A stretch of 64,000 nucleotides of DNA from Diplonema papillatum (lineage: Eukaryota; Euglenozoa; Diplonemea; Diplonemida; Diplonemidae). The DNA is taken from positions 248,001 to 312,000 of the forward strand of contig JAPJBO010000034.1 in NCBI GenBank assembly GCA_030068145.1, given 5' to 3'. The position numbers and the translations under genes were made by a program. Under the pieces are notes generated by a model. That model did no database searches. It saw nothing but the letters and a program-made list of their open reading frames with translations, and had not been told where the DNA came from. Positions 1 through 64,000 of the stretch are shown here, one piece after another; within the stretch, counting starts at the first letter, position 1, and each line of letters starts with the position of its first letter.

Positions 1-1083
1 GCGAAAACCAGAATCCGTAACGAAGCTCAACTGTTCAAGGCTCGCCCCGACCCAGCAGAGAAACCCAGCCGGCCAAACCCTTAAAGCCAGTTATACAGAT
101 GTATCGATACTTTGCCAATGAAAAGTAAATGAAGAAAAGAACCTGCTTGCTACCTGCTTCCCGCGACCGCGTATTTACCCCCCCCCCCCCCCCCCGCCTT
201 CCTGTTCTCTTGTAAGCCCCCCAGTTCCTTTGTCGAAAAAAGAAAATAAAACATGCCCTGTCGTGTTCTTTCCTTGTCCCCGCCGAGCCAAGGACTCAGT
301 TCTTTTCAAGCCGTTTGCCTCCAATGAAGACGTCAAGATGAGGACACTGTAGGAGACCTTGCGCCGTATGGGACGGTTGTGTTTTTTTTTTTTTTTTTTT
401 TTTTTGTAGTATGCAGCGATTCCCGATCGCTAGGAAACAGAGTGAATACCGGGAGGTATCCGGATCCAACCCACCACTTCTGCACCCGCTAACACGATCC
501 ATGGGTAATACCTCATGTACCGGTGTGCGGTGTGTGTATGTATCCACACGTGCTAGTGCAGTAGAGTGCGACACGGGGTCCCGATTGGGGTGTTGGCACC
601 GTCGGAAGACCCGTGGAGACTCAGTCTTGCCTCTACCATTCTCGAGCGAAGTGCAAGTCTCCAGCTGCCCTTGCTGCTTCGCTGCGAAACGAGCCGCCAA
701 AAAACAGACCCCACGTCATCAGGGCCATGATGCGCTAACAGTGACTCTGGCAGGCCAGAAAAGCCGCCGAAAGAGAAACTCTGACAGGCCAAACGACGTG
801 GGTCGTTCCCTCCCCTTGTGGTTTATTGACGAGGTCTTCGGGAACCTTCTTCGCTCAGGCTCTCATGGCAGAAACGTAAACACCAGAAACGTAGCATCAT
901 TACCGTTCGCAAAGGCAAGGCAACTGCAACTGCAAAGTGATGCGATTTGTTACGATCTTGAACAAACCCCAGGTCGTAATCGAAAAGGGACCGAAACAGA
1001 AAACAAAAATACACGAAGCGGGCCCCACGCAACCCGCGAAGAGGAGAAGGCGAGGAGCACCTGTTGGAGTTCCCTGCGGCGAG
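1..1083. other. gene-free stretch upstream of the first gene
   Basis: I see no supported gene here. The stretch holds a C homopolymer (about 178-196) and a long T run (about 379-405). Open frames crossing it lack the G/C-ending codon bias of real exons in this window. It probably contains the promoter and 5' UTR of the gene starting near 1084, but I recognise no specific site. Confidence 0.5.
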
Positions 1084-3393
1084 ATGGCAGCCAGGCCCGG
1101 CGGCTGGAGGGAGCCGACGGAGGCCGACTTATTTGAAGCGTTCTGCAAGTTTATGAAGTCGACCGACCACGGGGACGCGCCGAAGAACTCGTTTCCCGAG
1201 GTGCGGCACGTCGTGGCGGACGAGAGGCAGCGCGCCTCCGGGTACCTGCTGCACCACCAGACCGTCAACGCGATGGCCTATCTCGGGCTCTTCGACGCCG
1301 CCGAGCAGCTTTCGATCCGCGATTTGAACCTCATCGACCGCCTCTGGCCCTCGCTGGCGCCGGGCAACGACGGGCGGTGCACGTTTGCCGCCTTCAAGCG
1401 GGCCGTCCAGCAGCACGTCAGCAGCGAGCGGGAGGAGCGGCGGCGCGCGCCCGACGGCCGGCACGCGGCCCTCCGGCACAGCGACGAGCACGCCCGCCCG
1501 CCGTCCTCGCCCGACTTCACGTACCACCCCGGCAACCTGCCCACCCGCCTCGAGAGGATGCTCGAAGAGCGCGCGCTGCAGAAGAGCCGCAGCGGTTCCA
1601 ACCGGCGCGGCCGCCCGGGCGGCGGCGCCCTCACCTACGCCGACCGCACAGTGTCGCCGCCCCGGTCGCCGGGGTCATACGGTGCACCCGCGTCTCCGCC
1701 GCCCCGGCTCCAGGCGGGCGCCGTCAACGCGGACCAAGCCACGTACTACCACGCGGACCCAGCCACGGGGCGGGTCGAGATATCGTGGGAGCGGTCGAAA
1801 ACGAGCCGCGAGTCGCCCGAGCGCTCGCCGCCGCCCCGGCGGGCCGAGCGCGCGCTGAGGGAGCAGAACCTGCGGCTCCGCCAAGAGCTCCGGCTCCTCG
1901 TCCGCGACCGGAAGGCGTGGGAGGCCACGTCCAAGTCACTCGGTGCGCCGTGCACCGCGCACGAGGGTGAGTCCGGACGGTCGGTCCCCCACGGGGCGGG
2001 CAAGAAGTACGTGTGGGAACGAGGAGCCTCCGGCAACCTCGGCGCATCTCCGTCCTCCATCTCCTCCGGCGACAGCTCCGACTCGGACGCACTGCGCGAC
2101 GACGCTCTGCGCAAGCGTTGGTCGAACACGGAGCAAGGCCTCCTCCAAGAGCAGGACTGCCTGCGCGCGAGGCTCGCGAAGGAGCGCGAGCGCCAGCGCC
2201 GCCGCGAGGAAGCAATGCGGGCGTACTCGACGCAGGAGCCGCCCCTCGACCGCGCCGCCGCGAAGCGGCAGGGCTGGCTCGCCCACGAAGGCGACGGCCA
2301 TACCACCCCCTCCCGCACCGCCATCCCGGTGTACTTGACCGTCGACCTCGGCCGCCGCGCCGCCTTCGGCGACTTGACTCGGCAGGGCCCGTCGGCCGTC
2401 CGCGCGTGGAAGCGCGCCGGCGCGAAGGACGCCGCAGCCGGCTTCGGCCTCAGCGAAGCCGACGTGCGCCTGCACGCCAAAGAGGTGGAGCCGGGCGTCG
2501 TCCGGCTGAAGTTCCGCGTGCCGGCGTCGCCCAGCGCGGCGGCCCGCACGCAGTCCATGCTCGAGGACCGCCTGCAGAGGTACCCCTCAAGCCGGCTCGA
2601 AGAAGCTTCCCGCTCGTTCGAGAACCAGACCCGCGTCGCGAGCGGCTGCCACTTGCTGCTGGACAGATCCTGGGTCGGTAAAGCGAAACCGGCGTCCAAA
2701 ACGAGCAGCATCGCGCAGAAAGGCGACGTCTGCTTCTTGGTCGACCAGCCGTACGACTCGTTCCGCGCGGCGCCTTTCCAGGCCGCGCTGGTGGATCACA
2801 TGAGGGACCCCGGCGTGTACTTGCAGTTGGTCGAGGTCGCGCCTAAAAAGGGGAAGACCGCCGCGACGTTCCGGGTCAACGGCACCGACGACGACGCGCG
2901 GGCCTCGAAGAACCTGGCGGCCGCCGCGAACGACAGCCGGGCGCCCCTCCACAAGGACGTCTCGCGGATCGACGAAGGGTGGCTCGTGAAGGCGGGCGGC
3001 GGGAGCAGCAGCAGCAGCAGCAGCAGCTCGTCGTCGTTCGAATCGTCGCCGGAGCGCGAGCGCGCCGCGAAGCCGGCGCGCATGGCGCGGGCGGCGGCGC
3101 CGCCGCTCGTCAAGACCGGGCGGGGCTCCGCCTCCTCCACCGACTTGACCTACAGCGAAAGCCAGCGCAGCACCACCCGCACGAAGCCCCGACGCAGCGG
3201 CAAATCCAAGAAGTCAGCCGCGTCGGTCAAAGTCCCGCCGCCGCCGCCGGAGCTCTCTTCCTCCTCTTCCTCCTCCTCCGCCGCCCCGAAAAAAAAAACC
3301 AAAGCCCGCGCGCAAGAACCGCGCCCGGAGAAAAAACCCGGAGGCGCGTCCGTCAAGGTCCCGGCGCCAGCGGGGGGCAAAACGCGCGATTCC

Positions 3394-3426
<33 letters not shown>

Positions 3427-4470
3427 TCGCGGGGGCGAAAGCCGCGTCGGGAGAAAGAATCCGGGGGCGGGTCTCCGCCCGCCGACCCCCGCGTGGTGCA
3501 CCAGACCTTCGACGTCGTGCACCACGTCCACCGTCGGTCGAGCGCTGCGCCCGTCGTCGAAACGAAGATGTCGCCGGTCCACGGGCCCCAGGCTTCCCCG
3601 CCCGCCAAGCGCGCGCCGCTCAAGACGGCGTCCAAGTTCCCCCACGCCGCCCCCCCCGAGGCGGCTCGGCCCAGCTCCTCCTCCGCCTCCTCGGACGGGC
3701 GAGGCGAGAGAGAGAAGCTGGTCCACCGGACCCACAGCATCGAGCACGTGGTCATTCGGCGCACCGAAGAATCGCCTGTGCTGAAGACGAAGATGTCGCC
3801 TGTCCACAAGGCGAAGCCGGCGCCGCATGACTTCGCGCAGCCCCACGACAAGTCGCCGTCGTCGCACGGGGAGGGAGGAGTCGACGAGGCGAGCCGCAGC
3901 GTGAGGGTGAAGGTCGTGAAGCGGGAGGAGGTACACGGCGAGGTCGCGAGCGCCACGAGCCCAAGGCACGCGCCCGCGGCCAGCCCGCCAGCGAGCCCCG
4001 CGGCGGCGGCGGACGGGAAGCCGAAGCGGAAAAGGCGCCGCCCCAGCGCGGGCGCCGAGCGCCGCCGCCCGTCGTCGCCTTCGTCGTCATCCGGCCGCGA
4101 GCCCGACCTGCTCCCGCCCCCGGCCATCCCCGCACACACCGCGTCGGCCTCGAGCAGCTCCCCGTCCGCCAGCCCCCCGAAGCGGACGCTGGGCTCGCCG
4201 AAATCGGCGCATCCCGCCCCCAATCCGGCTCCTCGGGTGGTCGCGCCGTCTGGGCAGGGGCCGGGCGTCCGCAAGGGGGTGGTTGAGGTGGCGCCCGTCA
4301 AAACCGGGACGCCGGCCTCGTCGCCGACGCACGCCGCCGGCCTTCCGTCGTACGGCTACGAGAAGATGCAGTCCTTCGACCCGCTGAACCCGACGCCGCA
4401 GCAGGTCTCGCAGTCGCCGCCGACGTCCCCGCGCTTCGGGACTGTCAAAGCTCCGCACCCCAGCCCGTGA
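1084..4470 (+). CDS. large low-complexity, probably disordered protein, function unknown
   Basis: I do not recognise this 1128-residue protein. The open frame extends upstream to 937, but ATG 1084 has a good context (GCGAG before, G at +4) and marks the point where codons become uniformly GC-rich. Residues about 10-120 look folded (hydrophobic helices, an acidic start TEADLFEAFCKFM). A charged Arg/Glu-rich segment follows (about 240-430). From about 640 onward the protein is dominated by poly-Ser, Pro, Ala and Lys tracts with basic clusters. An internal duplication is visible: a VH..(14)..RR block near residues 804-820 and again near 880-895, each followed by TKMSPVH (827-833 and 902-908), a spacing of 75 residues. 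The repeated KMSPVH could be a phosphorylation or docking motif, but that is inference. No membrane segment or signal peptide is seen. A nuclear or cytoskeletal scaffold is possible; no function is claimed. Confidence 0.7.
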
Positions 4471-4675
4471 GTGCGCATTCAGCATCCCAGTCTGCATACC
4501 AAAACGCAGCAGCCCGTCTGATTACTTGGTGCTCAGCTCAAGCGCCGAGCGCTTTTCTTCTATTCGTTGTAGAACCAGTTGGTACCGGCCAACTTTCAGC
4601 AATTGGCAACGAGCACGCTGTGCATGTGTCCTGAGCCGAGTCGTGTTGTTTTGTGTTTTTGCACATCGGACGGGA

Positions 4676-4905
4676 GGCTTCACGTGATCGGCGGTACTGC
4701 AGAGCTACGGGCCTACGGGTCATGTTGCCATCGATTTCGTAAACAAAAGCATCAAGGCGTGGTGCACTTTGTACTTGGCGCTTGCGCTGAACACAAACTT
4801 GTAGAGACGGTCGGCCATAGGACAGAGTGGGTGTGGCACTGTGCTGCCTTCGGCTCAAACTTTTCAAGCTGTGGTTGGCCGTCACGTTCCTGGACCCGGT
4901 GCGGC
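4676..4905 (+). repeat. dispersed repeat, inverted partner at 55775-56003
   Basis: About 230 bases here match the reverse complement of 55775-56003 with scattered substitutions and small gaps. Shared landmarks are a CACGTGATCGGCGGTACTGC-like start, a GCATCAAGGCGTGG core and a GGCCGTCACGTTCCTGGACC end. A shorter degenerate piece appears near 31060-31100. No coding capacity is evident. It looks like an old copy of an unclassified interspersed element. Confidence 0.6.
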
Positions 4906-4964
4906 CTTCTTCTTTTTTCCAGCTTCGGCTGACACCATTTGCGCACTTAACCATGGTTAAGAAG

Positions 4965-5050
4965 ACGACTGAAAGCACAGACACAAAGATAGCTCTAAAG
5001 CATTTGCAAAATACCAAGAAAAGCTTCTAGGCAAACCCCCGTTTTCACAT
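4965..5050 (+). repeat. short dispersed repeat shared with 59188-59266
   Basis: The block containing AAAGCACAGACACAAAGATA and GTTTTCACATTTCT recurs almost intact at 59188-59266, where it lies inside a rearranged copy of the ~215-bp element. The 4965 copy has no such flanks. This suggests an independently mobile or duplicated fragment. Confidence 0.55.
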
Positions 5051-5812
5051 TTCTTCTTCTCTTCGTATTGTGCGCACGTGTTGGTGACTATTTGATCACG
5101 GCACGTTGCCAACCACGTCTTAGTTGTCGCCCTCGCGTATGCCGTGCGTAGATATCCGCCTGGCCCGCAGGTAGGATGACCCTGCACGCCACCGAACACA
5201 TGGAGTTTGCCGTTGCAGGCTCCAGTATGTTCCTCGTCTTGCATCAAAGGTAGAGCGAGAGTGGATAAAGTGAGGCGAGAGGGTCGATTCAAAGTCGCGC
5301 CAGAACGACTCTCCGGTGTAAGGAAACCGGTCTTTTTTGCTGCGTTTGTTTGAAAACCCAGGCTCCGCCTGCTCCGTACCCGATCTCGACTTGACCACGT
5401 GAACCAACAACACAAACCTAAATAGTTCAATAGCCACCTTTGATATTTGTGCACCGCGCGAAGCAAAAAAAGTAAGGTGCCAGCTGCGCTTCATACACAG
5501 ACAACGTTCCAACAAGCTAGCAGTTGTTCCGTGTTTGAAAGGAAAGCCGACACCCGTGACTTCTCCTCGCACGCTTGTATCGCTTGGCCGTTCTTCCAGT
5601 AAGCTTTTTGTGCTTTCCTCTACCCTTTCGAGCTTCTTCTTTTGCCTCAGACCACAGCGTCGTCACGCGACGAACATGCGCAGCACGCAACTAAAACTCG
5701 GCAGTCCATGACTTCTGCACTGCCCCATTCGCTGGCGCTTACCCTCCTTCACGACCGCCCTCGCAAGCATCTGCAGAATACACCGGAAAGCCTCAGCGCA
5801 AAAACCTGTTTT

Positions 5813-5955
5813 TTCGTAGTAACAATGCATCGTAAATACGAAAGAGAACGCTGTTAGCGTGTTCGGGAGAAGATTGGCCTAACGATCATACTCACCCACT
5901 ATCATTCACTAGCAGGCTAATCCTCCCCCGGCACGTACAAACAAACACACGCCTA
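5813..5955 (+). repeat. dispersed repeat, inverted partner at 57400-57535
   Basis: The order of sub-blocks (TAGTAACAATGC, GAAAGAGAACGCTG, GATTGGCCTAACGA, ACAAACAAACACACGCCTA) is repeated as the reverse complement at 57400-57535. A fragment with the AAAGAGAACGCTGGCAGCGTG block also lies at 63300-63345. Not coding as far as I can see. Confidence 0.55.
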
Positions 5956-6148
5956 GGGTTGCCCTTCAATGTATTGTGCAGGCTAAAAAGACGTAGGCAG
6001 CGTGTTTTGGTGGTTGTTCAGAATTCCTTACCTGAATATACACAGCGTAAATACAAGTGGGAAAAACGATCAACCGGCACGCACAAACAAAACGAAGCGC
6101 CCTGTCTGACCAGGCGCGAGAGGAAAGTGTCAGGGGCAGGGGACCAAA

Positions 6149-7120
6149 ATGGGCGAGAACCTCACGGCCCTCGAGCAGGAGTTTGAGGCCGTCACCGCCG
6201 AGCGCGACTCGCACGGCGTGTCGGGGCCCGCGAAGGAGAGGCCCGCGCGGTTCGCGGCGATCCGGTACGAAACCGCGCTGGCGGGCATCCGCAACCCGGA
6301 CGTGCCGGAGGGCCACAAGGCGAACTGGAGGCGGTACCAGAAGGCGCTCAAGGACAACCACCCGCACGACGCGAGCAGCGGCTGCTTCGCGTCGTGGTTC
6401 GAAGCGCTGATCCCGAAAAAGCTGTGGGACGACCGGGACTTCGTGTTCTGTATCACGACCAACGCCTCCGGCCGCGAGCACGTGGAGTTCGACTGGGAAA
6501 ACGAGACCCACGCCCGGCTGGCCGCCACCGTGTACAAGCGGCTCCGGAACAAGCCGCCGCACGCGCCGGTCCCCGCGTGCGGTGACCACTGGGCCGAGAT
6601 CGGGTTCCAAGGCGCGAGCTTCGTCTCGGACGCCGGGCGCCTCGGCTCGCTGTTCGTGCTCCTGCAGATGCTGCACTTCATCAACCACTCTCCGAAGCTT
6701 GCCGCCCGCACGTACATGGAGTCCCAGCCGCCAAGCCCTCGCCCGTTTTCCTGGGCGCTGTGGAGCATCTTCTGCTCGACCCGGGCGCTCGAAGCCTTCG
6801 GGCGGAAGAAGCTGAACCGGCACATCGCGAAGACGAAGGACGTGATGCTGGCCCTGAACGAGTTCCACATCGGCGTGTTCGCCGAGCTCTTCGAGCGGTG
6901 GGCGGAGAAGGACGCGCGGGTCGAAATGCACGACTTCAACGCGCTCAAGAAGGAGCTGACGACGTGGTCCCTCTCGAAGCCGGACGCCGTGTTCAAGCGG
7001 GCGAAGCTGGCCCAGCTCGACTCGCACGACAAGCGGGAGGCCGTCATCACCGACGGCCCGCCGCTCGTGTTCACGAACATGGAGGAAATTAAGGCGAAGC
7101 CGAAGAAGACCGAGGAATGA
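6149..7120 (+). CDS. ELMO/CED-12 domain-containing protein
   Basis: A single-exon, 323-residue protein. The ATG at 6149 sits in a strong context (AAAATGG) exactly where GC-rich codons begin. Residues about 147-175 carry the diagnostic ELMO-family signature, HW.EIGFQG followed by a short loop and an LxxLxxLLxxLHF helix. ELMO-domain proteins of the ELMOD class act as GTPase-activating proteins on Arf/Arl GTPases, and ELMO proper acts with DOCK exchange factors; at this length and without an evident PH domain the ELMOD type is more likely. The usual TDFRGxG that supplies the GAP arginine reads S160 D A G R L G166, so the arginine is displaced by one position or lost. The N-terminal 90 residues are charged, and the last residues are Lys-rich. 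A truncated copy of the 3' part follows at 7153-7345. The assignment rests on the motif only. Confidence 0.7.
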   Translation: MGENLTALEQEFEAVTAERDSHGVSGPAKERPARFAAIRYETALAGIRNPDVPEGHKANWRRYQKALKDNHPHDASSGCFASWFEALIPKKLWDDRDFVFCITTNASGREHVEFDWENETHARLAATVYKRLRNKPPHAPVPACGDHWAEIGFQGASFVSDAGRLGSLFVLLQMLHFINHSPKLAARTYMESQPPSPRPFSWALWSIFCSTRALEAFGRKKLNRHIAKTKDVMLALNEFHIGVFAELFERWAEKDARVEMHDFNALKKELTTWSLSKPDAVFKRAKLAQLDSHDKREAVITDGPPLVFTNMEEIKAKPKKTEE

Positions 7121-7152
7121 GTAAAAGTCCGAGCGTGCGAAAAAAATGCTCG

Positions 7153-7345
7153 CCGCCCGTACGTGCATGGTCCCAGCTGCCGAGCCGCGCCCGTTTACCT
7201 CCACAGCACCTTCTGCTCGACCCGGGCGCTCGAAGCCTCCGGGCGGAAGAAGCTGAACCGGCACATCGCGAAGACGAAGGGACGTGATGCTAGCGCTGAA
7301 CGAGTTCCACATCGGCGTGTTCCCCGAGCTCTTCGAGAGGGCGCG
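7153..7345 (+). pseudogene. broken tandem copy of the ELMO gene 3' portion
   Basis: This segment, 33 bases after the ELMO stop codon, repeats CDS positions about 6705-6900. The match is close around the residues STRALEA..GRKKLNRHIAKTK and LNEFHIGVF. One extra G after the AAGACGAAGG block shifts the frame, a stretch near 7190-7205 is shortened, and the copy ends abruptly at GAGAGGGCG. It is a local partial duplication with no usable reading frame of its own. Confidence 0.85.
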
Positions 7346-7400
7346 GGACCTCATTGGCGCGCCACTTGCGGCTCGTATGCCTGAGGGCTTCCCTAGTATC

Positions 7401-9165
7401 GTTTGGGTAGATTTGGTTGGCTGGCTTCTACTAACCGTTGCCACCTGGTCGCCCTTAAAAGCCTGATTCAATCGCGGGCAGCGCTAGCCCAGCCCAGCCG
7501 TCGCCACGGGCTGCCACTTCCGTCATGAACACGGAAGCAAAAAAGCCCACGAAGCAGAAAGAAACCGTATCTGAACAATCATCCGGCACCAACTCGTTGC
7601 CGCGTGCCGTCCCGGCATACTACCTGTGACCCACACAGTACGGGTTTCGACTCTCGTGAAGTCTCGTCCCTCTGTACTACCGCCACCTATTCTTTTCAAA
7701 TAAACACCTGCTTTTGTATTAAGTACTCGAATTGGACGCCAGTTGCCGATTCCGAAAAATTGAGCACACAAACCACCCAGGCAAAAAGCTGGGTGGGCTC
7801 CGTGTGAGGCTGTTCGCTCGAAACGAGTGCAGGTGGCGCCTTCGAGTATTTCGACATCCGTCTTCTGGTATCCCTTTTGTGCTCCCGTATTATCTGGCCC
7901 CATCGTCTCAAACCTTTCGGTAAGCAACCAAACAGCGATGACCTGGGAGACGCACCTCCGTACAAGGTAAAACACACATTTATACGCTGGCCCCACGTCC
8001 TTTCTTTCTCTCCGTCCATTGCTTTTAGTACTAACAATCTTGCGGGTTGCCTCACGAAGTATTGTGAAGTCTGGCGAAGTCTAAGCCGCATTGGGTCTGC
8101 TACTTACCTGAGACTCGCACTACGACTGAAGGAGACGACGCGCAACTTGTATGAACTCGTGACTAGCTACCAGCAACGGTTTCACCACGACGAAAGGACA
8201 CCGAAGGTTATCCTTCCAGAGTCACGTAGCGGAAAGCTAGCATAGTGTGACAAAATGCCCGGGTAATCATGTTGGTGGTGTGCACGATGCTGACAGAATT
8301 GCCTGTTTGACCTCCTTACTGCCCGAGCCACATAGTCTCTTACTGCTCTTGGCGCTGAAATTAGGCCGAAGCGAAGGCAGTTGCGTGTACCTTCATTCAT
8401 CAGATCTTTCACAGGTACCGCATCTCGGGGGGGCGAGGTTGGATGTGTGTTACCATGGCTATTCGCTGTTTTTCTGTTAGACGCGTTTCAAAAATTGCGA
8501 CCAACTGTATGAATAATCATAATTCATCTTTTGAAACAGATAGTTCTTTTCTCAACCCCCCGCCATACCCAAGCCTCTACGGTCAACCGGAGACTTTAAA
8601 ATACCGACCTTCTAATCCACAAATAACGCTAGATAGTTCTTTTCATGAGATATGCAGACAATACGAACTCTCCAATGATGATAAAAGTTTTAAAGAAGTA
8701 ACGGCTTTTTGTTCTCAATTGTTAAACGAAAAATGTGCGCGAGATCCAAAAGTGGTTGAAAGCAAAAGAGTATCATCATCAGATCAGACCAGAGCACAAT
8801 AGATAGAGTCTTTACAGATAATAACCGCTTAACCCCACAGAAACGCTTACTACAAGAAACAGTCTAGCAGGTCAGTACAACTGAAAATCCAGTTAGTGAC
8901 CTAGAAACCCATTACTGCTCAACCAAGCTTACAAGTTGCTGATCAGCTCGAGATAAAGCTTCAACTTTGTGCATGGCCCGCCTTCTGTTTCCAGCCAGCA
9001 AGCAGCTCAACGATGCGATGGTGTGTCTTTCCATTCTTCCACGAGCCGCGCACCACCTCCTCACACCAGAGGTCCCGTGCGTCGTGCCTGCAATTTCTCG
9101 CACCAGAGGTCCCTTGCTTTCTCGCCAAAACCTCAATCGGGCTCAATCGATCCACTTCCCCACAG
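7401..9165. other. gene-free stretch with an AT-rich island
   Basis: No gene is supported between the ELMO duplicate and the first visible PPR exon. Positions about 8470-8900 are markedly AT-rich relative to the surroundings and contain an open frame (8443-8802) of unknown nature. Positions 8556-8606 match 36113-36160 at the DNA level, so this island is a repeat copy. A polypyrimidine tract followed by CAG at 9161-9165 looks like a splice acceptor, so an upstream PPR exon may be hidden here. Confidence 0.5.
8470..8830 (+). repeat. AT-rich island with open frame, partner at 36108-36165
   Basis: An open frame from 8443 to 8802 (119 codons) uses A/T-ending codons, opposite to every real gene in the window. 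The translated middle is polar with NPPPYPSLYGQP and KSFKEVTAFCSQLLNEK. I do not recognise it. About 50 bases around CCATACCCAAGCCTCTACGG recur at 36113-36160, where the frame is broken. The simplest reading is a remnant of a mobile or foreign element with its own base composition; a real small gene is not excluded. Confidence 0.4.
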
Positions 9166-9189
9166 CTCGCGAAGACCATCGAAACGGCG

Positions 9190-12100
9190 ATGAAGCCGTT
9201 CACCGACGCCATCCAGTCCTCCGGAAACCGCAGCCTCACCACCGGCGAGCGGCAGGACCTCGCGAAGCAGCTGCACGCCCAGCTGCGGCGGTGGCAAGGC
9301 GACGGCAGCTTCGTGGGCGCGAAGTCGTACGTCGCCGCACTGCGCGCCGCCGCGGACCTAGGCGCGCCAGAGGTCGGCGAGGAGGTGCACAAGGACTTGC
9401 TCCGGGCCGGGTACCACCCGCGGCCCGGGCACTTCGAGTCCCTCGCGCAGGCGTACGCGAAGAGCGGCGACATCGAGGGCGTCTACTACGTGCTCTCGCG
9501 GCTCAAGCGCATGGCCGTGTCGCCCGGGCCCAAGCTGTACCGAACCACCATCAGCGCGTTTGCTGACCTGGGCAAAGAAGAGCAAGCCTTGGCGGTCTTC
9601 AACGGGATGCTCAAGGAAGGCGTTGAAATGGATTCGACCACTTGCGCCCTCGCCTTGGGCGCGTGTCAGTCGCTCGACTCTGCCCGGGGCGTGATGCAGA
9701 CTGTGGCCGGTCTGAACCTCGTGCCAGACGTTCGCTTCTACAACATGGTGTGCTGGTACCAGTTTTCAGTACCAACCTTCTCTTGCAGGTCGCCCCGCTT
9801 CGTATTTGATTAACCGGCACGCACAAAAATACTCGAGGGGCTGCCTTGTGCTTACTTCGAAGGAGGCTAGAGGGGGAGAAACAATACAACTACAAAATGG
9901 GTCTTTTTTGTTGAACGCTTACGCCCGCCACTGAACCCAGATTCACCTGTGTTTCGTGTGGGCTACAGCACATGTACCTCCCTTGATCTTTTGCAGCTGG
10001 CAGCCACCTCAAGTATTTTCTACAAAGCAGGTGCTTATACAAAACAAAAAAACGAAGCGGCTGTCTTTTCTGTGTTATATACAACAATGAAGATCCGCTC
10101 GAATAACCCGAAACTGTCCTTATTTTGTGACGAAAAAGTGCAAAGTAGCTTAGAAACGCTCTCCAGGACCCAAAGCTGCATCCCTGAAGCACTCGGCAAA
10201 AAAACAAGAAACGAAAAAAAAAAAGACACCCCCCCTGGTGTGGTCGGTGGGCCAGTTCCCCGTAGTTCCCCCGTAGTTCAACATGGGGGGGGGGTGTCTT
10301 TTTTTTTTTTCGTTTCTTGTTTTTTTGCCGAGTGCTTCAGGGATGCAGCTTTGGGTCCTGGAGAGCGTTTCTAAGCTACTTTGCACTTTTTCGTCACAAA
10401 ATAAGGACAGTTTCGGGTTATTCGAGCGGATCAAAATCAAAGACCCCAGGAGACAAGCCACCTGGTCCAGGCCAAAATCGGTGAATTTCGGGGGGTAATT
10501 CCTTTGTGGCGACCACTTTCTGCAGTCGGCCCTGGCGAAGGGGGGGCGGAAGAGCTACAAAGGTGCAGTATTACGGCCCCAACTTGCGCAGAGCGCCATG
10601 TGCTATGCGTGCCCCGAAGAGGAAGGAATAGGATGAGAAGGAAGGACAGACTGGGAGTCACGGTTTGACAGGTAGTGACAGGATCAGCTGCGGTAAGGAG
10701 AGCGGGAAATGTTCTATCAGAGGCCCCGCGCCGGCCGGGTTTCAAAGCGAGACCGGAGACCTTCGCGGCGGTCGGAGGAGAGAGGTGGTTCCGGGCGCTG
10801 CAGTATTGGCTGGATGGGATGTGCTGGTCGGTGGCGGGTGACGTCTCGATGGTGGAGCTCGCCGTCGACTTTGAAGTGTGCACCGAACTGGATCTTCCGG
10901 ACAGTGTCGTAGCGACGACGGACGGGACACCGTTGAGCATGTGTGCGAGGGTACTCGCAAAACTTTTAAAACCCGTCGGGGATGCGCTGGAGCGAAACGG
11001 CGACGGACCGCTTCTGCCAGACAGGAAACTGGAGAAGATAGGGTCGCTGAGAACGGTGGGAGCCCCGCCGTGCCTCACGGGGTACGAGATGAGGCCGATC
11101 TTCCGTGGTGGTACGGAGACGATGGAAGTGCTCGAGACACAGCTGACGACGGCACGAGTTCAGCGGCGAGGCGTGGGGGATGGATCTTTTCCCTACGTAC
11201 GGAGGTGGAAGGGCGGAGCGTGCGGCGAGATGGGCGGTGTTCAACGCTACGGAACACGAAAAGTGGAGTGAGCGGGAGTGCCACGAGCACCAGAAAGTGA
11301 AGTGCGGCGTATGAAAGCGCCGGTGCAGCAACCGATGAACCGGACGAGCAATCGAAGAAGAAGCGAGGCACCAAACGCGCGCCTGAGCGCGACGATCAAG
11401 TCGAGCTAAAGAGGCAAAAAAAGCATGACACATCACGTACGAAGAGATAACCGCGACACCGCAAATCGCCACAGATTATTTGCATTCTAACCCAAACTAT
11501 CAGAGGCCGTCGCGGTCGAAGACGGCAACCCGAGCGAGGAGTAAGGTTGATAACCAGAGTGACAGTCATAATGGCTGGCTGAAGGCAAGGTTGCGTTGCA
11601 GGAGGAGAAAGTGGTGCTTGGCCGAGGATAAGACGGCTATGGCCGCAGGGGCAGAACAGAGAGACAGTGAGTCCTTCTTGTGGGGTAGTCGCGCCTTCGC
11701 AGTCCCAGGACCTCCGCCCGCTTGCATACAGCCGTCGACTGGCCTTTCCGACGAGTTGGAATGCACCGGAGAGCTTCCGGTTTCTCCCAGAGTAGAGGAG
11801 CTGATGCAAACGCCACCTGGGCTTCTGAACGTGATTGCGGATCACCTTCTTGCCCAAACCCAAGAGGGATTGGAGTGTCGGAATGGCGCGCAAGGAGAGG
11901 CGCTGGCTTGTTTGCTTCTTTCGCTGGCGAGAGGGAGACTTCGGACACGACAAAGCCTTGGGTTCTTCGGGCTCTGCATCCTTCTGTTCCAGAGATCGTA
12001 GAGCAGTTTGCCCACAACAACATTAGCCTTGAATGGCATGCTTCGGGTGACCATTGCGTGCTTGTACTGGTCCTTGAAAACAATCGCGTTAGTCGTGACG

Positions 12101-14082
12101 GGTGGCAGAGGCCTGATCAAGATCTGCAGGATATCTTGGACAGCCCACAGATAGTGTATGTAGTAATGGCACCACGCAATCAAGAGTCCGGTGAAAGACG
12201 AAAGGATGTGCTTGAGTCCAACTTGTGTCTGCATGGAAGGGAAGCTGATAAGAAGTTACTTCTTGATAAACTGCATGCCCTAGCAACTGAGCTTTTCCTT
12301 CAGTCCTCTGGGGAACGTTGAAAGGGGCCCGGTAGCGAGCTTTACGTAGGTTCCTGCAAGCGTGAGCCAACCGACTTCTGCGCGTCCTACGATAGCGTTC
12401 GAGTCTACTTTCCAACGAATCCTTCATGTCACGGCGCCACGAAAGCACCACCCCCGGCTCCATTTTTTCAAAAGGCTTGGCCCTTCTGTGGAAAGCCCAA
12501 GCAAGAGGAACCGTTTTGCTCACTCCAAAGCTCCCGGTTTGGCGCCGGTGCGTGGCGTTTGAAAAAGTCCACTACAAAAAAAAAAAGACACCCCAAGGTC
12601 AGTTCCCCGTAGTTCCCCCGTAGTTCCCCCTGGCTACACCGACCACACCACCCCCCCCATGTTGAACTACGGGGGAACTACGGGGAACTGGCCCACCGAC
12701 CACACCAAAGCGGCTGTCTTTTCTGTGTTATATGCAACAATGCGTCGTCGGTACTAAAAAAAATTAGTAGTTTGCAGCGTACGACTTCAAACTTACCGAA
12801 GCAGCAGCGAGTTCCGCCAGCGCGCACAAATAAAACATGCTGGCGCGAACTTCCCCGAAAACACCGACCACAACGCACACAGTACTTAAACGTCTGCCTC
12901 AAGTTAGCCGTGAAGACAATGAAGCCCGCAGAGCGATCAAAAGACCATTATATAGCATGCCTCGCCGACGCGGAAAAGGTTGTGGCCGATGCACGCCTCT
13001 TTGCAGACAAGATGGTCGAAAAGAACATCGTCACTTACAACTTGATTATGAAAGCGCACGGAGTCATCGGCGACATACCGTCCGTTCTCTTGTATTACAA
13101 GCGTATGCATTTCGTTCCCGACGACAACAAAACCGTACGAGTTTTCGTTGACCGCACTACCCTGAGCCCAAATCCTGGACGTGGTTTCAGGTGGAAAATT
13201 GGCAAATGATCAGAAGGTCCTACTTGGGGTTCTGTTTCCTCACGCATTGCATGTGGCTAAAAAAAGGTGACCGTAGTCGTCCATGGAGGGTTACACAAAG
13301 TATCCCCCCCTCCCAGACACTGGCAAAGCTGGCTGTTTCTGGTGTCGACGATGAATTTGTTCTGGTGAGTCACACCACCCGATATCTTGTCGACTTCTCC
13401 TTCAGATATGGACTGCGTCCCGTTACTCGAACCTCCCCGAATAGATTCGCAGCGAAGTGGGAAACTGGCGGGAGAGAACAGCAACTTCTCCACTCATTGA
13501 CGGTCAGCCTCGGAGGCTACGCGCCGGTCCGCAACCGGAAAATACTCTTAAAAACAGTGCCCGTCAGCAACCACTGCCCCCAACACAGTGCTGAAGAAAG
13601 ACCGCGACCTCGCGGCCACCACCGAGACGTTCGGAACGATCATACGCTGCGTGGCAGAGAAGGTGCGCTACACGGAACAGGGCGGCGACAAAGAACTGCG
13701 CGTTGCTGAAGCCGCCCACAGGCAGGCCCTCGTTGTCACCCCAAGCGGGGCTCGTAGCCGGCTGCACTTGAAGCTTGCAGAGCTTTACGCCGCGCTGGGC
13801 CTTCCGGACAAGCTCCGTACTCTCCTGAAGTCCATCCAAAGTGAACACGTGCGGATTCGGGGCAACCGTTTGCATCCGGCTTTCTTGAAGTACCTCGCCC
13901 AGGCGCAGACAAAGCGGAGCCGCCAGCAAAAGCAGGAACAGGCCCAAAGGTCTCCTCCGCTGGCAAGCGACCAGCGTCGTGAAGCCGCGCGAAGGAATCC
14001 ACCGCATGAGCCCTCTACACCGGAGCGGAGCGCGGGCCCCGCAAGAGGCGCCGGGCCACGCGCAAACGCAGGCGCTGCGTAG
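9190..14082 (+). CDS. pentatricopeptide repeat (PPR) protein, at least three exons
   Basis: Proposed exons are 9190-9747, 12904-13102 and 13589-14082. Joining them keeps the frame: exon 1 ends ...FYNM, exon 2 reads LAVKTMKP...LLYYK, and exon 3 continues LLKKDRDLAATTETFGTI. Donors are GTGTGC and GTATGC; acceptors are CTCAAG and CAACACAG. Several degenerate 35-residue helix-turn-helix units are visible, with GAKSYVAALRAAADLG, HFESLAQAYAKSGDIEGV, LYRTTISAFADLGKEEQA and NIVTYNLIMKAHG as unit starts. PPR proteins bind organellar RNA and act in its editing, splicing or stability. The 3' end is Arg/Gln-rich and stops at 14082. The true N terminus is uncertain: the frame is open back to 9013, and a CAG at 9163-9165 looks like an acceptor, so an upstream exon with the targeting peptide may be missing. 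Exon edges are inferred by eye. Confidence 0.75.
9825..10044 (-). mobile_element. ~215-bp dispersed element, copy 1
   Basis: First of about fifteen copies of one family. I define + as the orientation beginning TTGTATAAGCACCTGCTTTG and ending CCTCGAGTATTTT. Near the two ends lie imperfect inverted repeats: AAATACTTGAGGAGGCTGCC at one side and the reverse complement of AAATACTCGAGGGGCTGCC at the other. Constant internal landmarks are GATCAAAGGAGGTAAATGTG, CACACGAAACACAGGT, GTGGCGGGCGTAAGCGTTCA and CTAGCCTCCTTCGAA. There is no protein-coding capacity. This copy is full length and reversed. The structure suits a MITE-like non-autonomous element. Confidence 0.8.
10092..10432. repeat. near-perfect long inverted repeat (hairpin), ~145-base arms
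   Basis: The left arm (10092-about 10236) starts GATCCGCTCGAATAACCCG. The right arm (about 10287-10432) is its reverse complement with, as far as I can read, only a one-base difference in the A/T run. The loop of about 50 bases holds GTAGTTCCCCCGTAGTTC-type repeats found again, inverted, at 12600-12715. On transcription as part of the intron it would form a long double-stranded RNA. The near identity of the arms implies a recent inversion-duplication or a sequence kept homogeneous. Confidence 0.9.
10437..12560 (+). other. eroded open frames inside the PPR intron, possible retroelement remnant
   Basis: The block contains open frames at 10675-11271 (198 codons), 11480-12001 and 11722-12321 in different phases, separated by stops. 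The first translates to a product with aromatic/hydrophobic stretches (RWFRALQYWLDGMCW, VSMVELAVDFEV) that vaguely recall the C-terminal part of non-LTR retroelement polyproteins of protists, but I see no catalytic reverse-transcriptase motif. Codon use is less GC-biased than in the host exons. I would call it an unclassified insertion with decayed coding sequence. Confidence 0.3.
12600..12740. repeat. inverted GTAGTTCCCC repeat related to the hairpin loop
   Basis: AGTTCCCCGTAGTTCCCCCG occurs at 12601-12620, and its reverse complement lies at about 12664-12690, forming a stem-loop. The same words, plus GGCTGTCTTTTCTGTGTTAT, occur around the hairpin at 10060-10290. The two regions bracket the central intron block as partial inverted copies. 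Confidence 0.7.
13103..13588 (+). other. PPR intron 2
   Basis: A 486-base interval with GTATGC at its start and CCCCCAACACAG at its end. Removing it joins ...LLYYK with LLKKDRDL across a split codon (phase 1) and restores a continuous PPR helix. The interval itself has lower GC and stop codons in the host frame. No repeat was recognised in it. Confidence 0.65.
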
Positions 14083-14623
14083 AGCGTCTATTTCCATCCG
14101 GCGTGTTGCAACCTCGAGACGAAGTCGAAGAAGATGTCGACTGCAGCATGTACCAGAGTTAGCGCACTATCCTCTGTGCTCAAGCCAGAAGCCGATTTCA
14201 TCCGTACTGTCGTCCAGAATGACTCGTGTGGCCTGGCCCAGGAGAAAGAGACACGCCTAGCCTGAAACCCTTGTAGTCTGCCCGTCTGGACGTCTTTTCT
14301 ACACCCCGGACGCCGGGGCTTCAGTTGCTCTTTCTCATCCGCGCAGCAGGCTTCGTCCACGTCTGAGTCATTCTGCTGTGCCGGTTCTCAATACACTCCG
14401 TTCTCGCCCACTTTCGCGAAGCCGAGCCCTAGCTTTGCTCCACGAAGGCCATGCCAACCAACCGTTTACCGCTTTCTTGTCACCGGAGCCTAGGTGAAAA
14501 TGGGCAATCGGAGTGGGCCCTTCGCTGATGGTGCCATGGGCCACAAGCAAACCAAAAGGTCACAAGACACAAAATCTGTACGTGTAAGTGCGTGCATACC
14601 CGAAAAACACAACAGTGAACAAT
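14083..14623. other. intergenic stretch
   Basis: Between the PPR stop and the next start. No repeat family or RNA gene is recognised. It presumably contains the PPR 3' UTR and the promoter of the following gene. Confidence 0.4.
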
Positions 14624-16303
14624 ATGGCGACGATGAAAAGGGTGGTCATGCCGCCGCCGCTGGACGCCCCGCGCCCGCCGCCGCGCTGGCAGAGCGGCGC
14701 GGCGCCGGAGACGGCCGCCGGGCGGGCGAAGGGAAGCGGGAGGGAAGCGTTCGCCACCGCGGCCGACTGCTTCGACGGCGCCGTGCGCCAAGGCCGGGCC
14801 GCGGCCCGCGCCGCGCTCGCGGCGGCGGTCGCGGATGCCGCGCGGCTCGCGCCGGCGGGCGGCAGCCCCCCGGACGGCGGCGCACCCGCCGCCGGCTCGA
14901 CGGCACTCGTCGTCGCGAAGGCGCCCCCCCCGCCCGCCGCCGACGACAACGCTGCCGACTCTCCGGACGACAACGGGCCCGCCTCCTCCGAAGCCGGCGG
15001 CACGCCGCGCGGCGGCCCACCCGCGGCGCCGGACAATCGGGCAACCGCGGAAGAGCTCCTGGCTCGGTACGCAGAGCTGCTGGACGACGGGACCCGCGAA
15101 GCAAAGCAGCGCGAAAAGGTGTACAAAGGCCGCGCGGCGCGCCTGTGGAAGGGCGGCGGCGCCGCCGGCTCCGGCCCACCGGCGCCCGCTGCCCGGTGGG
15201 ACCGCGCCGGGCGGTTGGACGAGACGAGCGTGGAGCTGCTCGAGATCTTGGCCCGGCAGGCGCTGGCGACGTTCGAAGGGCTGCACGAGGCGAGGGAGGT
15301 GGCGCGGCTGGAGTGGGCGCGGTGCCGTGGCGAAGCGGGTGCCGACTGGGTCCGAAGCGATGACTCGCGGCTGCCGGCCGAGGCGATGCTCTCGATGTAC
15401 GACGCCTGCGGCGCGACGCTGCGGCGCTGCGCGGCCGCGCTGAGCGCCGCGCTGTCGTTCGTCGTGGCCGGGTACTCGCACCGGTTCCCGGCGGACAACT
15501 GGCGGAAGCTGGTGTCCCTGCTCCACGACGAGGCCCGCGCCAAGATCACCGACGCCGCCGGCGGCGCGGCGCCCGCCCGCTTCAAGGCGTCGTGCGCGCC
15601 CGCTGGCGCGTCGTCGCTCCGCGCCCGCCTCGCGCTTTCATCGTACAACACCCACACACCCGCCCTCTACCGCCGCCCGCGGCCCACCCCGCCGCCCACC
15701 CCGGCGACCCCCCTCCCGCCGTCGCCGCCGGCGGCGTCGCCGGAGCCCACGTCCCCGCGTGCTTCAAACCCGTGTCTGATGACCCTCATCGAAGCCGACG
15801 CGTGCACGGAGATGGACCGCGGGCTGGATGCGAAGGCGGGCAAGGCGGCGGCGGTCGCCGCCGCCGCCGACGCGGCCGACAACGAGAGCGCGGGGGGCAG
15901 CACGTGGTTCAACACCGCGGACGGGACCATGAACACGGCGGCGGGCAGCTTGGCGGGGCGGGTGGCGGCGGTCCGGGCGAAGAGGAGGGAAGTGTACCGT
16001 CTGATGACGCTGCGCGAGAAGGAGCTGCACATCATCTTCAACAGGACCGAGCTCACGCTGCACTTGGAGACCGTGCTCAACAACATGCGGCGCGTGGCTC
16101 TGCGGGTGTCGCTCCGGCTGTTGAAGAGCAAGCAAGGGGACTGGGTCCCTGTCGTGCAGCAAGCGCAGGAGGCTGCCGTCAAGGAGTCGCTGACCCTGCG
16201 AGCTGCGATCACGGCGCGGAGATGGGCAAACTTGAAACGCGTCCGCTTCCTCGACCGCTACACCATGAAGCCTGCGAAGCCACCGCGGCGGCTCCCTACC
16301 TAG
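14624..16303 (+). CDS. Ala-rich protein of unknown function with helical C-terminal part
   Basis: I do not recognise this protein of 559 residues. The ATG at 14624 (MATMKRVVMPPPLD) starts exactly at the onset of GC-rich codons; the frame is open from 14588. Residues 30-165 are Ala/Gly/Pro-rich and probably disordered. About 165-300 is predicted helical by composition (EELLARYAELLDDGTREAKQ, LLEILARQALATFEGLHEA). A Pro/Thr/Ser linker follows at about 345-385. The last 170 residues are helical and charged (LAGRVAAVRAKRREVYRLMTLREKE), with a well-mixed, conserved-looking end. There is no signal peptide or membrane segment. The Pro-rich linker could in principle hide an unspliced intron, but the frame is open throughout. 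Confidence 0.65.
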   Translation: MATMKRVVMPPPLDAPRPPPRWQSGAAPETAAGRAKGSGREAFATAADCFDGAVRQGRAAARAALAAAVADAARLAPAGGSPPDGGAPAAGSTALVVAKAPPPPAADDNAADSPDDNGPASSEAGGTPRGGPPAAPDNRATAEELLARYAELLDDGTREAKQREKVYKGRAARLWKGGGAAGSGPPAPAARWDRAGRLDETSVELLEILARQALATFEGLHEAREVARLEWARCRGEAGADWVRSDDSRLPAEAMLSMYDACGATLRRCAAALSAALSFVVAGYSHRFPADNWRKLVSLLHDEARAKITDAAGGAAPARFKASCAPAGASSLRARLALSSYNTHTPALYRRPRPTPPPTPATPLPPSPPAASPEPTSPRASNPCLMTLIEADACTEMDRGLDAKAGKAAAVAAAADAADNESAGGSTWFNTADGTMNTAAGSLAGRVAAVRAKRREVYRLMTLREKELHIIFNRTELTLHLETVLNNMRRVALRVSLRLLKSKQGDWVPVVQQAQEAAVKESLTLRAAITARRWANLKRVRFLDRYTMKPAKPPRRLPT

Positions 16304-17212
16304 ACTTTGTACCTTGGCGCACGGGTTTTGTTAGTCCACCCCATGCCGCAACGTGATGGCAAATGCTCTGGCCGGAGGCGCGAGCCCTTCGTGCTCGCTC
16401 CGCCGTTTAGCTCCATTGAAAGTATGGACCGGACCAGTACTAACGTCTCGCGGGTTGCTCTACACTGTGACGTGAAAGCTGAAAAGAGGTAGACAGCGTG
16501 TTGGTAGTTGGTCAGATTTCCAAACCTGAAAATAAAGCAGGCAAATAAGCACCCGGCTTATCGAGTTAAATGGCCATTGCATTACATCGCTAAGACTATA
16601 GCTGGCCGAGATTACCGGTACGCAAGCGAATATGCGTCAAGGGAACCTACACATTACGATCTCTAACTACGATTGTGGAAGTCGGCGAGCCTAACATAAC
16701 CTAAAGTAGGACCGACCCCCCTTTCGTGAGATAAAGCGAAGAATGCTGTCGGTTAGACGTGTGTTGCTCCGCTTTTCCAAGCAGCAGCAGCACCTCCCGA
16801 CTCACGAATCCGCCTAGCTAGCTCTCTCTTCTCTCACGTCGTGCAGACAGCGCTCACCATGAAACAGCGGTGCCGTCGTAGATACCGCCGGCTGCCCACT
16901 TCCACAAGCCCCCAGGTCACCTTACTCATCAGTCTGCGCGTACTGTGGCTTCAGCACATATATTTATTCCACGCACCGTAGCTCATGAACGGGACTGAGC
17001 TCCCGGCGATGGTAGTAGCTGGAAACTCAACTGTCTGCGCAAACATTACTGCCCGCGTGCCCCCTCTACACGCAAGTCTATCACTGAGCAACGTATTATC
17101 CATACACATCAACTCTCTTGACGGCGCTCCTTTGCTTCAACGCACCCTAACGCACACAGAAAACGGCAGCACACACACATACAAAAAAACTCTCAAAAAA
17201 CTGTTGCTGGCA
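16304..17212. other. intergenic stretch
   Basis: No gene is supported. Positions 16480-16545 (GTAGACAGCGTGTTGGTAGT and following) resemble 5985-6060, a weak dispersed repeat. The rest shows nothing I can name. Confidence 0.4.
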
Positions 17213-18787
17213 ATGCATCGGACCCTCGCTGTGTTGCTTCTGCTGGCGCTCGCTCCAGCTTCGGCGCAGTGGGGTGTGCCGTACACGTGCGGCCGGGAAT
17301 ACAGCGACGTGATGTCGCAGGTGAAAGGGGACCACCCCTTCTACAAGAGCTTCGCCGACGGCGGCCGCGGCGTCGCGACCGTGCTGGCGGCGTGGGTGCG
17401 CTCGGTGCTGAACGCGACGGAAGCCGAGCTGCCGCTGCTGTTCGGCTACTACGCGAACGACGACGACACCCGCGCGGCCTGCGCCGCGGCCCGGTCGCCG
17501 CCGTACGTCAAGGCCGGCGGCGGGGCCCTCCTCTGCGACTTGCTCCTTGACCAAGGCGGCGTCGCCGCGAAGAACCTGGGCGAGTACTTCGTGCGCACGC
17601 TCGACCTCGGCTGTGCATCCCGCGGTGCCGGCTGCTCCTCTCTGAACGCGACGGACGACTGGAACAGCGCGAAACAACTCGTCCGCGGCTTCGGATTCTC
17701 GCCGTTCCGCGCCTTTCAGACAGGCTGGCGCTCGCAGTGCGCGGGAGGTGTGTACAACCCGGACGGGAGCTGCTTGACTGTCGGCGAGCTGGCGGCCAAA
17801 AACGGCGAACGCCCGGCCGACGAGCGGTTCTACGGGGTGAGCGGCGGCGGGGGCTCGGGCACAGGGTTCGAGGTGTTCTGCGTGGATCCGGCGACAGGCG
17901 TTGAGACCACGCTGGTGACGGGTGGCGGCGGCGGCGGCGGCGGCGTGAACAGCCCCGAAGACGGGCTGCCGTTGGGCGCTGGTGGCGGCGGCGGCGGCGG
18001 CGCGCAGGTCGGCGCCGGCGGCGCGCCGAGGGTCGGCGCCGGCATCGGTTCGGGGGAGGACGGCTTCGTAGACGTTTTGGACGACGTCAACGCGACGGCG
18101 TTCGCAGCGTCGATGGGCGCCGTAGCGGCGCGGATGCGGGCCTGCCGTGCAACGGGCCACGAAGTGGTCCTGCGTGGCGGCGGAGGGGGGGGCTGCGGGT
18201 TCGAAGCCTACACCTCCTACAACCTGTCCGACCCCACGGCCAACCAACCGGAAGCCTACCCCAACGCCGTTTCCGTCGGCTTCGGGTTTCAGTTCTCCCT
18301 CGGCGCATCAGCGAAGCTGACCCCAAACGCCGGGCCGACGTCCCACGCGTACGTGACGTGTCCGGTCGGAGACGGAGCCTGTCCGAATTGCGTGGGCGGC
18401 GGGGCAGGCGGGCTGGGGGCGGGGGGTGGGGAGTGGAAGGCGGTCAACGCGGTGTTCAAGTGCGCGGACGAGATCTCGCAGAAAATGTGCGCGCGGGCGC
18501 GGACCGCGGACGGGCGGCCGTACGGCGCGTTCGCACGGTACCCGGCGTGCAACTGCCCGCTGGCGAGGCTGTACAAGCGGCGGCACCTGCCCGACGAGCC
18601 GCAGTGGGCGTGGGAGCGGAACGCGACGTGCGTGTACCCGCCGGCGCGCGGGCAGCCGACGCCGGCGCCCGCCGACGAATACCCGGAGCTCGGCCTCGGC
18701 GACATCCTCGAGCACCCCGAGTGGTGCGTCCACCCGCTCTTCTCCTCGTGCGAGCCGATGCCCGGCTGCGAGCCGGCGAAGCGCTGA
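17213..18787 (+). CDS. secreted Cys-rich protein with Gly-rich loops, function unknown
   Basis: A 524-residue product. The frame is open from 16985, but ATG 17213 begins a textbook signal peptide (MHRTLAVLLLLALAPASA, probable cleavage before QWGVPYTC), and codon bias starts there. The mature protein has many cysteines in two clusters (about residues 23-190 and 385-520) and several N-glycosylation sequons (for example NAT, NLS), consistent with an extracellular or wall location. Between them lie poly-Gly stretches (about 205-350), which look like flexible or slippage-generated inserts. The C-terminal part has CNCPLARLYKRRHLPDEPQW and ends with closely spaced cysteines. I do not recognise a domain. 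The glycan acceptor sites would be served by the ER pathway that includes the ALG6 encoded further on. Confidence 0.7.
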   Translation: MHRTLAVLLLLALAPASAQWGVPYTCGREYSDVMSQVKGDHPFYKSFADGGRGVATVLAAWVRSVLNATEAELPLLFGYYANDDDTRAACAAARSPPYVKAGGGALLCDLLLDQGGVAAKNLGEYFVRTLDLGCASRGAGCSSLNATDDWNSAKQLVRGFGFSPFRAFQTGWRSQCAGGVYNPDGSCLTVGELAAKNGERPADERFYGVSGGGGSGTGFEVFCVDPATGVETTLVTGGGGGGGGVNSPEDGLPLGAGGGGGGGAQVGAGGAPRVGAGIGSGEDGFVDVLDDVNATAFAASMGAVAARMRACRATGHEVVLRGGGGGGCGFEAYTSYNLSDPTANQPEAYPNAVSVGFGFQFSLGASAKLTPNAGPTSHAYVTCPVGDGACPNCVGGGAGGLGAGGGEWKAVNAVFKCADEISQKMCARARTADGRPYGAFARYPACNCPLARLYKRRHLPDEPQWAWERNATCVYPPARGQPTPAPADEYPELGLGDILEHPEWCVHPLFSSCEPMPGCEPAKR

Positions 18788-18985
18788 TCGCCATTTATTT
18801 TTGTCGTATAAGATCGCACATCTTAGAAGATTACGAATACCTAACACTCTCGTTACAAGGTTAAATAACCCCGTCGCTATCCCGAAAACATCGTAACTTC
18901 ACCCCTCGATTTGTGCATCATCCGCGACGGTGAAGACGAAGCAGCAGACGGAGCCAGTATACGCAGTAGGAGGAGGATGTATTCT

Positions 18986-19205
18986 TTGTATAAGCACCTG
19001 CTTTGTAGGAAATACTTGAGGAGGCTGCCAGCTGCAAAAGATCAAAGGAGGTAAATGTGCTATAGCCCACACGAAACACAGGTAAATCTGGGTTCAGTGG
19101 CGGGCGTAAGCGTTCAACAAAAAAGACCCACTTTGTAGTTGTATTGTTTTCTCCCCCTCTAGCCTCCTTCGAAATGAGCACAAGGCAGTCCCTCGAGTAT
19201 TTTTT
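18986..19205 (+). mobile_element. ~215-bp dispersed element, copy 2
   Basis: A full-length copy in + orientation, 200 bases after the secreted-protein stop codon. It has both TIR-like ends and all internal landmarks, and can serve as the reference copy. Confidence 0.85.
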
Positions 19206-19423
19206 ACCGTTTCTTATTCGCAACAGGTTAATAATCATCGACCAACCGCCAAAACTCGCTTGCACACGTCTTCCAAGCCTGGCAATGCATCGTAGGTGCT
19301 AACCTGCGAAGAGACAAACAAGAAATCCTCCTTCTTGCCCGTGTTGTTGCCTTGCTGCGAACAGATCGCTTTCAACGTCTGCAGTCTGCGCGGCGAGGCA
19401 AATAGCCTTTTTATGTTTCTTTC

Positions 19424-19500
19424 AGCACCTGCTTGTCATAAATACTCGTCGAGGCCACCCGCCGCAAACCCCCAAAAGGAGGAAACGTGCTGGGAGCCTA
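19424..19500 (+). mobile_element. ~215-bp dispersed element, copy 3 (degenerate 5' part)
   Basis: Only the first third is recognisable (CACCTGCTTGTCATAAATAC, then CAAAAGGAGGAAACGTGCTG), with many substitutions. Confidence 0.45.
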
Positions 19501-19664
19501 AGCGTTAAAGGCCAATCTGTAAGTTGGGTTGTTTTTCCCAGTGTTGCCCGCAGAACCGCAGAAGCCAGCCGACTTTCGAAAAACTGCAGACGCAGACGCA
19601 GACCGCTGACTGTGTAGTCAGTTGGATTCCGACAATCACTGTCAGTCCTAGTTTTTTATGTATA

Positions 19665-19897
19665 CCTAGCCCCCCCCCCCGTGCATAAGATGGATAGCCA
19701 AGCCCCCTTGATTAAGATGGATAACGGGCGAGAATGCTCATCTATCTTAAACACGGGGGTGAGGTACCCCTGTGCAAAGTGACTACACGGTAGTCTACAG
19801 TGCCCCCGTGTTGAAGATGGATACCCCCCTTGATTAAGATGGATACCGCCAAAACCCGAGTTTTTTATCCATCTTATGCACGGGGGGGGGGGCTAGG
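19665..19897. mobile_element. 233-bp TIR element (MITE) flanked by TA
   Basis: The ends are inverted repeats of about 30 bases: CCTAGC, a run of C, GTGCATAAGATGGATA at the left, and the reverse complement at the right ending GCTAGG. TA dinucleotides flank both ends (TATA before, TATG after), consistent with a TA target-site duplication as made by Tc1/mariner-type transposases. The interior repeats TTGATTAAGATGGATA twice, plus an inverted version. No coding capacity. Confidence 0.85.
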
Positions 19898-19907
19898 TAT
19901 GTATGTA

Positions 19908-20107
19908 TATGAGCACCTTGTAGGAAAAGCTTGAGGAGACTGCCAGTTGCGATAGATCAAAGGAGGCAAAATGTGCTGTAGCCCACACGAAATACAGGTA
20001 AAGCTGGGTTTAGTGGCGGGCGTAAGCGTTCAACAAAAAAGACCCACTTTGTAGCTGTATTGTTTTATCCCCTTCGAAATGAGCACAAGGCGGTCCCTCG
20101 AGTATTT
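19908..20107 (+). mobile_element. ~215-bp dispersed element, copy 4
   Basis: A nearly full copy starting only ten bases after the TIR element, with small deletions (the CCCTCTAGCC block is shortened). It keeps GTGGCGGGCGTAAGCGTTCA and ends CCTCGAGTATTT. Confidence 0.8.
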
Positions 20108-21147
20108 CCTTTTGAGCGGTCGCAACGTGAGCAACTCTTTCAGCGCCACGCACGGTAAGACACATTTGCACCTGCGCACTTACACGAAAGAAGCACTGGT
20201 CGGCCCCTCCGAGTATTTTCAGCTCTTCTAGCCCCCTTTTTGCGTCGATTTTGCGTGCCGCCAGTGTGCCATACTGTCCTGAGGGTACGCGTCAAGTACT
20301 GTCCGTTACTGTCTGTTCCGGCAGTTCTGGTCCTGGGTGGGTCCGCCGGCACCAGACTTCTCTTTTTTTACTTTTCGGCCCCCAAGCTGGCGGTTTGCGC
20401 TGGTCGATGCCCGCCGGCGGCCGCCTTGCGCTCTGCACTCGTTTGTCGTAAAGATTCCTCAGTTCTTTTTCCAGACCTGCTCCCGAACACGAACGACACG
20501 TCCTTATGCTTCTTGACAACCTCTCAAATCGGCACGTATCGACACTAATTGCCCCCTCGTTTCAGTCTTTTGCTTCAGCTCCGGACCTACTTGCCACAGT
20601 TTCCCCACAGACTGCATGAAAACAGAACGAAAAGCACACACAAGAAAGATATTCTGCATGGTGTTTTCTTTTTAGCTTTTCCACCCTTCCGGCGCCAAAA
20701 TTACACCGAAGCTGAGCACGAAACGACGGATACCTGTCCCGTATTTGTAGCGCAGGTGCGCTAATTCGGAAGATCAAAGCTTTGCAGCGTTGTACGTGCG
20801 AGCTTTTGTGCCCTTCGTCCCTGGTCTATCCAGCAGACACCACCGTCGAAGTCGAAGAGGGTCAATACTCTGCGGCATTGGCCGTGCGAGCTTTCGTGCC
20901 CCCCAACCCTCTACCATCAATGGCAGGGGGCAGAAGGCTCTGCTCGTTCTGCCCCTTCTCGAGTCGCTTGTACGTACCTGAGAAGTCATTTTGACCCATC
21001 CGTATGCAGACACAAGGTGACACAGGTGACGAAAATGATCAACACCGTCCAGCTTTGAAGCGCGCATTGCTCTTGGTTACCCAAAAGTCCTTTGTCCCAC
21101 CGCCGGCCGCCCGGCACGGGCTCTGCTCGCTGGCCCCTTTGCGACGA

Positions 21148-21960
21148 ATGGATCCCCGTGCAAGAGAGCCGGAGAAGCCGGACGGGGACGAAATCGGCGC
21201 CCTCGCCGCGCGGCACGTTCGGGAAGCGACGGCCCGCAAGGGAGTCGCCGCTGTGTACGCGTGCGTCGTCGGCAGCCGGATCAAGGGGCTGAGCTCCGCC
21301 AGCAGCGACATCGACGTCCGCGTCGTGGCCAAGCGCTCCTTTTCGCAGTACGTCACCCTCGACAACCCCGCATTCGAGGAGCTGCGGTGGTCCGTTGAAG
21401 ACAGCGGGTGCACCTTCGAGTACAACACGTGGGACCTCAAGCGATTCCTCACCCTCGTGCGCGCCGGGAACACGGACGCTGTGGATGCGTTGCGGTCTCC
21501 TTGGGTGGTGCTCGACGAATCCGGGTTTAAAGAGGCGGTTTGGTCCCTTGCGAGACCAGGGCTGCCCTTAAAGAGCTACGCCGCCGGCCTCGCTTCCAAC
21601 GCCGAGTACAACTGGCGGACCTACTGCCTAGCGTCGGAGGTCGACCACCGGCACTACCTCTACACGCTGTCGTCCCTGCTGGGGCTGGTGTGCATGCGGG
21701 ATATGGGGGAGTTGCCGCCATTTGCGTTCGCGGACCGTGTGGCGGCCGCGGTCACGGACCCGGTTCTCTTCGAGGAGATCATGGGCATCGTCTTCCGCAA
21801 GCGGGACGGAGCGGCGGGGGCCGGCCGCGTCCGGTCCGTCGACGCGTTCCTTGCCGCCATGCTCCCAGTCAATCGTGAGGCACTCGACGGGGTGGCCGCC
21901 AGCCCTGAGTCTGTTCTCGCGTTTGACCGACTCTACCGTGAAATCATCATGCAGCCCTGA
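21148..21960 (+). CDS. RlaP/YcgL-type predicted nucleotidyltransferase (PF10127-like)
   Basis: A 270-residue single-exon protein; ATG 21148 (MDPRAREPEKPDGDE) is preferred to 21004 because coding bias begins there. Residues 42-58 carry the polymerase-beta-type nucleotidyltransferase signature GSRIKGLSSASSDIDVR with both metal-binding aspartates (D54, D56). Further on come a FEYNTWDLKRFLTLVRAGNT block and SPWVVLDES, the arrangement of the RlaP family (DNA polymerase beta superfamily, associated with RNA ligases in bacteria and phages). The family is mainly prokaryotic and viral; its substrate is not established. No RNA ligase gene lies in this window. Codon use is like the neighbouring genes, so any transfer is old enough to be ameliorated. 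The CDS is followed by two degenerate tandem copies of its 3' region. Confidence 0.75.
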   Translation: MDPRAREPEKPDGDEIGALAARHVREATARKGVAAVYACVVGSRIKGLSSASSDIDVRVVAKRSFSQYVTLDNPAFEELRWSVEDSGCTFEYNTWDLKRFLTLVRAGNTDAVDALRSPWVVLDESGFKEAVWSLARPGLPLKSYAAGLASNAEYNWRTYCLASEVDHRHYLYTLSSLLGLVCMRDMGELPPFAFADRVAAAVTDPVLFEEIMGIVFRKRDGAAGAGRVRSVDAFLAAMLPVNREALDGVAASPESVLAFDRLYREIIMQP

Positions 21961-22475
21961 GCCCGAAACCACGTTTGCCCTCCGATTCCTGCTGCGCGCT
22001 GGGCATTACGGCCTGCGGATCACCGGGCTGGAGCAACGCGTTCTGCATCCATAGCAGCACGCCGACTCCAGGTCCCCTTTCTTCTCGAAAGGTGCGGTTG
22101 CTGCGGGGGGCAGTTGACAGGCGCTTTCAAGCATGGGGTGCTGCCCCTTTTTGCGTCGCGGAGCGCGTGGCTGCCGCAGTCACGGACCCAGCCCGAAACC
22201 ACTGTCGGTCAAGCGCGTTTGCCCTCCGATTCCTGCTGCGCGCTTGGCAGTGCGACCTGCGGAGCGCCGACCTGGAGGCCCCACAGCAACGCGTTGTGTG
22301 CATCCATGCAGCACGCCGACTTTACCAGTTCCCATTTCTTCTCGAAAGGTGCGTTTGCTGCAGGAAGTAGTTGACCGGGGCGCTTTCAAGCACGGGGGGG
22401 AGCTGCCCTTTTGCGTCACGGAGCACGTGGCTGCCGGAGTCACGGACCCGGTTCTCTTCGAGGAGATCATCGGCA
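21961..22475 (+). pseudogene. two degenerate tandem copies of the nucleotidyltransferase 3' region
   Basis: Two units (21961-about 22190 and 22191-22475) each begin GCCCGAAACCAC and contain TTTGCCCTCCGATTCCTGCT, then CTTCTCGAAAGGTGCG, and close with a segment copied from CDS positions 21712-21790. The closing GTCACGGACCCGGTTCTCTT runs as far as GAGATCAT only in the second unit. The coding fragment is out of the gene's context and cannot encode a domain. The pattern is tandem duplication across the gene's 3' end followed by internal deletion. Confidence 0.8.
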
Positions 22476-23549
22476 TGTGTGCCAGAGTTTTGTGTCCGAA
22501 ATAGGATTGTCTTGTGCGTGCAACTTCGCCTAGCTCTTGGGTTTTGAAGCGACATTCGGTTTTCTTCTCTGGCTGAACACTTGTGCGATGCGTATCTGTA
22601 GGCAGTAGGGGTTTCTGCCGACGATTGGCACTTTCGCGCGGACCTGTCGTGACCAGGTACTGGCCGAGATTTCGTAGCCGCAGATTGACTCTCCAAAAGG
22701 AACGTCGTCCTGAGCACAGCCCAGAATTGCAAAAAAACACCATAAGCCCTGGTGCAAAAAGAAGCACCGTATACGACGCACAGCAACGACGACTCCATCA
22801 GACGAATAACCTCACTAGCCACGGGTACCCAGTGTGCCCAGAGTGCCTTAACTGTGGCGAGCAACGAACAGTTTTACCCTACCAATACACCCCAAAAAAA
22901 CCTTATATTAGGGCGGAAACAACCCGCACCACGTGAAGTGCCGCAAGTGTCACGAAACCCAAGCACTGCTCTACGAGGAAATACATAAAACGCGGACAAC
23001 AGACCGGAACGGGCTACAAGGCAACCCCTGCTCAACTACGATGGCACTTGCACCTTAAAGAACTCAATGCTCAACTTGTAGAACGTGGGGGGCCCAAGAC
23101 TACACTCCACGAAAGAATGTACTTGGTGTCGGTCACAAACAGTCCCGGACATGGCTAGCCATAACCCATAACGAAAGCGTGCACCAAATATACAACCTGT
23201 AGAACCCATTCATGAACGGTCACACGGAGACCCTAAACCCCCGGAATTTCAAGCGAACTTTAACTCTAAAAAATAAATGAGAAGTGTCGTCCCACTCACA
23301 CAAGATATTATCGTGGTCGTACTTTCGTGAAGGGGGCGTCGGCCACAGTAGCCATGTCGTCATCTGTCCGTCAAAAAGTATAAGGGGTTCTCCGCTATGC
23401 CGGCAAGTGTCCGCCAAAGTCTAACTGACACTTTCCCGAAGTAGCATATCAGTCAACAGATAATCTAACATTAGAAGGGGGAGGTGGGCCCCCTGGAGGT
23501 GCGGTGGAGAACCTGGGGTATTGTAGCACGCCGCCCCCCCCACTGGAAA
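22476..23549. other. intergenic stretch with AT-leaning segment
   Basis: No gene is supported. Positions 22750-23250 lean AT-rich. One short frame (22583-22936) ends with CPECLNCGEQ, and the adjacent frame has VKCRKCHETQ, which together resemble a broken zinc-ribbon; stops interrupt both. TTTAACTCTAAAAA near 23261-23275 recurs at 58788-58818. Confidence 0.4.
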
Positions 23550-24557
23550 ATGGAAGGCATGCTCGAGCGCAGCTCGTCGCCTCCCCGCTCGGAACCGTTC
23601 CGGCCTTCCCCCGCGAAGGCTGCGCCCCACTACGCGGCGATGTCGCCGCAGGCGCTGGCGATGATGCGGAACCTCTGCAATGCCGATGCGCCGTTCAACC
23701 GGACCGCCAGCGTCGGCGGCCGGGCCGTGTCGCCGCCCCGGCGGCCGCCCCCGCCCGCCGCCGCGGACGACGGGGCCGAGATGAAACGGGCGCTCCAAGC
23801 CTCGCTCGCCGGCATCAACGCGCAGCTGTCCGACAGCCGCATGGCCATCCGGGCGGAGCTCGACAAAATGGAGCGCCTGGAGGCCCAAAAAGGCGTGATC
23901 GAATCCGAGCTGCTCGCACTCATCCCGAGCAGACTCGAACCCCGCGCTGACTCGTCTTGGCTGGAAGAGAAGCGGACCCTTGAAGACGCGTTGGACAAGG
24001 CGAAGAGTCAGATGGAGCTGCTCAAGATCCAGAAGGAGGAGGCCGACGACGAGCTGGACAGCGTCCAAGGGCACCTCGCGGCCACGGCCAAAAGCCTCTC
24101 GGAGGAGCGGTCGAGAGCGGACGGGCTCGACGCCCTCAACAGGGAGCACCAAAAGAATTCGGGCTTCCCCGTGGTCGGACTGGAGCTGGCCGAAGGCCAA
24201 CCCTACGGGCTGGACGGCGTGTGGGTGGTCACCGTCATCCACGGGGGCCCGGCGTTTCACGCCGGGATGAAGGAGGGCGACGTCGTCGTGGAGGTGGGGA
24301 GCATCCCGACGAAGACCCGCGAGATCTTCAAGAAGGTGGTGCAGAACATCGAGGGTCCCCAAAACATGGTCGGGCAACCTGTACCCTTCAAGATCACGAG
24401 GGAGGAAGACGGCGTCCGCACGACGCGCACCCTGGTCGTTGCCTTGGGCTGGTCCGAACACCCCCTGGAGGGCAAACGCACTGTGCGAGTGCAACGGTCC
24501 CTCAAAGCGAGCTCACGGAGCCAGTCTCCTCCTTCTGGCAGAACAAAGGACCGCTAG
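23550..24557 (+). CDS. coiled-coil protein with C-terminal PDZ domain
   Basis: A 335-residue protein. ATG 23550 (MEGMLERSSSPPRSEPF) is chosen over the upstream 23484 because of context and codon bias. Residues 1-80 are Ser/Pro-rich. About 80-200 is heptad-like coiled coil (LDKMERLEAQKGVIESELLA, then LEDALDKAKSQMELLKIQKE). Residues about 206-300 form a PDZ domain: the carboxylate-binding loop reads VVGLEL (208-213), followed by VWVVTVIHGGPAFHAGMKEGD (strand, then the conserved GD turn) and a basic final strand. PDZ domains bind C-terminal peptides, so this is probably a scaffold or adaptor. The tail (about 310-335) is basic and Ser-rich. The class of ligand cannot be told from sequence alone. 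Confidence 0.75.
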   Translation: MEGMLERSSSPPRSEPFRPSPAKAAPHYAAMSPQALAMMRNLCNADAPFNRTASVGGRAVSPPRRPPPPAAADDGAEMKRALQASLAGINAQLSDSRMAIRAELDKMERLEAQKGVIESELLALIPSRLEPRADSSWLEEKRTLEDALDKAKSQMELLKIQKEEADDELDSVQGHLAATAKSLSEERSRADGLDALNREHQKNSGFPVVGLELAEGQPYGLDGVWVVTVIHGGPAFHAGMKEGDVVVEVGSIPTKTREIFKKVVQNIEGPQNMVGQPVPFKITREEDGVRTTRTLVVALGWSEHPLEGKRTVRVQRSLKASSRSQSPPSGRTKDR

Positions 24558-25035
24558 GCGACACTTTCACACCGATGTTGATCCTGAAGATCGTGTATCT
24601 CCACGGACAACTCCCCACACCGGCGAAAATGCCTGGGACGTGTTTGATTGGCCCGTTGAACCAGTTCGCTCCACCCTCTCCATTCGCTCCTTCAGTTGTT
24701 TTCGCTTGTTGTACTGTACAGCTCAGACAAATCCGTAGCTAGCCGAACATACCTGTCTTCATCCGCGAACCTTCCGACCTTTCCTGCTTGAACCCTGTGC
24801 TCGAGGCTGAACGAGCTCGCCGCTGTCGATCGCGACGAGTGGTTAGACTCTCCCTTGCCGACATCAGTCATCCCCAGCGAGATAGCATGCCGCAGGGGTG
24901 GGTTTCGCACCGTCAGTGCAAATGAACGAGAGTCATACACCTCCATGCGCCTATCCATTTTCCCCGTGGTCCAGCTTTGCGGTTCTTCGCGGAGGCCGCC
25001 GCATCTTCGGCGTGCACGGCTACAGGAGAATCACG

Positions 25036-26934
25036 ATGTTCGACAACAAAGACCAGGTGGCAAATTGCGAAGGCTTCACCTTCCGGGTGGCAGTGAAGCC
25101 CAAAAAGATAGTGCACGCAGACTTGCAAGCCCCCTCAGACCTACCGGAGACTCTGGCAGGCGGCCTCTTCGGGACTTCGAAAAAATACTCTAAAATACAG
25201 GGTCAGCGCACAAAGAAAGGCACGCGCGCACTACTGATGAGTTCCCGTAGCGCGGGCAGCAGCTCGCTTGCGATCGTGATCGACCTGCGGTACCCGCGTC
25301 GGAACGTCGAGGAGTTCGGGTACATGAAAAGCAACGTGTGCGCGGTGCTGAAGCCGATCCTGATCCGGCTCGCGGGGCAGGGAACCACGCGCCTGTCCCT
25401 CCGCACGGTCGAAGCCGCCGTCTCGGGCCGGCCGCTCGCGGCCATGTCCCTCGTCGACGCCTTCAAAGCCCTCAACAGCATCCAGCTCAGCGACGGCATC
25501 CCGTCCCCCGACCCGAACGCCACCCCCGAGCTCACTGCAGAGTCCGTCACGACGGCCGTCGGCGACATGCCGCTGGAGGGCGGCAAGCTCCTGCTCGTCA
25601 GCTGCTTTCCCTACAAGCCCAGCACCGAACTCCAAGCGGCCTTCGCGCAGGCTTCCCAGAAGAGCGTCGCGACTCACCACGTCGTCCTCACCGCCGAGCG
25701 CGAGTCGGCGCCGGCGGCGACGCCCGGCTGCAGCGTGCGCGTGGCGAGCCCGATAGACGCGAAGGTTCTTCAACACCTGCTCGTCGGCTTTTTGCGCGGG
25801 TTCCTTGTGGCGCCGTTCCGGAAGTTCCACGTCAAAGTGTCGGACGACGTCCAAGTGAAGCTGCGCGGGTACGAAGTCGTGCAGCCCGCGGTCGACGAGG
25901 TGCTGACGTGCAAGTGCCACGGCGACTTGGTCGCCGGCACCTGCCTGCCGCGAATCGCGGCGTTCGACGGGAGCATGGGAGAAGTGGCATGCCAGAAAGG
26001 CCGCTTGCTCGGCAGAGGCGAGATCGTGCATGCCCTCCGTGTCGGGCGGCACCCGCAGCTGTTGACGTCTGGTGAAGCTGACGTAATGCAGGACACGCAA
26101 GTTATTGAACTCGTGGTCACAGACAGGGTCAGCTTGAGCGGCGTTGCCCACACGGCGGTGAAAGGGCCGTGCATACTGCTCGAGTTCGACAGACAGCTGC
26201 AAGAGGACAGCCCCGGGATGGTCGACTCATCAGATGACAACGCTGGACTCGCAGCAGCATTGAGTCTCGAGCTGTGCAAGCACGACGAAGCGTTGCTTGC
26301 TGTCTCGTCTGTCGACTTCGCGAGCTACCGCAGGACGTTGTTGGGCGTCACGGTGATGATCACGGGGGAGGAGACCGGGGCGAGTTTCTGTTTGAACCCG
26401 ATCGCGACGCGCGACGAGTTCGTGATGATGGATACCCCCGGGGACCCCCCCTTGCCGCCCTCGGCGATCTCCCACGAAAAGGTCCGCCTCGCCCTCGCCG
26501 GCATCGAACGGAAAGACGAGCTCCGTGTGGACCGCAGCCTCGACGTGACGGCCGCCGCCAGCCGCGTGATTGCCAGGCAGAAGGCCGTCGCCTTCAAGCT
26601 GCACGGCCCGCCCCACGGCGGCGCGCCCGCGCCGCCGGCGCCGCCGCCGTTCGGACCGGCGAGGGCCGCGATCGCCAAGGTCCCGAGCGGCGCGCGGAGG
26701 AGGCAGGGCGAGCCGCTGCCCTTCGCCGCCGCCGCCGGGGCCGGGCCCCCGGCGCACGCCGGCGGCGTCGCGCCCGTGCAGCTGCCGTCGTCGCGGGGCA
26801 GGGGCAGGGGCGGCGCCAGGCGGGTGCACCTCGTCCCGCCCACGGTGTCCGTCCTGGCTCCCCCGCGCCGCGACCTGCAAGAGGAGGCCACCTTGGCTGC
26901 GCTTATGCACGAAAACCCGTTCGCGTACCCGTGA
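25036..26934 (+). CDS. unrecognised protein with vWA-like N-terminal part and Cys cluster
   Basis: The frame is open from 24898. Uniform coding bias begins close to ATG 25036 (MFDNKDQVANCEGFTFRV), and CTACAG just before it (25019-25024) resembles an acceptor, so a 5' exon may be missing. From that ATG the product has 632 residues. Residues about 65-220 alternate hydrophobic strands and helices (SSSLAIVIDLRYP, KLLLVSCFPYKPS), recalling a von Willebrand A-like fold without an evident MIDAS. A cluster C292-x-C294-H-G...C304, with another Cys about 17 residues later, may bind zinc. The last 130 residues are Pro/Ala/Gly-rich with an RGRGRGG stretch typical of RNA- or nucleic-acid-associated tails, and the end is LMHENPFAYP. 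No signal peptide. I cannot name the family. Confidence 0.6.
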   Translation: MFDNKDQVANCEGFTFRVAVKPKKIVHADLQAPSDLPETLAGGLFGTSKKYSKIQGQRTKKGTRALLMSSRSAGSSSLAIVIDLRYPRRNVEEFGYMKSNVCAVLKPILIRLAGQGTTRLSLRTVEAAVSGRPLAAMSLVDAFKALNSIQLSDGIPSPDPNATPELTAESVTTAVGDMPLEGGKLLLVSCFPYKPSTELQAAFAQASQKSVATHHVVLTAERESAPAATPGCSVRVASPIDAKVLQHLLVGFLRGFLVAPFRKFHVKVSDDVQVKLRGYEVVQPAVDEVLTCKCHGDLVAGTCLPRIAAFDGSMGEVACQKGRLLGRGEIVHALRVGRHPQLLTSGEADVMQDTQVIELVVTDRVSLSGVAHTAVKGPCILLEFDRQLQEDSPGMVDSSDDNAGLAAALSLELCKHDEALLAVSSVDFASYRRTLLGVTVMITGEETGASFCLNPIATRDEFVMMDTPGDPPLPPSAISHEKVRLALAGIERKDELRVDRSLDVTAAASRVIARQKAVAFKLHGPPHGGAPAPPAPPPFGPARAAIAKVPSGARRRQGEPLPFAAAAGAGPPAHAGGVAPVQLPSSRGRGRGGARRVHLVPPTVSVLAPPRRDLQEEATLAALMHENPFAYP

Positions 26935-27824
26935 AGCCGTGCGGGCAAGAATGCGCTGACTAACAAACCATATTCCACCTGCCTTCTCCCGGCGTTCTTG
27001 CGCGCCGAGCGTCGGCAAGAAAGACGCGCAAGCCGGGGGATTAGCCACAGCAAAAAATATTGAACAGCCGCCCTCAGGCAGCACAGGAGCACGCAAGCTC
27101 CAAAGCAACGTTCCAGGGACTGGTCAACGCAAAGGGCGCAGCTGGTTCTGCAGAAAGCAGGAAGGGCGCCGCGTCGTCACCTTGACCAATTATTATTCAG
27201 CCCAATCGCACAACCAAACAGTGACCTGAACTGCGCAAGCCTTCCGCAAGACGTTCACTTGAGACTTCTCGCTCTCCTACCCAGCCCTCGTCTTCTTGAG
27301 TAGCACCAGCACTCGATGCCAATCTTTCATTGTTCCTCTCCCCTTTCCCGAAGGCACATTCTCACACTAGTAGTCGCCACAATTGACCTTTGGCGTTCCG
27401 TTGCTTTTTTCTGATTCGCGGCCGTACCTCCATTGGCGCCTCTTCGGGCATCTACGCATGCGGAAACGATCATCCGCGCACTGGCTGAAAGATGCCTGCT
27501 GTTTAGCTCAGTCCCCACCCCCATCCACATCGCTGTTTGCAGACACTGATGATGGGTTCCCTCCTAACTTGTCTGTGGCTTGAGTTTAAACAGTGCAGAT
27601 AGGGTACGGGTTTTAGCACATGCCGTTCTAAGCACGTCCTTGCATTCCACTAGCTCAAAATGTGCCCTAACGAGCGACCTGAGCTGCACGCAAGAGGGTT
27701 TTCGTGCGGCATCCTCATGACATGCATCAAAGGCGATTTTGGGGTTTTGGCTCACATCCGGGAAACGCGGTGACACTTTTGTAGATTGCCGGGGGGTGGG
27801 GTAAGGGAAGAGCGGGCAGTCATC
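26935..27824. other. intergenic stretch
   Basis: No gene, repeat family or RNA gene recognised. It presumably contains the 3' UTR of the preceding gene and the ALG6 promoter. Confidence 0.4.
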
Positions 27825-30397
27825 ATGGGCAGGAGAGCAGGCGAGGTGCGGAATTGGCGGGTCATCGTGGCGCTGCTCGTGGTGGCCATGGGGATTCGGT
27901 CCCTGACGATCATGCACCCCCACAGCGGCGAAGGGAAGCCCCCGATGCACGGCGACTTCGAGGCGCAGCGCCACTGGATGGAGATCACCACCGCGCTGCC
28001 CCTGCGGGAGTGGTACAGGGACGGACCGGAGAACGACCTGCAGTACTGGGGGCTCGACTACCCGCCGCTCACAGCGTATCACTCGTATCTGATAGGCGCC
28101 GTCGGCCACAAGACGATACCAGAGGCCTTCGCCCTGCACTCCAGCAGAGGATACGAGAGTTACTCGCTCAAAGTGTTCATGAAGCTCTCCGTTATATTTT
28201 CCGAGCTTCTGGTCTACTTCCCCGGGGCGTACTACGCGGTCACTGGGGTCGCCCACGTGAAGCTCGAGCACAACCGGCACCAGTGGATCGCGCTGGCGAT
28301 GCTGTGGCTGCACCCGGGCGTCCTGCTGATCGACCACGGGCACTTCCAGTACAACGCCGTGTGCCTCGGCCTCACGCTCTTCGCGATCGGCGCCGTCGCA
28401 CGGCACAAGTGGTGGCTGGGGAGCGTGTTCTTCGTGCTCGCGGTCTTCTTCAAGCAGATCGCCCTGTACTACGCGCCGGCGTTCTTCTTCGGCATCCTCG
28501 CGCTCTGCCTGCAGAGCCGGGGCGGTGTCGGCAACGTGCTGGCGACGGGGGTGGTCGTCGTCGCGGCGACCGCCGTGGTTTTCAGCCCGTGGATCATCGA
28601 GCAGGACTGGGACGGGATCCTGCAGGTTGCCCACCGGATGTTCCCCTTTTCGCGCGGGTTGTACGAAGACAAGGTGGCCAACGTGTGGTGCTCTGTGTCA
28701 CCCGTGCTGAAGTTGAACAGACTGTTCGAACGAGAAGTCGTGTTGCGGATATCGGCGGGGTGCACGTTTTTGTCCCTCCTGCCCGGTTGCCTGTGCTGCT
28801 TCCGGCGAAAATACGGCAACGGCACGTGGGTGGCCGCGGTCGTCATCAGCGCGACCTCTTTCTTCCTGTTCTCGTTCCAGGTGCACGAGAAGTCGATCCT
28901 GTTCCCGGCTGTGGCCGCGGTGCTGCTGCCGGTCGCGAGTCCGCCGGGCGTTGCGATGAACCTCACGCGGGCGGTCGCGATCATCACGTACGTGGCGCTC
29001 TTCTCGATGTACCCGCTCGTCGTGAAGGACGGAACGCACGTCCTGTACGTGTGCCTGTCCCTCGTCACCATCGTCTTCGTCGAATTCGCCTGCGCGACGA
29101 CTCCGGTGTGGAGGCGCGGCTGGCGCTGCGTGCTCCTGTCCACGACCGCCGTTCACTTAGTCCACTTCACGTTCTCCCCGCCGTCTAGCCACCCAGACCT
29201 GTGGACCATGCTTTTCTGTTGGGTGAGGTATATCTAAACCTATTTCCTTTTTGTATAAGCACCTGCTTTGTAGGAAATACTTGAGGAGACTGCCAGTTGC
29301 GAAATCTCGGATTTCGCAACTGGGAACTCGGAAGGAGGTAGTGTGGTACCCTTCAGCATGCTGATGACTCCCCACTATCGCAACAATATTCCAAATCTCA
29401 AAGAATTTAAATGTGCTGGAAACACAGGTAAATCTGGGTTTAGTGGCGGGTGTAAACGTTCAACAAATGCATGCAAATGCAACGTGTTCAAAAAAACGCA
29501 GTGTGTCACCGGTTAACTTTTAACGCCTGCGCTCGAGATCCCCCACACGAGTGCAAACCAGGTGAAAAGGGGACGCAGTATCTGCTGGTATGCTCAGCAT
29601 GCACCAGCTGATAGGTAGCGTGTCAAGGTACATGACGAGGGGACGCAGTATCTGCTGGTAAACAATCATAACTGCTAGCAGTATCAGCCGCTACTCAGAC
29701 TGTCCAGGACAGGGGAGAAAGGGACTCACAACTCCAACCATCTACTCCGAAGGATGAACTCCCTCTTCTTGTATAAGCACCTGCTTTGTAGGAGCTGCTC
29801 AAGGAGACTGCCAGTTGCGATAGATCAAAGGAGGTAAATCTGGGTTTAGTGGCGGGTGTAAACGTTCAACAAATGCATGCAAATGCAACGTGTTCAAAAA
29901 AACGCAGTGTGTCACCGGTTAACTTCTAACGCCTGTGCTCGAGATCCCCCACACGAGTGCAAACCAGGTGAAAAGGAAGCGGCAGACTCATTCGACACCC
30001 CCCCTGTCCCTTGCACTTGATTTCAGTGACCATCGATTCAAAAGCCACGGCTCTTGTCTCACTTTTCTTGCGGAGCACATCCGATACGCCTGTCGGGCTA
30101 GCTGGCAGTTGCTGTCAAGGTCCTTGCAAGCGGGCAGCAGCAAAGCAACGGGCGATTTTTTCTCACCCTGTCCTCTGCTGTTTTCCGTCGGTCATGTGCA
30201 GCACCCTGTCAGTTTCCGCTTCCCCTCTGTTGACTGCTCGTCGGGGTAAAAATATGTGCGGGTTTGCTCTCCTTTCCGAAAATGGACACCCACACACACT
30301 ACACAGCTGCTTTTATTTCATCGCCGCCGCGGCCGCGCTGACAATCTGTCAATACAACTGTTTCTACGACTTGAAGTACAGCAGCAAGGTCGAGTGA
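27825..30397 (+). CDS. ALG6: dolichyl-P-Glc:Man9GlcNAc2-PP-dolichol alpha-1,3-glucosyltransferase
   Basis: Exon 1 is 27825-29227 and the proposed exon 2 is 30307-30397; together they give 497 residues, the usual ALG6 size. ALG6 (GT57 family) adds the first glucose to the lipid-linked oligosaccharide in the ER lumen. Visible signatures are HGDFEAQRHWMEIT (42-55, with D44 matching the catalytic Asp of the family), LQYWGLDYPPLTAYHS, LIDHGHFQYNAVCLG and FFKQIALYYAP, plus about ten hydrophobic membrane segments. The unspliced frame stops at 29237 right after HPDLWTMLFCW, short of the last membrane helix. AG|GTATAT at 29227/29228 and CACTACACAG at 30306 join in phase 2 to give a final helix, CFYFIAAAAALTICQYN, and a Lys-containing cytosolic tail. 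The start at 27825 is preferred to 27786 by context. Exon 2 is inferred. Confidence 0.85.
29251..29465 (+). mobile_element. ~215-bp dispersed element, copy 5 (interrupted)
   Basis: The first 50 bases and the GTGGCGGGTGTAAACGTTCA portion are present. They are separated by about 100 foreign bases that begin with a perfect small hairpin (29293-29323, 14-base arms around TCG, made from CCAGTTGCGAAATC). The 3' third of the element is missing. Confidence 0.75.
29431..29975 (+). repeat. direct duplication flanking copies 5 and 6
   Basis: The block AAATCTGGGTTTAGTGGCGG through CGAGTGCAAACCAGGTGAAA occurs at about 29430-29571 and again at 29836-29975, nearly identical, with an offset of 406. Between the copies GGACGCAGTATCTGCTGGTA occurs twice (29571 and 29640 regions). 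The whole unit, including the element's 5' part, was duplicated in tandem. Confidence 0.8.
29769..29872 (+). mobile_element. ~215-bp dispersed element, copy 6 (5' part)
   Basis: It starts TTGTATAAGCACCTGCTTTG, keeps GATCAAAGGAGGTAAATCTG, lacks the CACACGAAACACAG block and runs into the duplicated tail. It belongs to the same local duplication as copy 5. Confidence 0.75.
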
Positions 30398-32863
30398 AGA
30401 TGCCGTTCTGGCCTCACCTTTGTCCGTGCAGTGCCGTCGCGCACAACTTTTGTTCAGCAGGCACTCTGCAGTACCAGATGGTCTCAGCTGCGGAAGCAGG
30501 GGAGTGAGCCGCCTTGGTCCCTAATGTGCGACTTCGTTCAGGGTTGAAGCACACCATGTACCACCGTTGTCACGTGCAGCGCCAGCGAACAAAGCGCGCC
30601 CGCTTTTGTGCATTTGTTCCGTTCGCTGTCGTTGAAAATGGTTCAACCCGGTAGCCCCGCACTCGACCTGGTTTCCACCGGCCACGCAAACCCGCACCTG
30701 ATTCCGGGATGCGAAGCGGCCTGTCGGGGCCCTATATCCCGGATCCGATACCTCCCCTTTTGCGAGCGCGAGTTCAGGGGAAAGCCTGCTAGCGGCAAGC
30801 CTCAGGTATTGCAGAATTCTCCGTCGGCTACCCACTCCTGCATTAGGAGAATGCTGCTACTGCAAGTTTCACTGGAAGACAGAAAAGGGGGAAAACAAGG
30901 GTCTAACGTACGATGGGGTAGCCCCCCGATGTGTGAGAGAATAGGCTATCCCAGGTGGTCACTCCATCAGGCCAAAAATATTTCCCCCGCCAGCCAGCCC
31001 AAAGAAACCTGAAGTTCGTTCGTTGTGCCTACTGGAATTCCCTCGATGAATCGAAAGAGCCACGGGCCTGCGGGTCAAGTGGCTACTGATTTTGCAACCC
31101 ACAGCACCGAGGCGCGGCGTGCTCAATGAGGCATACATGCATTGACCGTGGCACTCTTGCCCCGAAGCGGACCTCTGGGCAAGTCTTGTCGTTACGCTGT
31201 CCAACGAAATAAACGAAAAAACGAAGTTCGCTCAAAAAGAAGAAAAGGCGCGAGCGCGCGGCATAAAAGAGACGGACGAACGCGTAGCGAGCTACATTTG
31301 CACGGCGCCATCAACGCCTGTTTTTAGTGTCGGGCGAACGCCTCTGTTTCTCTGTGCATTGTGCGGAGGTAAAAGGGGGCGCCGTGCCCCGCCGAAGCGC
31401 TCGATCGACCCACTCGCAGATGAGCTGTACGTGCTGCAGCACTTGCCACGACGCCACCAACAACAGCGATTGGCAAAAAAAGGAGGTCTTCATTTTCACA
31501 CACTAACTGTTACAGCAAGTGCAAAGAAAAATGAAGATTCTTTTATTATCGATTAGCCAACCTCTGCAACCGTTCAGGAACACCGTCGGAAAGAACGTAC
31601 AAAGATTAGTACTCAGTATCGGAGCGCGCGCGTAACAAAACTCTGTCGTCCCTGAACTACTCAGTATCGGAGCGCGCGTAACCCGATTCAACCCATCGCA
31701 GATGAGCGGTCCAGACCAGCTCACTCGCCAACGTGTGGAGTTGACCCCGATAATAAAAAGGCCGTATCTCCCATTCGAGTGGAGGCGCCCCCCCCGCCTG
31801 CCCTCTGAGTCCCTTTGCTCTTCGCGCTGAGTGCTGGCACCGTCATCGTGCGTCGACCAACGGGACGCCCGTCGCATTCAAAAGAAAAAAGGCTAGTCGC
31901 GGGGCTTGGCTAGCCCGGTCCGTTGGTGAGCAACCCCTTTTCGATTTCCTAGTCGTTGGCTTTCTGCACACACACCAGCAACTTGCCACAAACGGTCACC
32001 AACGGTGCCCCGAATAGCTCACGCGTTCCCTATAGGCTGGATTCTGGTGAAGAGCGAGCATTCTGCCATCGAACAACCGTAGATACCAGACACTGGAACA
32101 TGCATCGCCGATAAACTTGCGAAACACACCGAACGGGCCTGAAGCCGTCAGCGGGAAGGACCGTGTTGAGTCTGACTCTAGTCTGGCTGTGCAGTGATAT
32201 TAGAGGTGTAGGTGCGTGGCCGCAACAATGAAGTACCACGACTCCTGTTGTCGTTTTACTTATCGTGCACAGAGCAAGCTTGCCACATCCTCGGGTGAGA
32301 TGTGCCGCCTGTACAACGATACAGCGGTTGCCGGCCGACAGCAGATGCAAGCAGAAGTCTTGGGCCCAATGCAGAAGCGGACAACTTGCCATGCACCGCA
32401 GGATCCCGCTCCACCCACCCTTCGGGGGTCACAGAATCCAAAAGGAGCGTGTCAGAAAATCAACACCAATACCGACTGGCAACAAGTGCTACACTTTGCT
32501 TCAGACGATACCTCCACGAAAAGCCATGGACTTCCACACACACACACACACGCACAGCGTGGTCGTACTTCCGAGAAGGGAGGCACCACGTAAAAACGGG
32601 TCCGTAACACACACAGCCGGTCCATCCCCTCCTGATAGGCTGTGATAGACAGAAGAACGCAGCTCCAGGCAATTCTATGCAGCTCTAGGGGATAGTGATG
32701 GACCTGATAGATTGTGGTGGACCTCGATTCGCTACAATGAACAGCGGCAGGCAGTTCGACGCAGTTCCAGGAGATAGGGATGGACCGGCTTACCACACAC
32801 GCACGGGGGTGACGATCTACAACATATATCTACCCAACTAGGAAAAGAGCAAAGAAGGCTAAA
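30398..32863. other. gene-free stretch before the first GH127 gene
   Basis: No gene is supported. Positions 31060-31100 hold a degenerate piece of the repeat seen at 4676-4905. TCAGTATCGGAGCGCGCG is repeated at about 31615 and 31660. Short imperfect repeats around CAGCTCCAGGCAATTC and GGGATGGACC occur at 32660-32790. A CA-rich run lies at 32535-32555. Confidence 0.5.
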
Positions 32864-35731
32864 ATGTTGTTACTCCGAGTCCTTGCGACTGCCCTCGCCA
32901 CGGGGAGCCTCGCCACCGCAGCAAAGCCAATCAACGGGAACCCGCACGTCGAGCGGATTGGGACGGACATGAGAGTGGTCCCGGAGGTCGAGAGCGGGAA
33001 GGAGTGCTCGGCGCTCTGCCTGGACGAGGCCAGGTGCGAAGGGTGGACGTGGTACAGCTGCGAGAAGCAGTGCAAGCTGATGCGGAAGAGCAAAGCGCGC
33101 AAGTGGAGCAGCGGAGCGTGCGCGGGGGAGAGCGGCACCGCGCAGCAGCTGGGCAGCGACCGACTGTACAAGACCGTCCCCCTCGGCTGGACGGCGGCGA
33201 CTGGATGGTTGCTGGCCCAATTGAAGATCGAAGCCGACGGGCAACTCTCACGCTTGAACCAACTCAAACCCGACCTAGCAGATGACGCCGCGTGGGTCGA
33301 CGATACACAGGATGACACCGTCAACATACCCGACGAAACAGGGCCCTACTGGCTCAACGGACTCGTGCCTAGCGCTGCCTTGCTAAACGCGTCCGCCCTG
33401 CTACCCGAGCATGTTTTCTCGGGTATCCTGGACGAAGACGTGGAGAACGGGAATCCGGTGACCAAGAAGCTGCTGTCGGCCTTGATGCCGACGCAGCGGC
33501 TCGCCGAAAAAGTGAGCGCCGTGGTCGAGAAGCGCGTCTGGCGCATCATCTCGGACGACCTCCCGAGCAGCCTGCGCGGACCGGCCGACGGCTTCTGCGG
33601 GGCGGGCGACGACTTCAAGTACGGCTGGCACCTGGCCGCGGCCCTGCTGCAGTACGCGGACGCCCACGCCGGCGACGAGGCGGCGGCGGCGAGCCAGGCC
33701 GCCGTCGTGCAGTTCATCGGCGAGATGTACGTCCGCGCGTTGGAGCTGCCGCTCGACGTGTGGTCGTCGCTGCGGTACCAGGACCTCGTGTACCTCGCGC
33801 AGACGGCGTACGACCAGAATCCGATGGGGCAGGAGCAGTTGCTGGTCGACTTCATGCGGCTCGTGAACGCGCGCGGGTTCGAGTGGGACGATCACTACTC
33901 CGGGCACAGCGTTAGGGAGTCATTCTTCCCCATGGTGCCCAACAGCACCTGGGCAAGAACAGACGACGGCGTCACCCACGCAATGGCGACCAAAGCCGAG
34001 GCCGTCGCCGCTCGTTTGCAGGACCGCACGGTGAGAGCAACCGTGTTCGAAACGCAGCTCGCCATGCAGCACCAGTACCACGGACAGCCGTACGGCACCT
34101 TCGCCGCTGCCGAAGGGTCGCTGGGCGGGCGGAACCTGACCCGCGGCGTCGACGTGTGCGCCGCCGTGGAACAGATGCACTCGCTCGACGTTTCCTTCCA
34201 CCAGTTCGGCGACGTGCACATCCTCGACAAGGCCGAGCGCATTGCTTTCAACGCGCTGCCAGGCTCCCTGACGCCCGACCTGTGGCAGCACCAGTACCTC
34301 GCGCACGCGAGCGATCGAATGTCGAAATACCTCGGCAAGCCCAACCTCGCGAAAATGCACGGAGCGACGGTGAAGCCGGCTACGGTTGAAAGCTGTACGG
34401 ATCACCCGCAGGGTGTGCCCATCTTCGCGAAGAACGTCGTGCTCACGTTTGACTCGCATGGGCTCGCGGGGCTCGCGGTCGGTATGTTCGCCCCCGTGGA
34501 CACGACCATTCGGGCGGGCGCGCTGGACGGGACGCGGGTCGAAATCAAGACCGACTACCCGTTCGGCGATACCGTCGGCATCAACGTCACCGTCCCCGAA
34601 ACCGTGCCGATGCTGCCCTTCCGCGTCCGGATCCCCGGCTGGGCGGACCGGGCGACGCTCGTCGTCGTCAACGGGACCTCGTCGGACGCGAAGAACGGCA
34701 CTATGTGCGAAGTGACGCTCACGCCCGGAACGACCGAGCTCGTCCTCGAGCTCCGCCCGGAAGTCCGGGTTGAGTTCGGCTGGGGCGCCGGCGACGCGAA
34801 CGCGGCCGCGGTGGTGCGGGGCCCGCTGCTCTTTAGCCACGGGCTCGACGACCAGGACGGCGTGTGGGCGCCGTTCAACAACTCGAACACCAACGTCACG
34901 TACAACGCGACGTGGAACTACGCCCTGTCCATCGACCCGCGCGACGCGGCGTCCAGCTTCAGCGTCGTGCACGGAGAAACCGCGCAGACGACCCCCTTCA
35001 ACAACCCTGGGTACCCCGTGTACATCCAAGCGAAGGCCCGGCTGATGCCCCGATGGGTCCCCAAAATGGCGTTCTGGGGCAAGCGAAAAGTCTTCCAAAT
35101 CGTCGAGCCGCCGCGCTCCCCGTCGTTCTGCTCGGATCCCGAGGCCTGCGGAGCCGAGGTCAACGTCACCCTCGTTCCGTTCGGCGCGACGGACCTGCGG
35201 GTGTCGGCGTTCCCGTGGATCTGCGACGCACCTGCAGCGAGCTGCTTCGAGAACGCCGCCGGCTCCAGGGACACCAAACTGGTCGTCGATTACGGCGGGG
35301 TGATGTACGGGGACGGGACGTCGCCCCACCGCAACGCGCACAACATGCTGCTGCGCTCCGGCCGGCCGAAAATGGAGACCAACATCACCGTCTCGCAGAT
35401 GATCTTCGACCCGACCCGGAAGCTTTCCTCCCTGTCGGTGTCTTACCAGTACCAAACCTCGTCCAAGCTCACGAGCACCAAGCCCGCGGGCACGGTCATG
35501 AAGATCGGGCTGGTGAACGCGATGACCAACGAATTCATCCTCGCGTACGAGTCGCCGCCTCTGACCGACTACCTGTATAACTTCAATGGCACGTACTCCC
35601 CCCCTGTCACCGTTACTGCCGCTCTCGACCTCGCCGTCACGCAGCCGCATCAGATCCGATTCCGGTTCTTCAACAACGGCAAAAACGTCAACCTGCTGAC
35701 GCCGCTGACCTTCCATCTCAAGTGGGACTGA
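32864..35731 (+). CDS. secreted PAN/apple + GH127-like protein, altered metal site (paralogue 1)
   Basis: A single-exon protein of 955 residues. It begins with a signal peptide (MLLLRVLATALATGSLATAA), then a PAN/apple-like Cys module (about 25-85, six cysteines, GWTWYSC). From about 100 it follows the GH127 (DUF1680) plan: LGWTAATGWLLAQLKIEADG, GPYWLNGLVP, QDLVYLAQTAYDQNP, GGRNLTRG, LTPDLWQHQYL and a beta-sandwich C-terminal half. GH127 enzymes such as HypBA1 are beta-L-arabinofuranosidases with a Glu and three Cys holding zinc, one Cys being the nucleophile. Here the Glu-x-Cys motif reads D430-V-C432 and the Cys-Cys pair reads S510-C511, with several residues missing before it; E458 of AERIAF is kept. 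Paralogue 2 has the intact set. It may be a binding protein or a changed enzyme. Several sequons support secretion and N-glycosylation. Confidence 0.85.
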   Translation: MLLLRVLATALATGSLATAAKPINGNPHVERIGTDMRVVPEVESGKECSALCLDEARCEGWTWYSCEKQCKLMRKSKARKWSSGACAGESGTAQQLGSDRLYKTVPLGWTAATGWLLAQLKIEADGQLSRLNQLKPDLADDAAWVDDTQDDTVNIPDETGPYWLNGLVPSAALLNASALLPEHVFSGILDEDVENGNPVTKKLLSALMPTQRLAEKVSAVVEKRVWRIISDDLPSSLRGPADGFCGAGDDFKYGWHLAAALLQYADAHAGDEAAAASQAAVVQFIGEMYVRALELPLDVWSSLRYQDLVYLAQTAYDQNPMGQEQLLVDFMRLVNARGFEWDDHYSGHSVRESFFPMVPNSTWARTDDGVTHAMATKAEAVAARLQDRTVRATVFETQLAMQHQYHGQPYGTFAAAEGSLGGRNLTRGVDVCAAVEQMHSLDVSFHQFGDVHILDKAERIAFNALPGSLTPDLWQHQYLAHASDRMSKYLGKPNLAKMHGATVKPATVESCTDHPQGVPIFAKNVVLTFDSHGLAGLAVGMFAPVDTTIRAGALDGTRVEIKTDYPFGDTVGINVTVPETVPMLPFRVRIPGWADRATLVVVNGTSSDAKNGTMCEVTLTPGTTELVLELRPEVRVEFGWGAGDANAAAVVRGPLLFSHGLDDQDGVWAPFNNSNTNVTYNATWNYALSIDPRDAASSFSVVHGETAQTTPFNNPGYPVYIQAKARLMPRWVPKMAFWGKRKVFQIVEPPRSPSFCSDPEACGAEVNVTLVPFGATDLRVSAFPWICDAPAASCFENAAGSRDTKLVVDYGGVMYGDGTSPHRNAHNMLLRSGRPKMETNITVSQMIFDPTRKLSSLSVSYQYQTSSKLTSTKPAGTVMKIGLVNAMTNEFILAYESPPLTDYLYNFNGTYSPPVTVTAALDLAVTQPHQIRFRFFNNGKNVNLLTPLTFHLKWD

Positions 35732-36107
35732 ATCTCGAACATTAAGTCGGCTTCCACCCCTCCATGATGCTGATAGATCCCGTAGCATGACTTTTGACGA
35801 ACCTGCAAAGAGTCTCGGAAAAAAATGTATCGTGTCTCGCAACTCACCTCGATGTAGCGTTGATCGTCGTGTTCGAACCGTGATACATCGCACCTGTAAC
35901 CAACAAGCAGAGGGATTGCGTAAACATATTGAGAAAGTCGAAGATTAGCGTCGAAACTTTCTTTTCACGCCGTAGCAGAACGACCACACCCTACCCAATC
36001 CCAAACACCCCCTAAACGCGTTAGGGGACTTCACAAGGTTTCACAACGGAGTGACACATCACCCGAAACGAGCTGCACCCTCTCACTTTTCTCGATCCAC
36101 TCAACCC

Positions 36108-36165
36108 GACCCCCTCCATACCCAAGCCTCTACAGGGCAACCGGGCTTTAAAATACCGATAGAGA
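36108..36165 (+). repeat. second copy of the AT-rich island repeat
   Basis: CCATACCCAAGCCTCTAC and the following CAACCGG...CTTTAAAATACCGA match 8556-8606. The reading frame seen at 8443-8802 is not preserved here. Confidence 0.6.
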
Positions 36166-37129
36166 AAGGTGTGACTGACATTCTGTGGTCCTGCTGGGCT
36201 CGGGCTCGTATGGCGTGCCGTCGTCATGAAACCCAACCTCTCCTGGAGTCGGTTCGGTCCTGCCATGCTTTTGCTCCAGTTCCTACAGTAAACGTCTGAG
36301 AAATAGGGAGGTAGGTGTAGGTGGACTGGCTCAATTACGTTCCAAATACACGTTCGCTAGGGAACGAGCATCTGTGCAATTTCGCGCAGAACGCGAAGGA
36401 GCACCGCGCCTTTTCCGTGCTGGGGAAGGCATGCAATACGCAGACAGCGCTGTCGTCGGACAAGCGGATACCCTGATTTTAGTCAGGGAACACGAAGTTA
36501 ATAGAGCCACAAAGAAGCACGACCTCAAGCAGTTTCGCAAACCAAAAGGAAAGAATGAAACAAAATAATTCCGACGGTAGCACACGACAAAGCTCTGCTG
36601 CCGATTTTCCTCCAGCTCCGATGCAAGGGTCGGCGATGCGCCTACGTTCCAATATGTGCTAGGTTGGGGTGGCCGGCTACATTGGACGAGCACATTTTTA
36701 CACAAATCTTCCCAGAACTTCCAAAGACTTCCCAGAAACTCCCAGAATTTCGTTCTCTTTGACGATATTTCGCGTTTTTACGTCTTCTTGTTTGCGTTAG
36801 GGGAGCCATTTTGCAAGCAAATGAGTACCACGCTATGCAAACGTACCCAAGGGCGACTGGTGATTTCATGTGAAAGATTTCATGTGAAAGACATGTCACC
36901 AACGCAACAAGAAGACGAAATACATGGGATTTTTCGAGACTGGAGGTCCTATGAACATGCAATGTGAAAAGCCTCTATTCGACCCAACCCGGCTTTTCTT
37001 CATGAAAAAAGTGTATTGTTTTTGGAAACAGCTGAGCTAGCTTTTTCTTTTCCTCGCAAAAGGTATAGCCTGCTGCTCGAGTATTTCCCATAAAGCAGGT
37101 GTGAATTCAAAAGAAAAGCTGCGCATTTC

Positions 37130-37320
37130 TTGTAGAAGCACCTGCTTTGTAGGAAATACTTGAGGAGGCTGCCAGCTGCAAAAGATCAAAGGAGGTAAAT
37201 GTGCTGTAGCCCACACGAAACACAGGTGAATCGGGGTTCAGTGGCGGGCGTAAGCGTTCAACAAAAAAGACGTGTACTGTTTCTCCCCCTCTAGCCTCCT
37301 TCGAAGTAAGCACAAGTATT
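37130..37320 (+). mobile_element. ~215-bp dispersed element, copy 7
   Basis: A nearly full copy that lacks about 20 bases after CAACAAAAAAGA and the last TIR part. Just upstream (37076-37100) lies a short reversed end fragment (CTCGAGTATTTCCCATAAAG), so two ends are juxtaposed. Confidence 0.8.
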
Positions 37321-37732
37321 TGGTGAAGTTGTCTAGAATCTGCGACTCAACTATTCTCACGTCCTGAACTGAAATCCTGCTCAAAGAACATACATATACG
37401 CACGCTCGAAGCCTCTGTCCGGGCGAAGCGATCTCATTCATTTTTTGTCTTCAAGCCTCACGCCTGTGCGGAAATCAATGGAGTCAAGTGTTAGTGCAAA
37501 AAACTGTTGGCACAAAACGTATCGGGGACCCATCGCGCCGCCCGGGGGTGCTCGTAACATGAACGAAACTGGCACGCGAAGAACCGGCGCAAAAACCCGG
37601 CCCATCGTAAGTAACAACAAGACCACCCGAGGTCTCCGTGTACATGCGTAATCGCAAACGCTTCAGAGAGCTCTCGCAAGAAGTACTGCGGAGGGGCATT
37701 CTTTTGGCCCCCTCCGAGTGGTTTCTTTTTTT

Positions 37733-37985
37733 TGAATAAGCACCCGCTTTTTACGGATCTCGAGGATGCTGCCAGTTGCGAATTACTTATATGGTGGCTC
37801 ATTGCGCGCAGATGACCCAACAAAAGAGCCAACGTACACGGGAGGAAATGCAACGGCAGCCGCACGAAACACAGGTAAATCTGGGATCGGTGCCGTACCT
37901 TTGTCGTTGGATTGTTTCCCGTTTCACATTTCCACCCCCTCCCCTCGAGCCCCCGTCGATCACCGGGCGGTGCCTCTGAATATTT
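37733..37985 (+). mobile_element. ~215-bp dispersed element, copy 8 (degenerate)
   Basis: Recognisable by AATAAGCACCCGCTTT, GAGGATGCTGCCAGTTGCGA, CACGAAACACAGGTAAATCTGG and a CCTCTGAATATTTTTGCC end. The middle is strongly diverged. Confidence 0.5.
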
Positions 37986-40900
37986 TTGCCAGAGGAATCC
38001 TGGTCGGTGGGGCGACACAAACGTTTCACCTTTTGAATCAGATCACCGTGCTCCGTGTGGCCGCGAACGTTCTCCCATCTCTCTCACCCAGTCGAACCCT
38101 CATCTGTCCACGGCGCAAGGAGCACACCAGGGAGCGCTGCGGGGTAAGCGAACCGAGCCAGCAGGAAGAAGGAATCCAGGACATTCTGGGCCCTCGCAAA
38201 GACACATCGATGCCGTATCGAAAAGACTCGTTTTCGTATTTGCGTGGGTTGTTCAAAACTTCAGAACATGACGTGAGCGGCATAGAGAGTAGACAACTCT
38301 ATGGCACCATAAAGTCCAGAAAATCCATGGTAAAGAAAGAACCCCCAAATTATTCCGTCACTAGAAGGCATGAAAAGACGCTGCAAGTAAACAAAATGTT
38401 GTCGACAACGAAAAGCAAAATAATAAACCAAAACTACGCAGTTCTTCTCCCGGCAACGTGAACAGGTGCTCTTTCAGCTACTACGCCATGCGAGCTCTTG
38501 CCAGCAGCGCGCTACACCGCCGTACGAGGCTTCACCAGGCAGATTTTCTAGCGACGGTCCACCGTAGGTTCCTCTGCTCTGTCGATCACGTCAGGGTCAT
38601 TGATACGTGGTCGTGTCCTGCTGCTTGTTACTAACAGGCCAAAAAGCTCACACTACCAGGCCTCCACGGTTCTATGACCGTTTTTTTTTTTTTTTGTCGT
38701 ATAAGACGCTAGTCTAAGAAGATTAATATTAACCGACTAATGATATACTGTGAAACAGGGCCTCTCGCTCCATCACACAACCGCTCACGCTCTTGCAAAG
38801 AAACTTGTTTCTTTGAAGACTAATAATAATCCGAACGACAGGTTTGCCGCTCCCAATCCGTCCAGAGAAACAAAGTAGCTTGCTTCTGTAATCTTGCTGC
38901 ACCACTTCATGTGGTCAGCAGCAAGATTAACAGCTTTCTGACTTCACCTTTTGCTCCAACTATACGGCGCGCGGCAAGGAGAGCAGGAGCGGAGGACGAG
39001 AGTGACAGACACAAGCATAGGAGTGAGGATTTTATTATTTTGATACACCGAAGAGAAACAGCATCGAGGTATCTGGCTGGAAGAAAACAGATGCTCTCAG
39101 TGGATTCGGTCGGTTGGGCTAACGAACCGCTGGCCTGCCTCTGCCATGACATGTGGGGTCCACAACTAGGTGGCTACGCAGCCAGATTGTGTTTCTAACA
39201 CACCACGCACTGCCCCGCTGAAAACGCGTCCAATATTCGAGTTCAGGGCAGCGCGGTCAACGGCGAACTGTGATTCTCGACCCGTTCTTATCCTTTTCTC
39301 GCGGTGTACGATGGTCACCACAGCTGAAGAGGGTGTGTGTAAAGCTCCTGGATATTTTGGCGGCCGACGCTACATCTATCCAGATACCCAACCATGATCT
39401 CGATTTGGCGCCGCCAGAGGTTTGCCTATCTGTAGAAGCACGCCTTCCCGCCTGGTATGCTGCGATATTTTTGAGGGGGGAAAAAGCAGCCATGCGGGAT
39501 AAATAATCCGATTTGCGAGGTCCTTTAACTCGCTCTGACAAGCAACACCAACAGGTTCTTTTTCGCCATTCTTTTTCTAGAGTATTTCTTGTTCTCCTTC
39601 TTTTAGAGATGTTGAAAGACAGCTTTCAACGGCAATGCCCACGGGAAATAGTTGACTGGACGTCTCAGGTTCGTGCTCCACGCAAAGGAGGACCGATCTC
39701 CCTCTTTCGTGAGAAAAAGCAACAGCAGGGCTTTGCCAAAGCGTTTGCGGGCAAGAAGAAATCCAGTTACCCGAACCCACGCGCCGGCTCCAAATACCCG
39801 GAGTTCTCACTCGCATTTTTTCGCATTCAAAACACGCCCTTTTCTTGTTTTTTTGTGTTAACAAATTTGTGCAACAAGTCAATGCATTGTTGACTAGTCG
39901 TTGGCACTGTACGTGTAACTTGCGTACTACATGAAACTCACCAAAGCAGGCGAGTTCCGCCAGTGCGCAAACAAAACGTCTCAACTTTGCAGCTTGCAAC
40001 ACAAGTGCCGCAAGGTTAGTTGGTCTTTGCCACGTGCCGAAGCTGGCATTGGTGATATTCAACTTCCAGTGTAGAGAGCGTCGCCAGCAACTGAGCCTCC
40101 TTAGTGCTTGAAGCATTCGGATAGTGTTCCGTTTGCCCCCGTCCACTCCGGTGAATAGACACTTGTTTCATTCTCTCCGTGTGCATTCCCCACGGGAGAG
40201 CAATCCGTCAGAAGGACGGCCCGGTGACCGACTTCACAGAGCTTCTGCGCGAGTGGCTCAGAGCATCTGTGTGAAGGAGAGTTTCACCATAGAAAACGTT
40301 CCGCTTTTTCTTCTTCTTTTTTTACAAAAGCGCCAGCGTGGATGGAAATGCTCGACGAAGCTGCCAGACAAAAAACGTGTTCAACGGACGTGAGGTCATG
40401 CGGGTCTACCCCCACGACAAGACATACAAACAGGTCAAAGTCCTAAGTTAGTGAGAAAACGGCACACGGTGGAACAAATCAGATTGTGTTTGTATTTCCC
40501 CCTCTATTTAGATGCTCTATTTCCCCCCTTCCATTCGGAGTCAAAGCAGCTACGTCGAGTATTTTCCCCTCCACGCCGACGGTCTCGGCGCCTTGCAAAC
40601 GACCTCGAATCCGGTTAATTATCTGGATGCGCGCGTCGAATGCGTTTTTCCCGCTTGTTGCAGAAGTTTCCCTTCCCGGTCGGAACCGCCGAAAGAAATA
40701 CAGCACGCAACACGAACGACTGCTCTGTAGTCAACCTCCGTATTCGCACTCGTTTTACTGCCTTTTTTTTTGCTGAAGCTGACGCTTGTTCAGCCTCGGA
40801 GGAAAAGCCGTCGAAAAAGGATCCAACTCAGGCGTCACCGTGTGGTGCTTCGTGAAGTCCAGCGAGAGGCACGACGTAGGTTCAGCTTTCAGCAAACCCT

Positions 40901-41254
40901 TTGCAATAGAGAGAGGTTACTTGCACCCGAAGTCTTGTGACGAGGCAGGTTGTGTGATCCGAGGACCTTCACCTCAGCCTGAAGCCGTCGTTGAATTGTC
41001 GATCGCAAATGACAAAAAAAGGACACTGCATGCTCCAGACTCCATTGATTCTCTAATACGTGGCCGTCGCAGCACTTCGACGACTCTGGCCAAAGTGGCG
41101 CACCATCTACTACTGCAGTTGCCCTGGGCGCAGCTGCGCGAATTTTCAGCATAAAACGAACCTCCAAACCACAACAAACGCTATCAAAAAGGAACTGCGC
41201 GAAAAAGAAACAAAGGGAGGGAATCGCGTTTGTTGCGCGAGAGAGAGAGGGAAG

Positions 41255-44122
41255 ATGCTTTTGGTCTCGATGACCGTGCTGTCGGCGTGCGTCGCCGCCG
41301 GCAGGCCGCTGCGGGGGAACCCGCACGTCGAGAGGGTCGGGAACGCGTTCCGGACGGAGCGGGTGGGCGGTGGTGAAGACTGCTCTGCGCTGTGCGCGCG
41401 CGACGGCCGGTGCGAGAGCTGGTCGTGGCGGCGGTGCGACGGGAAGTGCAGCCTGATGGCCTCCAGCGCGGTCCGGGCGTGGGCCGCCGGCGGATGCACG
41501 GGCGAGAGCGGCACCGCCGCTCAGCTCGCCTCCGCGCCGCAGTACACGACGGTGCCGCTGGGCTGGACGGCTGCGACGGGCTGGCTCCTCAACCAGTTAA
41601 AGATCCAAGCCGACGGCCAGGCCGGGCACTTGGACCTCTTCTGGCCCGACGTCATGGACTCTGTCTGGGTCGGCGGCACAGAAGACCACGCCGGCGCGGG
41701 CCACGAGCGGGGCCCTTACTGGCTCAACGGGATGGTTCCCTGCGTCGCGTTCTTGAACGCGTCCGCGGCCGTCGAGGAGCCGCAAGCCGCCGAGTACCTG
41801 CTGCAAGGCCTGCCCGCCAAGCTCCCCCACGGCACGCACACTACCGCCAAGCGCCTGCACGCGGCTTCGAAGAGGGCCTCCGTGCTCGCCGAGAGCGTCA
41901 GCGACCAGGTCGAGAAATACGTGTGGTACGTCGTCGACCACCAGCTCCCGAACGGCTGGCTCGGCCCGGACGACGGCTTCGGCGGCGCCGGGAACGACTA
42001 CTGGAGCGGCTGGAACATGGCCGTCTCCCTCCTCCAGTACGCCGACGCCCACTCCGGCACCGCGGTCGCCGAGGCGTGCCAGACGTCGGTGTTCCGGTAC
42101 CTGAACGTCACGTACTCCCGCATGCTGACCACCCCCCTGCAATCGTGGTCGCAGGTCCGGTACCAGGACCTCGTGTACATCGCCCAAATGCTCTACGACC
42201 AGAACCCGCTGGGCCAAGAGCAGGTCCTCGTCGACCTCATGAGCCTTGCCACGGAGCAAGGCTGGTCGTGGAACGACTACTTCAACGGGTACGGGAGGGT
42301 CACCAAGTTCTACCCGCTGATGCCCAACACGGACTGGAACCTGTTTGACCACGGGGTCAACAACGCGATGGGCACCAAAGCGGGAGCCGTCGGCGTGCGT
42401 CTCGGGGAAGGAGGCCGTGTGAACCAGTCCGACTTCGAGAACATGCTGCACATGCAGATGAAGTACCACGGCCAGCCCCACGGCGTGTTCTCTGCGGACG
42501 AATGCTACGGCGGGAGAAACCTGACCCGTGGGATTGAGCTCTGCGCGGTGGTGGAACAGATGTACTCACTCGAAGTGTCCTTCCACCAGTTCGGGGACGT
42601 TAAGATCCTCGACCTGGCGGAGCGCATCAGCTTCAACGCGCTGCCGGCGACTCTGACACCGGACATGTGGCAGCATCAGTACCTCCAGCAGGCGAACGAA
42701 ATCCTGGCCGCTTACTCCGTGACCCCCCACGTTTGGTGGACGGACGGCGACGACTCGACCGGCTTCGGCGTCGAGCCCAACTTCGGGTGCTGCACCGCGA
42801 ACCACCCGCAGGGATGGCCGAAGTTCGCGAACAACGTGCTTTTGATGTACACCAGCACCGACGGCCTGCCGGGCATCGCCCTCGCTATGTACGGCCCCGT
42901 CTCCTCGACGATGAAGGCCGGGCCGCTGTCGGGCACGCAGGTCAACGTGGTTACCGAGTACCCTTTCGGTGACAACGTCAACGTGACGGTGACGGTGCCG
43001 GGGAACGTGCAAAGCATGCCGTTCCGGGTGCGGGTGCCGGGCTGGGCGACCAGCGCCGTGCTGAAGGTCAACGGCGCTGTGCAGCCGGCGAAGGCGGGGA
43101 CGATGAATGAGTTCGTGCTGAAGCCGGGGGTGACCAAGTTCGACCTGGAGCTCAACCCCGAGATCCGCGTCGAGATGGGCTGGGGCCACGGCACCACGAA
43201 CGCGGCGTCGGTCGTGCGGGGCCCGCTGCTGTTCAGTCACGGGCTCGAGGAGCGGACCTCCGTCGTGAAGGTCTGGGCGCCGTTCAACAACACCAACGTC
43301 AACATCACGAGCGACTCCGTGTGGAACCACGCCCTGTCTTTCGACCCGCTGAACGTCGCGGCCAGCTTCTCCTTCCACAGGCCCGGAACGCCGGGGGCGC
43401 TGCCGTTCAACATCTCGGGGTACCCCGTGTACATCACCGCCAAGGTCGTCTTGCTCCCCAGCTGGATGAAGCGACCCGATGTCATGGGCGCCGCCGACGA
43501 GCCGGCCGCGTCCCCGATCTTCTGCAAAGGCAACGAATGCGGTGCTGAGTTCGAGATGAACCTCGTCCCGTACGGCGCGACCGACCTCCGCATCGCGGCG
43601 TTCCCGTGGGTGTGCACGTCGGCGAACGCTCTTTCGTGCTTCCAGGGAGAGCACGTGAGCTCGAAGGACACGATGCTGACTGTCGATTACGGCTCGGTGG
43701 ACTACGGCCCTTTCACGTCGAACCTTCTGGGCAACGACACGATGCTTTTCAGGACCGGTGACCCGGGCCAGAAAACTATGATCACCGTGGCGCCGATGAT
43801 CATGGACGCGAACAAGACACTGGACGCGATCACCATCGCGTACTCGTACCAGACCGGGTACCCAGGGAGCTCGCCGGGGGCAAGCTTCGTCGTGAGCCTC
43901 GTCAACATCCTCACGAACGCCACCACCGTCGCGTACACGTCGCCGGTCCTGACGGACTACCCGTACAAAATCGGCGGGGAATTCTCCCCGCTCGTGAAGT
44001 CGACCGCCCAGATCAACCTCGCCGTCACGCAGCCCCACCGAATCGTGTTCCACTTCGACAACGGCGGCCGGAACTTGAACATCATGACCCCCGTCTTCTT
44101 CGAGATGGGGTGGAGTTCCTAG
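41255..44122 (+). CDS. secreted PAN/apple + GH127 glycosidase (paralogue 2)
   Basis: A 955-residue single-exon protein, exactly the length of paralogue 1. The frame is open from 41060, but ATG 41255 starts a signal peptide (MLLVSMTVLSACVAAG) right at the onset of coding bias. A PAN/apple-like module follows (about 20-80; CESWSWRRC), then the GH127 domain with LGWTAATGWLLNQLKIQADG, GPYWLNGMVP, DLVYIAQMLYDQNPLGQEQ and LTPDMWQHQYLQQ. The metal/nucleophile set is intact: E428-L-C430 and C512-C513 in NFGCCTANHPQGWPKF, with E456 in LAERISF at the family's usual spacing. The likely reaction is hydrolysis of terminal beta-L-arabinofuranosyl or a related sugar from extracellular glycans or glycoproteins; the exact substrate is unknown. 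It probably arose with 32864-35731 by tandem duplication. Confidence 0.9.
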   Translation: MLLVSMTVLSACVAAGRPLRGNPHVERVGNAFRTERVGGGEDCSALCARDGRCESWSWRRCDGKCSLMASSAVRAWAAGGCTGESGTAAQLASAPQYTTVPLGWTAATGWLLNQLKIQADGQAGHLDLFWPDVMDSVWVGGTEDHAGAGHERGPYWLNGMVPCVAFLNASAAVEEPQAAEYLLQGLPAKLPHGTHTTAKRLHAASKRASVLAESVSDQVEKYVWYVVDHQLPNGWLGPDDGFGGAGNDYWSGWNMAVSLLQYADAHSGTAVAEACQTSVFRYLNVTYSRMLTTPLQSWSQVRYQDLVYIAQMLYDQNPLGQEQVLVDLMSLATEQGWSWNDYFNGYGRVTKFYPLMPNTDWNLFDHGVNNAMGTKAGAVGVRLGEGGRVNQSDFENMLHMQMKYHGQPHGVFSADECYGGRNLTRGIELCAVVEQMYSLEVSFHQFGDVKILDLAERISFNALPATLTPDMWQHQYLQQANEILAAYSVTPHVWWTDGDDSTGFGVEPNFGCCTANHPQGWPKFANNVLLMYTSTDGLPGIALAMYGPVSSTMKAGPLSGTQVNVVTEYPFGDNVNVTVTVPGNVQSMPFRVRVPGWATSAVLKVNGAVQPAKAGTMNEFVLKPGVTKFDLELNPEIRVEMGWGHGTTNAASVVRGPLLFSHGLEERTSVVKVWAPFNNTNVNITSDSVWNHALSFDPLNVAASFSFHRPGTPGALPFNISGYPVYITAKVVLLPSWMKRPDVMGAADEPAASPIFCKGNECGAEFEMNLVPYGATDLRIAAFPWVCTSANALSCFQGEHVSSKDTMLTVDYGSVDYGPFTSNLLGNDTMLFRTGDPGQKTMITVAPMIMDANKTLDAITIAYSYQTGYPGSSPGASFVVSLVNILTNATTVAYTSPVLTDYPYKIGGEFSPLVKSTAQINLAVTQPHRIVFHFDNGGRNLNIMTPVFFEMGWSS

Positions 44123-44220
44123 GGGCGGACAGGAACCGTCAACCAGCCAGCGCATTTCCTAATACGACGAGGGTGCGCGATCAGGGATTATCCTGCATGG
44201 TTAAAAAGATTTCTTCACCA

Positions 44221-44466
44221 AAAAATACTCGAGGGGCTGCCTTGTGCTTACTTCGAAGGAGGCTAGAGGGGGAGAAACAATACAACTACAAAGTGGGTTT
44301 CTTTTGTTGAACGCTTACGCCCGCCACTAAACCCAGATTCACCTGTGTTTTCGTGTGGGCTACAGCACATTTACCTCCTTTGATCTATCGCAGCTGGCAG
44401 CCTCCTAGTATTTCCTACACAAGCAGGTGCTTATACAAAAAAAAAGGCAGTCCCTCGAGTATTTTT
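44221..44466 (-). mobile_element. ~215-bp dispersed element, copy 9 plus end fragment
   Basis: A full reversed copy (44221-44440) is followed at once by a + oriented end fragment, GGCAGTCCCTCGAGTATTTT (44446-44465). The right ends of two copies therefore meet across a short A run, as if one copy inserted into or rearranged with another. Confidence 0.8.
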
Positions 44467-44962
44467 CTTGCAACAACGGAAGGCCAGAGACACGGAGGCG
44501 ACAGGACCCGCAGGACTCACAGGTGGGATCTACAGCAAGGTGGCACTACTACTGCATCGCGCACAGGGGTCATTCTAATCCCCGAAAATTGAGGAAAACA
44601 TGGTTAAAAAGTTTGTAGCATGGCCGGCCCAAGATGAAGTTTTCTTTTTAGCCACATGCAATGTGTGAGGAAACTGAATCGCCCAAGTCGGACCTTCTGA
44701 TCATGATCATTTGCCAAAATTTCCACCTGAAACCACGTCCAGGATTTGGGCTCAGGGTAGTGCGGTCAACGAAAACTCTAGTGTCCCTTATCTACTTTCT
44801 CCCACTCGCGGTGTACGGTTTTCCACGTAGCGAGGTTTTTTGTAATGGCCTGTATTCCTGGTATGCGACCTTCGTGGGCGTGTTGCTGCTCCAGTAGTGG
44901 TCGTCAACCCTCGAATGGAATGGCAGTGGGAAACTAAAGGAGGGGTTGAGGGTTTTTTCTGT

Positions 44963-45173
44963 TTGTATAAGCATCTGTTTTGCAGGAAATGCTTGAGGAG
45001 ACTGCCAGTGGCGATAGATCAAAGGAGGTAAATGTGCTGTACACGAAACACAGGTAAATCTGGGTTTAGTGGCGGCCGTAAGCGTTCAACAAAAAAGACC
45101 CACTTTGAAGTTGTTTTGTTTTCTCCCCCTAGCCTCCTTCGAAATGAGCACAAGGCAGTCCGTCGAGTATTTT
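44963..45173 (+). mobile_element. ~215-bp dispersed element, copy 10
   Basis: A nearly full + copy with small deletions (CTGTAGCCCACACG shortened to CTGTACACG). It ends CGTCGAGTATTTT. Confidence 0.8.
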
Positions 45174-46455
45174 CCGATGCGGAAGGCTGCGAGGAAAGCA
45201 TTGGCACGTGCCCTCCAGGGCTGTCACACCAGCGAGTCCGCAGATGAAAGCCGAAGGGCTGTGCAGGTGCAACCCTACCTTGCAAGTGGTTATTTCGTGG
45301 TATTCGCTCAACCTGTTTTCCCTTTTTAAGGTCAGGAAGCAGGGGTTCAAGAGAAAGAGACCCGAACCGAGATCAGAGGCAACTCAACAGGAAGCAACGC
45401 AAAGGGTGATGCCGCAGGCTAAACCCGAAACCCCTCGTGGAAAACGTGCGAGTCACGACTGAGCGGTTGCCGGCTACCTGACTGCTGCTGTCTGACTCGT
45501 TGTGTTTAGTTCGACGCACTCACGCTGAGTACCAAGCACGAATCACTAGGAGTTTCACCGCCCTCATTTCTCCTTTTGTCATGTTGCAGCCGGGTCGAAA
45601 TCATGTGAGCTGTCCTTCGATCGGGACAGGAATGACTGTGACGGCTGTGCCCTTTCCTGAGAGAGAGAGCGCCATCGAAGAACGTTCTCAGGCTTGCAGC
45701 AAGATTAGCCGGTACTGCCGGTCTGGATTGGCTGCAGCACTCGGACGGCATAGTGGACCCATAGCTCAGGGTCCCTGGATTATTACTCGTCTCTTCTCTT
45801 TTTGCTCTCTCTCCGAAAGGTCAACCCGGTAGCGATGCCTTTAGCATACACAGCAGGTGGGACGAGGGCCCCGGACTGCTAAGGCGTAGCAACCCTTTGC
45901 TTACTTGTTTTATTTGTGGTTTCTCGCAGTCCCTTCTCCTTGTTCACTTTCTTCCGTTTTTTCGTCGTCTTTTTCTCCTGTCAGCGCTCAGGTCAGCCTC
46001 GTCAGGCGACCGCAGGCCAGCCATTTGCCCGCTACCATTCGCTCCATTCTCTATCGAAAGCGTTTGTCCTGTTCCCACCAGCCAGTACCGTTCTACTCCA
46101 GATTCTTCGGGCTGATGCCAAGCTGGAGTCCAACTCGGGAGAGTGACATTTCTGAAAACGACCCACTTTCTCGTCTTTGTTGAGAACCGTGTTCGTGGCT
46201 AGCGCTCGATTCGCAGAACACGGCGCACGCATTATTACCCTCGGGATCCGTTAAGACTATATTTTTGAATGGGAGTCGGGTACGTTCCCCTGCGACACTA
46301 GTCGTCCTCACCTAGCAAGCTATCTCGAGCGCCTTCTTCCGTTTCTGGGTGAACTCTTCATAATATTATCCACTTCGTCAAGCGAGTAGGGAAACACAGG
46401 CTCCACCTTTTGCCCCTTTTTGTACCCCCCGTTCGAGACGATCAGACTCCCATCG

Positions 46456-46555
46456 CTGTCCTATCTGCAGGCACTCAGCTTCCGCGCTGACGATGGTCTG
46501 TTTAATGTGGTCTATAAGAACCGAAGCACGGTGCAGAAAGGACACGATGTTGAGC
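46456..46555 (+). repeat. direct repeat, partner at 51208-51306
   Basis: TCTGCAGGCACTCAGCTTCC and the following 80 bases recur at 51208-51306 with scattered changes, in the same orientation. Non-coding as far as seen. Confidence 0.6.
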
Positions 46556-46898
46556 CGATGCTAGGTCCACCCCCTACTACCCCTGTTCCCACCGCTACGT
46601 GCAGTCTCTTTCAAACGTGATGGCCGACCCCCACAAGGAGTTAGCGCTTGAAACCAACTTCAATGCCCTTCCCTGCTCCGCGCCCGCCCCCTCTTTTTTT
46701 TTTTCCTTTTTTCGGAAGAATGACCCTTATTTCGTGTTTCATATGTCTCTGTGACTCTCGTTCCTTTCTTTTCTATGAAACGACCAGCGCGATAGAACTA
46801 CAACCAAGACGCAAACATGCAAAGTTTCCTCACTCAGGAGTACAAACGATAAGGCCATGGCAAGTGCAAGGATGATGAAGGCGTGATAGTAGTAGTAT

Positions 46899-48806
46899 CA
46901 TACTTCGCAGTCGGTCAGACCGACTCGGACCGGTTTTTTCCGTACTTTTTTCCGAGTCAGAAAAAAGTCAGACGGCCGTCTGACTCGGACCGAGTCACGA
47001 AAAAAGTACGAAAAAAGTACGAAAAAAGTCAGACGAGCCGTGCGTTGATTTTTGTGGGGTATTTCCGGTTGTTTTTCTGCGTTCACTTGGGTGATAAACG
47101 AAGAGGCGACCGGCGCAGTGCACATCCATTGCGCTGTTCTCATCCAGAGTCCACATCCCAGTGGGTGCCACAGAACTCTTGGCACCGGATGGGCTGAAAC
47201 CTCGAGAAAGTGAATAGGAAAACCCCGGGCAATGTGACTGGAACGGACTGAAACTCGAGAAAGGTACTGGGGGTCTCGAGCCCGCTTCTACAACTTTTTC
47301 CGCTACATTCCCCGTCGCCGGTTTGGGAGCACGGCCGAAGTGGCAGCGTAGCACCTCTCCAAAAGAGAAGGAACCAGCAAAAATAAGCAGAGATTGCAGA
47401 CACCAACGCGCACGTATGGGAATAGGTTTTCCAAACCGGTCACAGAAGGCTGCGTACAAGGGATTGATCCCTCGTAAGCTTGTTTCGCAGTGGTTCAGGC
47501 GACCTCCGCCACCGGTGTGCGCTATCGGTTCCCTGAGAAGGCGCCAGCCTATTTTGAGCAGAGTTCGTTAAGCACCGAGAGAAAGTGAATAGGAAAACCC
47601 CGGGCAATGTGACTGGAACGGACTGAAACTCGAGAAAGGTACTGGGGGTCTCGAGCCCGCTTCTACAACTTTTTCCGCTACATTTCCCGTCGCCGGTTTG
47701 GGAGCACGGCCGAAGTGGCAGCGTAGCACCTCTCCAAAAGAGAAGGAACCAGCAAAAGTAAGCAGAGATTGCAGACACCAACGCGCACGTATGGGAAAAG
47801 GTTTTCCAAACCGGTCACAGAAGGCTGCGTACAAGGGATTGATCCCTCGTAAGCTTGTTTCGCAGTGGTTCAGGCGACCTCCGCCACCGGTGTGCGCTAT
47901 CGGTTCCCTGGGAAGGCGCCAGCCTATTTTGAGCAGAGTTCGTTAAGCACCACCCACCGATGACGCTCTGACTCTGAGTCTGGGGGGCGTCGCTCAGTGC
48001 CGTCGAGTCCGGAGCTCTGCAATGAGTAGTAAATTCGTGATGCGAGCTGCTACAGCGGGCTTAAAAGCTCAGTGCACCGCTTATGTCACGCCGCAACTTC
48101 GACCCATGTACGTAGTGAATAGTTGTGGTTGCACACTCAGCCCCGCGAGAGACACACTGGATCCACAACGAATACCCACAAACCCAGTGAGCTGTCTACC
48201 GCCCGAAGGCTGTAGTGCAGCTTGTTCAATAACACGGGAATGGTACAGCGGTGCTGGGCGCTGTCCCCTCGCGGTTTCGTGTCGTCGCGCGGTAACTCCG
48301 TGCCTCGAGAGGTGGGTATCCGCCGTGCACGTCCCCAAAGGCGACCACTGTAAAACGAGTGGTCGACCAGTGGTTGACGGCAGGCTCTACACGCGACACT
48401 ACACGGGAATTTGTTCGGTGCTCACCATTAGGAACCGTCTACCCCCCACGACCTATTTGCTGCATGTGTGGCGGAAACTTGTGCTCCATCGTTTTCGACA
48501 AACTCTCAACGTTCTTTGGCTTAGTTCGCCAGAGTTCGCCAAGTTTCGCCAACACTCATGTATCTTTGGCGAGCTCGCCGGCGAACCCTGGCGAACCTTC
48601 ACACAGCCCAGGACCAGGAATACCCAACGGAAATCCCGTCTGACTTTTTCCGTACTTTCTTCTGACTCGGTCCGAGTCAGACGGCCGTCTGATTATTTTC
48701 GTACCTTTTCAAAGAGTACGAAGAAAGTACGAGAAAAGTACGAAAAAAGTCAGACAGGCGGCGGACCCCGGAAATCTCGTCTGAGTCAGACCGACTGCGA
48801 AGTATG
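46899..48806. mobile_element. ~1.9-kb element bounded by inverted repeats
   Basis: CATACTTCGCAGTCGGTC at 46899-46916 is matched exactly by its reverse complement at 48789-48806. Inward from both ends lie related blocks rich in AAAAAAGTACG and GACTCGG, and each contains the palindrome GTCAGACGGCCGTCTGA (46967-46983 and 48676-48692). The interior holds the period-375 tandem duplication and, near 48520-48600, clustered TTCGCCA words. Its one long frame (48022-48888) runs through the right end and shows no transposase motif. A non-autonomous DNA transposon with long subterminal repeats fits; target duplication is unclear. Confidence 0.65.
47204..47950 (+). repeat. tandem duplication, period 375
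   Basis: Two adjacent copies (47204-47578 and 47579-about 47950) begin GAGAAAGTGAATAGGAAAAC and end GAGTTCGTTAAGCACC, with only a handful of differences. The near identity indicates a recent event. Shared frames on both strands are a by-product. Confidence 0.92.
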
Positions 48807-49309
48807 TAGTATACGTCGTCCTAATCCGGGAACAAGTCAGGGAGAAGAACGGAGCAATCTTTACAAACAAACGAGTGACTTAAGGTAGCCGCTTGAGCGG
48901 CACCAATCCGAGCGCACACAGCTGCAGTGACGCGTCGGCAGTATTTGCACTTCAGGATGGAGCTGCCGGCATGAGCGTCGACGGCTAGCGAGTGTCGGCA
49001 GAGGATAGTGGTCGGAGCAAGCTTGAACATGGCAGGTCGGTGATGAACAAATGAGTTGGTCGATGTACTTTAGCGCGTTCACCTTGCGCATGCGTCGCAG
49101 CCTGCGTGATGATGCGCTCCCGGGGTCTTCCGGATCCGGTCCCTCGTGCCTTCATGCCTTTCCGCGTCTTCCGCGGCGGGTGGCAAAGGACAGGTCGCAC
49201 AAGAAGCGAATAGCTACCAAGCACAACAGGGTTGCGGCCTGGACCGAGGGCATCGCAACAGAACGACGGGTGGTGGGGGGTGGCGGGCGGAGGGGAGAAG
49301 CGGAGCACC

Positions 49310-50638
49310 ATGGGCGCGCCCCTCCCCGAAGACATGCTCTACGACTTCGAGATCAACGCGCACTTCCTCGACCGCCTCCAGGGCTGCGAGTCGCTGGCGC
49401 GCATGCCCGGGCTCTCGCTGGCCTTCCGGCTGTGGGACTTCCAAACGCTGCTCATCCCTCTGCCGACCCCCGCGTGGCTCGGGCACAGCGGCGAAGGGAA
49501 GTGGGTCGTCGAACGGGGGAAGGCCTGCCTGTTCAAACGGAACCCGCAAATCGTGTCGGCCAACTTGCCCCTGTCGGTGGCCTGCCTTCTCGTGCACGAA
49601 CCGGCGGGAACAGACGAGCAGCTGATCCTGTGCAAGGGGTCCTTCGTCGTGACAGAGGGAAGTTCGCAGAAAGCCACGACTTTGAACGTGCTCCGTACCC
49701 GAGAGGAGGTTGTTCTGCGGCATCCCGAGTTAAGCGTGCACGGCAGCGCGAGGTCGGGGTTGCCGGCCTGTCGGTTGTGTGTTACCGTGCGGCTGGCGTG
49801 CGTCGGGCCGCATTGTGCAGGGGACAGGCGTGCATTGTCTGGAGTCCGGCTGATTAAGGAGCTGAGGGAGGCGGAAGGCTACGGCGCGGAGCCGCGGGGC
49901 GCCGGGGGTTGGACCGGCGTCGGCGTGGAAACCGGCGACGACGTTTCGGAGTATTTTAGGCAGAACGTGTCTCCGCAGATCGGGCGGGTGCTGTCGGAAG
50001 TAGTGCGGTACGAGGAGCATCTGCGGGAGCTGAGCGGCGCGTATGGGGACGGGGGGAGGGTGACGATCGCCGACTGCTGCAACGGGTCCCTGCCCGCGTT
50101 CGCAAGCTTCACGCATTGCGTGTCGCTCGTGCAGCAGCTGCAGCACAACGCCGCGAGGCTTCTCCGCACCGTCGACGAAGAATGCGCCCAGCGGGGGTTC
50201 CCGGTCGCCACGCCAATCCCCAAGGTGAAGAGGCTCCGGCGGCAGCGGAAGGCGGCCCCGCCTGCCCGCGGCCAGCGTGGCGGCGCGCCTGTGGACCGAG
50301 CGCTCCTCGACAGCATCCTGGCGTTGCAGGCGCGCGCAGACGCGCACGCCTTGCTTTTCGTCGCGAGCGCCGCGGCGTGCGCGTCGGTGTGCTGCGGGCA
50401 GCGCTTGGCCGATGCGAATTCGAACGCGTTCCCCCCGCCCGAGCGGTCGACCAGTCCGGACTTCCCGAGGAGAATGCAAGACACGTCGCATGTGCCCGAG
50501 TCGCCGTCGGCGGACCCCGACGAGATCGACGAGGACGTGCCGGGCATCCCGCACCATCCAACCAGCGACAACGACGGCTCCATCGTCAGGCACAGCACCG
50601 AGGCCGGAGAGATGTCAGACTTCTCGGAGCCGGGGTAG
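49310..50638 (+). CDS. protein with MAP10-N-like domain
   Basis: A 442-residue product. ATG 49310 has a Kozak-like CACCATGG and starts the coding bias; the frame is open from 49232. Residues about 10-120 resemble the N-terminal domain of microtubule-associated protein 10 (PF14924 type): a leading hydrophobic strand, ALAFRLWDF-like LAFRLWDFQTLLI (37-49), then a V.RGKACLF turn (67-75), NLPLSVACLLVHE and a final LILCKGSFVV. MAP10 binds microtubules and acts in cell division. The rest is not clearly conserved: helices at 170-250, an Arg/Lys-rich stretch near 300-320, and an acidic Ser/Pro tail (about 370-442; EIDEDVPGIP). A role at centrioles or spindle microtubules is inference from one domain resemblance seen by eye. 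Confidence 0.6.
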   Translation: MGAPLPEDMLYDFEINAHFLDRLQGCESLARMPGLSLAFRLWDFQTLLIPLPTPAWLGHSGEGKWVVERGKACLFKRNPQIVSANLPLSVACLLVHEPAGTDEQLILCKGSFVVTEGSSQKATTLNVLRTREEVVLRHPELSVHGSARSGLPACRLCVTVRLACVGPHCAGDRRALSGVRLIKELREAEGYGAEPRGAGGWTGVGVETGDDVSEYFRQNVSPQIGRVLSEVVRYEEHLRELSGAYGDGGRVTIADCCNGSLPAFASFTHCVSLVQQLQHNAARLLRTVDEECAQRGFPVATPIPKVKRLRRQRKAAPPARGQRGGAPVDRALLDSILALQARADAHALLFVASAAACASVCCGQRLADANSNAFPPPERSTSPDFPRRMQDTSHVPESPSADPDEIDEDVPGIPHHPTSDNDGSIVRHSTEAGEMSDFSEPG

Positions 50639-51053
50639 GTACGTTTGCGGGGTGACACGTTGGTCCAGCATCGCTCCCAGAGCTCATTTTCGGCAATGAC
50701 GGAACGGTTACACCCGCACGGCGTGCCTTGCGGAAGGAAGCGGGATTGCTCGTTCTCAACTGGGAACCATCGTTGTGCGCAGTCGTCGACCGAACGGAGA
50801 AGAGAAGCTTCGCCGCAGTCGTCGGGCCGACGGCACGCAGCGAAACGCAAGACAGCGCAGCCGCGTGCGTTTTCGTCTTTCCTTCCGCCGACCACCCCCC
50901 CCCCCCCATCTATAGGCTCGCACTCTTTTTCCTTTTGGTACTTCAACCATCGGCGCTTCACACGGCAACCCCATGTCCACTGCGCTCTGCGGAGTTTACT
51001 TTGCAGATTGCCACCGTAAAAAGAAGACAAGTCAGTGCTGCCTAGTGAGTCGC

Positions 51054-51149
51054 AATCACAATCAGGGCGAGTGCCCCTGAGTTTTTTAACTGATTGCTCA
51101 GACACGGTTGTAGGGGCCTTCTCCCCGTGACGGATTCGCCTGTGCTCTA
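51054..51149 (+). repeat. inverted repeat arm, partner at 54521-54605
   Basis: CACAATCAGGGCGAGTGCCC through CGTGACGGATTCGCCTGTGC matches the reverse complement of 54521-54605 with a small gap. The arms bracket the first exon of the kinase gene, with the second arm inside its intron. A fragment of the same family, CTGCCTAGCGAGTCGC, is at about 53919. Confidence 0.7.
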
Positions 51150-51207
51150 GTAGCACGGGTGGTCCTGACTGTGACGAGCAACGAACAGCCGCCTGACACA
51201 CCCCGCA

Positions 51208-51306
51208 GTCCTGCCTGCAGACACTCAGGTTCCGCGCTGATGATGGTCCGCCTTATGTGTCCGTGGCTTAAAGCACCGAAACACGGCGCAGACGGGACCT
51301 GTGTTG
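51208..51306 (+). repeat. direct repeat, partner at 46456-46555
   Basis: Second member of the pair described at 46456. It runs directly into the tandem array that follows. Confidence 0.6.
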
Positions 51307-51310
51307 GATT

Positions 51311-51800
51311 TCCCCCGTAGACTCGGCGGAAACAGAAAAAAGCTCGGTTCCAAACAGCACCTGCCCAGTTTGCTGAAAACAAGCGCAGAATTGGAAGAAC
51401 GATCCGTTGTACCGGTGGCTGTATTCCGTCATTGGTCAAAGCATCAGATAGTAGACTTTCTTCCGCGTAGGCTCGGCGGAAACAGAAAGAAGCTCGGTTC
51501 CAAACAGCTCCTGCCCAGTTTGCTGAAAACAAGCGCAGAATTGGAAGAATGATCCGTTGTACCGGTGGCTGTATTCCGTCATCGGAGTCTTCCACCAAAG
51601 CATCAGAGTAGTAGACTTTCTTCCGCCGCCCCCCCGTAGGCTCGGCGGAAACAGAAAAAAGCTCGGTTCCAAACAGCTCCTGCCCAGTTTGCTGAAAGCA
51701 AGCGCAGAATTGGAAGAACGATCCGTTGTACCGGTGGCTGTATTCCGTCACCGGAGTCTTCCACCAAAGCATCAGCGTAGTAGACTTTCTTCCGCCGCAG
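51311..51800 (+). repeat. three-copy tandem array of ~150-169 bases
   Basis: Units start with GTAGRCTCGGCGGAAACAGA at about 51317, 51467 and 51636. Each contains CTGCCCAGTTTGCTGAAA, GCAGAATTGGAAGAA and CCGGTGGCTGTATTCCGTCA. Units 2 and 3 add GAGTCTTCCACCAAAGCATC, which explains the longer period. The frames seen on both strands are due to the repetition and not to a gene. Confidence 0.9.
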
Positions 51801-52569
51801 GTCTCAACTTTGTGCAGCATATTGCGGGGGCTTGCGGTCCTTGAGCCATCTATCGGGGGGAGCATGTGATACACTGCCATAAAAGGTCCTCCCAGCCCGA
51901 ATGGCGCGAGCAGAAAATAACAGTAGGCCTCTTCCGGCGCTTCGAAGGTTTGCGTGAACACGCACTGCCAGACCGCAACCTTAGTGCAAACTAGCGGAAC
52001 TGACATTTTCCTTCGGTAAGTTGTAGCACGCCGCCAACTACTTATTTCTGGGTACCAACAATGCTTTGCACGCCGACAGCTACCTATTTCTTGGTACGAA
52101 CAATGCTTTGACAACACAACAACACACAAAAACAACAGCAACATAGATTTTTCTCTTCCCCGATCGATAGACTTCTAGCTAGCATCCATTCCTTATCCGC
52201 AGCGCCCGCGTTGTCCTTTTTTCGGTTTCTCCTTTGTCTCGGAGCAAACCCGAGATATTGCACGTGCATGAGTGGATATGCGAAGGAAAACATGCAAAGA
52301 ATCGCACGCCCAAAAACGAAGCGTCTCCGACAAATGCAACCGGGCATGATGACGATGCAGCGCGCTCATCAACGAGGAGAGGGCCTCGCGCCCTCTTCAG
52401 AGACACAAGTGAGGTCAAGTATTACACATTCTCGCGTCCACCAAAGTTACTCAGACCGACCCCACCCAACGCAGGAAATACCACACTCCGAAGACACCAA
52501 AAAAAAAAAAAAAACTTTAAAAGCCGAGGAGTCGACGACGGCAGCGCCTTCGCAGGGGCGCCCCGGCTG

Positions 52570-55413
52570 ATGCACGGGCGCCTCTTCGAAAATGAAGGGG
52601 AACTCGAGCTGATGGACCACGACCACGCAAAGGCGAGCGCGCGGCCCGACGACAGAATCGACCTGCAGAGCGACGGGCAGAGCAGCAGTCCGACCAGCGA
52701 AGACAAGGCGCCGATACTCAACTCGGCAAGCTTCGCGTCGAGGGACGAGGAGGAAGACGACGACGACGAAGAAGAAGACGAAAACGAAGGCCCCCCCACA
52801 GATCCCGAGCTCCTTTGCTCGCCGGACAAGGATTTGCCGGCGCCGACGACTCCCGACGGGCCGGACACACTTCGGCACGCAGCGAACGACGAGAACTCGT
52901 CGTCCTCTTCCGCTTCGTTTTCCCCCCGGCGCATCCACGGCAGCAGCCTTGAAACGTTCAAGTACAAGGCCTCCGGGCACCACCTCATGTTCCGCACGAG
53001 GGACGGGCAGATCGCGAAGGAGTCGACGCACCGGGAGGAAAGCTTCTACACGTGCCCCGAGGGAACCGTGTTCGCGCCGTTCATCGCGCAGTACGCGGGG
53101 TCCGCGTACATCAGCTCGAAGGACATCACGCGTCTCGTGAAGGAGGAGCAAGGGCTCGACCAAGCGGTGCCCGCCGGCCTGCAGGAACCGCACGCGGAAG
53201 CCGGCCCCGAGGCGAAGTCCGCCGACGCGGTCGGGATCTTCCCCCACTACCCGCCGCAAGCCGTCAAGTTCCTGCTGCTGAGGGACGTCATCAGCGGCTT
53301 CTCGAAGCCTTGCATCCTCGACATCAAAATGGGCATCCGGGGATATGGCCTCAACGCGAGCCCGACGAAGCGGAAGAGCAAAACGTCGAAGGCCAACCAG
53401 ACCACCAGCAGCACCCTCGGGGTATGTCGTTTCACCGCGTTCTCTAGCCATATCCAGACCCTACCTGCGGAGTCTTACACTCCCTGCTACCCTTTTTTCC
53501 TTTCCCCTATTTTATTTTACACGTTCTTCGACGAAAACTTGATGCTAGCATCAAACGTGCATGCGAGGCAGTGTTCTGCCTAAACATTAAACTAAGTCCC
53601 TCCCCCCCCCCCCTCGCTGCTCAACATGTATGCACGCGGGGGGCTCAGGGCCACATTCATTGCGAATGTGTTCGTGGTGTCGGCCGCAGGAGTCTTTTTT
53701 GGCTACCCAAAGAGAGTAAAAGAGTGAAAGAGTACGTACAGTATTCATCATAATCACACTAATGCAACAATTTTACTACAGTAGTAGTAGAGAAGAGAAC
53801 GACTGTAAAAGAACGGAGGTAGCACAAACTACCAGACCAGCGGAGGCCACCGCAAAAAGATCTCTTACCTTTTCCTTATCCCTCAAAACCAGCACCAGTA
53901 ACAACGACCCCACCCTCGCTGCCTAGCGAGTCGCGGCCAACTTTTTTGGAGGAACTGGCCCTTAGAAGCCTTGCTGTGGGCCAACTCTTTTGGAGGAACT
54001 GGCCTTTAGAAGCCTTGATGTGGGCCGACTCTTCTGGAGGGACTGGCTTTTAGAAGCCTTGATGCCAACTTTTCTGGAGGGACATGCTAACGAGGACCAC
54101 GCAACGCGCCGTTCGTTGCTGCAACTCGTGTGGCGGTTGCAATCGTTGCTGGCAGCTTACAGACGGTCAGTCAGAATCAGACTCAGAACTAAAGGAATGA
54201 AATACTCGACGTAGCTGCTTTGACTCCGAATGGAAGGGAGGAAATAGAGGTAGAGGGGCAAATACAAACAAATTCTGAATAGTTCTTTGCTTACACCACC
54301 AGAAGAAAAGGGAGTGTGAGTACATGGGGTATATGGCCTTCAAGGGTGGGGGGTCGTAAAATAAGTGGTTGTTTGTAGATCAGTACACCCTTAAACTACG
54401 CCTAGCACGCAGCCAGGCGGTCTTTAGCGGACCTCCAGTACATTAGACAGAGCACTGTCTCCATGCATGGTTGATGCTAGCATCAAGTCTTCTTCAAGGG
54501 TGGGGGCTATTGCAAGAACTACGAGAGCACAGGCGAATCCGTCACGGGCTACAACCGTGTCTGAGCAATCAGTTAAAAAACTCAGGGCACTCGCCCTGAT
54601 TGTGACTAAGGTTTCTAAAGGCCAGTTCCTCCAGAAAAGTCGGCACACATCCAGGCTTCGAAAGGCAAGTCCTTCCAGAAAAGTTGGCATCAAGCCGATG
54701 AACCCGTACGAGCCGTTTCAACTTGCAGCTGCTGTTTGCGCTGCCGCGCCGCGGCCGCCTTACGCCTCTCGTTTGTTTGCAAGTGCTTCCGGCCTTGTTT
54801 CCGAGCTGGAGCGGCACATATTACTACTAAACTATAGCTAAGGTTAAAGACTTCTGAGATGTTCCAGAGTTCCAAACAAACCTTCACGCTGAAAACTCAC
54901 TCCTTACAGCTGCGCATGCACGGGATGAAGCGTTGGGATCCCGTCAACAACAAGTACCAGCACTTCAACAAATTGCAAGGCCGCGAGCTCCGTGACGACA
55001 CCATTGCACGATGGATGACGCAGTTCTTCGTCACCGACACCAGCGAAAAGCCAAACAAGCCGTTGGTCCTGGCGGTGCTGCAGCGCCTGGAGCAGCTGAA
55101 AGAGATCTTCGAGACGCAAGAGCTCTTCCACTTCTACACCTCCTCCCTTCTGGTCTTCTACGACCTTGAGCGTCCTGTCCAAACCGCCGACATTTGCATG
55201 GTCGACTTCGCCTTTACTTACCCTGTCTCCGATGTTCTCGCGATAGAGCCCATGCAGTCTAAACGTGACGAGGACTACCTCTTCGGCCTAAGCAACCTCA
55301 TCAACCTGCACAAAGCGATTCTCTCAAACGGGAAGCTCAAACCTGTGCCAAAGCCGAAACCCTGCTTGCCTCCTTCGCCGTCGGCTTCGTTTGAGAACAG
55401 AGACCCCTCTTGA
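52570..55413 (+). CDS. inositol polyphosphate kinase, IP6K/Kcs1-like, two exons
   Basis: Exons are 52570-53421 and 54910-55413, giving 451 residues. Inositol polyphosphate kinases phosphorylate soluble inositol phosphates; the IP6K branch makes pyrophosphate-containing InsP7. Visible motifs are P247-CILDIKMG-255 (family PxxxDxKxG, inositol-binding and catalytic), TTSSTLG at the end of exon 1, LRMHGMKRW at the start of exon 2, SSLLVFYD (362-369), VDFAFT (382-387, usually DFxHT, so the His is Phe here) and DEDYLFGLSNLI (404-415). The junction GGG|GTATGT...CCTTACAG|CTG is phase 0 and restores the family's continuous TTSxxLGxRxxG. Residues 1-125 are acidic and Ser-rich, typical of the disordered N terminus of these kinases. 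The start at 52570 follows an A run and is the first ATG with coding bias. Confidence 0.88.
53535..54492. mobile_element. ~960-bp TIR element inside the kinase intron
   Basis: The left end AAAACTTGATGCTAGCATCA, then GTGCATGCGAGGCAGTGTTC and CTGCCTAA, is mirrored by the right end at about 54441-54492 (reverse complement, a few mismatches over about 50 bases). A related single end occurs at 59878-59955. The tips contain the palindrome TTGATGCTAGCATCAA. No transposase frame is visible, so it is non-autonomous. Confidence 0.75.
53938..54086 (+). repeat. short tandem array, ~47-base unit, inverted partner at 54607-54692
   Basis: TTTTGGAGGAACTGGCC, then TTAGAAGCCTTG and TGTGGGCC, is repeated about three and a half times with variation. 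The reverse complement of two units lies at 54607-54692, so the intron can fold back on itself around a loop of about 520 bases. Confidence 0.8.
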
Positions 55414-55774
55414 CGCTGGAAGCGCCTCCGTGCGTACGTTTGATCTCTTGATCACCCACGAGGTCCCTGAGCAAATATCGGGGTGCACGTCCTGCAGACA
55501 GAGGATCGGGGGCTGGAAGGGAGCAAAGAGAACGTTGCCATCGCCCGCCCGCGAAGACCTCTTCGGACACCGTCCGTTCCCTGACGGAGAGCCGGCCGGG
55601 GCTCACTTCACCACTGCAGCAGCACAGCGTGGCGGTGTTGGACCCCACGCAAACAACCCCGCCCAGTCGTTGTCGTCAGGGGATTAGCTTCTGTATCCAC
55701 ATTAGGACTGTCGGTCCAATTTGGAAAAGCCGGCGGGGAAAAAGAGAGAAGAAGAAAAAGGCCGCTCCTGGTCC

Positions 55775-56003
55775 AGGAACGTGACGGTCAACCACAGCTT
55801 GCAAGGCCTGTGTCGGAGGCAGCACAGTACTACAACCCCGTCCGCTCTGCCCTGCGGCTGACCGTCTCGACGAGCTTGTGGTCAGCGCAAGCGCCAAGCC
55901 CCAAGGTGCGCCACGCCTTGATGCTTTAGTTTGGGAAATCGGTAGCCACTTGACCCGTAGGCCCGTGGCTCTGCAGTACCGCCGAACACGTGAAGCTTGG
56001 CTC
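55775..56003 (-). repeat. inverted partner of the 4676-4905 repeat
   Basis: Read as reverse complement, this matches 4676-4905 over its whole length with dispersed changes, including GCATCAAGGCGTGG and the CGTTCCTGGACC end. Confidence 0.6.
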
Positions 56004-56388
56004 CCGTGTAGCAGGCTTTCCCTGGTACCCGGGCGGGGAAAAAGAAGAAAATAAAATGGCACACCATCACCCAGGCCCCCGGCAGAGGTGGCCGATGTGC
56101 AATTCGAGGCACTCAGGGCCCAGCCTTGTCGACGTCGCGTCGCGCTGTGTTAAGCCCACTCCTGAGTGAGGACGCAAAAAGCCGGTGGCGGTCTAAATGT
56201 GGAAAATATGCCGGAAACCAAGCCAATGCCCTGGTCGTCGTCAGCCAAAAAAAAAAAGAAAAAGAAACACCGAAGGCGCTTTGACGTCTGTCGTATTGAT
56301 CATTCCGCAACGAACGGTCAGCAGGTAAATCGTCGCATGACGACGACGGATCCTTACCCTATACGCGCGAGCAGTCTTACTTTTTCCT

Positions 56389-56485
56389 CGTATAAGCACC
56401 TGCTTTGTAGAAAATACTCGAGGAGGCTGCTAGTTGCAAAAAAAAAGCCTGCATCGAAATAAGCGCAAGGCAGCCCTCGAGGATT
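56389..56485 (+). mobile_element. ~215-bp dispersed element, copy 11 (internal deletion)
   Basis: Both ends are present (GTATAAGCACCTGCTTTGTA and GCGCAAGGCAGCCCTCGAGG), but about 120 internal bases are missing, replaced by a short A run. The retained ends make it a useful marker of the mobile unit's limits. Confidence 0.75.
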
Positions 56486-57170
56486 GTTCATAGTACGGGA
56501 AGGAAATATTTCCGGAACGGTTGCACATGAAACAGAAAACGAAGCCGCCGAAAAAGTGCTGATGCAGCAAAAAACGCCAGAGAAGCTTATACCCTGCACG
56601 TCGTGTTCATCACCATTTGATCAGTTGATGCTGGTCGTCCGTTACTTCGTTTATCAGTGCAAGCCCGAACCCCGGAAATGTTCGTTTTTTCTTGAACGGG
56701 AAAAACACGCAGTCTTTTATCCCCGAGGTTTTATTATCCTGCAATCGAACCAGGTTGTAATACCTAAGCACATACACACCTTCTCCGGTAGCTCCCGGCT
56801 CAGCCGACTCTCGCGGCCTTCTTAAAAGGTGCTTCCTCACGGGCCCCGACGCACGCCTGCGTCCTCTCCATCCAACCCTCTGTTTCGTGCCAGAATTGGT
56901 AGCGGACGTCTTGTGGTGTTCTGATGCGATTTCGAATCTGGCCCATACAATTAATAGCTGGTGACCTCACAAGTCGGTCCACTCGTGGTGTACCTTGGTA
57001 CCGTGATAGTTCCAGGATAGAATGCAGAGAATGAAAAGAACTGTAGCGATGGCCTGCTTAGTCACTGGTCACTACTCTTCGATCGGATCGTCATGGACAA
57101 CCGGCGAATCGATTCAATTGCAGCAGGAGTTGGTCCGGCTTACTTGTCAGGGTTAGAGCCCAGGCCTCGG

Positions 57171-57390
57171 AAATACTCGAGGGGCTGTCTTGTGCTTACT
57201 TCGAAGGAGGCTAGAGGGGGAGAAAACAATACAACTACAAAGTGGGTATTTTTTGTTGAACGCTTACGCCCGCCACTAGACCCAGATTTACCTGTGTTTC
57301 GTGTGGGCTACAGCACATTTACCTCCTTTGATCTATCGCAACTGGCAGTCTCCTCAAGCATTTCCTACAAAGCAGGTGCTTATACAAAAA
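57171..57390 (-). mobile_element. ~215-bp dispersed element, copy 12
   Basis: A full-length reversed copy, very similar to copies 1 and 9, with all internal landmarks intact. Confidence 0.85.
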
Positions 57391-57399
57391 AAGAATAGG

Positions 57400-57535
57400 C
57401 GTGTGTTTGTTTGTGCGTGCAGAGGGAGGATTAGCCTAGTGGATGATAGTGAGTGAATTTGCTCGTTGGGCTAATCTTCTTCCAAACACGCTGCCAGCGT
57501 TCTCTTTCGTGTTTACAATGCCTTGTTACTACGAA
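57400..57535 (-). repeat. inverted partner of the 5813-5955 repeat
   Basis: It follows copy 12 directly and contains the reverse complements of the sub-blocks listed for 5813-5955, in the expected order. Confidence 0.55.
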
Positions 57536-59146
57536 GAAATCAGAGTGCCAGGCGAAAATGCACCCTGTGTTTTTATCCAGAATCCTGGACATCTCCCCTG
57601 ATGGATTTCATTTTATTTCCCTTCTCTGGCCCGCTAGCAGCGACGGACCTCGCTTCGCGGTGCCAGCACGAGGGGAGAACTTGGAGATACAGAGAAAGAA
57701 GGTCCTTGGTAACCGTCGCACACGATACCAGGTAATCGGATCTTTTCCAAATGGGTGGGCCGAGAACCCAGTTCTTTCACACTCCGCTACCCAACGATAT
57801 GAGAGCCTCACGTTTTTCCGCAGTTCGTTGGTACTCAGTGCTGCAACGAATATCCAACCCTGCTTCGGATTGCACGCACCCTCCCTATTTTGCAAAACGG
57901 GGTCAAGGCAAAGTATTCCAAAAAAAACATACGCTAAAAAAGAAATTGCAACAAATATAAAAAGGAAACGGCAGGAAAAAATGGAAAGAAGCATAAGGAT
58001 TAAGTGAACGGACCTCGGGGGGGCCTCTGTGTCATTCCCTTCATGTCTTTTCTCCCAGATTCGTGTCCATTTTGTCATTCTTACCACCGCCACTCCCCCC
58101 TCTTTTCTCCTGCATATTACCCACCCCGTCCCCTTTGTTTTTTTTTTTACATTTTCTGTTTGTTCGATCGTCATCCACGTGTTTGGTTCTTTCTGCCGGA
58201 AAACCTGCTGCTTTTCTGGGCGGAAGCACAAACTCGCTCCGACGCAACTCAAAAGCACTCCACGAGGAAGGGGGACCGCAAAGCACACAATGCCCACGCG
58301 CATTCGGTTGTGCGCGTCGCGTAAGGTGTTCTGAGGGCCTTCCAGGGTGCTTTGGTGGTCTTGCAAGGTGTTGGGGGAAGCTTACCTACGATCTTCTTTT
58401 CTGGGATCGCAGTCACATCCAGCCACCCTGCAAACTGGCCATTTTTTCAAAAGAAATGGCCAGCTTGGGAAAGGAAGTTCGATTCGCGAAAATAACTAAA
58501 CGACGGACAGATATTCTTGGTGGAGTCGCACCTCTTGACGTGTGCTTTCGCCGCCAGCAGTGGGTGGGCCATGCCAAAGGCGTGACACCAGTCCATGCCA
58601 AACAAGAGCGAGGACGGAGTTGAGGCGTGTGTATGTTGTTAGATGTCCCCTATTGTGTTGGCGGCGAACCCACGCCGACAGCAAGCACGCACGGTTGGGT
58701 ACCTCGCGGTCGGGCGCAAATATTGAGGTGCGCACAGCTGCCGCTGCATGTGATTCTCAGGCGCCCATCAGGGGATCAAACCAAAAACTTTAACTCTAAA
58801 AACTATAACTCTAAAAAGAAAACCCCAGTGATTGGTGGTATGTAAATAGGATGAGGAGCTGTAAATGCAAGCGGGTAATGAGAGCCTGGCTGAAAAGAAG
58901 CTCGTTGTAAGGAAAGAACGACAGACGAAAACTCCTTTAGTCTAAAAGGTTCGAACGACGTAAATCGTCAACCGTACAAAATGCTCACTTTGTCAAACAG
59001 CAAAACTACATTCTCAACTCTAGAACAGGAACGAAACGAACCTCCCAGAGGAGGATTGTGCGACACGGGTCTGGTCGCCTCAAGCAGAGGACCTTGCTCC
59101 GCCTTCAGATTTGGTGTAGCCACTGCGTGGTCCCTTGGGGTCCTGA

Positions 59147-59400
59147 TGCGTAAGCGTTCAACAAACAAGACCCTGTATTGTTTCAAAGCACAGACACAAA
59201 GATAGCTCAAAGCATTTGCAAAATAACACGAAAAGCCTCCAGGCAAAACCCCGTTTTCACATTTCTCCCCCTCTAGCCTCCTTCGAAGTAAGCACAAGGC
59301 AGCCCCTCGAGTATTTTTGTATAAGCACCTGCTTTGTAGGAAATACTTGGGGAGGCTGCCAGCTGCAAAAGATCAAAGGAGGTAAATGTGCTGTAGCCTA
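59147..59400 (+). mobile_element. ~215-bp dispersed element, copy 13 (order of halves exchanged)
   Basis: The 3' half of the element (GCGTAAGCGTTCAACAAACA ... CCTCGAGTATTTTT, 59147-59317) comes first, and the 5' half (GTATAAGCACCTGCTTTGTA ... GTGCTGTAGCC, 59318-59398) follows with no spacer. The join is end-to-start, as in a head-to-tail tandem or a circular intermediate opened internally. The first half is also interrupted by the short repeat shared with 4965-5050. Confidence 0.8.
59188..59266 (+). repeat. short dispersed repeat shared with 4965-5050
   Basis: An insert within copy 13 between the GTATTGTTT and CTCCCCCTCTAGCC landmarks. It matches 4965-5050 closely. Confidence 0.6.
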
Positions 59401-59877
59401 CACGTTACGTGTGCGGAGATTGCGTCCAACGCTGTGAGGTAGTCGCACGTCCTCGGTTGCCGTGTTGGGCGGGCGATCTGATGTTATTTCGTCACAAACC
59501 GGAGTATTTCGAACCGAGTCATACTTCAGTGATGCCGCCCCAGTACTGCGGAGCGGCACGTTGTCCTTCGCTTGGAGGGAAGCACGCCGAGCACAGGAGC
59601 CTGTGGCCCGCCTTGAGAACTCTCGAGTCCGGCATGTGTGCCGTTTACGGGGTACATGTCGGCTTCCTAGTCGTGGGGGACCAAGGTAGGCACTCTCACA
59701 CCACTCAAACATGGGACCAAAGCACACGCCGAGCAAGGGCCCATTTGTTGCTCTTCGCAACGACAACTTCCCGCGTCGGCAGCGGGTTTGCCCCTGCGGG
59801 CGGCGACGGTGACCGACCACGCCTTAGGCTGCCGACTAAACGAATCGGCGTGAAGGCGAGACAGACCCGCTATGCAC

Positions 59878-59955
59878 GTTTGATGCCAGCACCAAACACG
59901 CATGCCTGAGAGAAACATGTGCGAGGGGCGGTGTTCTGCCCGAACATCAAACTAA
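59878..59955 (+). repeat. solitary end related to the kinase-intron TIR element
   Basis: GTTTGATGCCAGCACCAAAC, CGCATGC, GGTGTTCTGCC and AACATCAAACTAAATTC correspond to the left end at 53538-53595, with an insert of about 25 bases. I see no opposite end nearby. Confidence 0.55.
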
Positions 59956-60529
59956 ATTCTCACGCCCCCTCAAGCGACGAATACATCAACAGCCCATTTC
60001 ATTTTTCTCAAGAGCAGTCCGCCCCCTGTTTTTTTTTTTTTTTTAAAGTATTTGCTCATGTTTTTCCGGTTCTGTTGATCTGTCTTCGTACTGTTCTCAT
60101 TTCCTTCTACAACCCCCCCCCCCCCCCCTTTTTTTTTTATTTTACTTTCGCAACAAGGGGCAAAGCGAAAGGGAGGAAAATTGGGAAACCCAACATTTTC
60201 AAGCTGCCTGACCGCCAGCTTTTTCTCAACGGGGCATCGAACCGTAATTCTTTTTAGTCGTCAGTTGTACTGAATGGAACATATCCGAAACAACGCTTGC
60301 ACACGATCGGGGGATCCAGCCTCAGAAGCTGGAGCTAAGGTGGGGGCTTAAATGCGAATGCACATTTACACGTGTTTCGAGGCGTATCATCCGATTTCGG
60401 GCGGAGAAACTGGGCCTTGTCGTTGACGACTCCAGCTGCTGAGGCCAGACGCGACCGTCGCGTTGATAGTTGTCAAATGGTGCGGCCTTCTCGCACCTTT
60501 GCCTCTCGGTCCCTGTACAGAACTCTTTT

Positions 60530-60738
60530 TGTGCTTTGTAGGAAATACTTGAGGAGGCTGCCAGCTGCAAAAGATCAAAGGAGGTAAATGTGCTGTACAG
60601 TAGCCCACACGAAACCCAGGTGAATCTGGGTTTAGTGGCGGGCGTAGGCGTTCAACAAAAAAGACCCATTTTGTAGTTGTATTGTTTCTCCCCCTCTAAC
60701 CTCCTTCGAAGTAAGCACAAGGCAGCCCCTCGAGTATT
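60530..60738 (+). mobile_element. ~215-bp dispersed element, copy 14
   Basis: Lacks the first dozen bases and has a small ACAGT duplication after GTGCTGT; otherwise complete to CCTCGAGTATTT. Confidence 0.82.
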
Positions 60739-63139
60739 TCCCGTACTTCCCACCCTTGGACCGGCCGTGTTGCCACCTTCACACTGCAGTTGTTGTGCCT
60801 GCCAGCAAGAGAGGTAAACGGCGAGCCAAGCTGGACCAGATATGCTGTCCCACATAAGCTAGAAAGGTTGTACCCAAGTTACACCCGAAAAGCGGGTGTG
60901 CCCACAACGCGTGAAAAATGTACACACGAAAAGCAGGCTTGACTCCTGCTTTTAATGGAAGCCCCAGCTTTTGAAGCTGGACTCGCCGTGTGTACTGGCG
61001 TACGTCGCGAACACCCACAAGCCTTAACTTTGAGGTTACACGTCATTTGTGAAGTGCAGTATTTGCATACTCTCGGTACAATAATCGCACTGGCACCCAA
61101 CCGGAATCCCTCCCCTTTCTCCTCTCAAGGGTAAAGTTCTGCCCTACCCATCAAGCTACGAATTCCCCCCGGGAAGCCTACCGTCCGCCAAATGCATGCA
61201 CGAACATCGCAAACAAACACACGCATTACACCGAACTGCACCCTCCGGGATCGTTGGAAACCCCTTCGTTGTTTTTGTCACTCAATGCAAGCCACTGGAG
61301 TCAAGAGACATCAGTGAAAACTTCAAAAATGTGGAATCAGGGGGGGGTGGAGCTTCTCGTCTTCTACTGCAACTGAAATGAGCGTGCATTCTCCTCCATG
61401 TTGAGTGCGTAACCGGTAGTACACTTGTTCGAAGTGAATGAAGGAACATTTCCGGAACATTGCACTTTGTACACATGAAAGGCAAGAACCTTATACCTTG
61501 CTCATTGATTCGTTGATAATTGGCACGTTCTGTTCGTGAAGACGAATGCAGGTGAATCCAAAGTAACACCAGCGGCTGCAAGAAACAAACGAAGTAAGAA
61601 AACCCCCGGAGAGTTCTTTGTTTGCGTGTCGATGCTTCATCGACATGATTTGCGTCAGAGGTTTGCAACAAAACAGCAAACAAGTCAACAACTCGAAAAA
61701 AAAAGCGAACTTACACTCTAAAAAGGCCTCACCCAGTGAAAGGAAATAGCTAGCCTGCACAGGGCCGAAACTCACCCAAAGGACCCACGAATGAGCTCTA
61801 CTGAGTCACGAGCGAATCCGGAAATACGGAGAACGAGGTGTGGAGGCCGCCGAGGTGAACCACCCTCCCGCCCCAGCGGTTTAAAGGACCAGTGCGGTGT
61901 GAGCACATATCCATTCCAAGCACGTTCTTGCAAACCCCGCCCCAGAAAAAAAAAAAAAAAAAAGGCAGAGTCAAAAAATGACTCATTTCACATTACGGAG
62001 TCTTATACTCCCTTCTATTCTCTCGCTCTCTCGCTTTTCCCCTCTTCACACAGAACTTCTTGCTGGTAATCAATCCACACGCGCGCACGGGGAATCTGTT
62101 CCATTTCAGCGACTCGATATTCGGCGGCAGGATGCGACACAGTGGTGAACATTCGCAGGCCGAGTTGGGGCAGGTTTCCGCGCTAACACTTCGAAGCTGC
62201 CACGGACGAAAAGCTTGCCGGGAAGGGCGCAGCACAGATGTATGCAACACCACGGAAAACGTTGGCAGTGTCGTGTGAATTTCCATGGTCCGAAGTCAGG
62301 GACGTCTGCACATGATTGTATGGAACGATAACCCAAAGCCATCGCACACATGGCCACTTGTTATGGAAGTAACAAGTCATTTCACTAAACCCCATAGCAG
62401 ATGGGTGCGATAACCCCTCACCCGAAGGCAGTGTTCTAACCCAGGATCTGACAAGTTCTACACCGTGTGCCCTCGCAGAACAAGAACCCCTTATTTCTTT
62501 TACTTGTTGAATCATTCTGATTGATCAGTTGCTGCCGAGCTGGCGAAGGTGATCATTGCGAGACACGGTCCCGGAAGCGTTCCTGTACATTTAGCCGCGG
62601 GAAACCATTGGTGCCACGGGTTTAGCCGCCAACGCTAGCTCGTTTCGCTGCGTCGCTCCTGCTCACCTGCCGAATCATCGGCTCCGTCCGTGCGCGTCTG
62701 GATCCATTCAGCTCAAAAAGTTCTTGCTTACCCTTTTCGAGACAAGAAAAACAGCCCCTATTATTTCATAAAGAAACATGCTTCCCCCCCCAGCATTAAA
62801 TACAAGAGAAAGAAGAAGACTTTCACGAAAACTTGCACTCAGAAAACAATATAGGAGAAACAGTCGAACAGAAGTACCTAATCGACGAAAGCAGAAAGAC
62901 CCCTTGAAGAGCTTCAAAAGTACTGGCAGTTGTCCGCAAAATTGAGTGACGAAATTACTGTCCCAGTGTTTGCCGACCGCATCTAGATCCCTTCCCCCTC
63001 GATACTATTCTACAAAATGTTTCAAAAAAACGTCTGCAGTAGTGCAGCAAGAATGCAGTGACTCGCCTACCTACCAGATACCCAGAGGACCAGTTTCTCG
63101 CTCGAAGGATACCCTGAGCCAGGTGTGAAAAATAATGGG

Positions 63140-63297
63140 TGGGGCCGCCTGGGGGTGCTGCTTTCGAGGGAGGCTGGAGGTGTAGAAACAGTCCAACTTG
63201 TTGTTGGGACTAGCGCCCGGCACTGCGCACCAGATTCACCTTGTGCGGACTACAACACAATAAATTCCCCTTTTGTGGTTTGCAACTGGCGGCTTAC
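63140..63297 (-). mobile_element. ~215-bp dispersed element, copy 15 (highly diverged)
   Basis: Order and spacing of GAGGGAGGCTGGAGGTGTAG, GCCCGGCACTGCGCACCAGA, TTCACCTTGTG and TTTGCAACTGGCGG follow a reversed copy, with many substitutions. The element has therefore been present for a long time. Confidence 0.5.
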
Positions 63298-63378
63298 TAC
63301 AAAGAGAACGCTGGCAGCGTGTCCCCCGGAGGAGATTATTAGTCTAATACAGAAGTAAGGGTAAGATTTGAAGGTTTC

Positions 63379-64000
<622 letters not shown>

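Follow-up and report, generated by a model that had tools for sequence, protein, structure and literature searches.

On the forward strand of the 64,000 nucleotides of Diplonema papillatum DNA that were analysed here (the window), two open reading frames of 955 codons each follow one another at a distance of 5.5 kb. Their products, P1 and P2, are 51% identical over 973 alignment columns, and tblastn detected no further copy in the window (best other match E 0.13), which agrees with the description of the genes in the first-pass annotation as tandem, open paralogues of identical length.

32864 to 35731, + strand: P1, PAN and GH127-fold protein of 955 amino acids; open frame, catalytic site lost, putative pseudoglycosidase
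41255 to 44122, + strand: P2, PAN and GH127 protein of 955 amino acids; open frame, catalytic set intact, putative active cysteine glycosidase

The P2 gene starts at the ATG at 41255, the mechanically derived GTG frame (41060) adding 65 extra residues before the hydrophobic N-terminus. The window is eukaryotic, with an ALG6/ALG8 glucosyltransferase at 27786 to 29237 (Pfam E 1.8e-117), and PPR repeats are present at 9013 to 9813. An inositol polyphosphate kinase frame (52234 to 53583, + strand) stops mid-domain, its match ending at 53 of 190 profile positions, and since the reading frames beyond it suggest an intron, introns appear to exist in this genome; P1 and P2 are without them. A frame of 318 amino acids in the same eukaryotic window (21004 to 21960, + strand) gives a strong match to RlaP (PF10127, E 9.3e-29), a nucleotidyltransferase of an RNA repair pathway.

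Duplicated flanks were not seen around the two genes, as beyond the coding match blastn found dispersed repeats only, at unequal distances from P1 and P2. One such repeat, with direct and inverted copies that are 76 to 98% alike, occurs at 29251 to 29976 and, between or behind the genes, at 37130 to 37271, 44211 to 44406 and 44963 to 45184; the two copies near 44.2 to 45.2 kb face each other and possibly represent a small mobile element. Elsewhere there are a 375-base unit in two head-to-tail copies (98% alike, 47204 to 47951), a tandem unit of 169 bases repeated three times (51312 to 51798) and a perfect (CT)100 run (63381 to 63580). Searches of the window with Rfam (gathering threshold) and ARAGORN gave no match.

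Both proteins are built in the same order, with a hydrophobic N-terminus, a PAN module, a GH127 barrel, a beta half that extends to approximately residue 784 and a C-terminal region of about 170 residues. Judged by eye, the hydrophobic stretch looks like a signal peptide, and the proteins would then be secreted.

32960 to 33100, + strand: P1 PAN_1 module, residues 33-79 (Pfam 24.5 bits, cut-off 21.4; residues 1-104 alone 29.2 bits)
33155 to 34441, + strand: P1 GH127 barrel, approximately residues 98-526 (alignment, predicted model, fold match)
34475 to 34696, + strand: P1 GH127 middle domain, residues 538-611 (Pfam 24.5 bits, cut-off 24.2)
35222 to 35728, + strand: P1 C-terminal region, approximately residues 787-955 (no match in Pfam; lacking in the 82 bacterial relatives)
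41345 to 41470, + strand: P2 PAN module, residues 31-72 (PAN_1 24.2 bits for residues 1-99 alone; cut-off 21.4)
41531 to 42844, + strand: P2 GH127 barrel, approximately residues 93-530 (alignment, predicted model, fold match)
42875 to 43087, + strand: P2 GH127 middle domain (PF20736), residues 541-611 (Pfam 32.1 bits, cut-off 24.2)
43607 to 44119, + strand: P2 C-terminal region, approximately residues 785-955 (mostly strands in the model; no Pfam match)

The fusion of an N-terminal PAN module to GH127, pointed out at first pass as an unusual combination, is supported by Pfam, and our literature search returned no mention of GH127 together with a PAN domain. In the Pfam scan of the whole P2 protein PAN_1 scored 19.5 bits, under the cut-off, and the P1 module has low pLDDT in the predicted model. 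Six cysteines align one to one between the modules (C48, 52, 58, 66, 70 and 86 in P1; C43, 47, 53, 61, 65 and 81 in P2), and the PAN/apple core is described as having four to six (PMC9249922). For the barrel, the Pfam model GH127_cat (PF07944) gives P2 19.2 bits, which is below the curated cut-off of 24.9. The barrel and beta-sandwich of the GH127 fold are found in the predicted models of both proteins, the prediction for P1 being biased towards this fold because its input alignment consisted of active relatives. A phmmer search of the PDB with P2 alone gave no GH127 entry and, without significance, two micronemal PAN proteins (E 0.14 and 0.58), whereas a profile of the bacterial relatives matched a GH127 entry (4qjy). 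The C-terminal regions have no Pfam match even up to E 10; they are strand-rich in both models, with conserved cysteines close to their start, and may represent an unnamed domain.

The relatives used for comparison are 82 bacterial proteins, 80 of them from genome contigs and 2 from phage-collection records. The 80 are the best of 584 by score to P2 and not a random GH127 sample; of the two patterns used in the genome scan, one included a portion of the metal motif in which either E or D was accepted ([ED][LV]C...) and the other did not. The relatives are 30 to 38% identical to P2 over residues ~93-784 and match it in the invariant catalytic columns, but they lack the C-terminal region, ending at most 47 residues from P2 position 784 (median 4). 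Pfam detected no PAN module in the 4 relatives that extend furthest at the N-terminus, by over 100 residues before the match begins, the scan covering these 4 and, from a trimmed start, the relative L003. In viral contigs, the family alignment with P2 first led to 44 pattern matches and P1 plus P2 to 171, none encoding a relative; a scan with P2 alone yielded 0 patterns.

In HypBA1, the GH127 beta-L-arabinofuranosidase of Bifidobacterium longum (3wkw, 7dif), zinc is bound by three cysteines and one glutamate (E338, C340, C417 and C418), with C417 as the nucleophile (PMC10728902). Its identity in structural alignment is about 14%, and the columns were transferred through a phmmer alignment of 3wkw with one bacterial relative, L002, combined with family alignments. 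They fall on E428, C430, C512 and C513 of P2, which are invariant over the 82 relatives, as are D415, E416 and E434. Among the PDB sequences printed in the L002 search, the cysteine pair is found in 5 of 5, and Glu-x-Cys in 4 of the 4 whose stretch covers that site.

42500 to 42502, + strand: P2 E416, likely acid/base (HypBA1 E322; family alignment, profile match to 4qjy)
42536 to 42544, + strand: P2 E428-x-C430, zinc ligands (HypBA1 alignment, family alignment)
42788 to 42793, + strand: P2 C512-C513, nucleophile and zinc ligand (HypBA1 alignment, family alignment)

The acid/base residue is likely, though not certainly, E416 in P2 and E417 in P1, because the profile match to 4qjy places it on the Glu that precedes the PND-motif Pro by nine residues, as is the case for HypBA1 E322; a weaker single-sequence alignment moves this assignment by two residues. 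Another glutamate, E458 of P1, is retained as was noted at first pass (Glu in 79 of 80 relatives), the acid/base role being more likely that of E417/E416. Having both Glu-x-Cys and Cys-Cys with the cysteine nucleophile, P2 has what a retaining cysteine glycosidase needs. Its activity is putative and not certain, since 28 of 143 conserved columns have been lost and the GH127_cat score is under the Pfam cut-off.

In P1 the corresponding positions are as follows:

33965 to 33967, + strand: P1 D368, His in 80/80 relatives (P2 H366; family alignment)
34112 to 34114, + strand: P1 E417, likely acid/base Glu, kept (alignment; the preceding D is A416, with one residue inserted after it)
34151 to 34153, + strand: P1 D430, zinc-ligand Glu column (HypBA1 E338; alignment)
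34157 to 34159, + strand: P1 C432, zinc-ligand Cys column (HypBA1 C340), kept (alignment)
34391 to 34396, + strand: P1 S510-C511, site of the family Cys-Cys (HypBA1 C417-C418; alignment; 5 residues fewer in this segment than in P2)

P1 retains E417, C432 and E436, has D430 for the ligand glutamate and A416 for D415, and offers a single cysteine, C511, where the family has a pair. The exact column of S510 is uncertain, as MAFFT pairs E509/S510 with P2 C512/C513 and a slide of one residue pairs S510/C511 with them, and reruns with 80 relatives and either P1 or P2 first left the columns unchanged. Whichever placement is taken, there is one cysteine against two in 82/82 relatives, and P1 has no CC anywhere. 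Between a conserved Tyr (P2 476, P1 478) and His (P2 517, P1 514) P1 is 5 residues shorter, in line with the earlier remark that residues were lost just before the pair, and residues 494-508 have pLDDT below 50 in the predicted model. Of the Glu-x-Cys and Cys-Cys residues of active GH127 enzymes, only D430, C432 and C511 represent the set in P1. Depending on the placement of the cysteine, P1 would lack either the nucleophile or one zinc ligand, and its Glu ligand would be replaced by the shorter Asp. Loss of a cysteine, the Asp for Glu substitution and further losses around the pocket together make GH127 chemistry in P1 unlikely.

The residues cited in the first-pass annotation (D430, C432, S510 and C511 in P1; E428, C430, C512 and C513 in P2) are thus present, and those of P2 do lie at the zinc and nucleophile columns, so that the first-pass proposal survives the refuting alignment it named. 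The Glu, Cys and Cys-Cys columns are invariant in 82/82 relatives; divergent members without the cysteine pair could exist outside the sampled relatives. The central observation, loss of the catalytic site in an intact paralogue beside a sister that keeps it, is supported by the alignments and by the column counts that follow.

The losses of P1 extend well beyond the metal. Columns with at least 90% conservation among the relatives number 143, of which 115 are retained in P2, 88 in P1 and 112 to 143 in individual relatives. With the relatives as the reference for polarity, 31 columns are lost in P1 only, 4 in P2 only and 24 in both. That 28 are lost in P2, 24 of them in common with P1, speaks against too simple a picture, as the eukaryotic pair had already diverged from the bacterial family when the duplication occurred. 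Within the barrel (P2 93-530), 29 conserved columns are lost in P1 only, 3 in P2 only and 58 are kept by both; the changes of P1 include (P2 numbering) H366 to D, N369 to T, D415 to A, N481 to S and W521 to V. The beta half (531-784) has 2, 1 and 25 such columns, so that P1 keeps 25 of the 27 that P2 keeps. For 29:58 against 2:25 the Fisher p value is 0.007, which is a guide only as columns are not independent. At less conserved columns the asymmetry between P1 and P2 is weak (14 vs 6, p 0.058; 19 vs 9, p 0.044). P1 also scores below P2 against each of the 82 relatives, and in a FastTree tree of the shared region its branch length is 0.79 against 0.18 for P2, corresponding to about four times faster evolution. 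The initial view that everything outside the site was maintained is therefore correct for the beta half and not for the barrel, and that of conservative changes confined to the metal has to be abandoned. Assembly or sequencing error as the source of the changes was rejected, because 31 conserved positions are affected, spread along the barrel, and the frame is unbroken.

We consider it probable that the pair arose by tandem duplication of a eukaryotic PAN-GH127 gene, after which P2 would have kept the ancestral role and P1 would have become a secreted pseudoglycosidase that is maintained for binding. In this scenario P2 would be secreted and act as a retaining glycosidase, its nucleophile C512 being tuned by zinc that E428, C430 and C513 coordinate, and E416 would serve as acid/base. 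P1 would have lost the zinc site, the nucleophile and much of the conserved barrel surface, and selection would have preserved it as a binding protein, whose target in the wall or extracellular matrix would be either a glycan or the sister protein P2. Since the fold, the beta half and the PAN module are retained, binding is the simplest role to propose.

An improbable alternative is that decay of the P1 gene has begun without yet interrupting it, the changes representing relaxed drift. Its longer branch and its larger number of losses at every conservation level tested would fit such a history. Drift without constraint to 51% identity should, however, have broken the frame, which runs through 955 codons without a stop (each of the other five contains 6 to 38), and GC3 is 0.87 (0.91 in P2), whereas 2-kb windows of the region have 0.49 to 0.64 GC. 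Furthermore, the losses are concentrated in the barrel, and the six PAN cysteines and the 25 of 27 beta-half columns are kept. P1 shows the sequence hallmark of a pseudoenzyme, in that catalytic residues conserved in the family are gone from a paralogue that has been maintained. Alignment gaps are whole codons by construction and were excluded as evidence. The dN/dS comparison proposed at first pass gave 0.49 (dN 0.44, dS 0.89; Nei-Gojobori), with similar values when the four parts of the protein (PAN module, barrel, beta half and C-terminal region) were taken separately (dN 0.40 to 0.56, dS 0.69 to 1.00). This is a mean over both lineages, with a high dS that is near saturation and shaped by codon bias, and it argues against long neutrality without being a measure of P1 alone; part of the low value may predate the loss.

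The survival of E417, D430, C432 and C511 makes an altered catalytic or metal site in P1 conceivable. P1 could then be an active enzyme with changed chemistry and another substrate, with either a classical carboxylate pair formed by E417 and D430 or, in the absence of the full zinc site, a C511 nucleophile, and E322 and E338 of HypBA1, which are 4.9 A apart, were first read as a two-carboxylate pair (PMC10728902). We regard this as unlikely, in view of the 29 conserved barrel positions lost in P1 only, among them the H366, N369, D415, N481 and W521 positions, and of the shortened and poorly predicted nucleophile segment. A further proposal is that P1 forms a heteromer with P2, as its obligate non-catalytic subunit or its inhibitor, instead of binding glycans independently. 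The genes adjoin and have the same build and length, and there is a precedent in the inactive GH28 paralogues of beetles, described as acting in the pathway of their active counterparts (PMC6549527). Yet this idea is purely putative, and it overlaps with the pseudoglycosidase explanation, in which the binding target stays broad (glycan or P2); as a separate explanation we give it little chance.

Inactive glycoside hydrolase paralogues are thus already known. Like P1, the leaf-beetle GH28 pseudoenzymes occur beside active paralogues in a secreted glycoside hydrolase family and a common pathway, but they have another fold and family, and their function was tested by RNAi (PMC6549527). Compared with the pair described here, HypBA1 is without a PAN module and a C-terminal extension, and P1 is without its Glu and one Cys. 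P2 shares the GH127 family with DagA, the exo-alpha-1,3-(3,6-anhydro)-D-galactosidases of Zobellia galactanivorans, a likeness at the level of family description; family members are described as acting on algal galactans (3,6-anhydro-D-galactosidases) as well as on arabinofuranosides (beta-L-arabinofuranosidases) (PMC5698469). In our literature search, none among the matches listed combined GH127 with a pseudoenzyme term.

The cysteine glycosidases of GH127 and GH146 have mainly been studied from gut bacteria. A eukaryotic pair of which one member has the full zinc-cysteine site and the other has lost it would provide a natural experiment for separating the catalytic from the binding parts of the fold, and the PAN fusion with the C-terminal region is a set of modules without description in the literature searched. 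It is a tentative, rather doubtful suggestion that tandem duplication in a eukaryote has here turned a cysteine-nucleophile zinc glycosidase into a metal-free secreted lectin or regulator that has given up the active site but retains PAN and the beta half, paired with its active sister in the wall or matrix. P1 is also a candidate for a new carbohydrate-binding protein.
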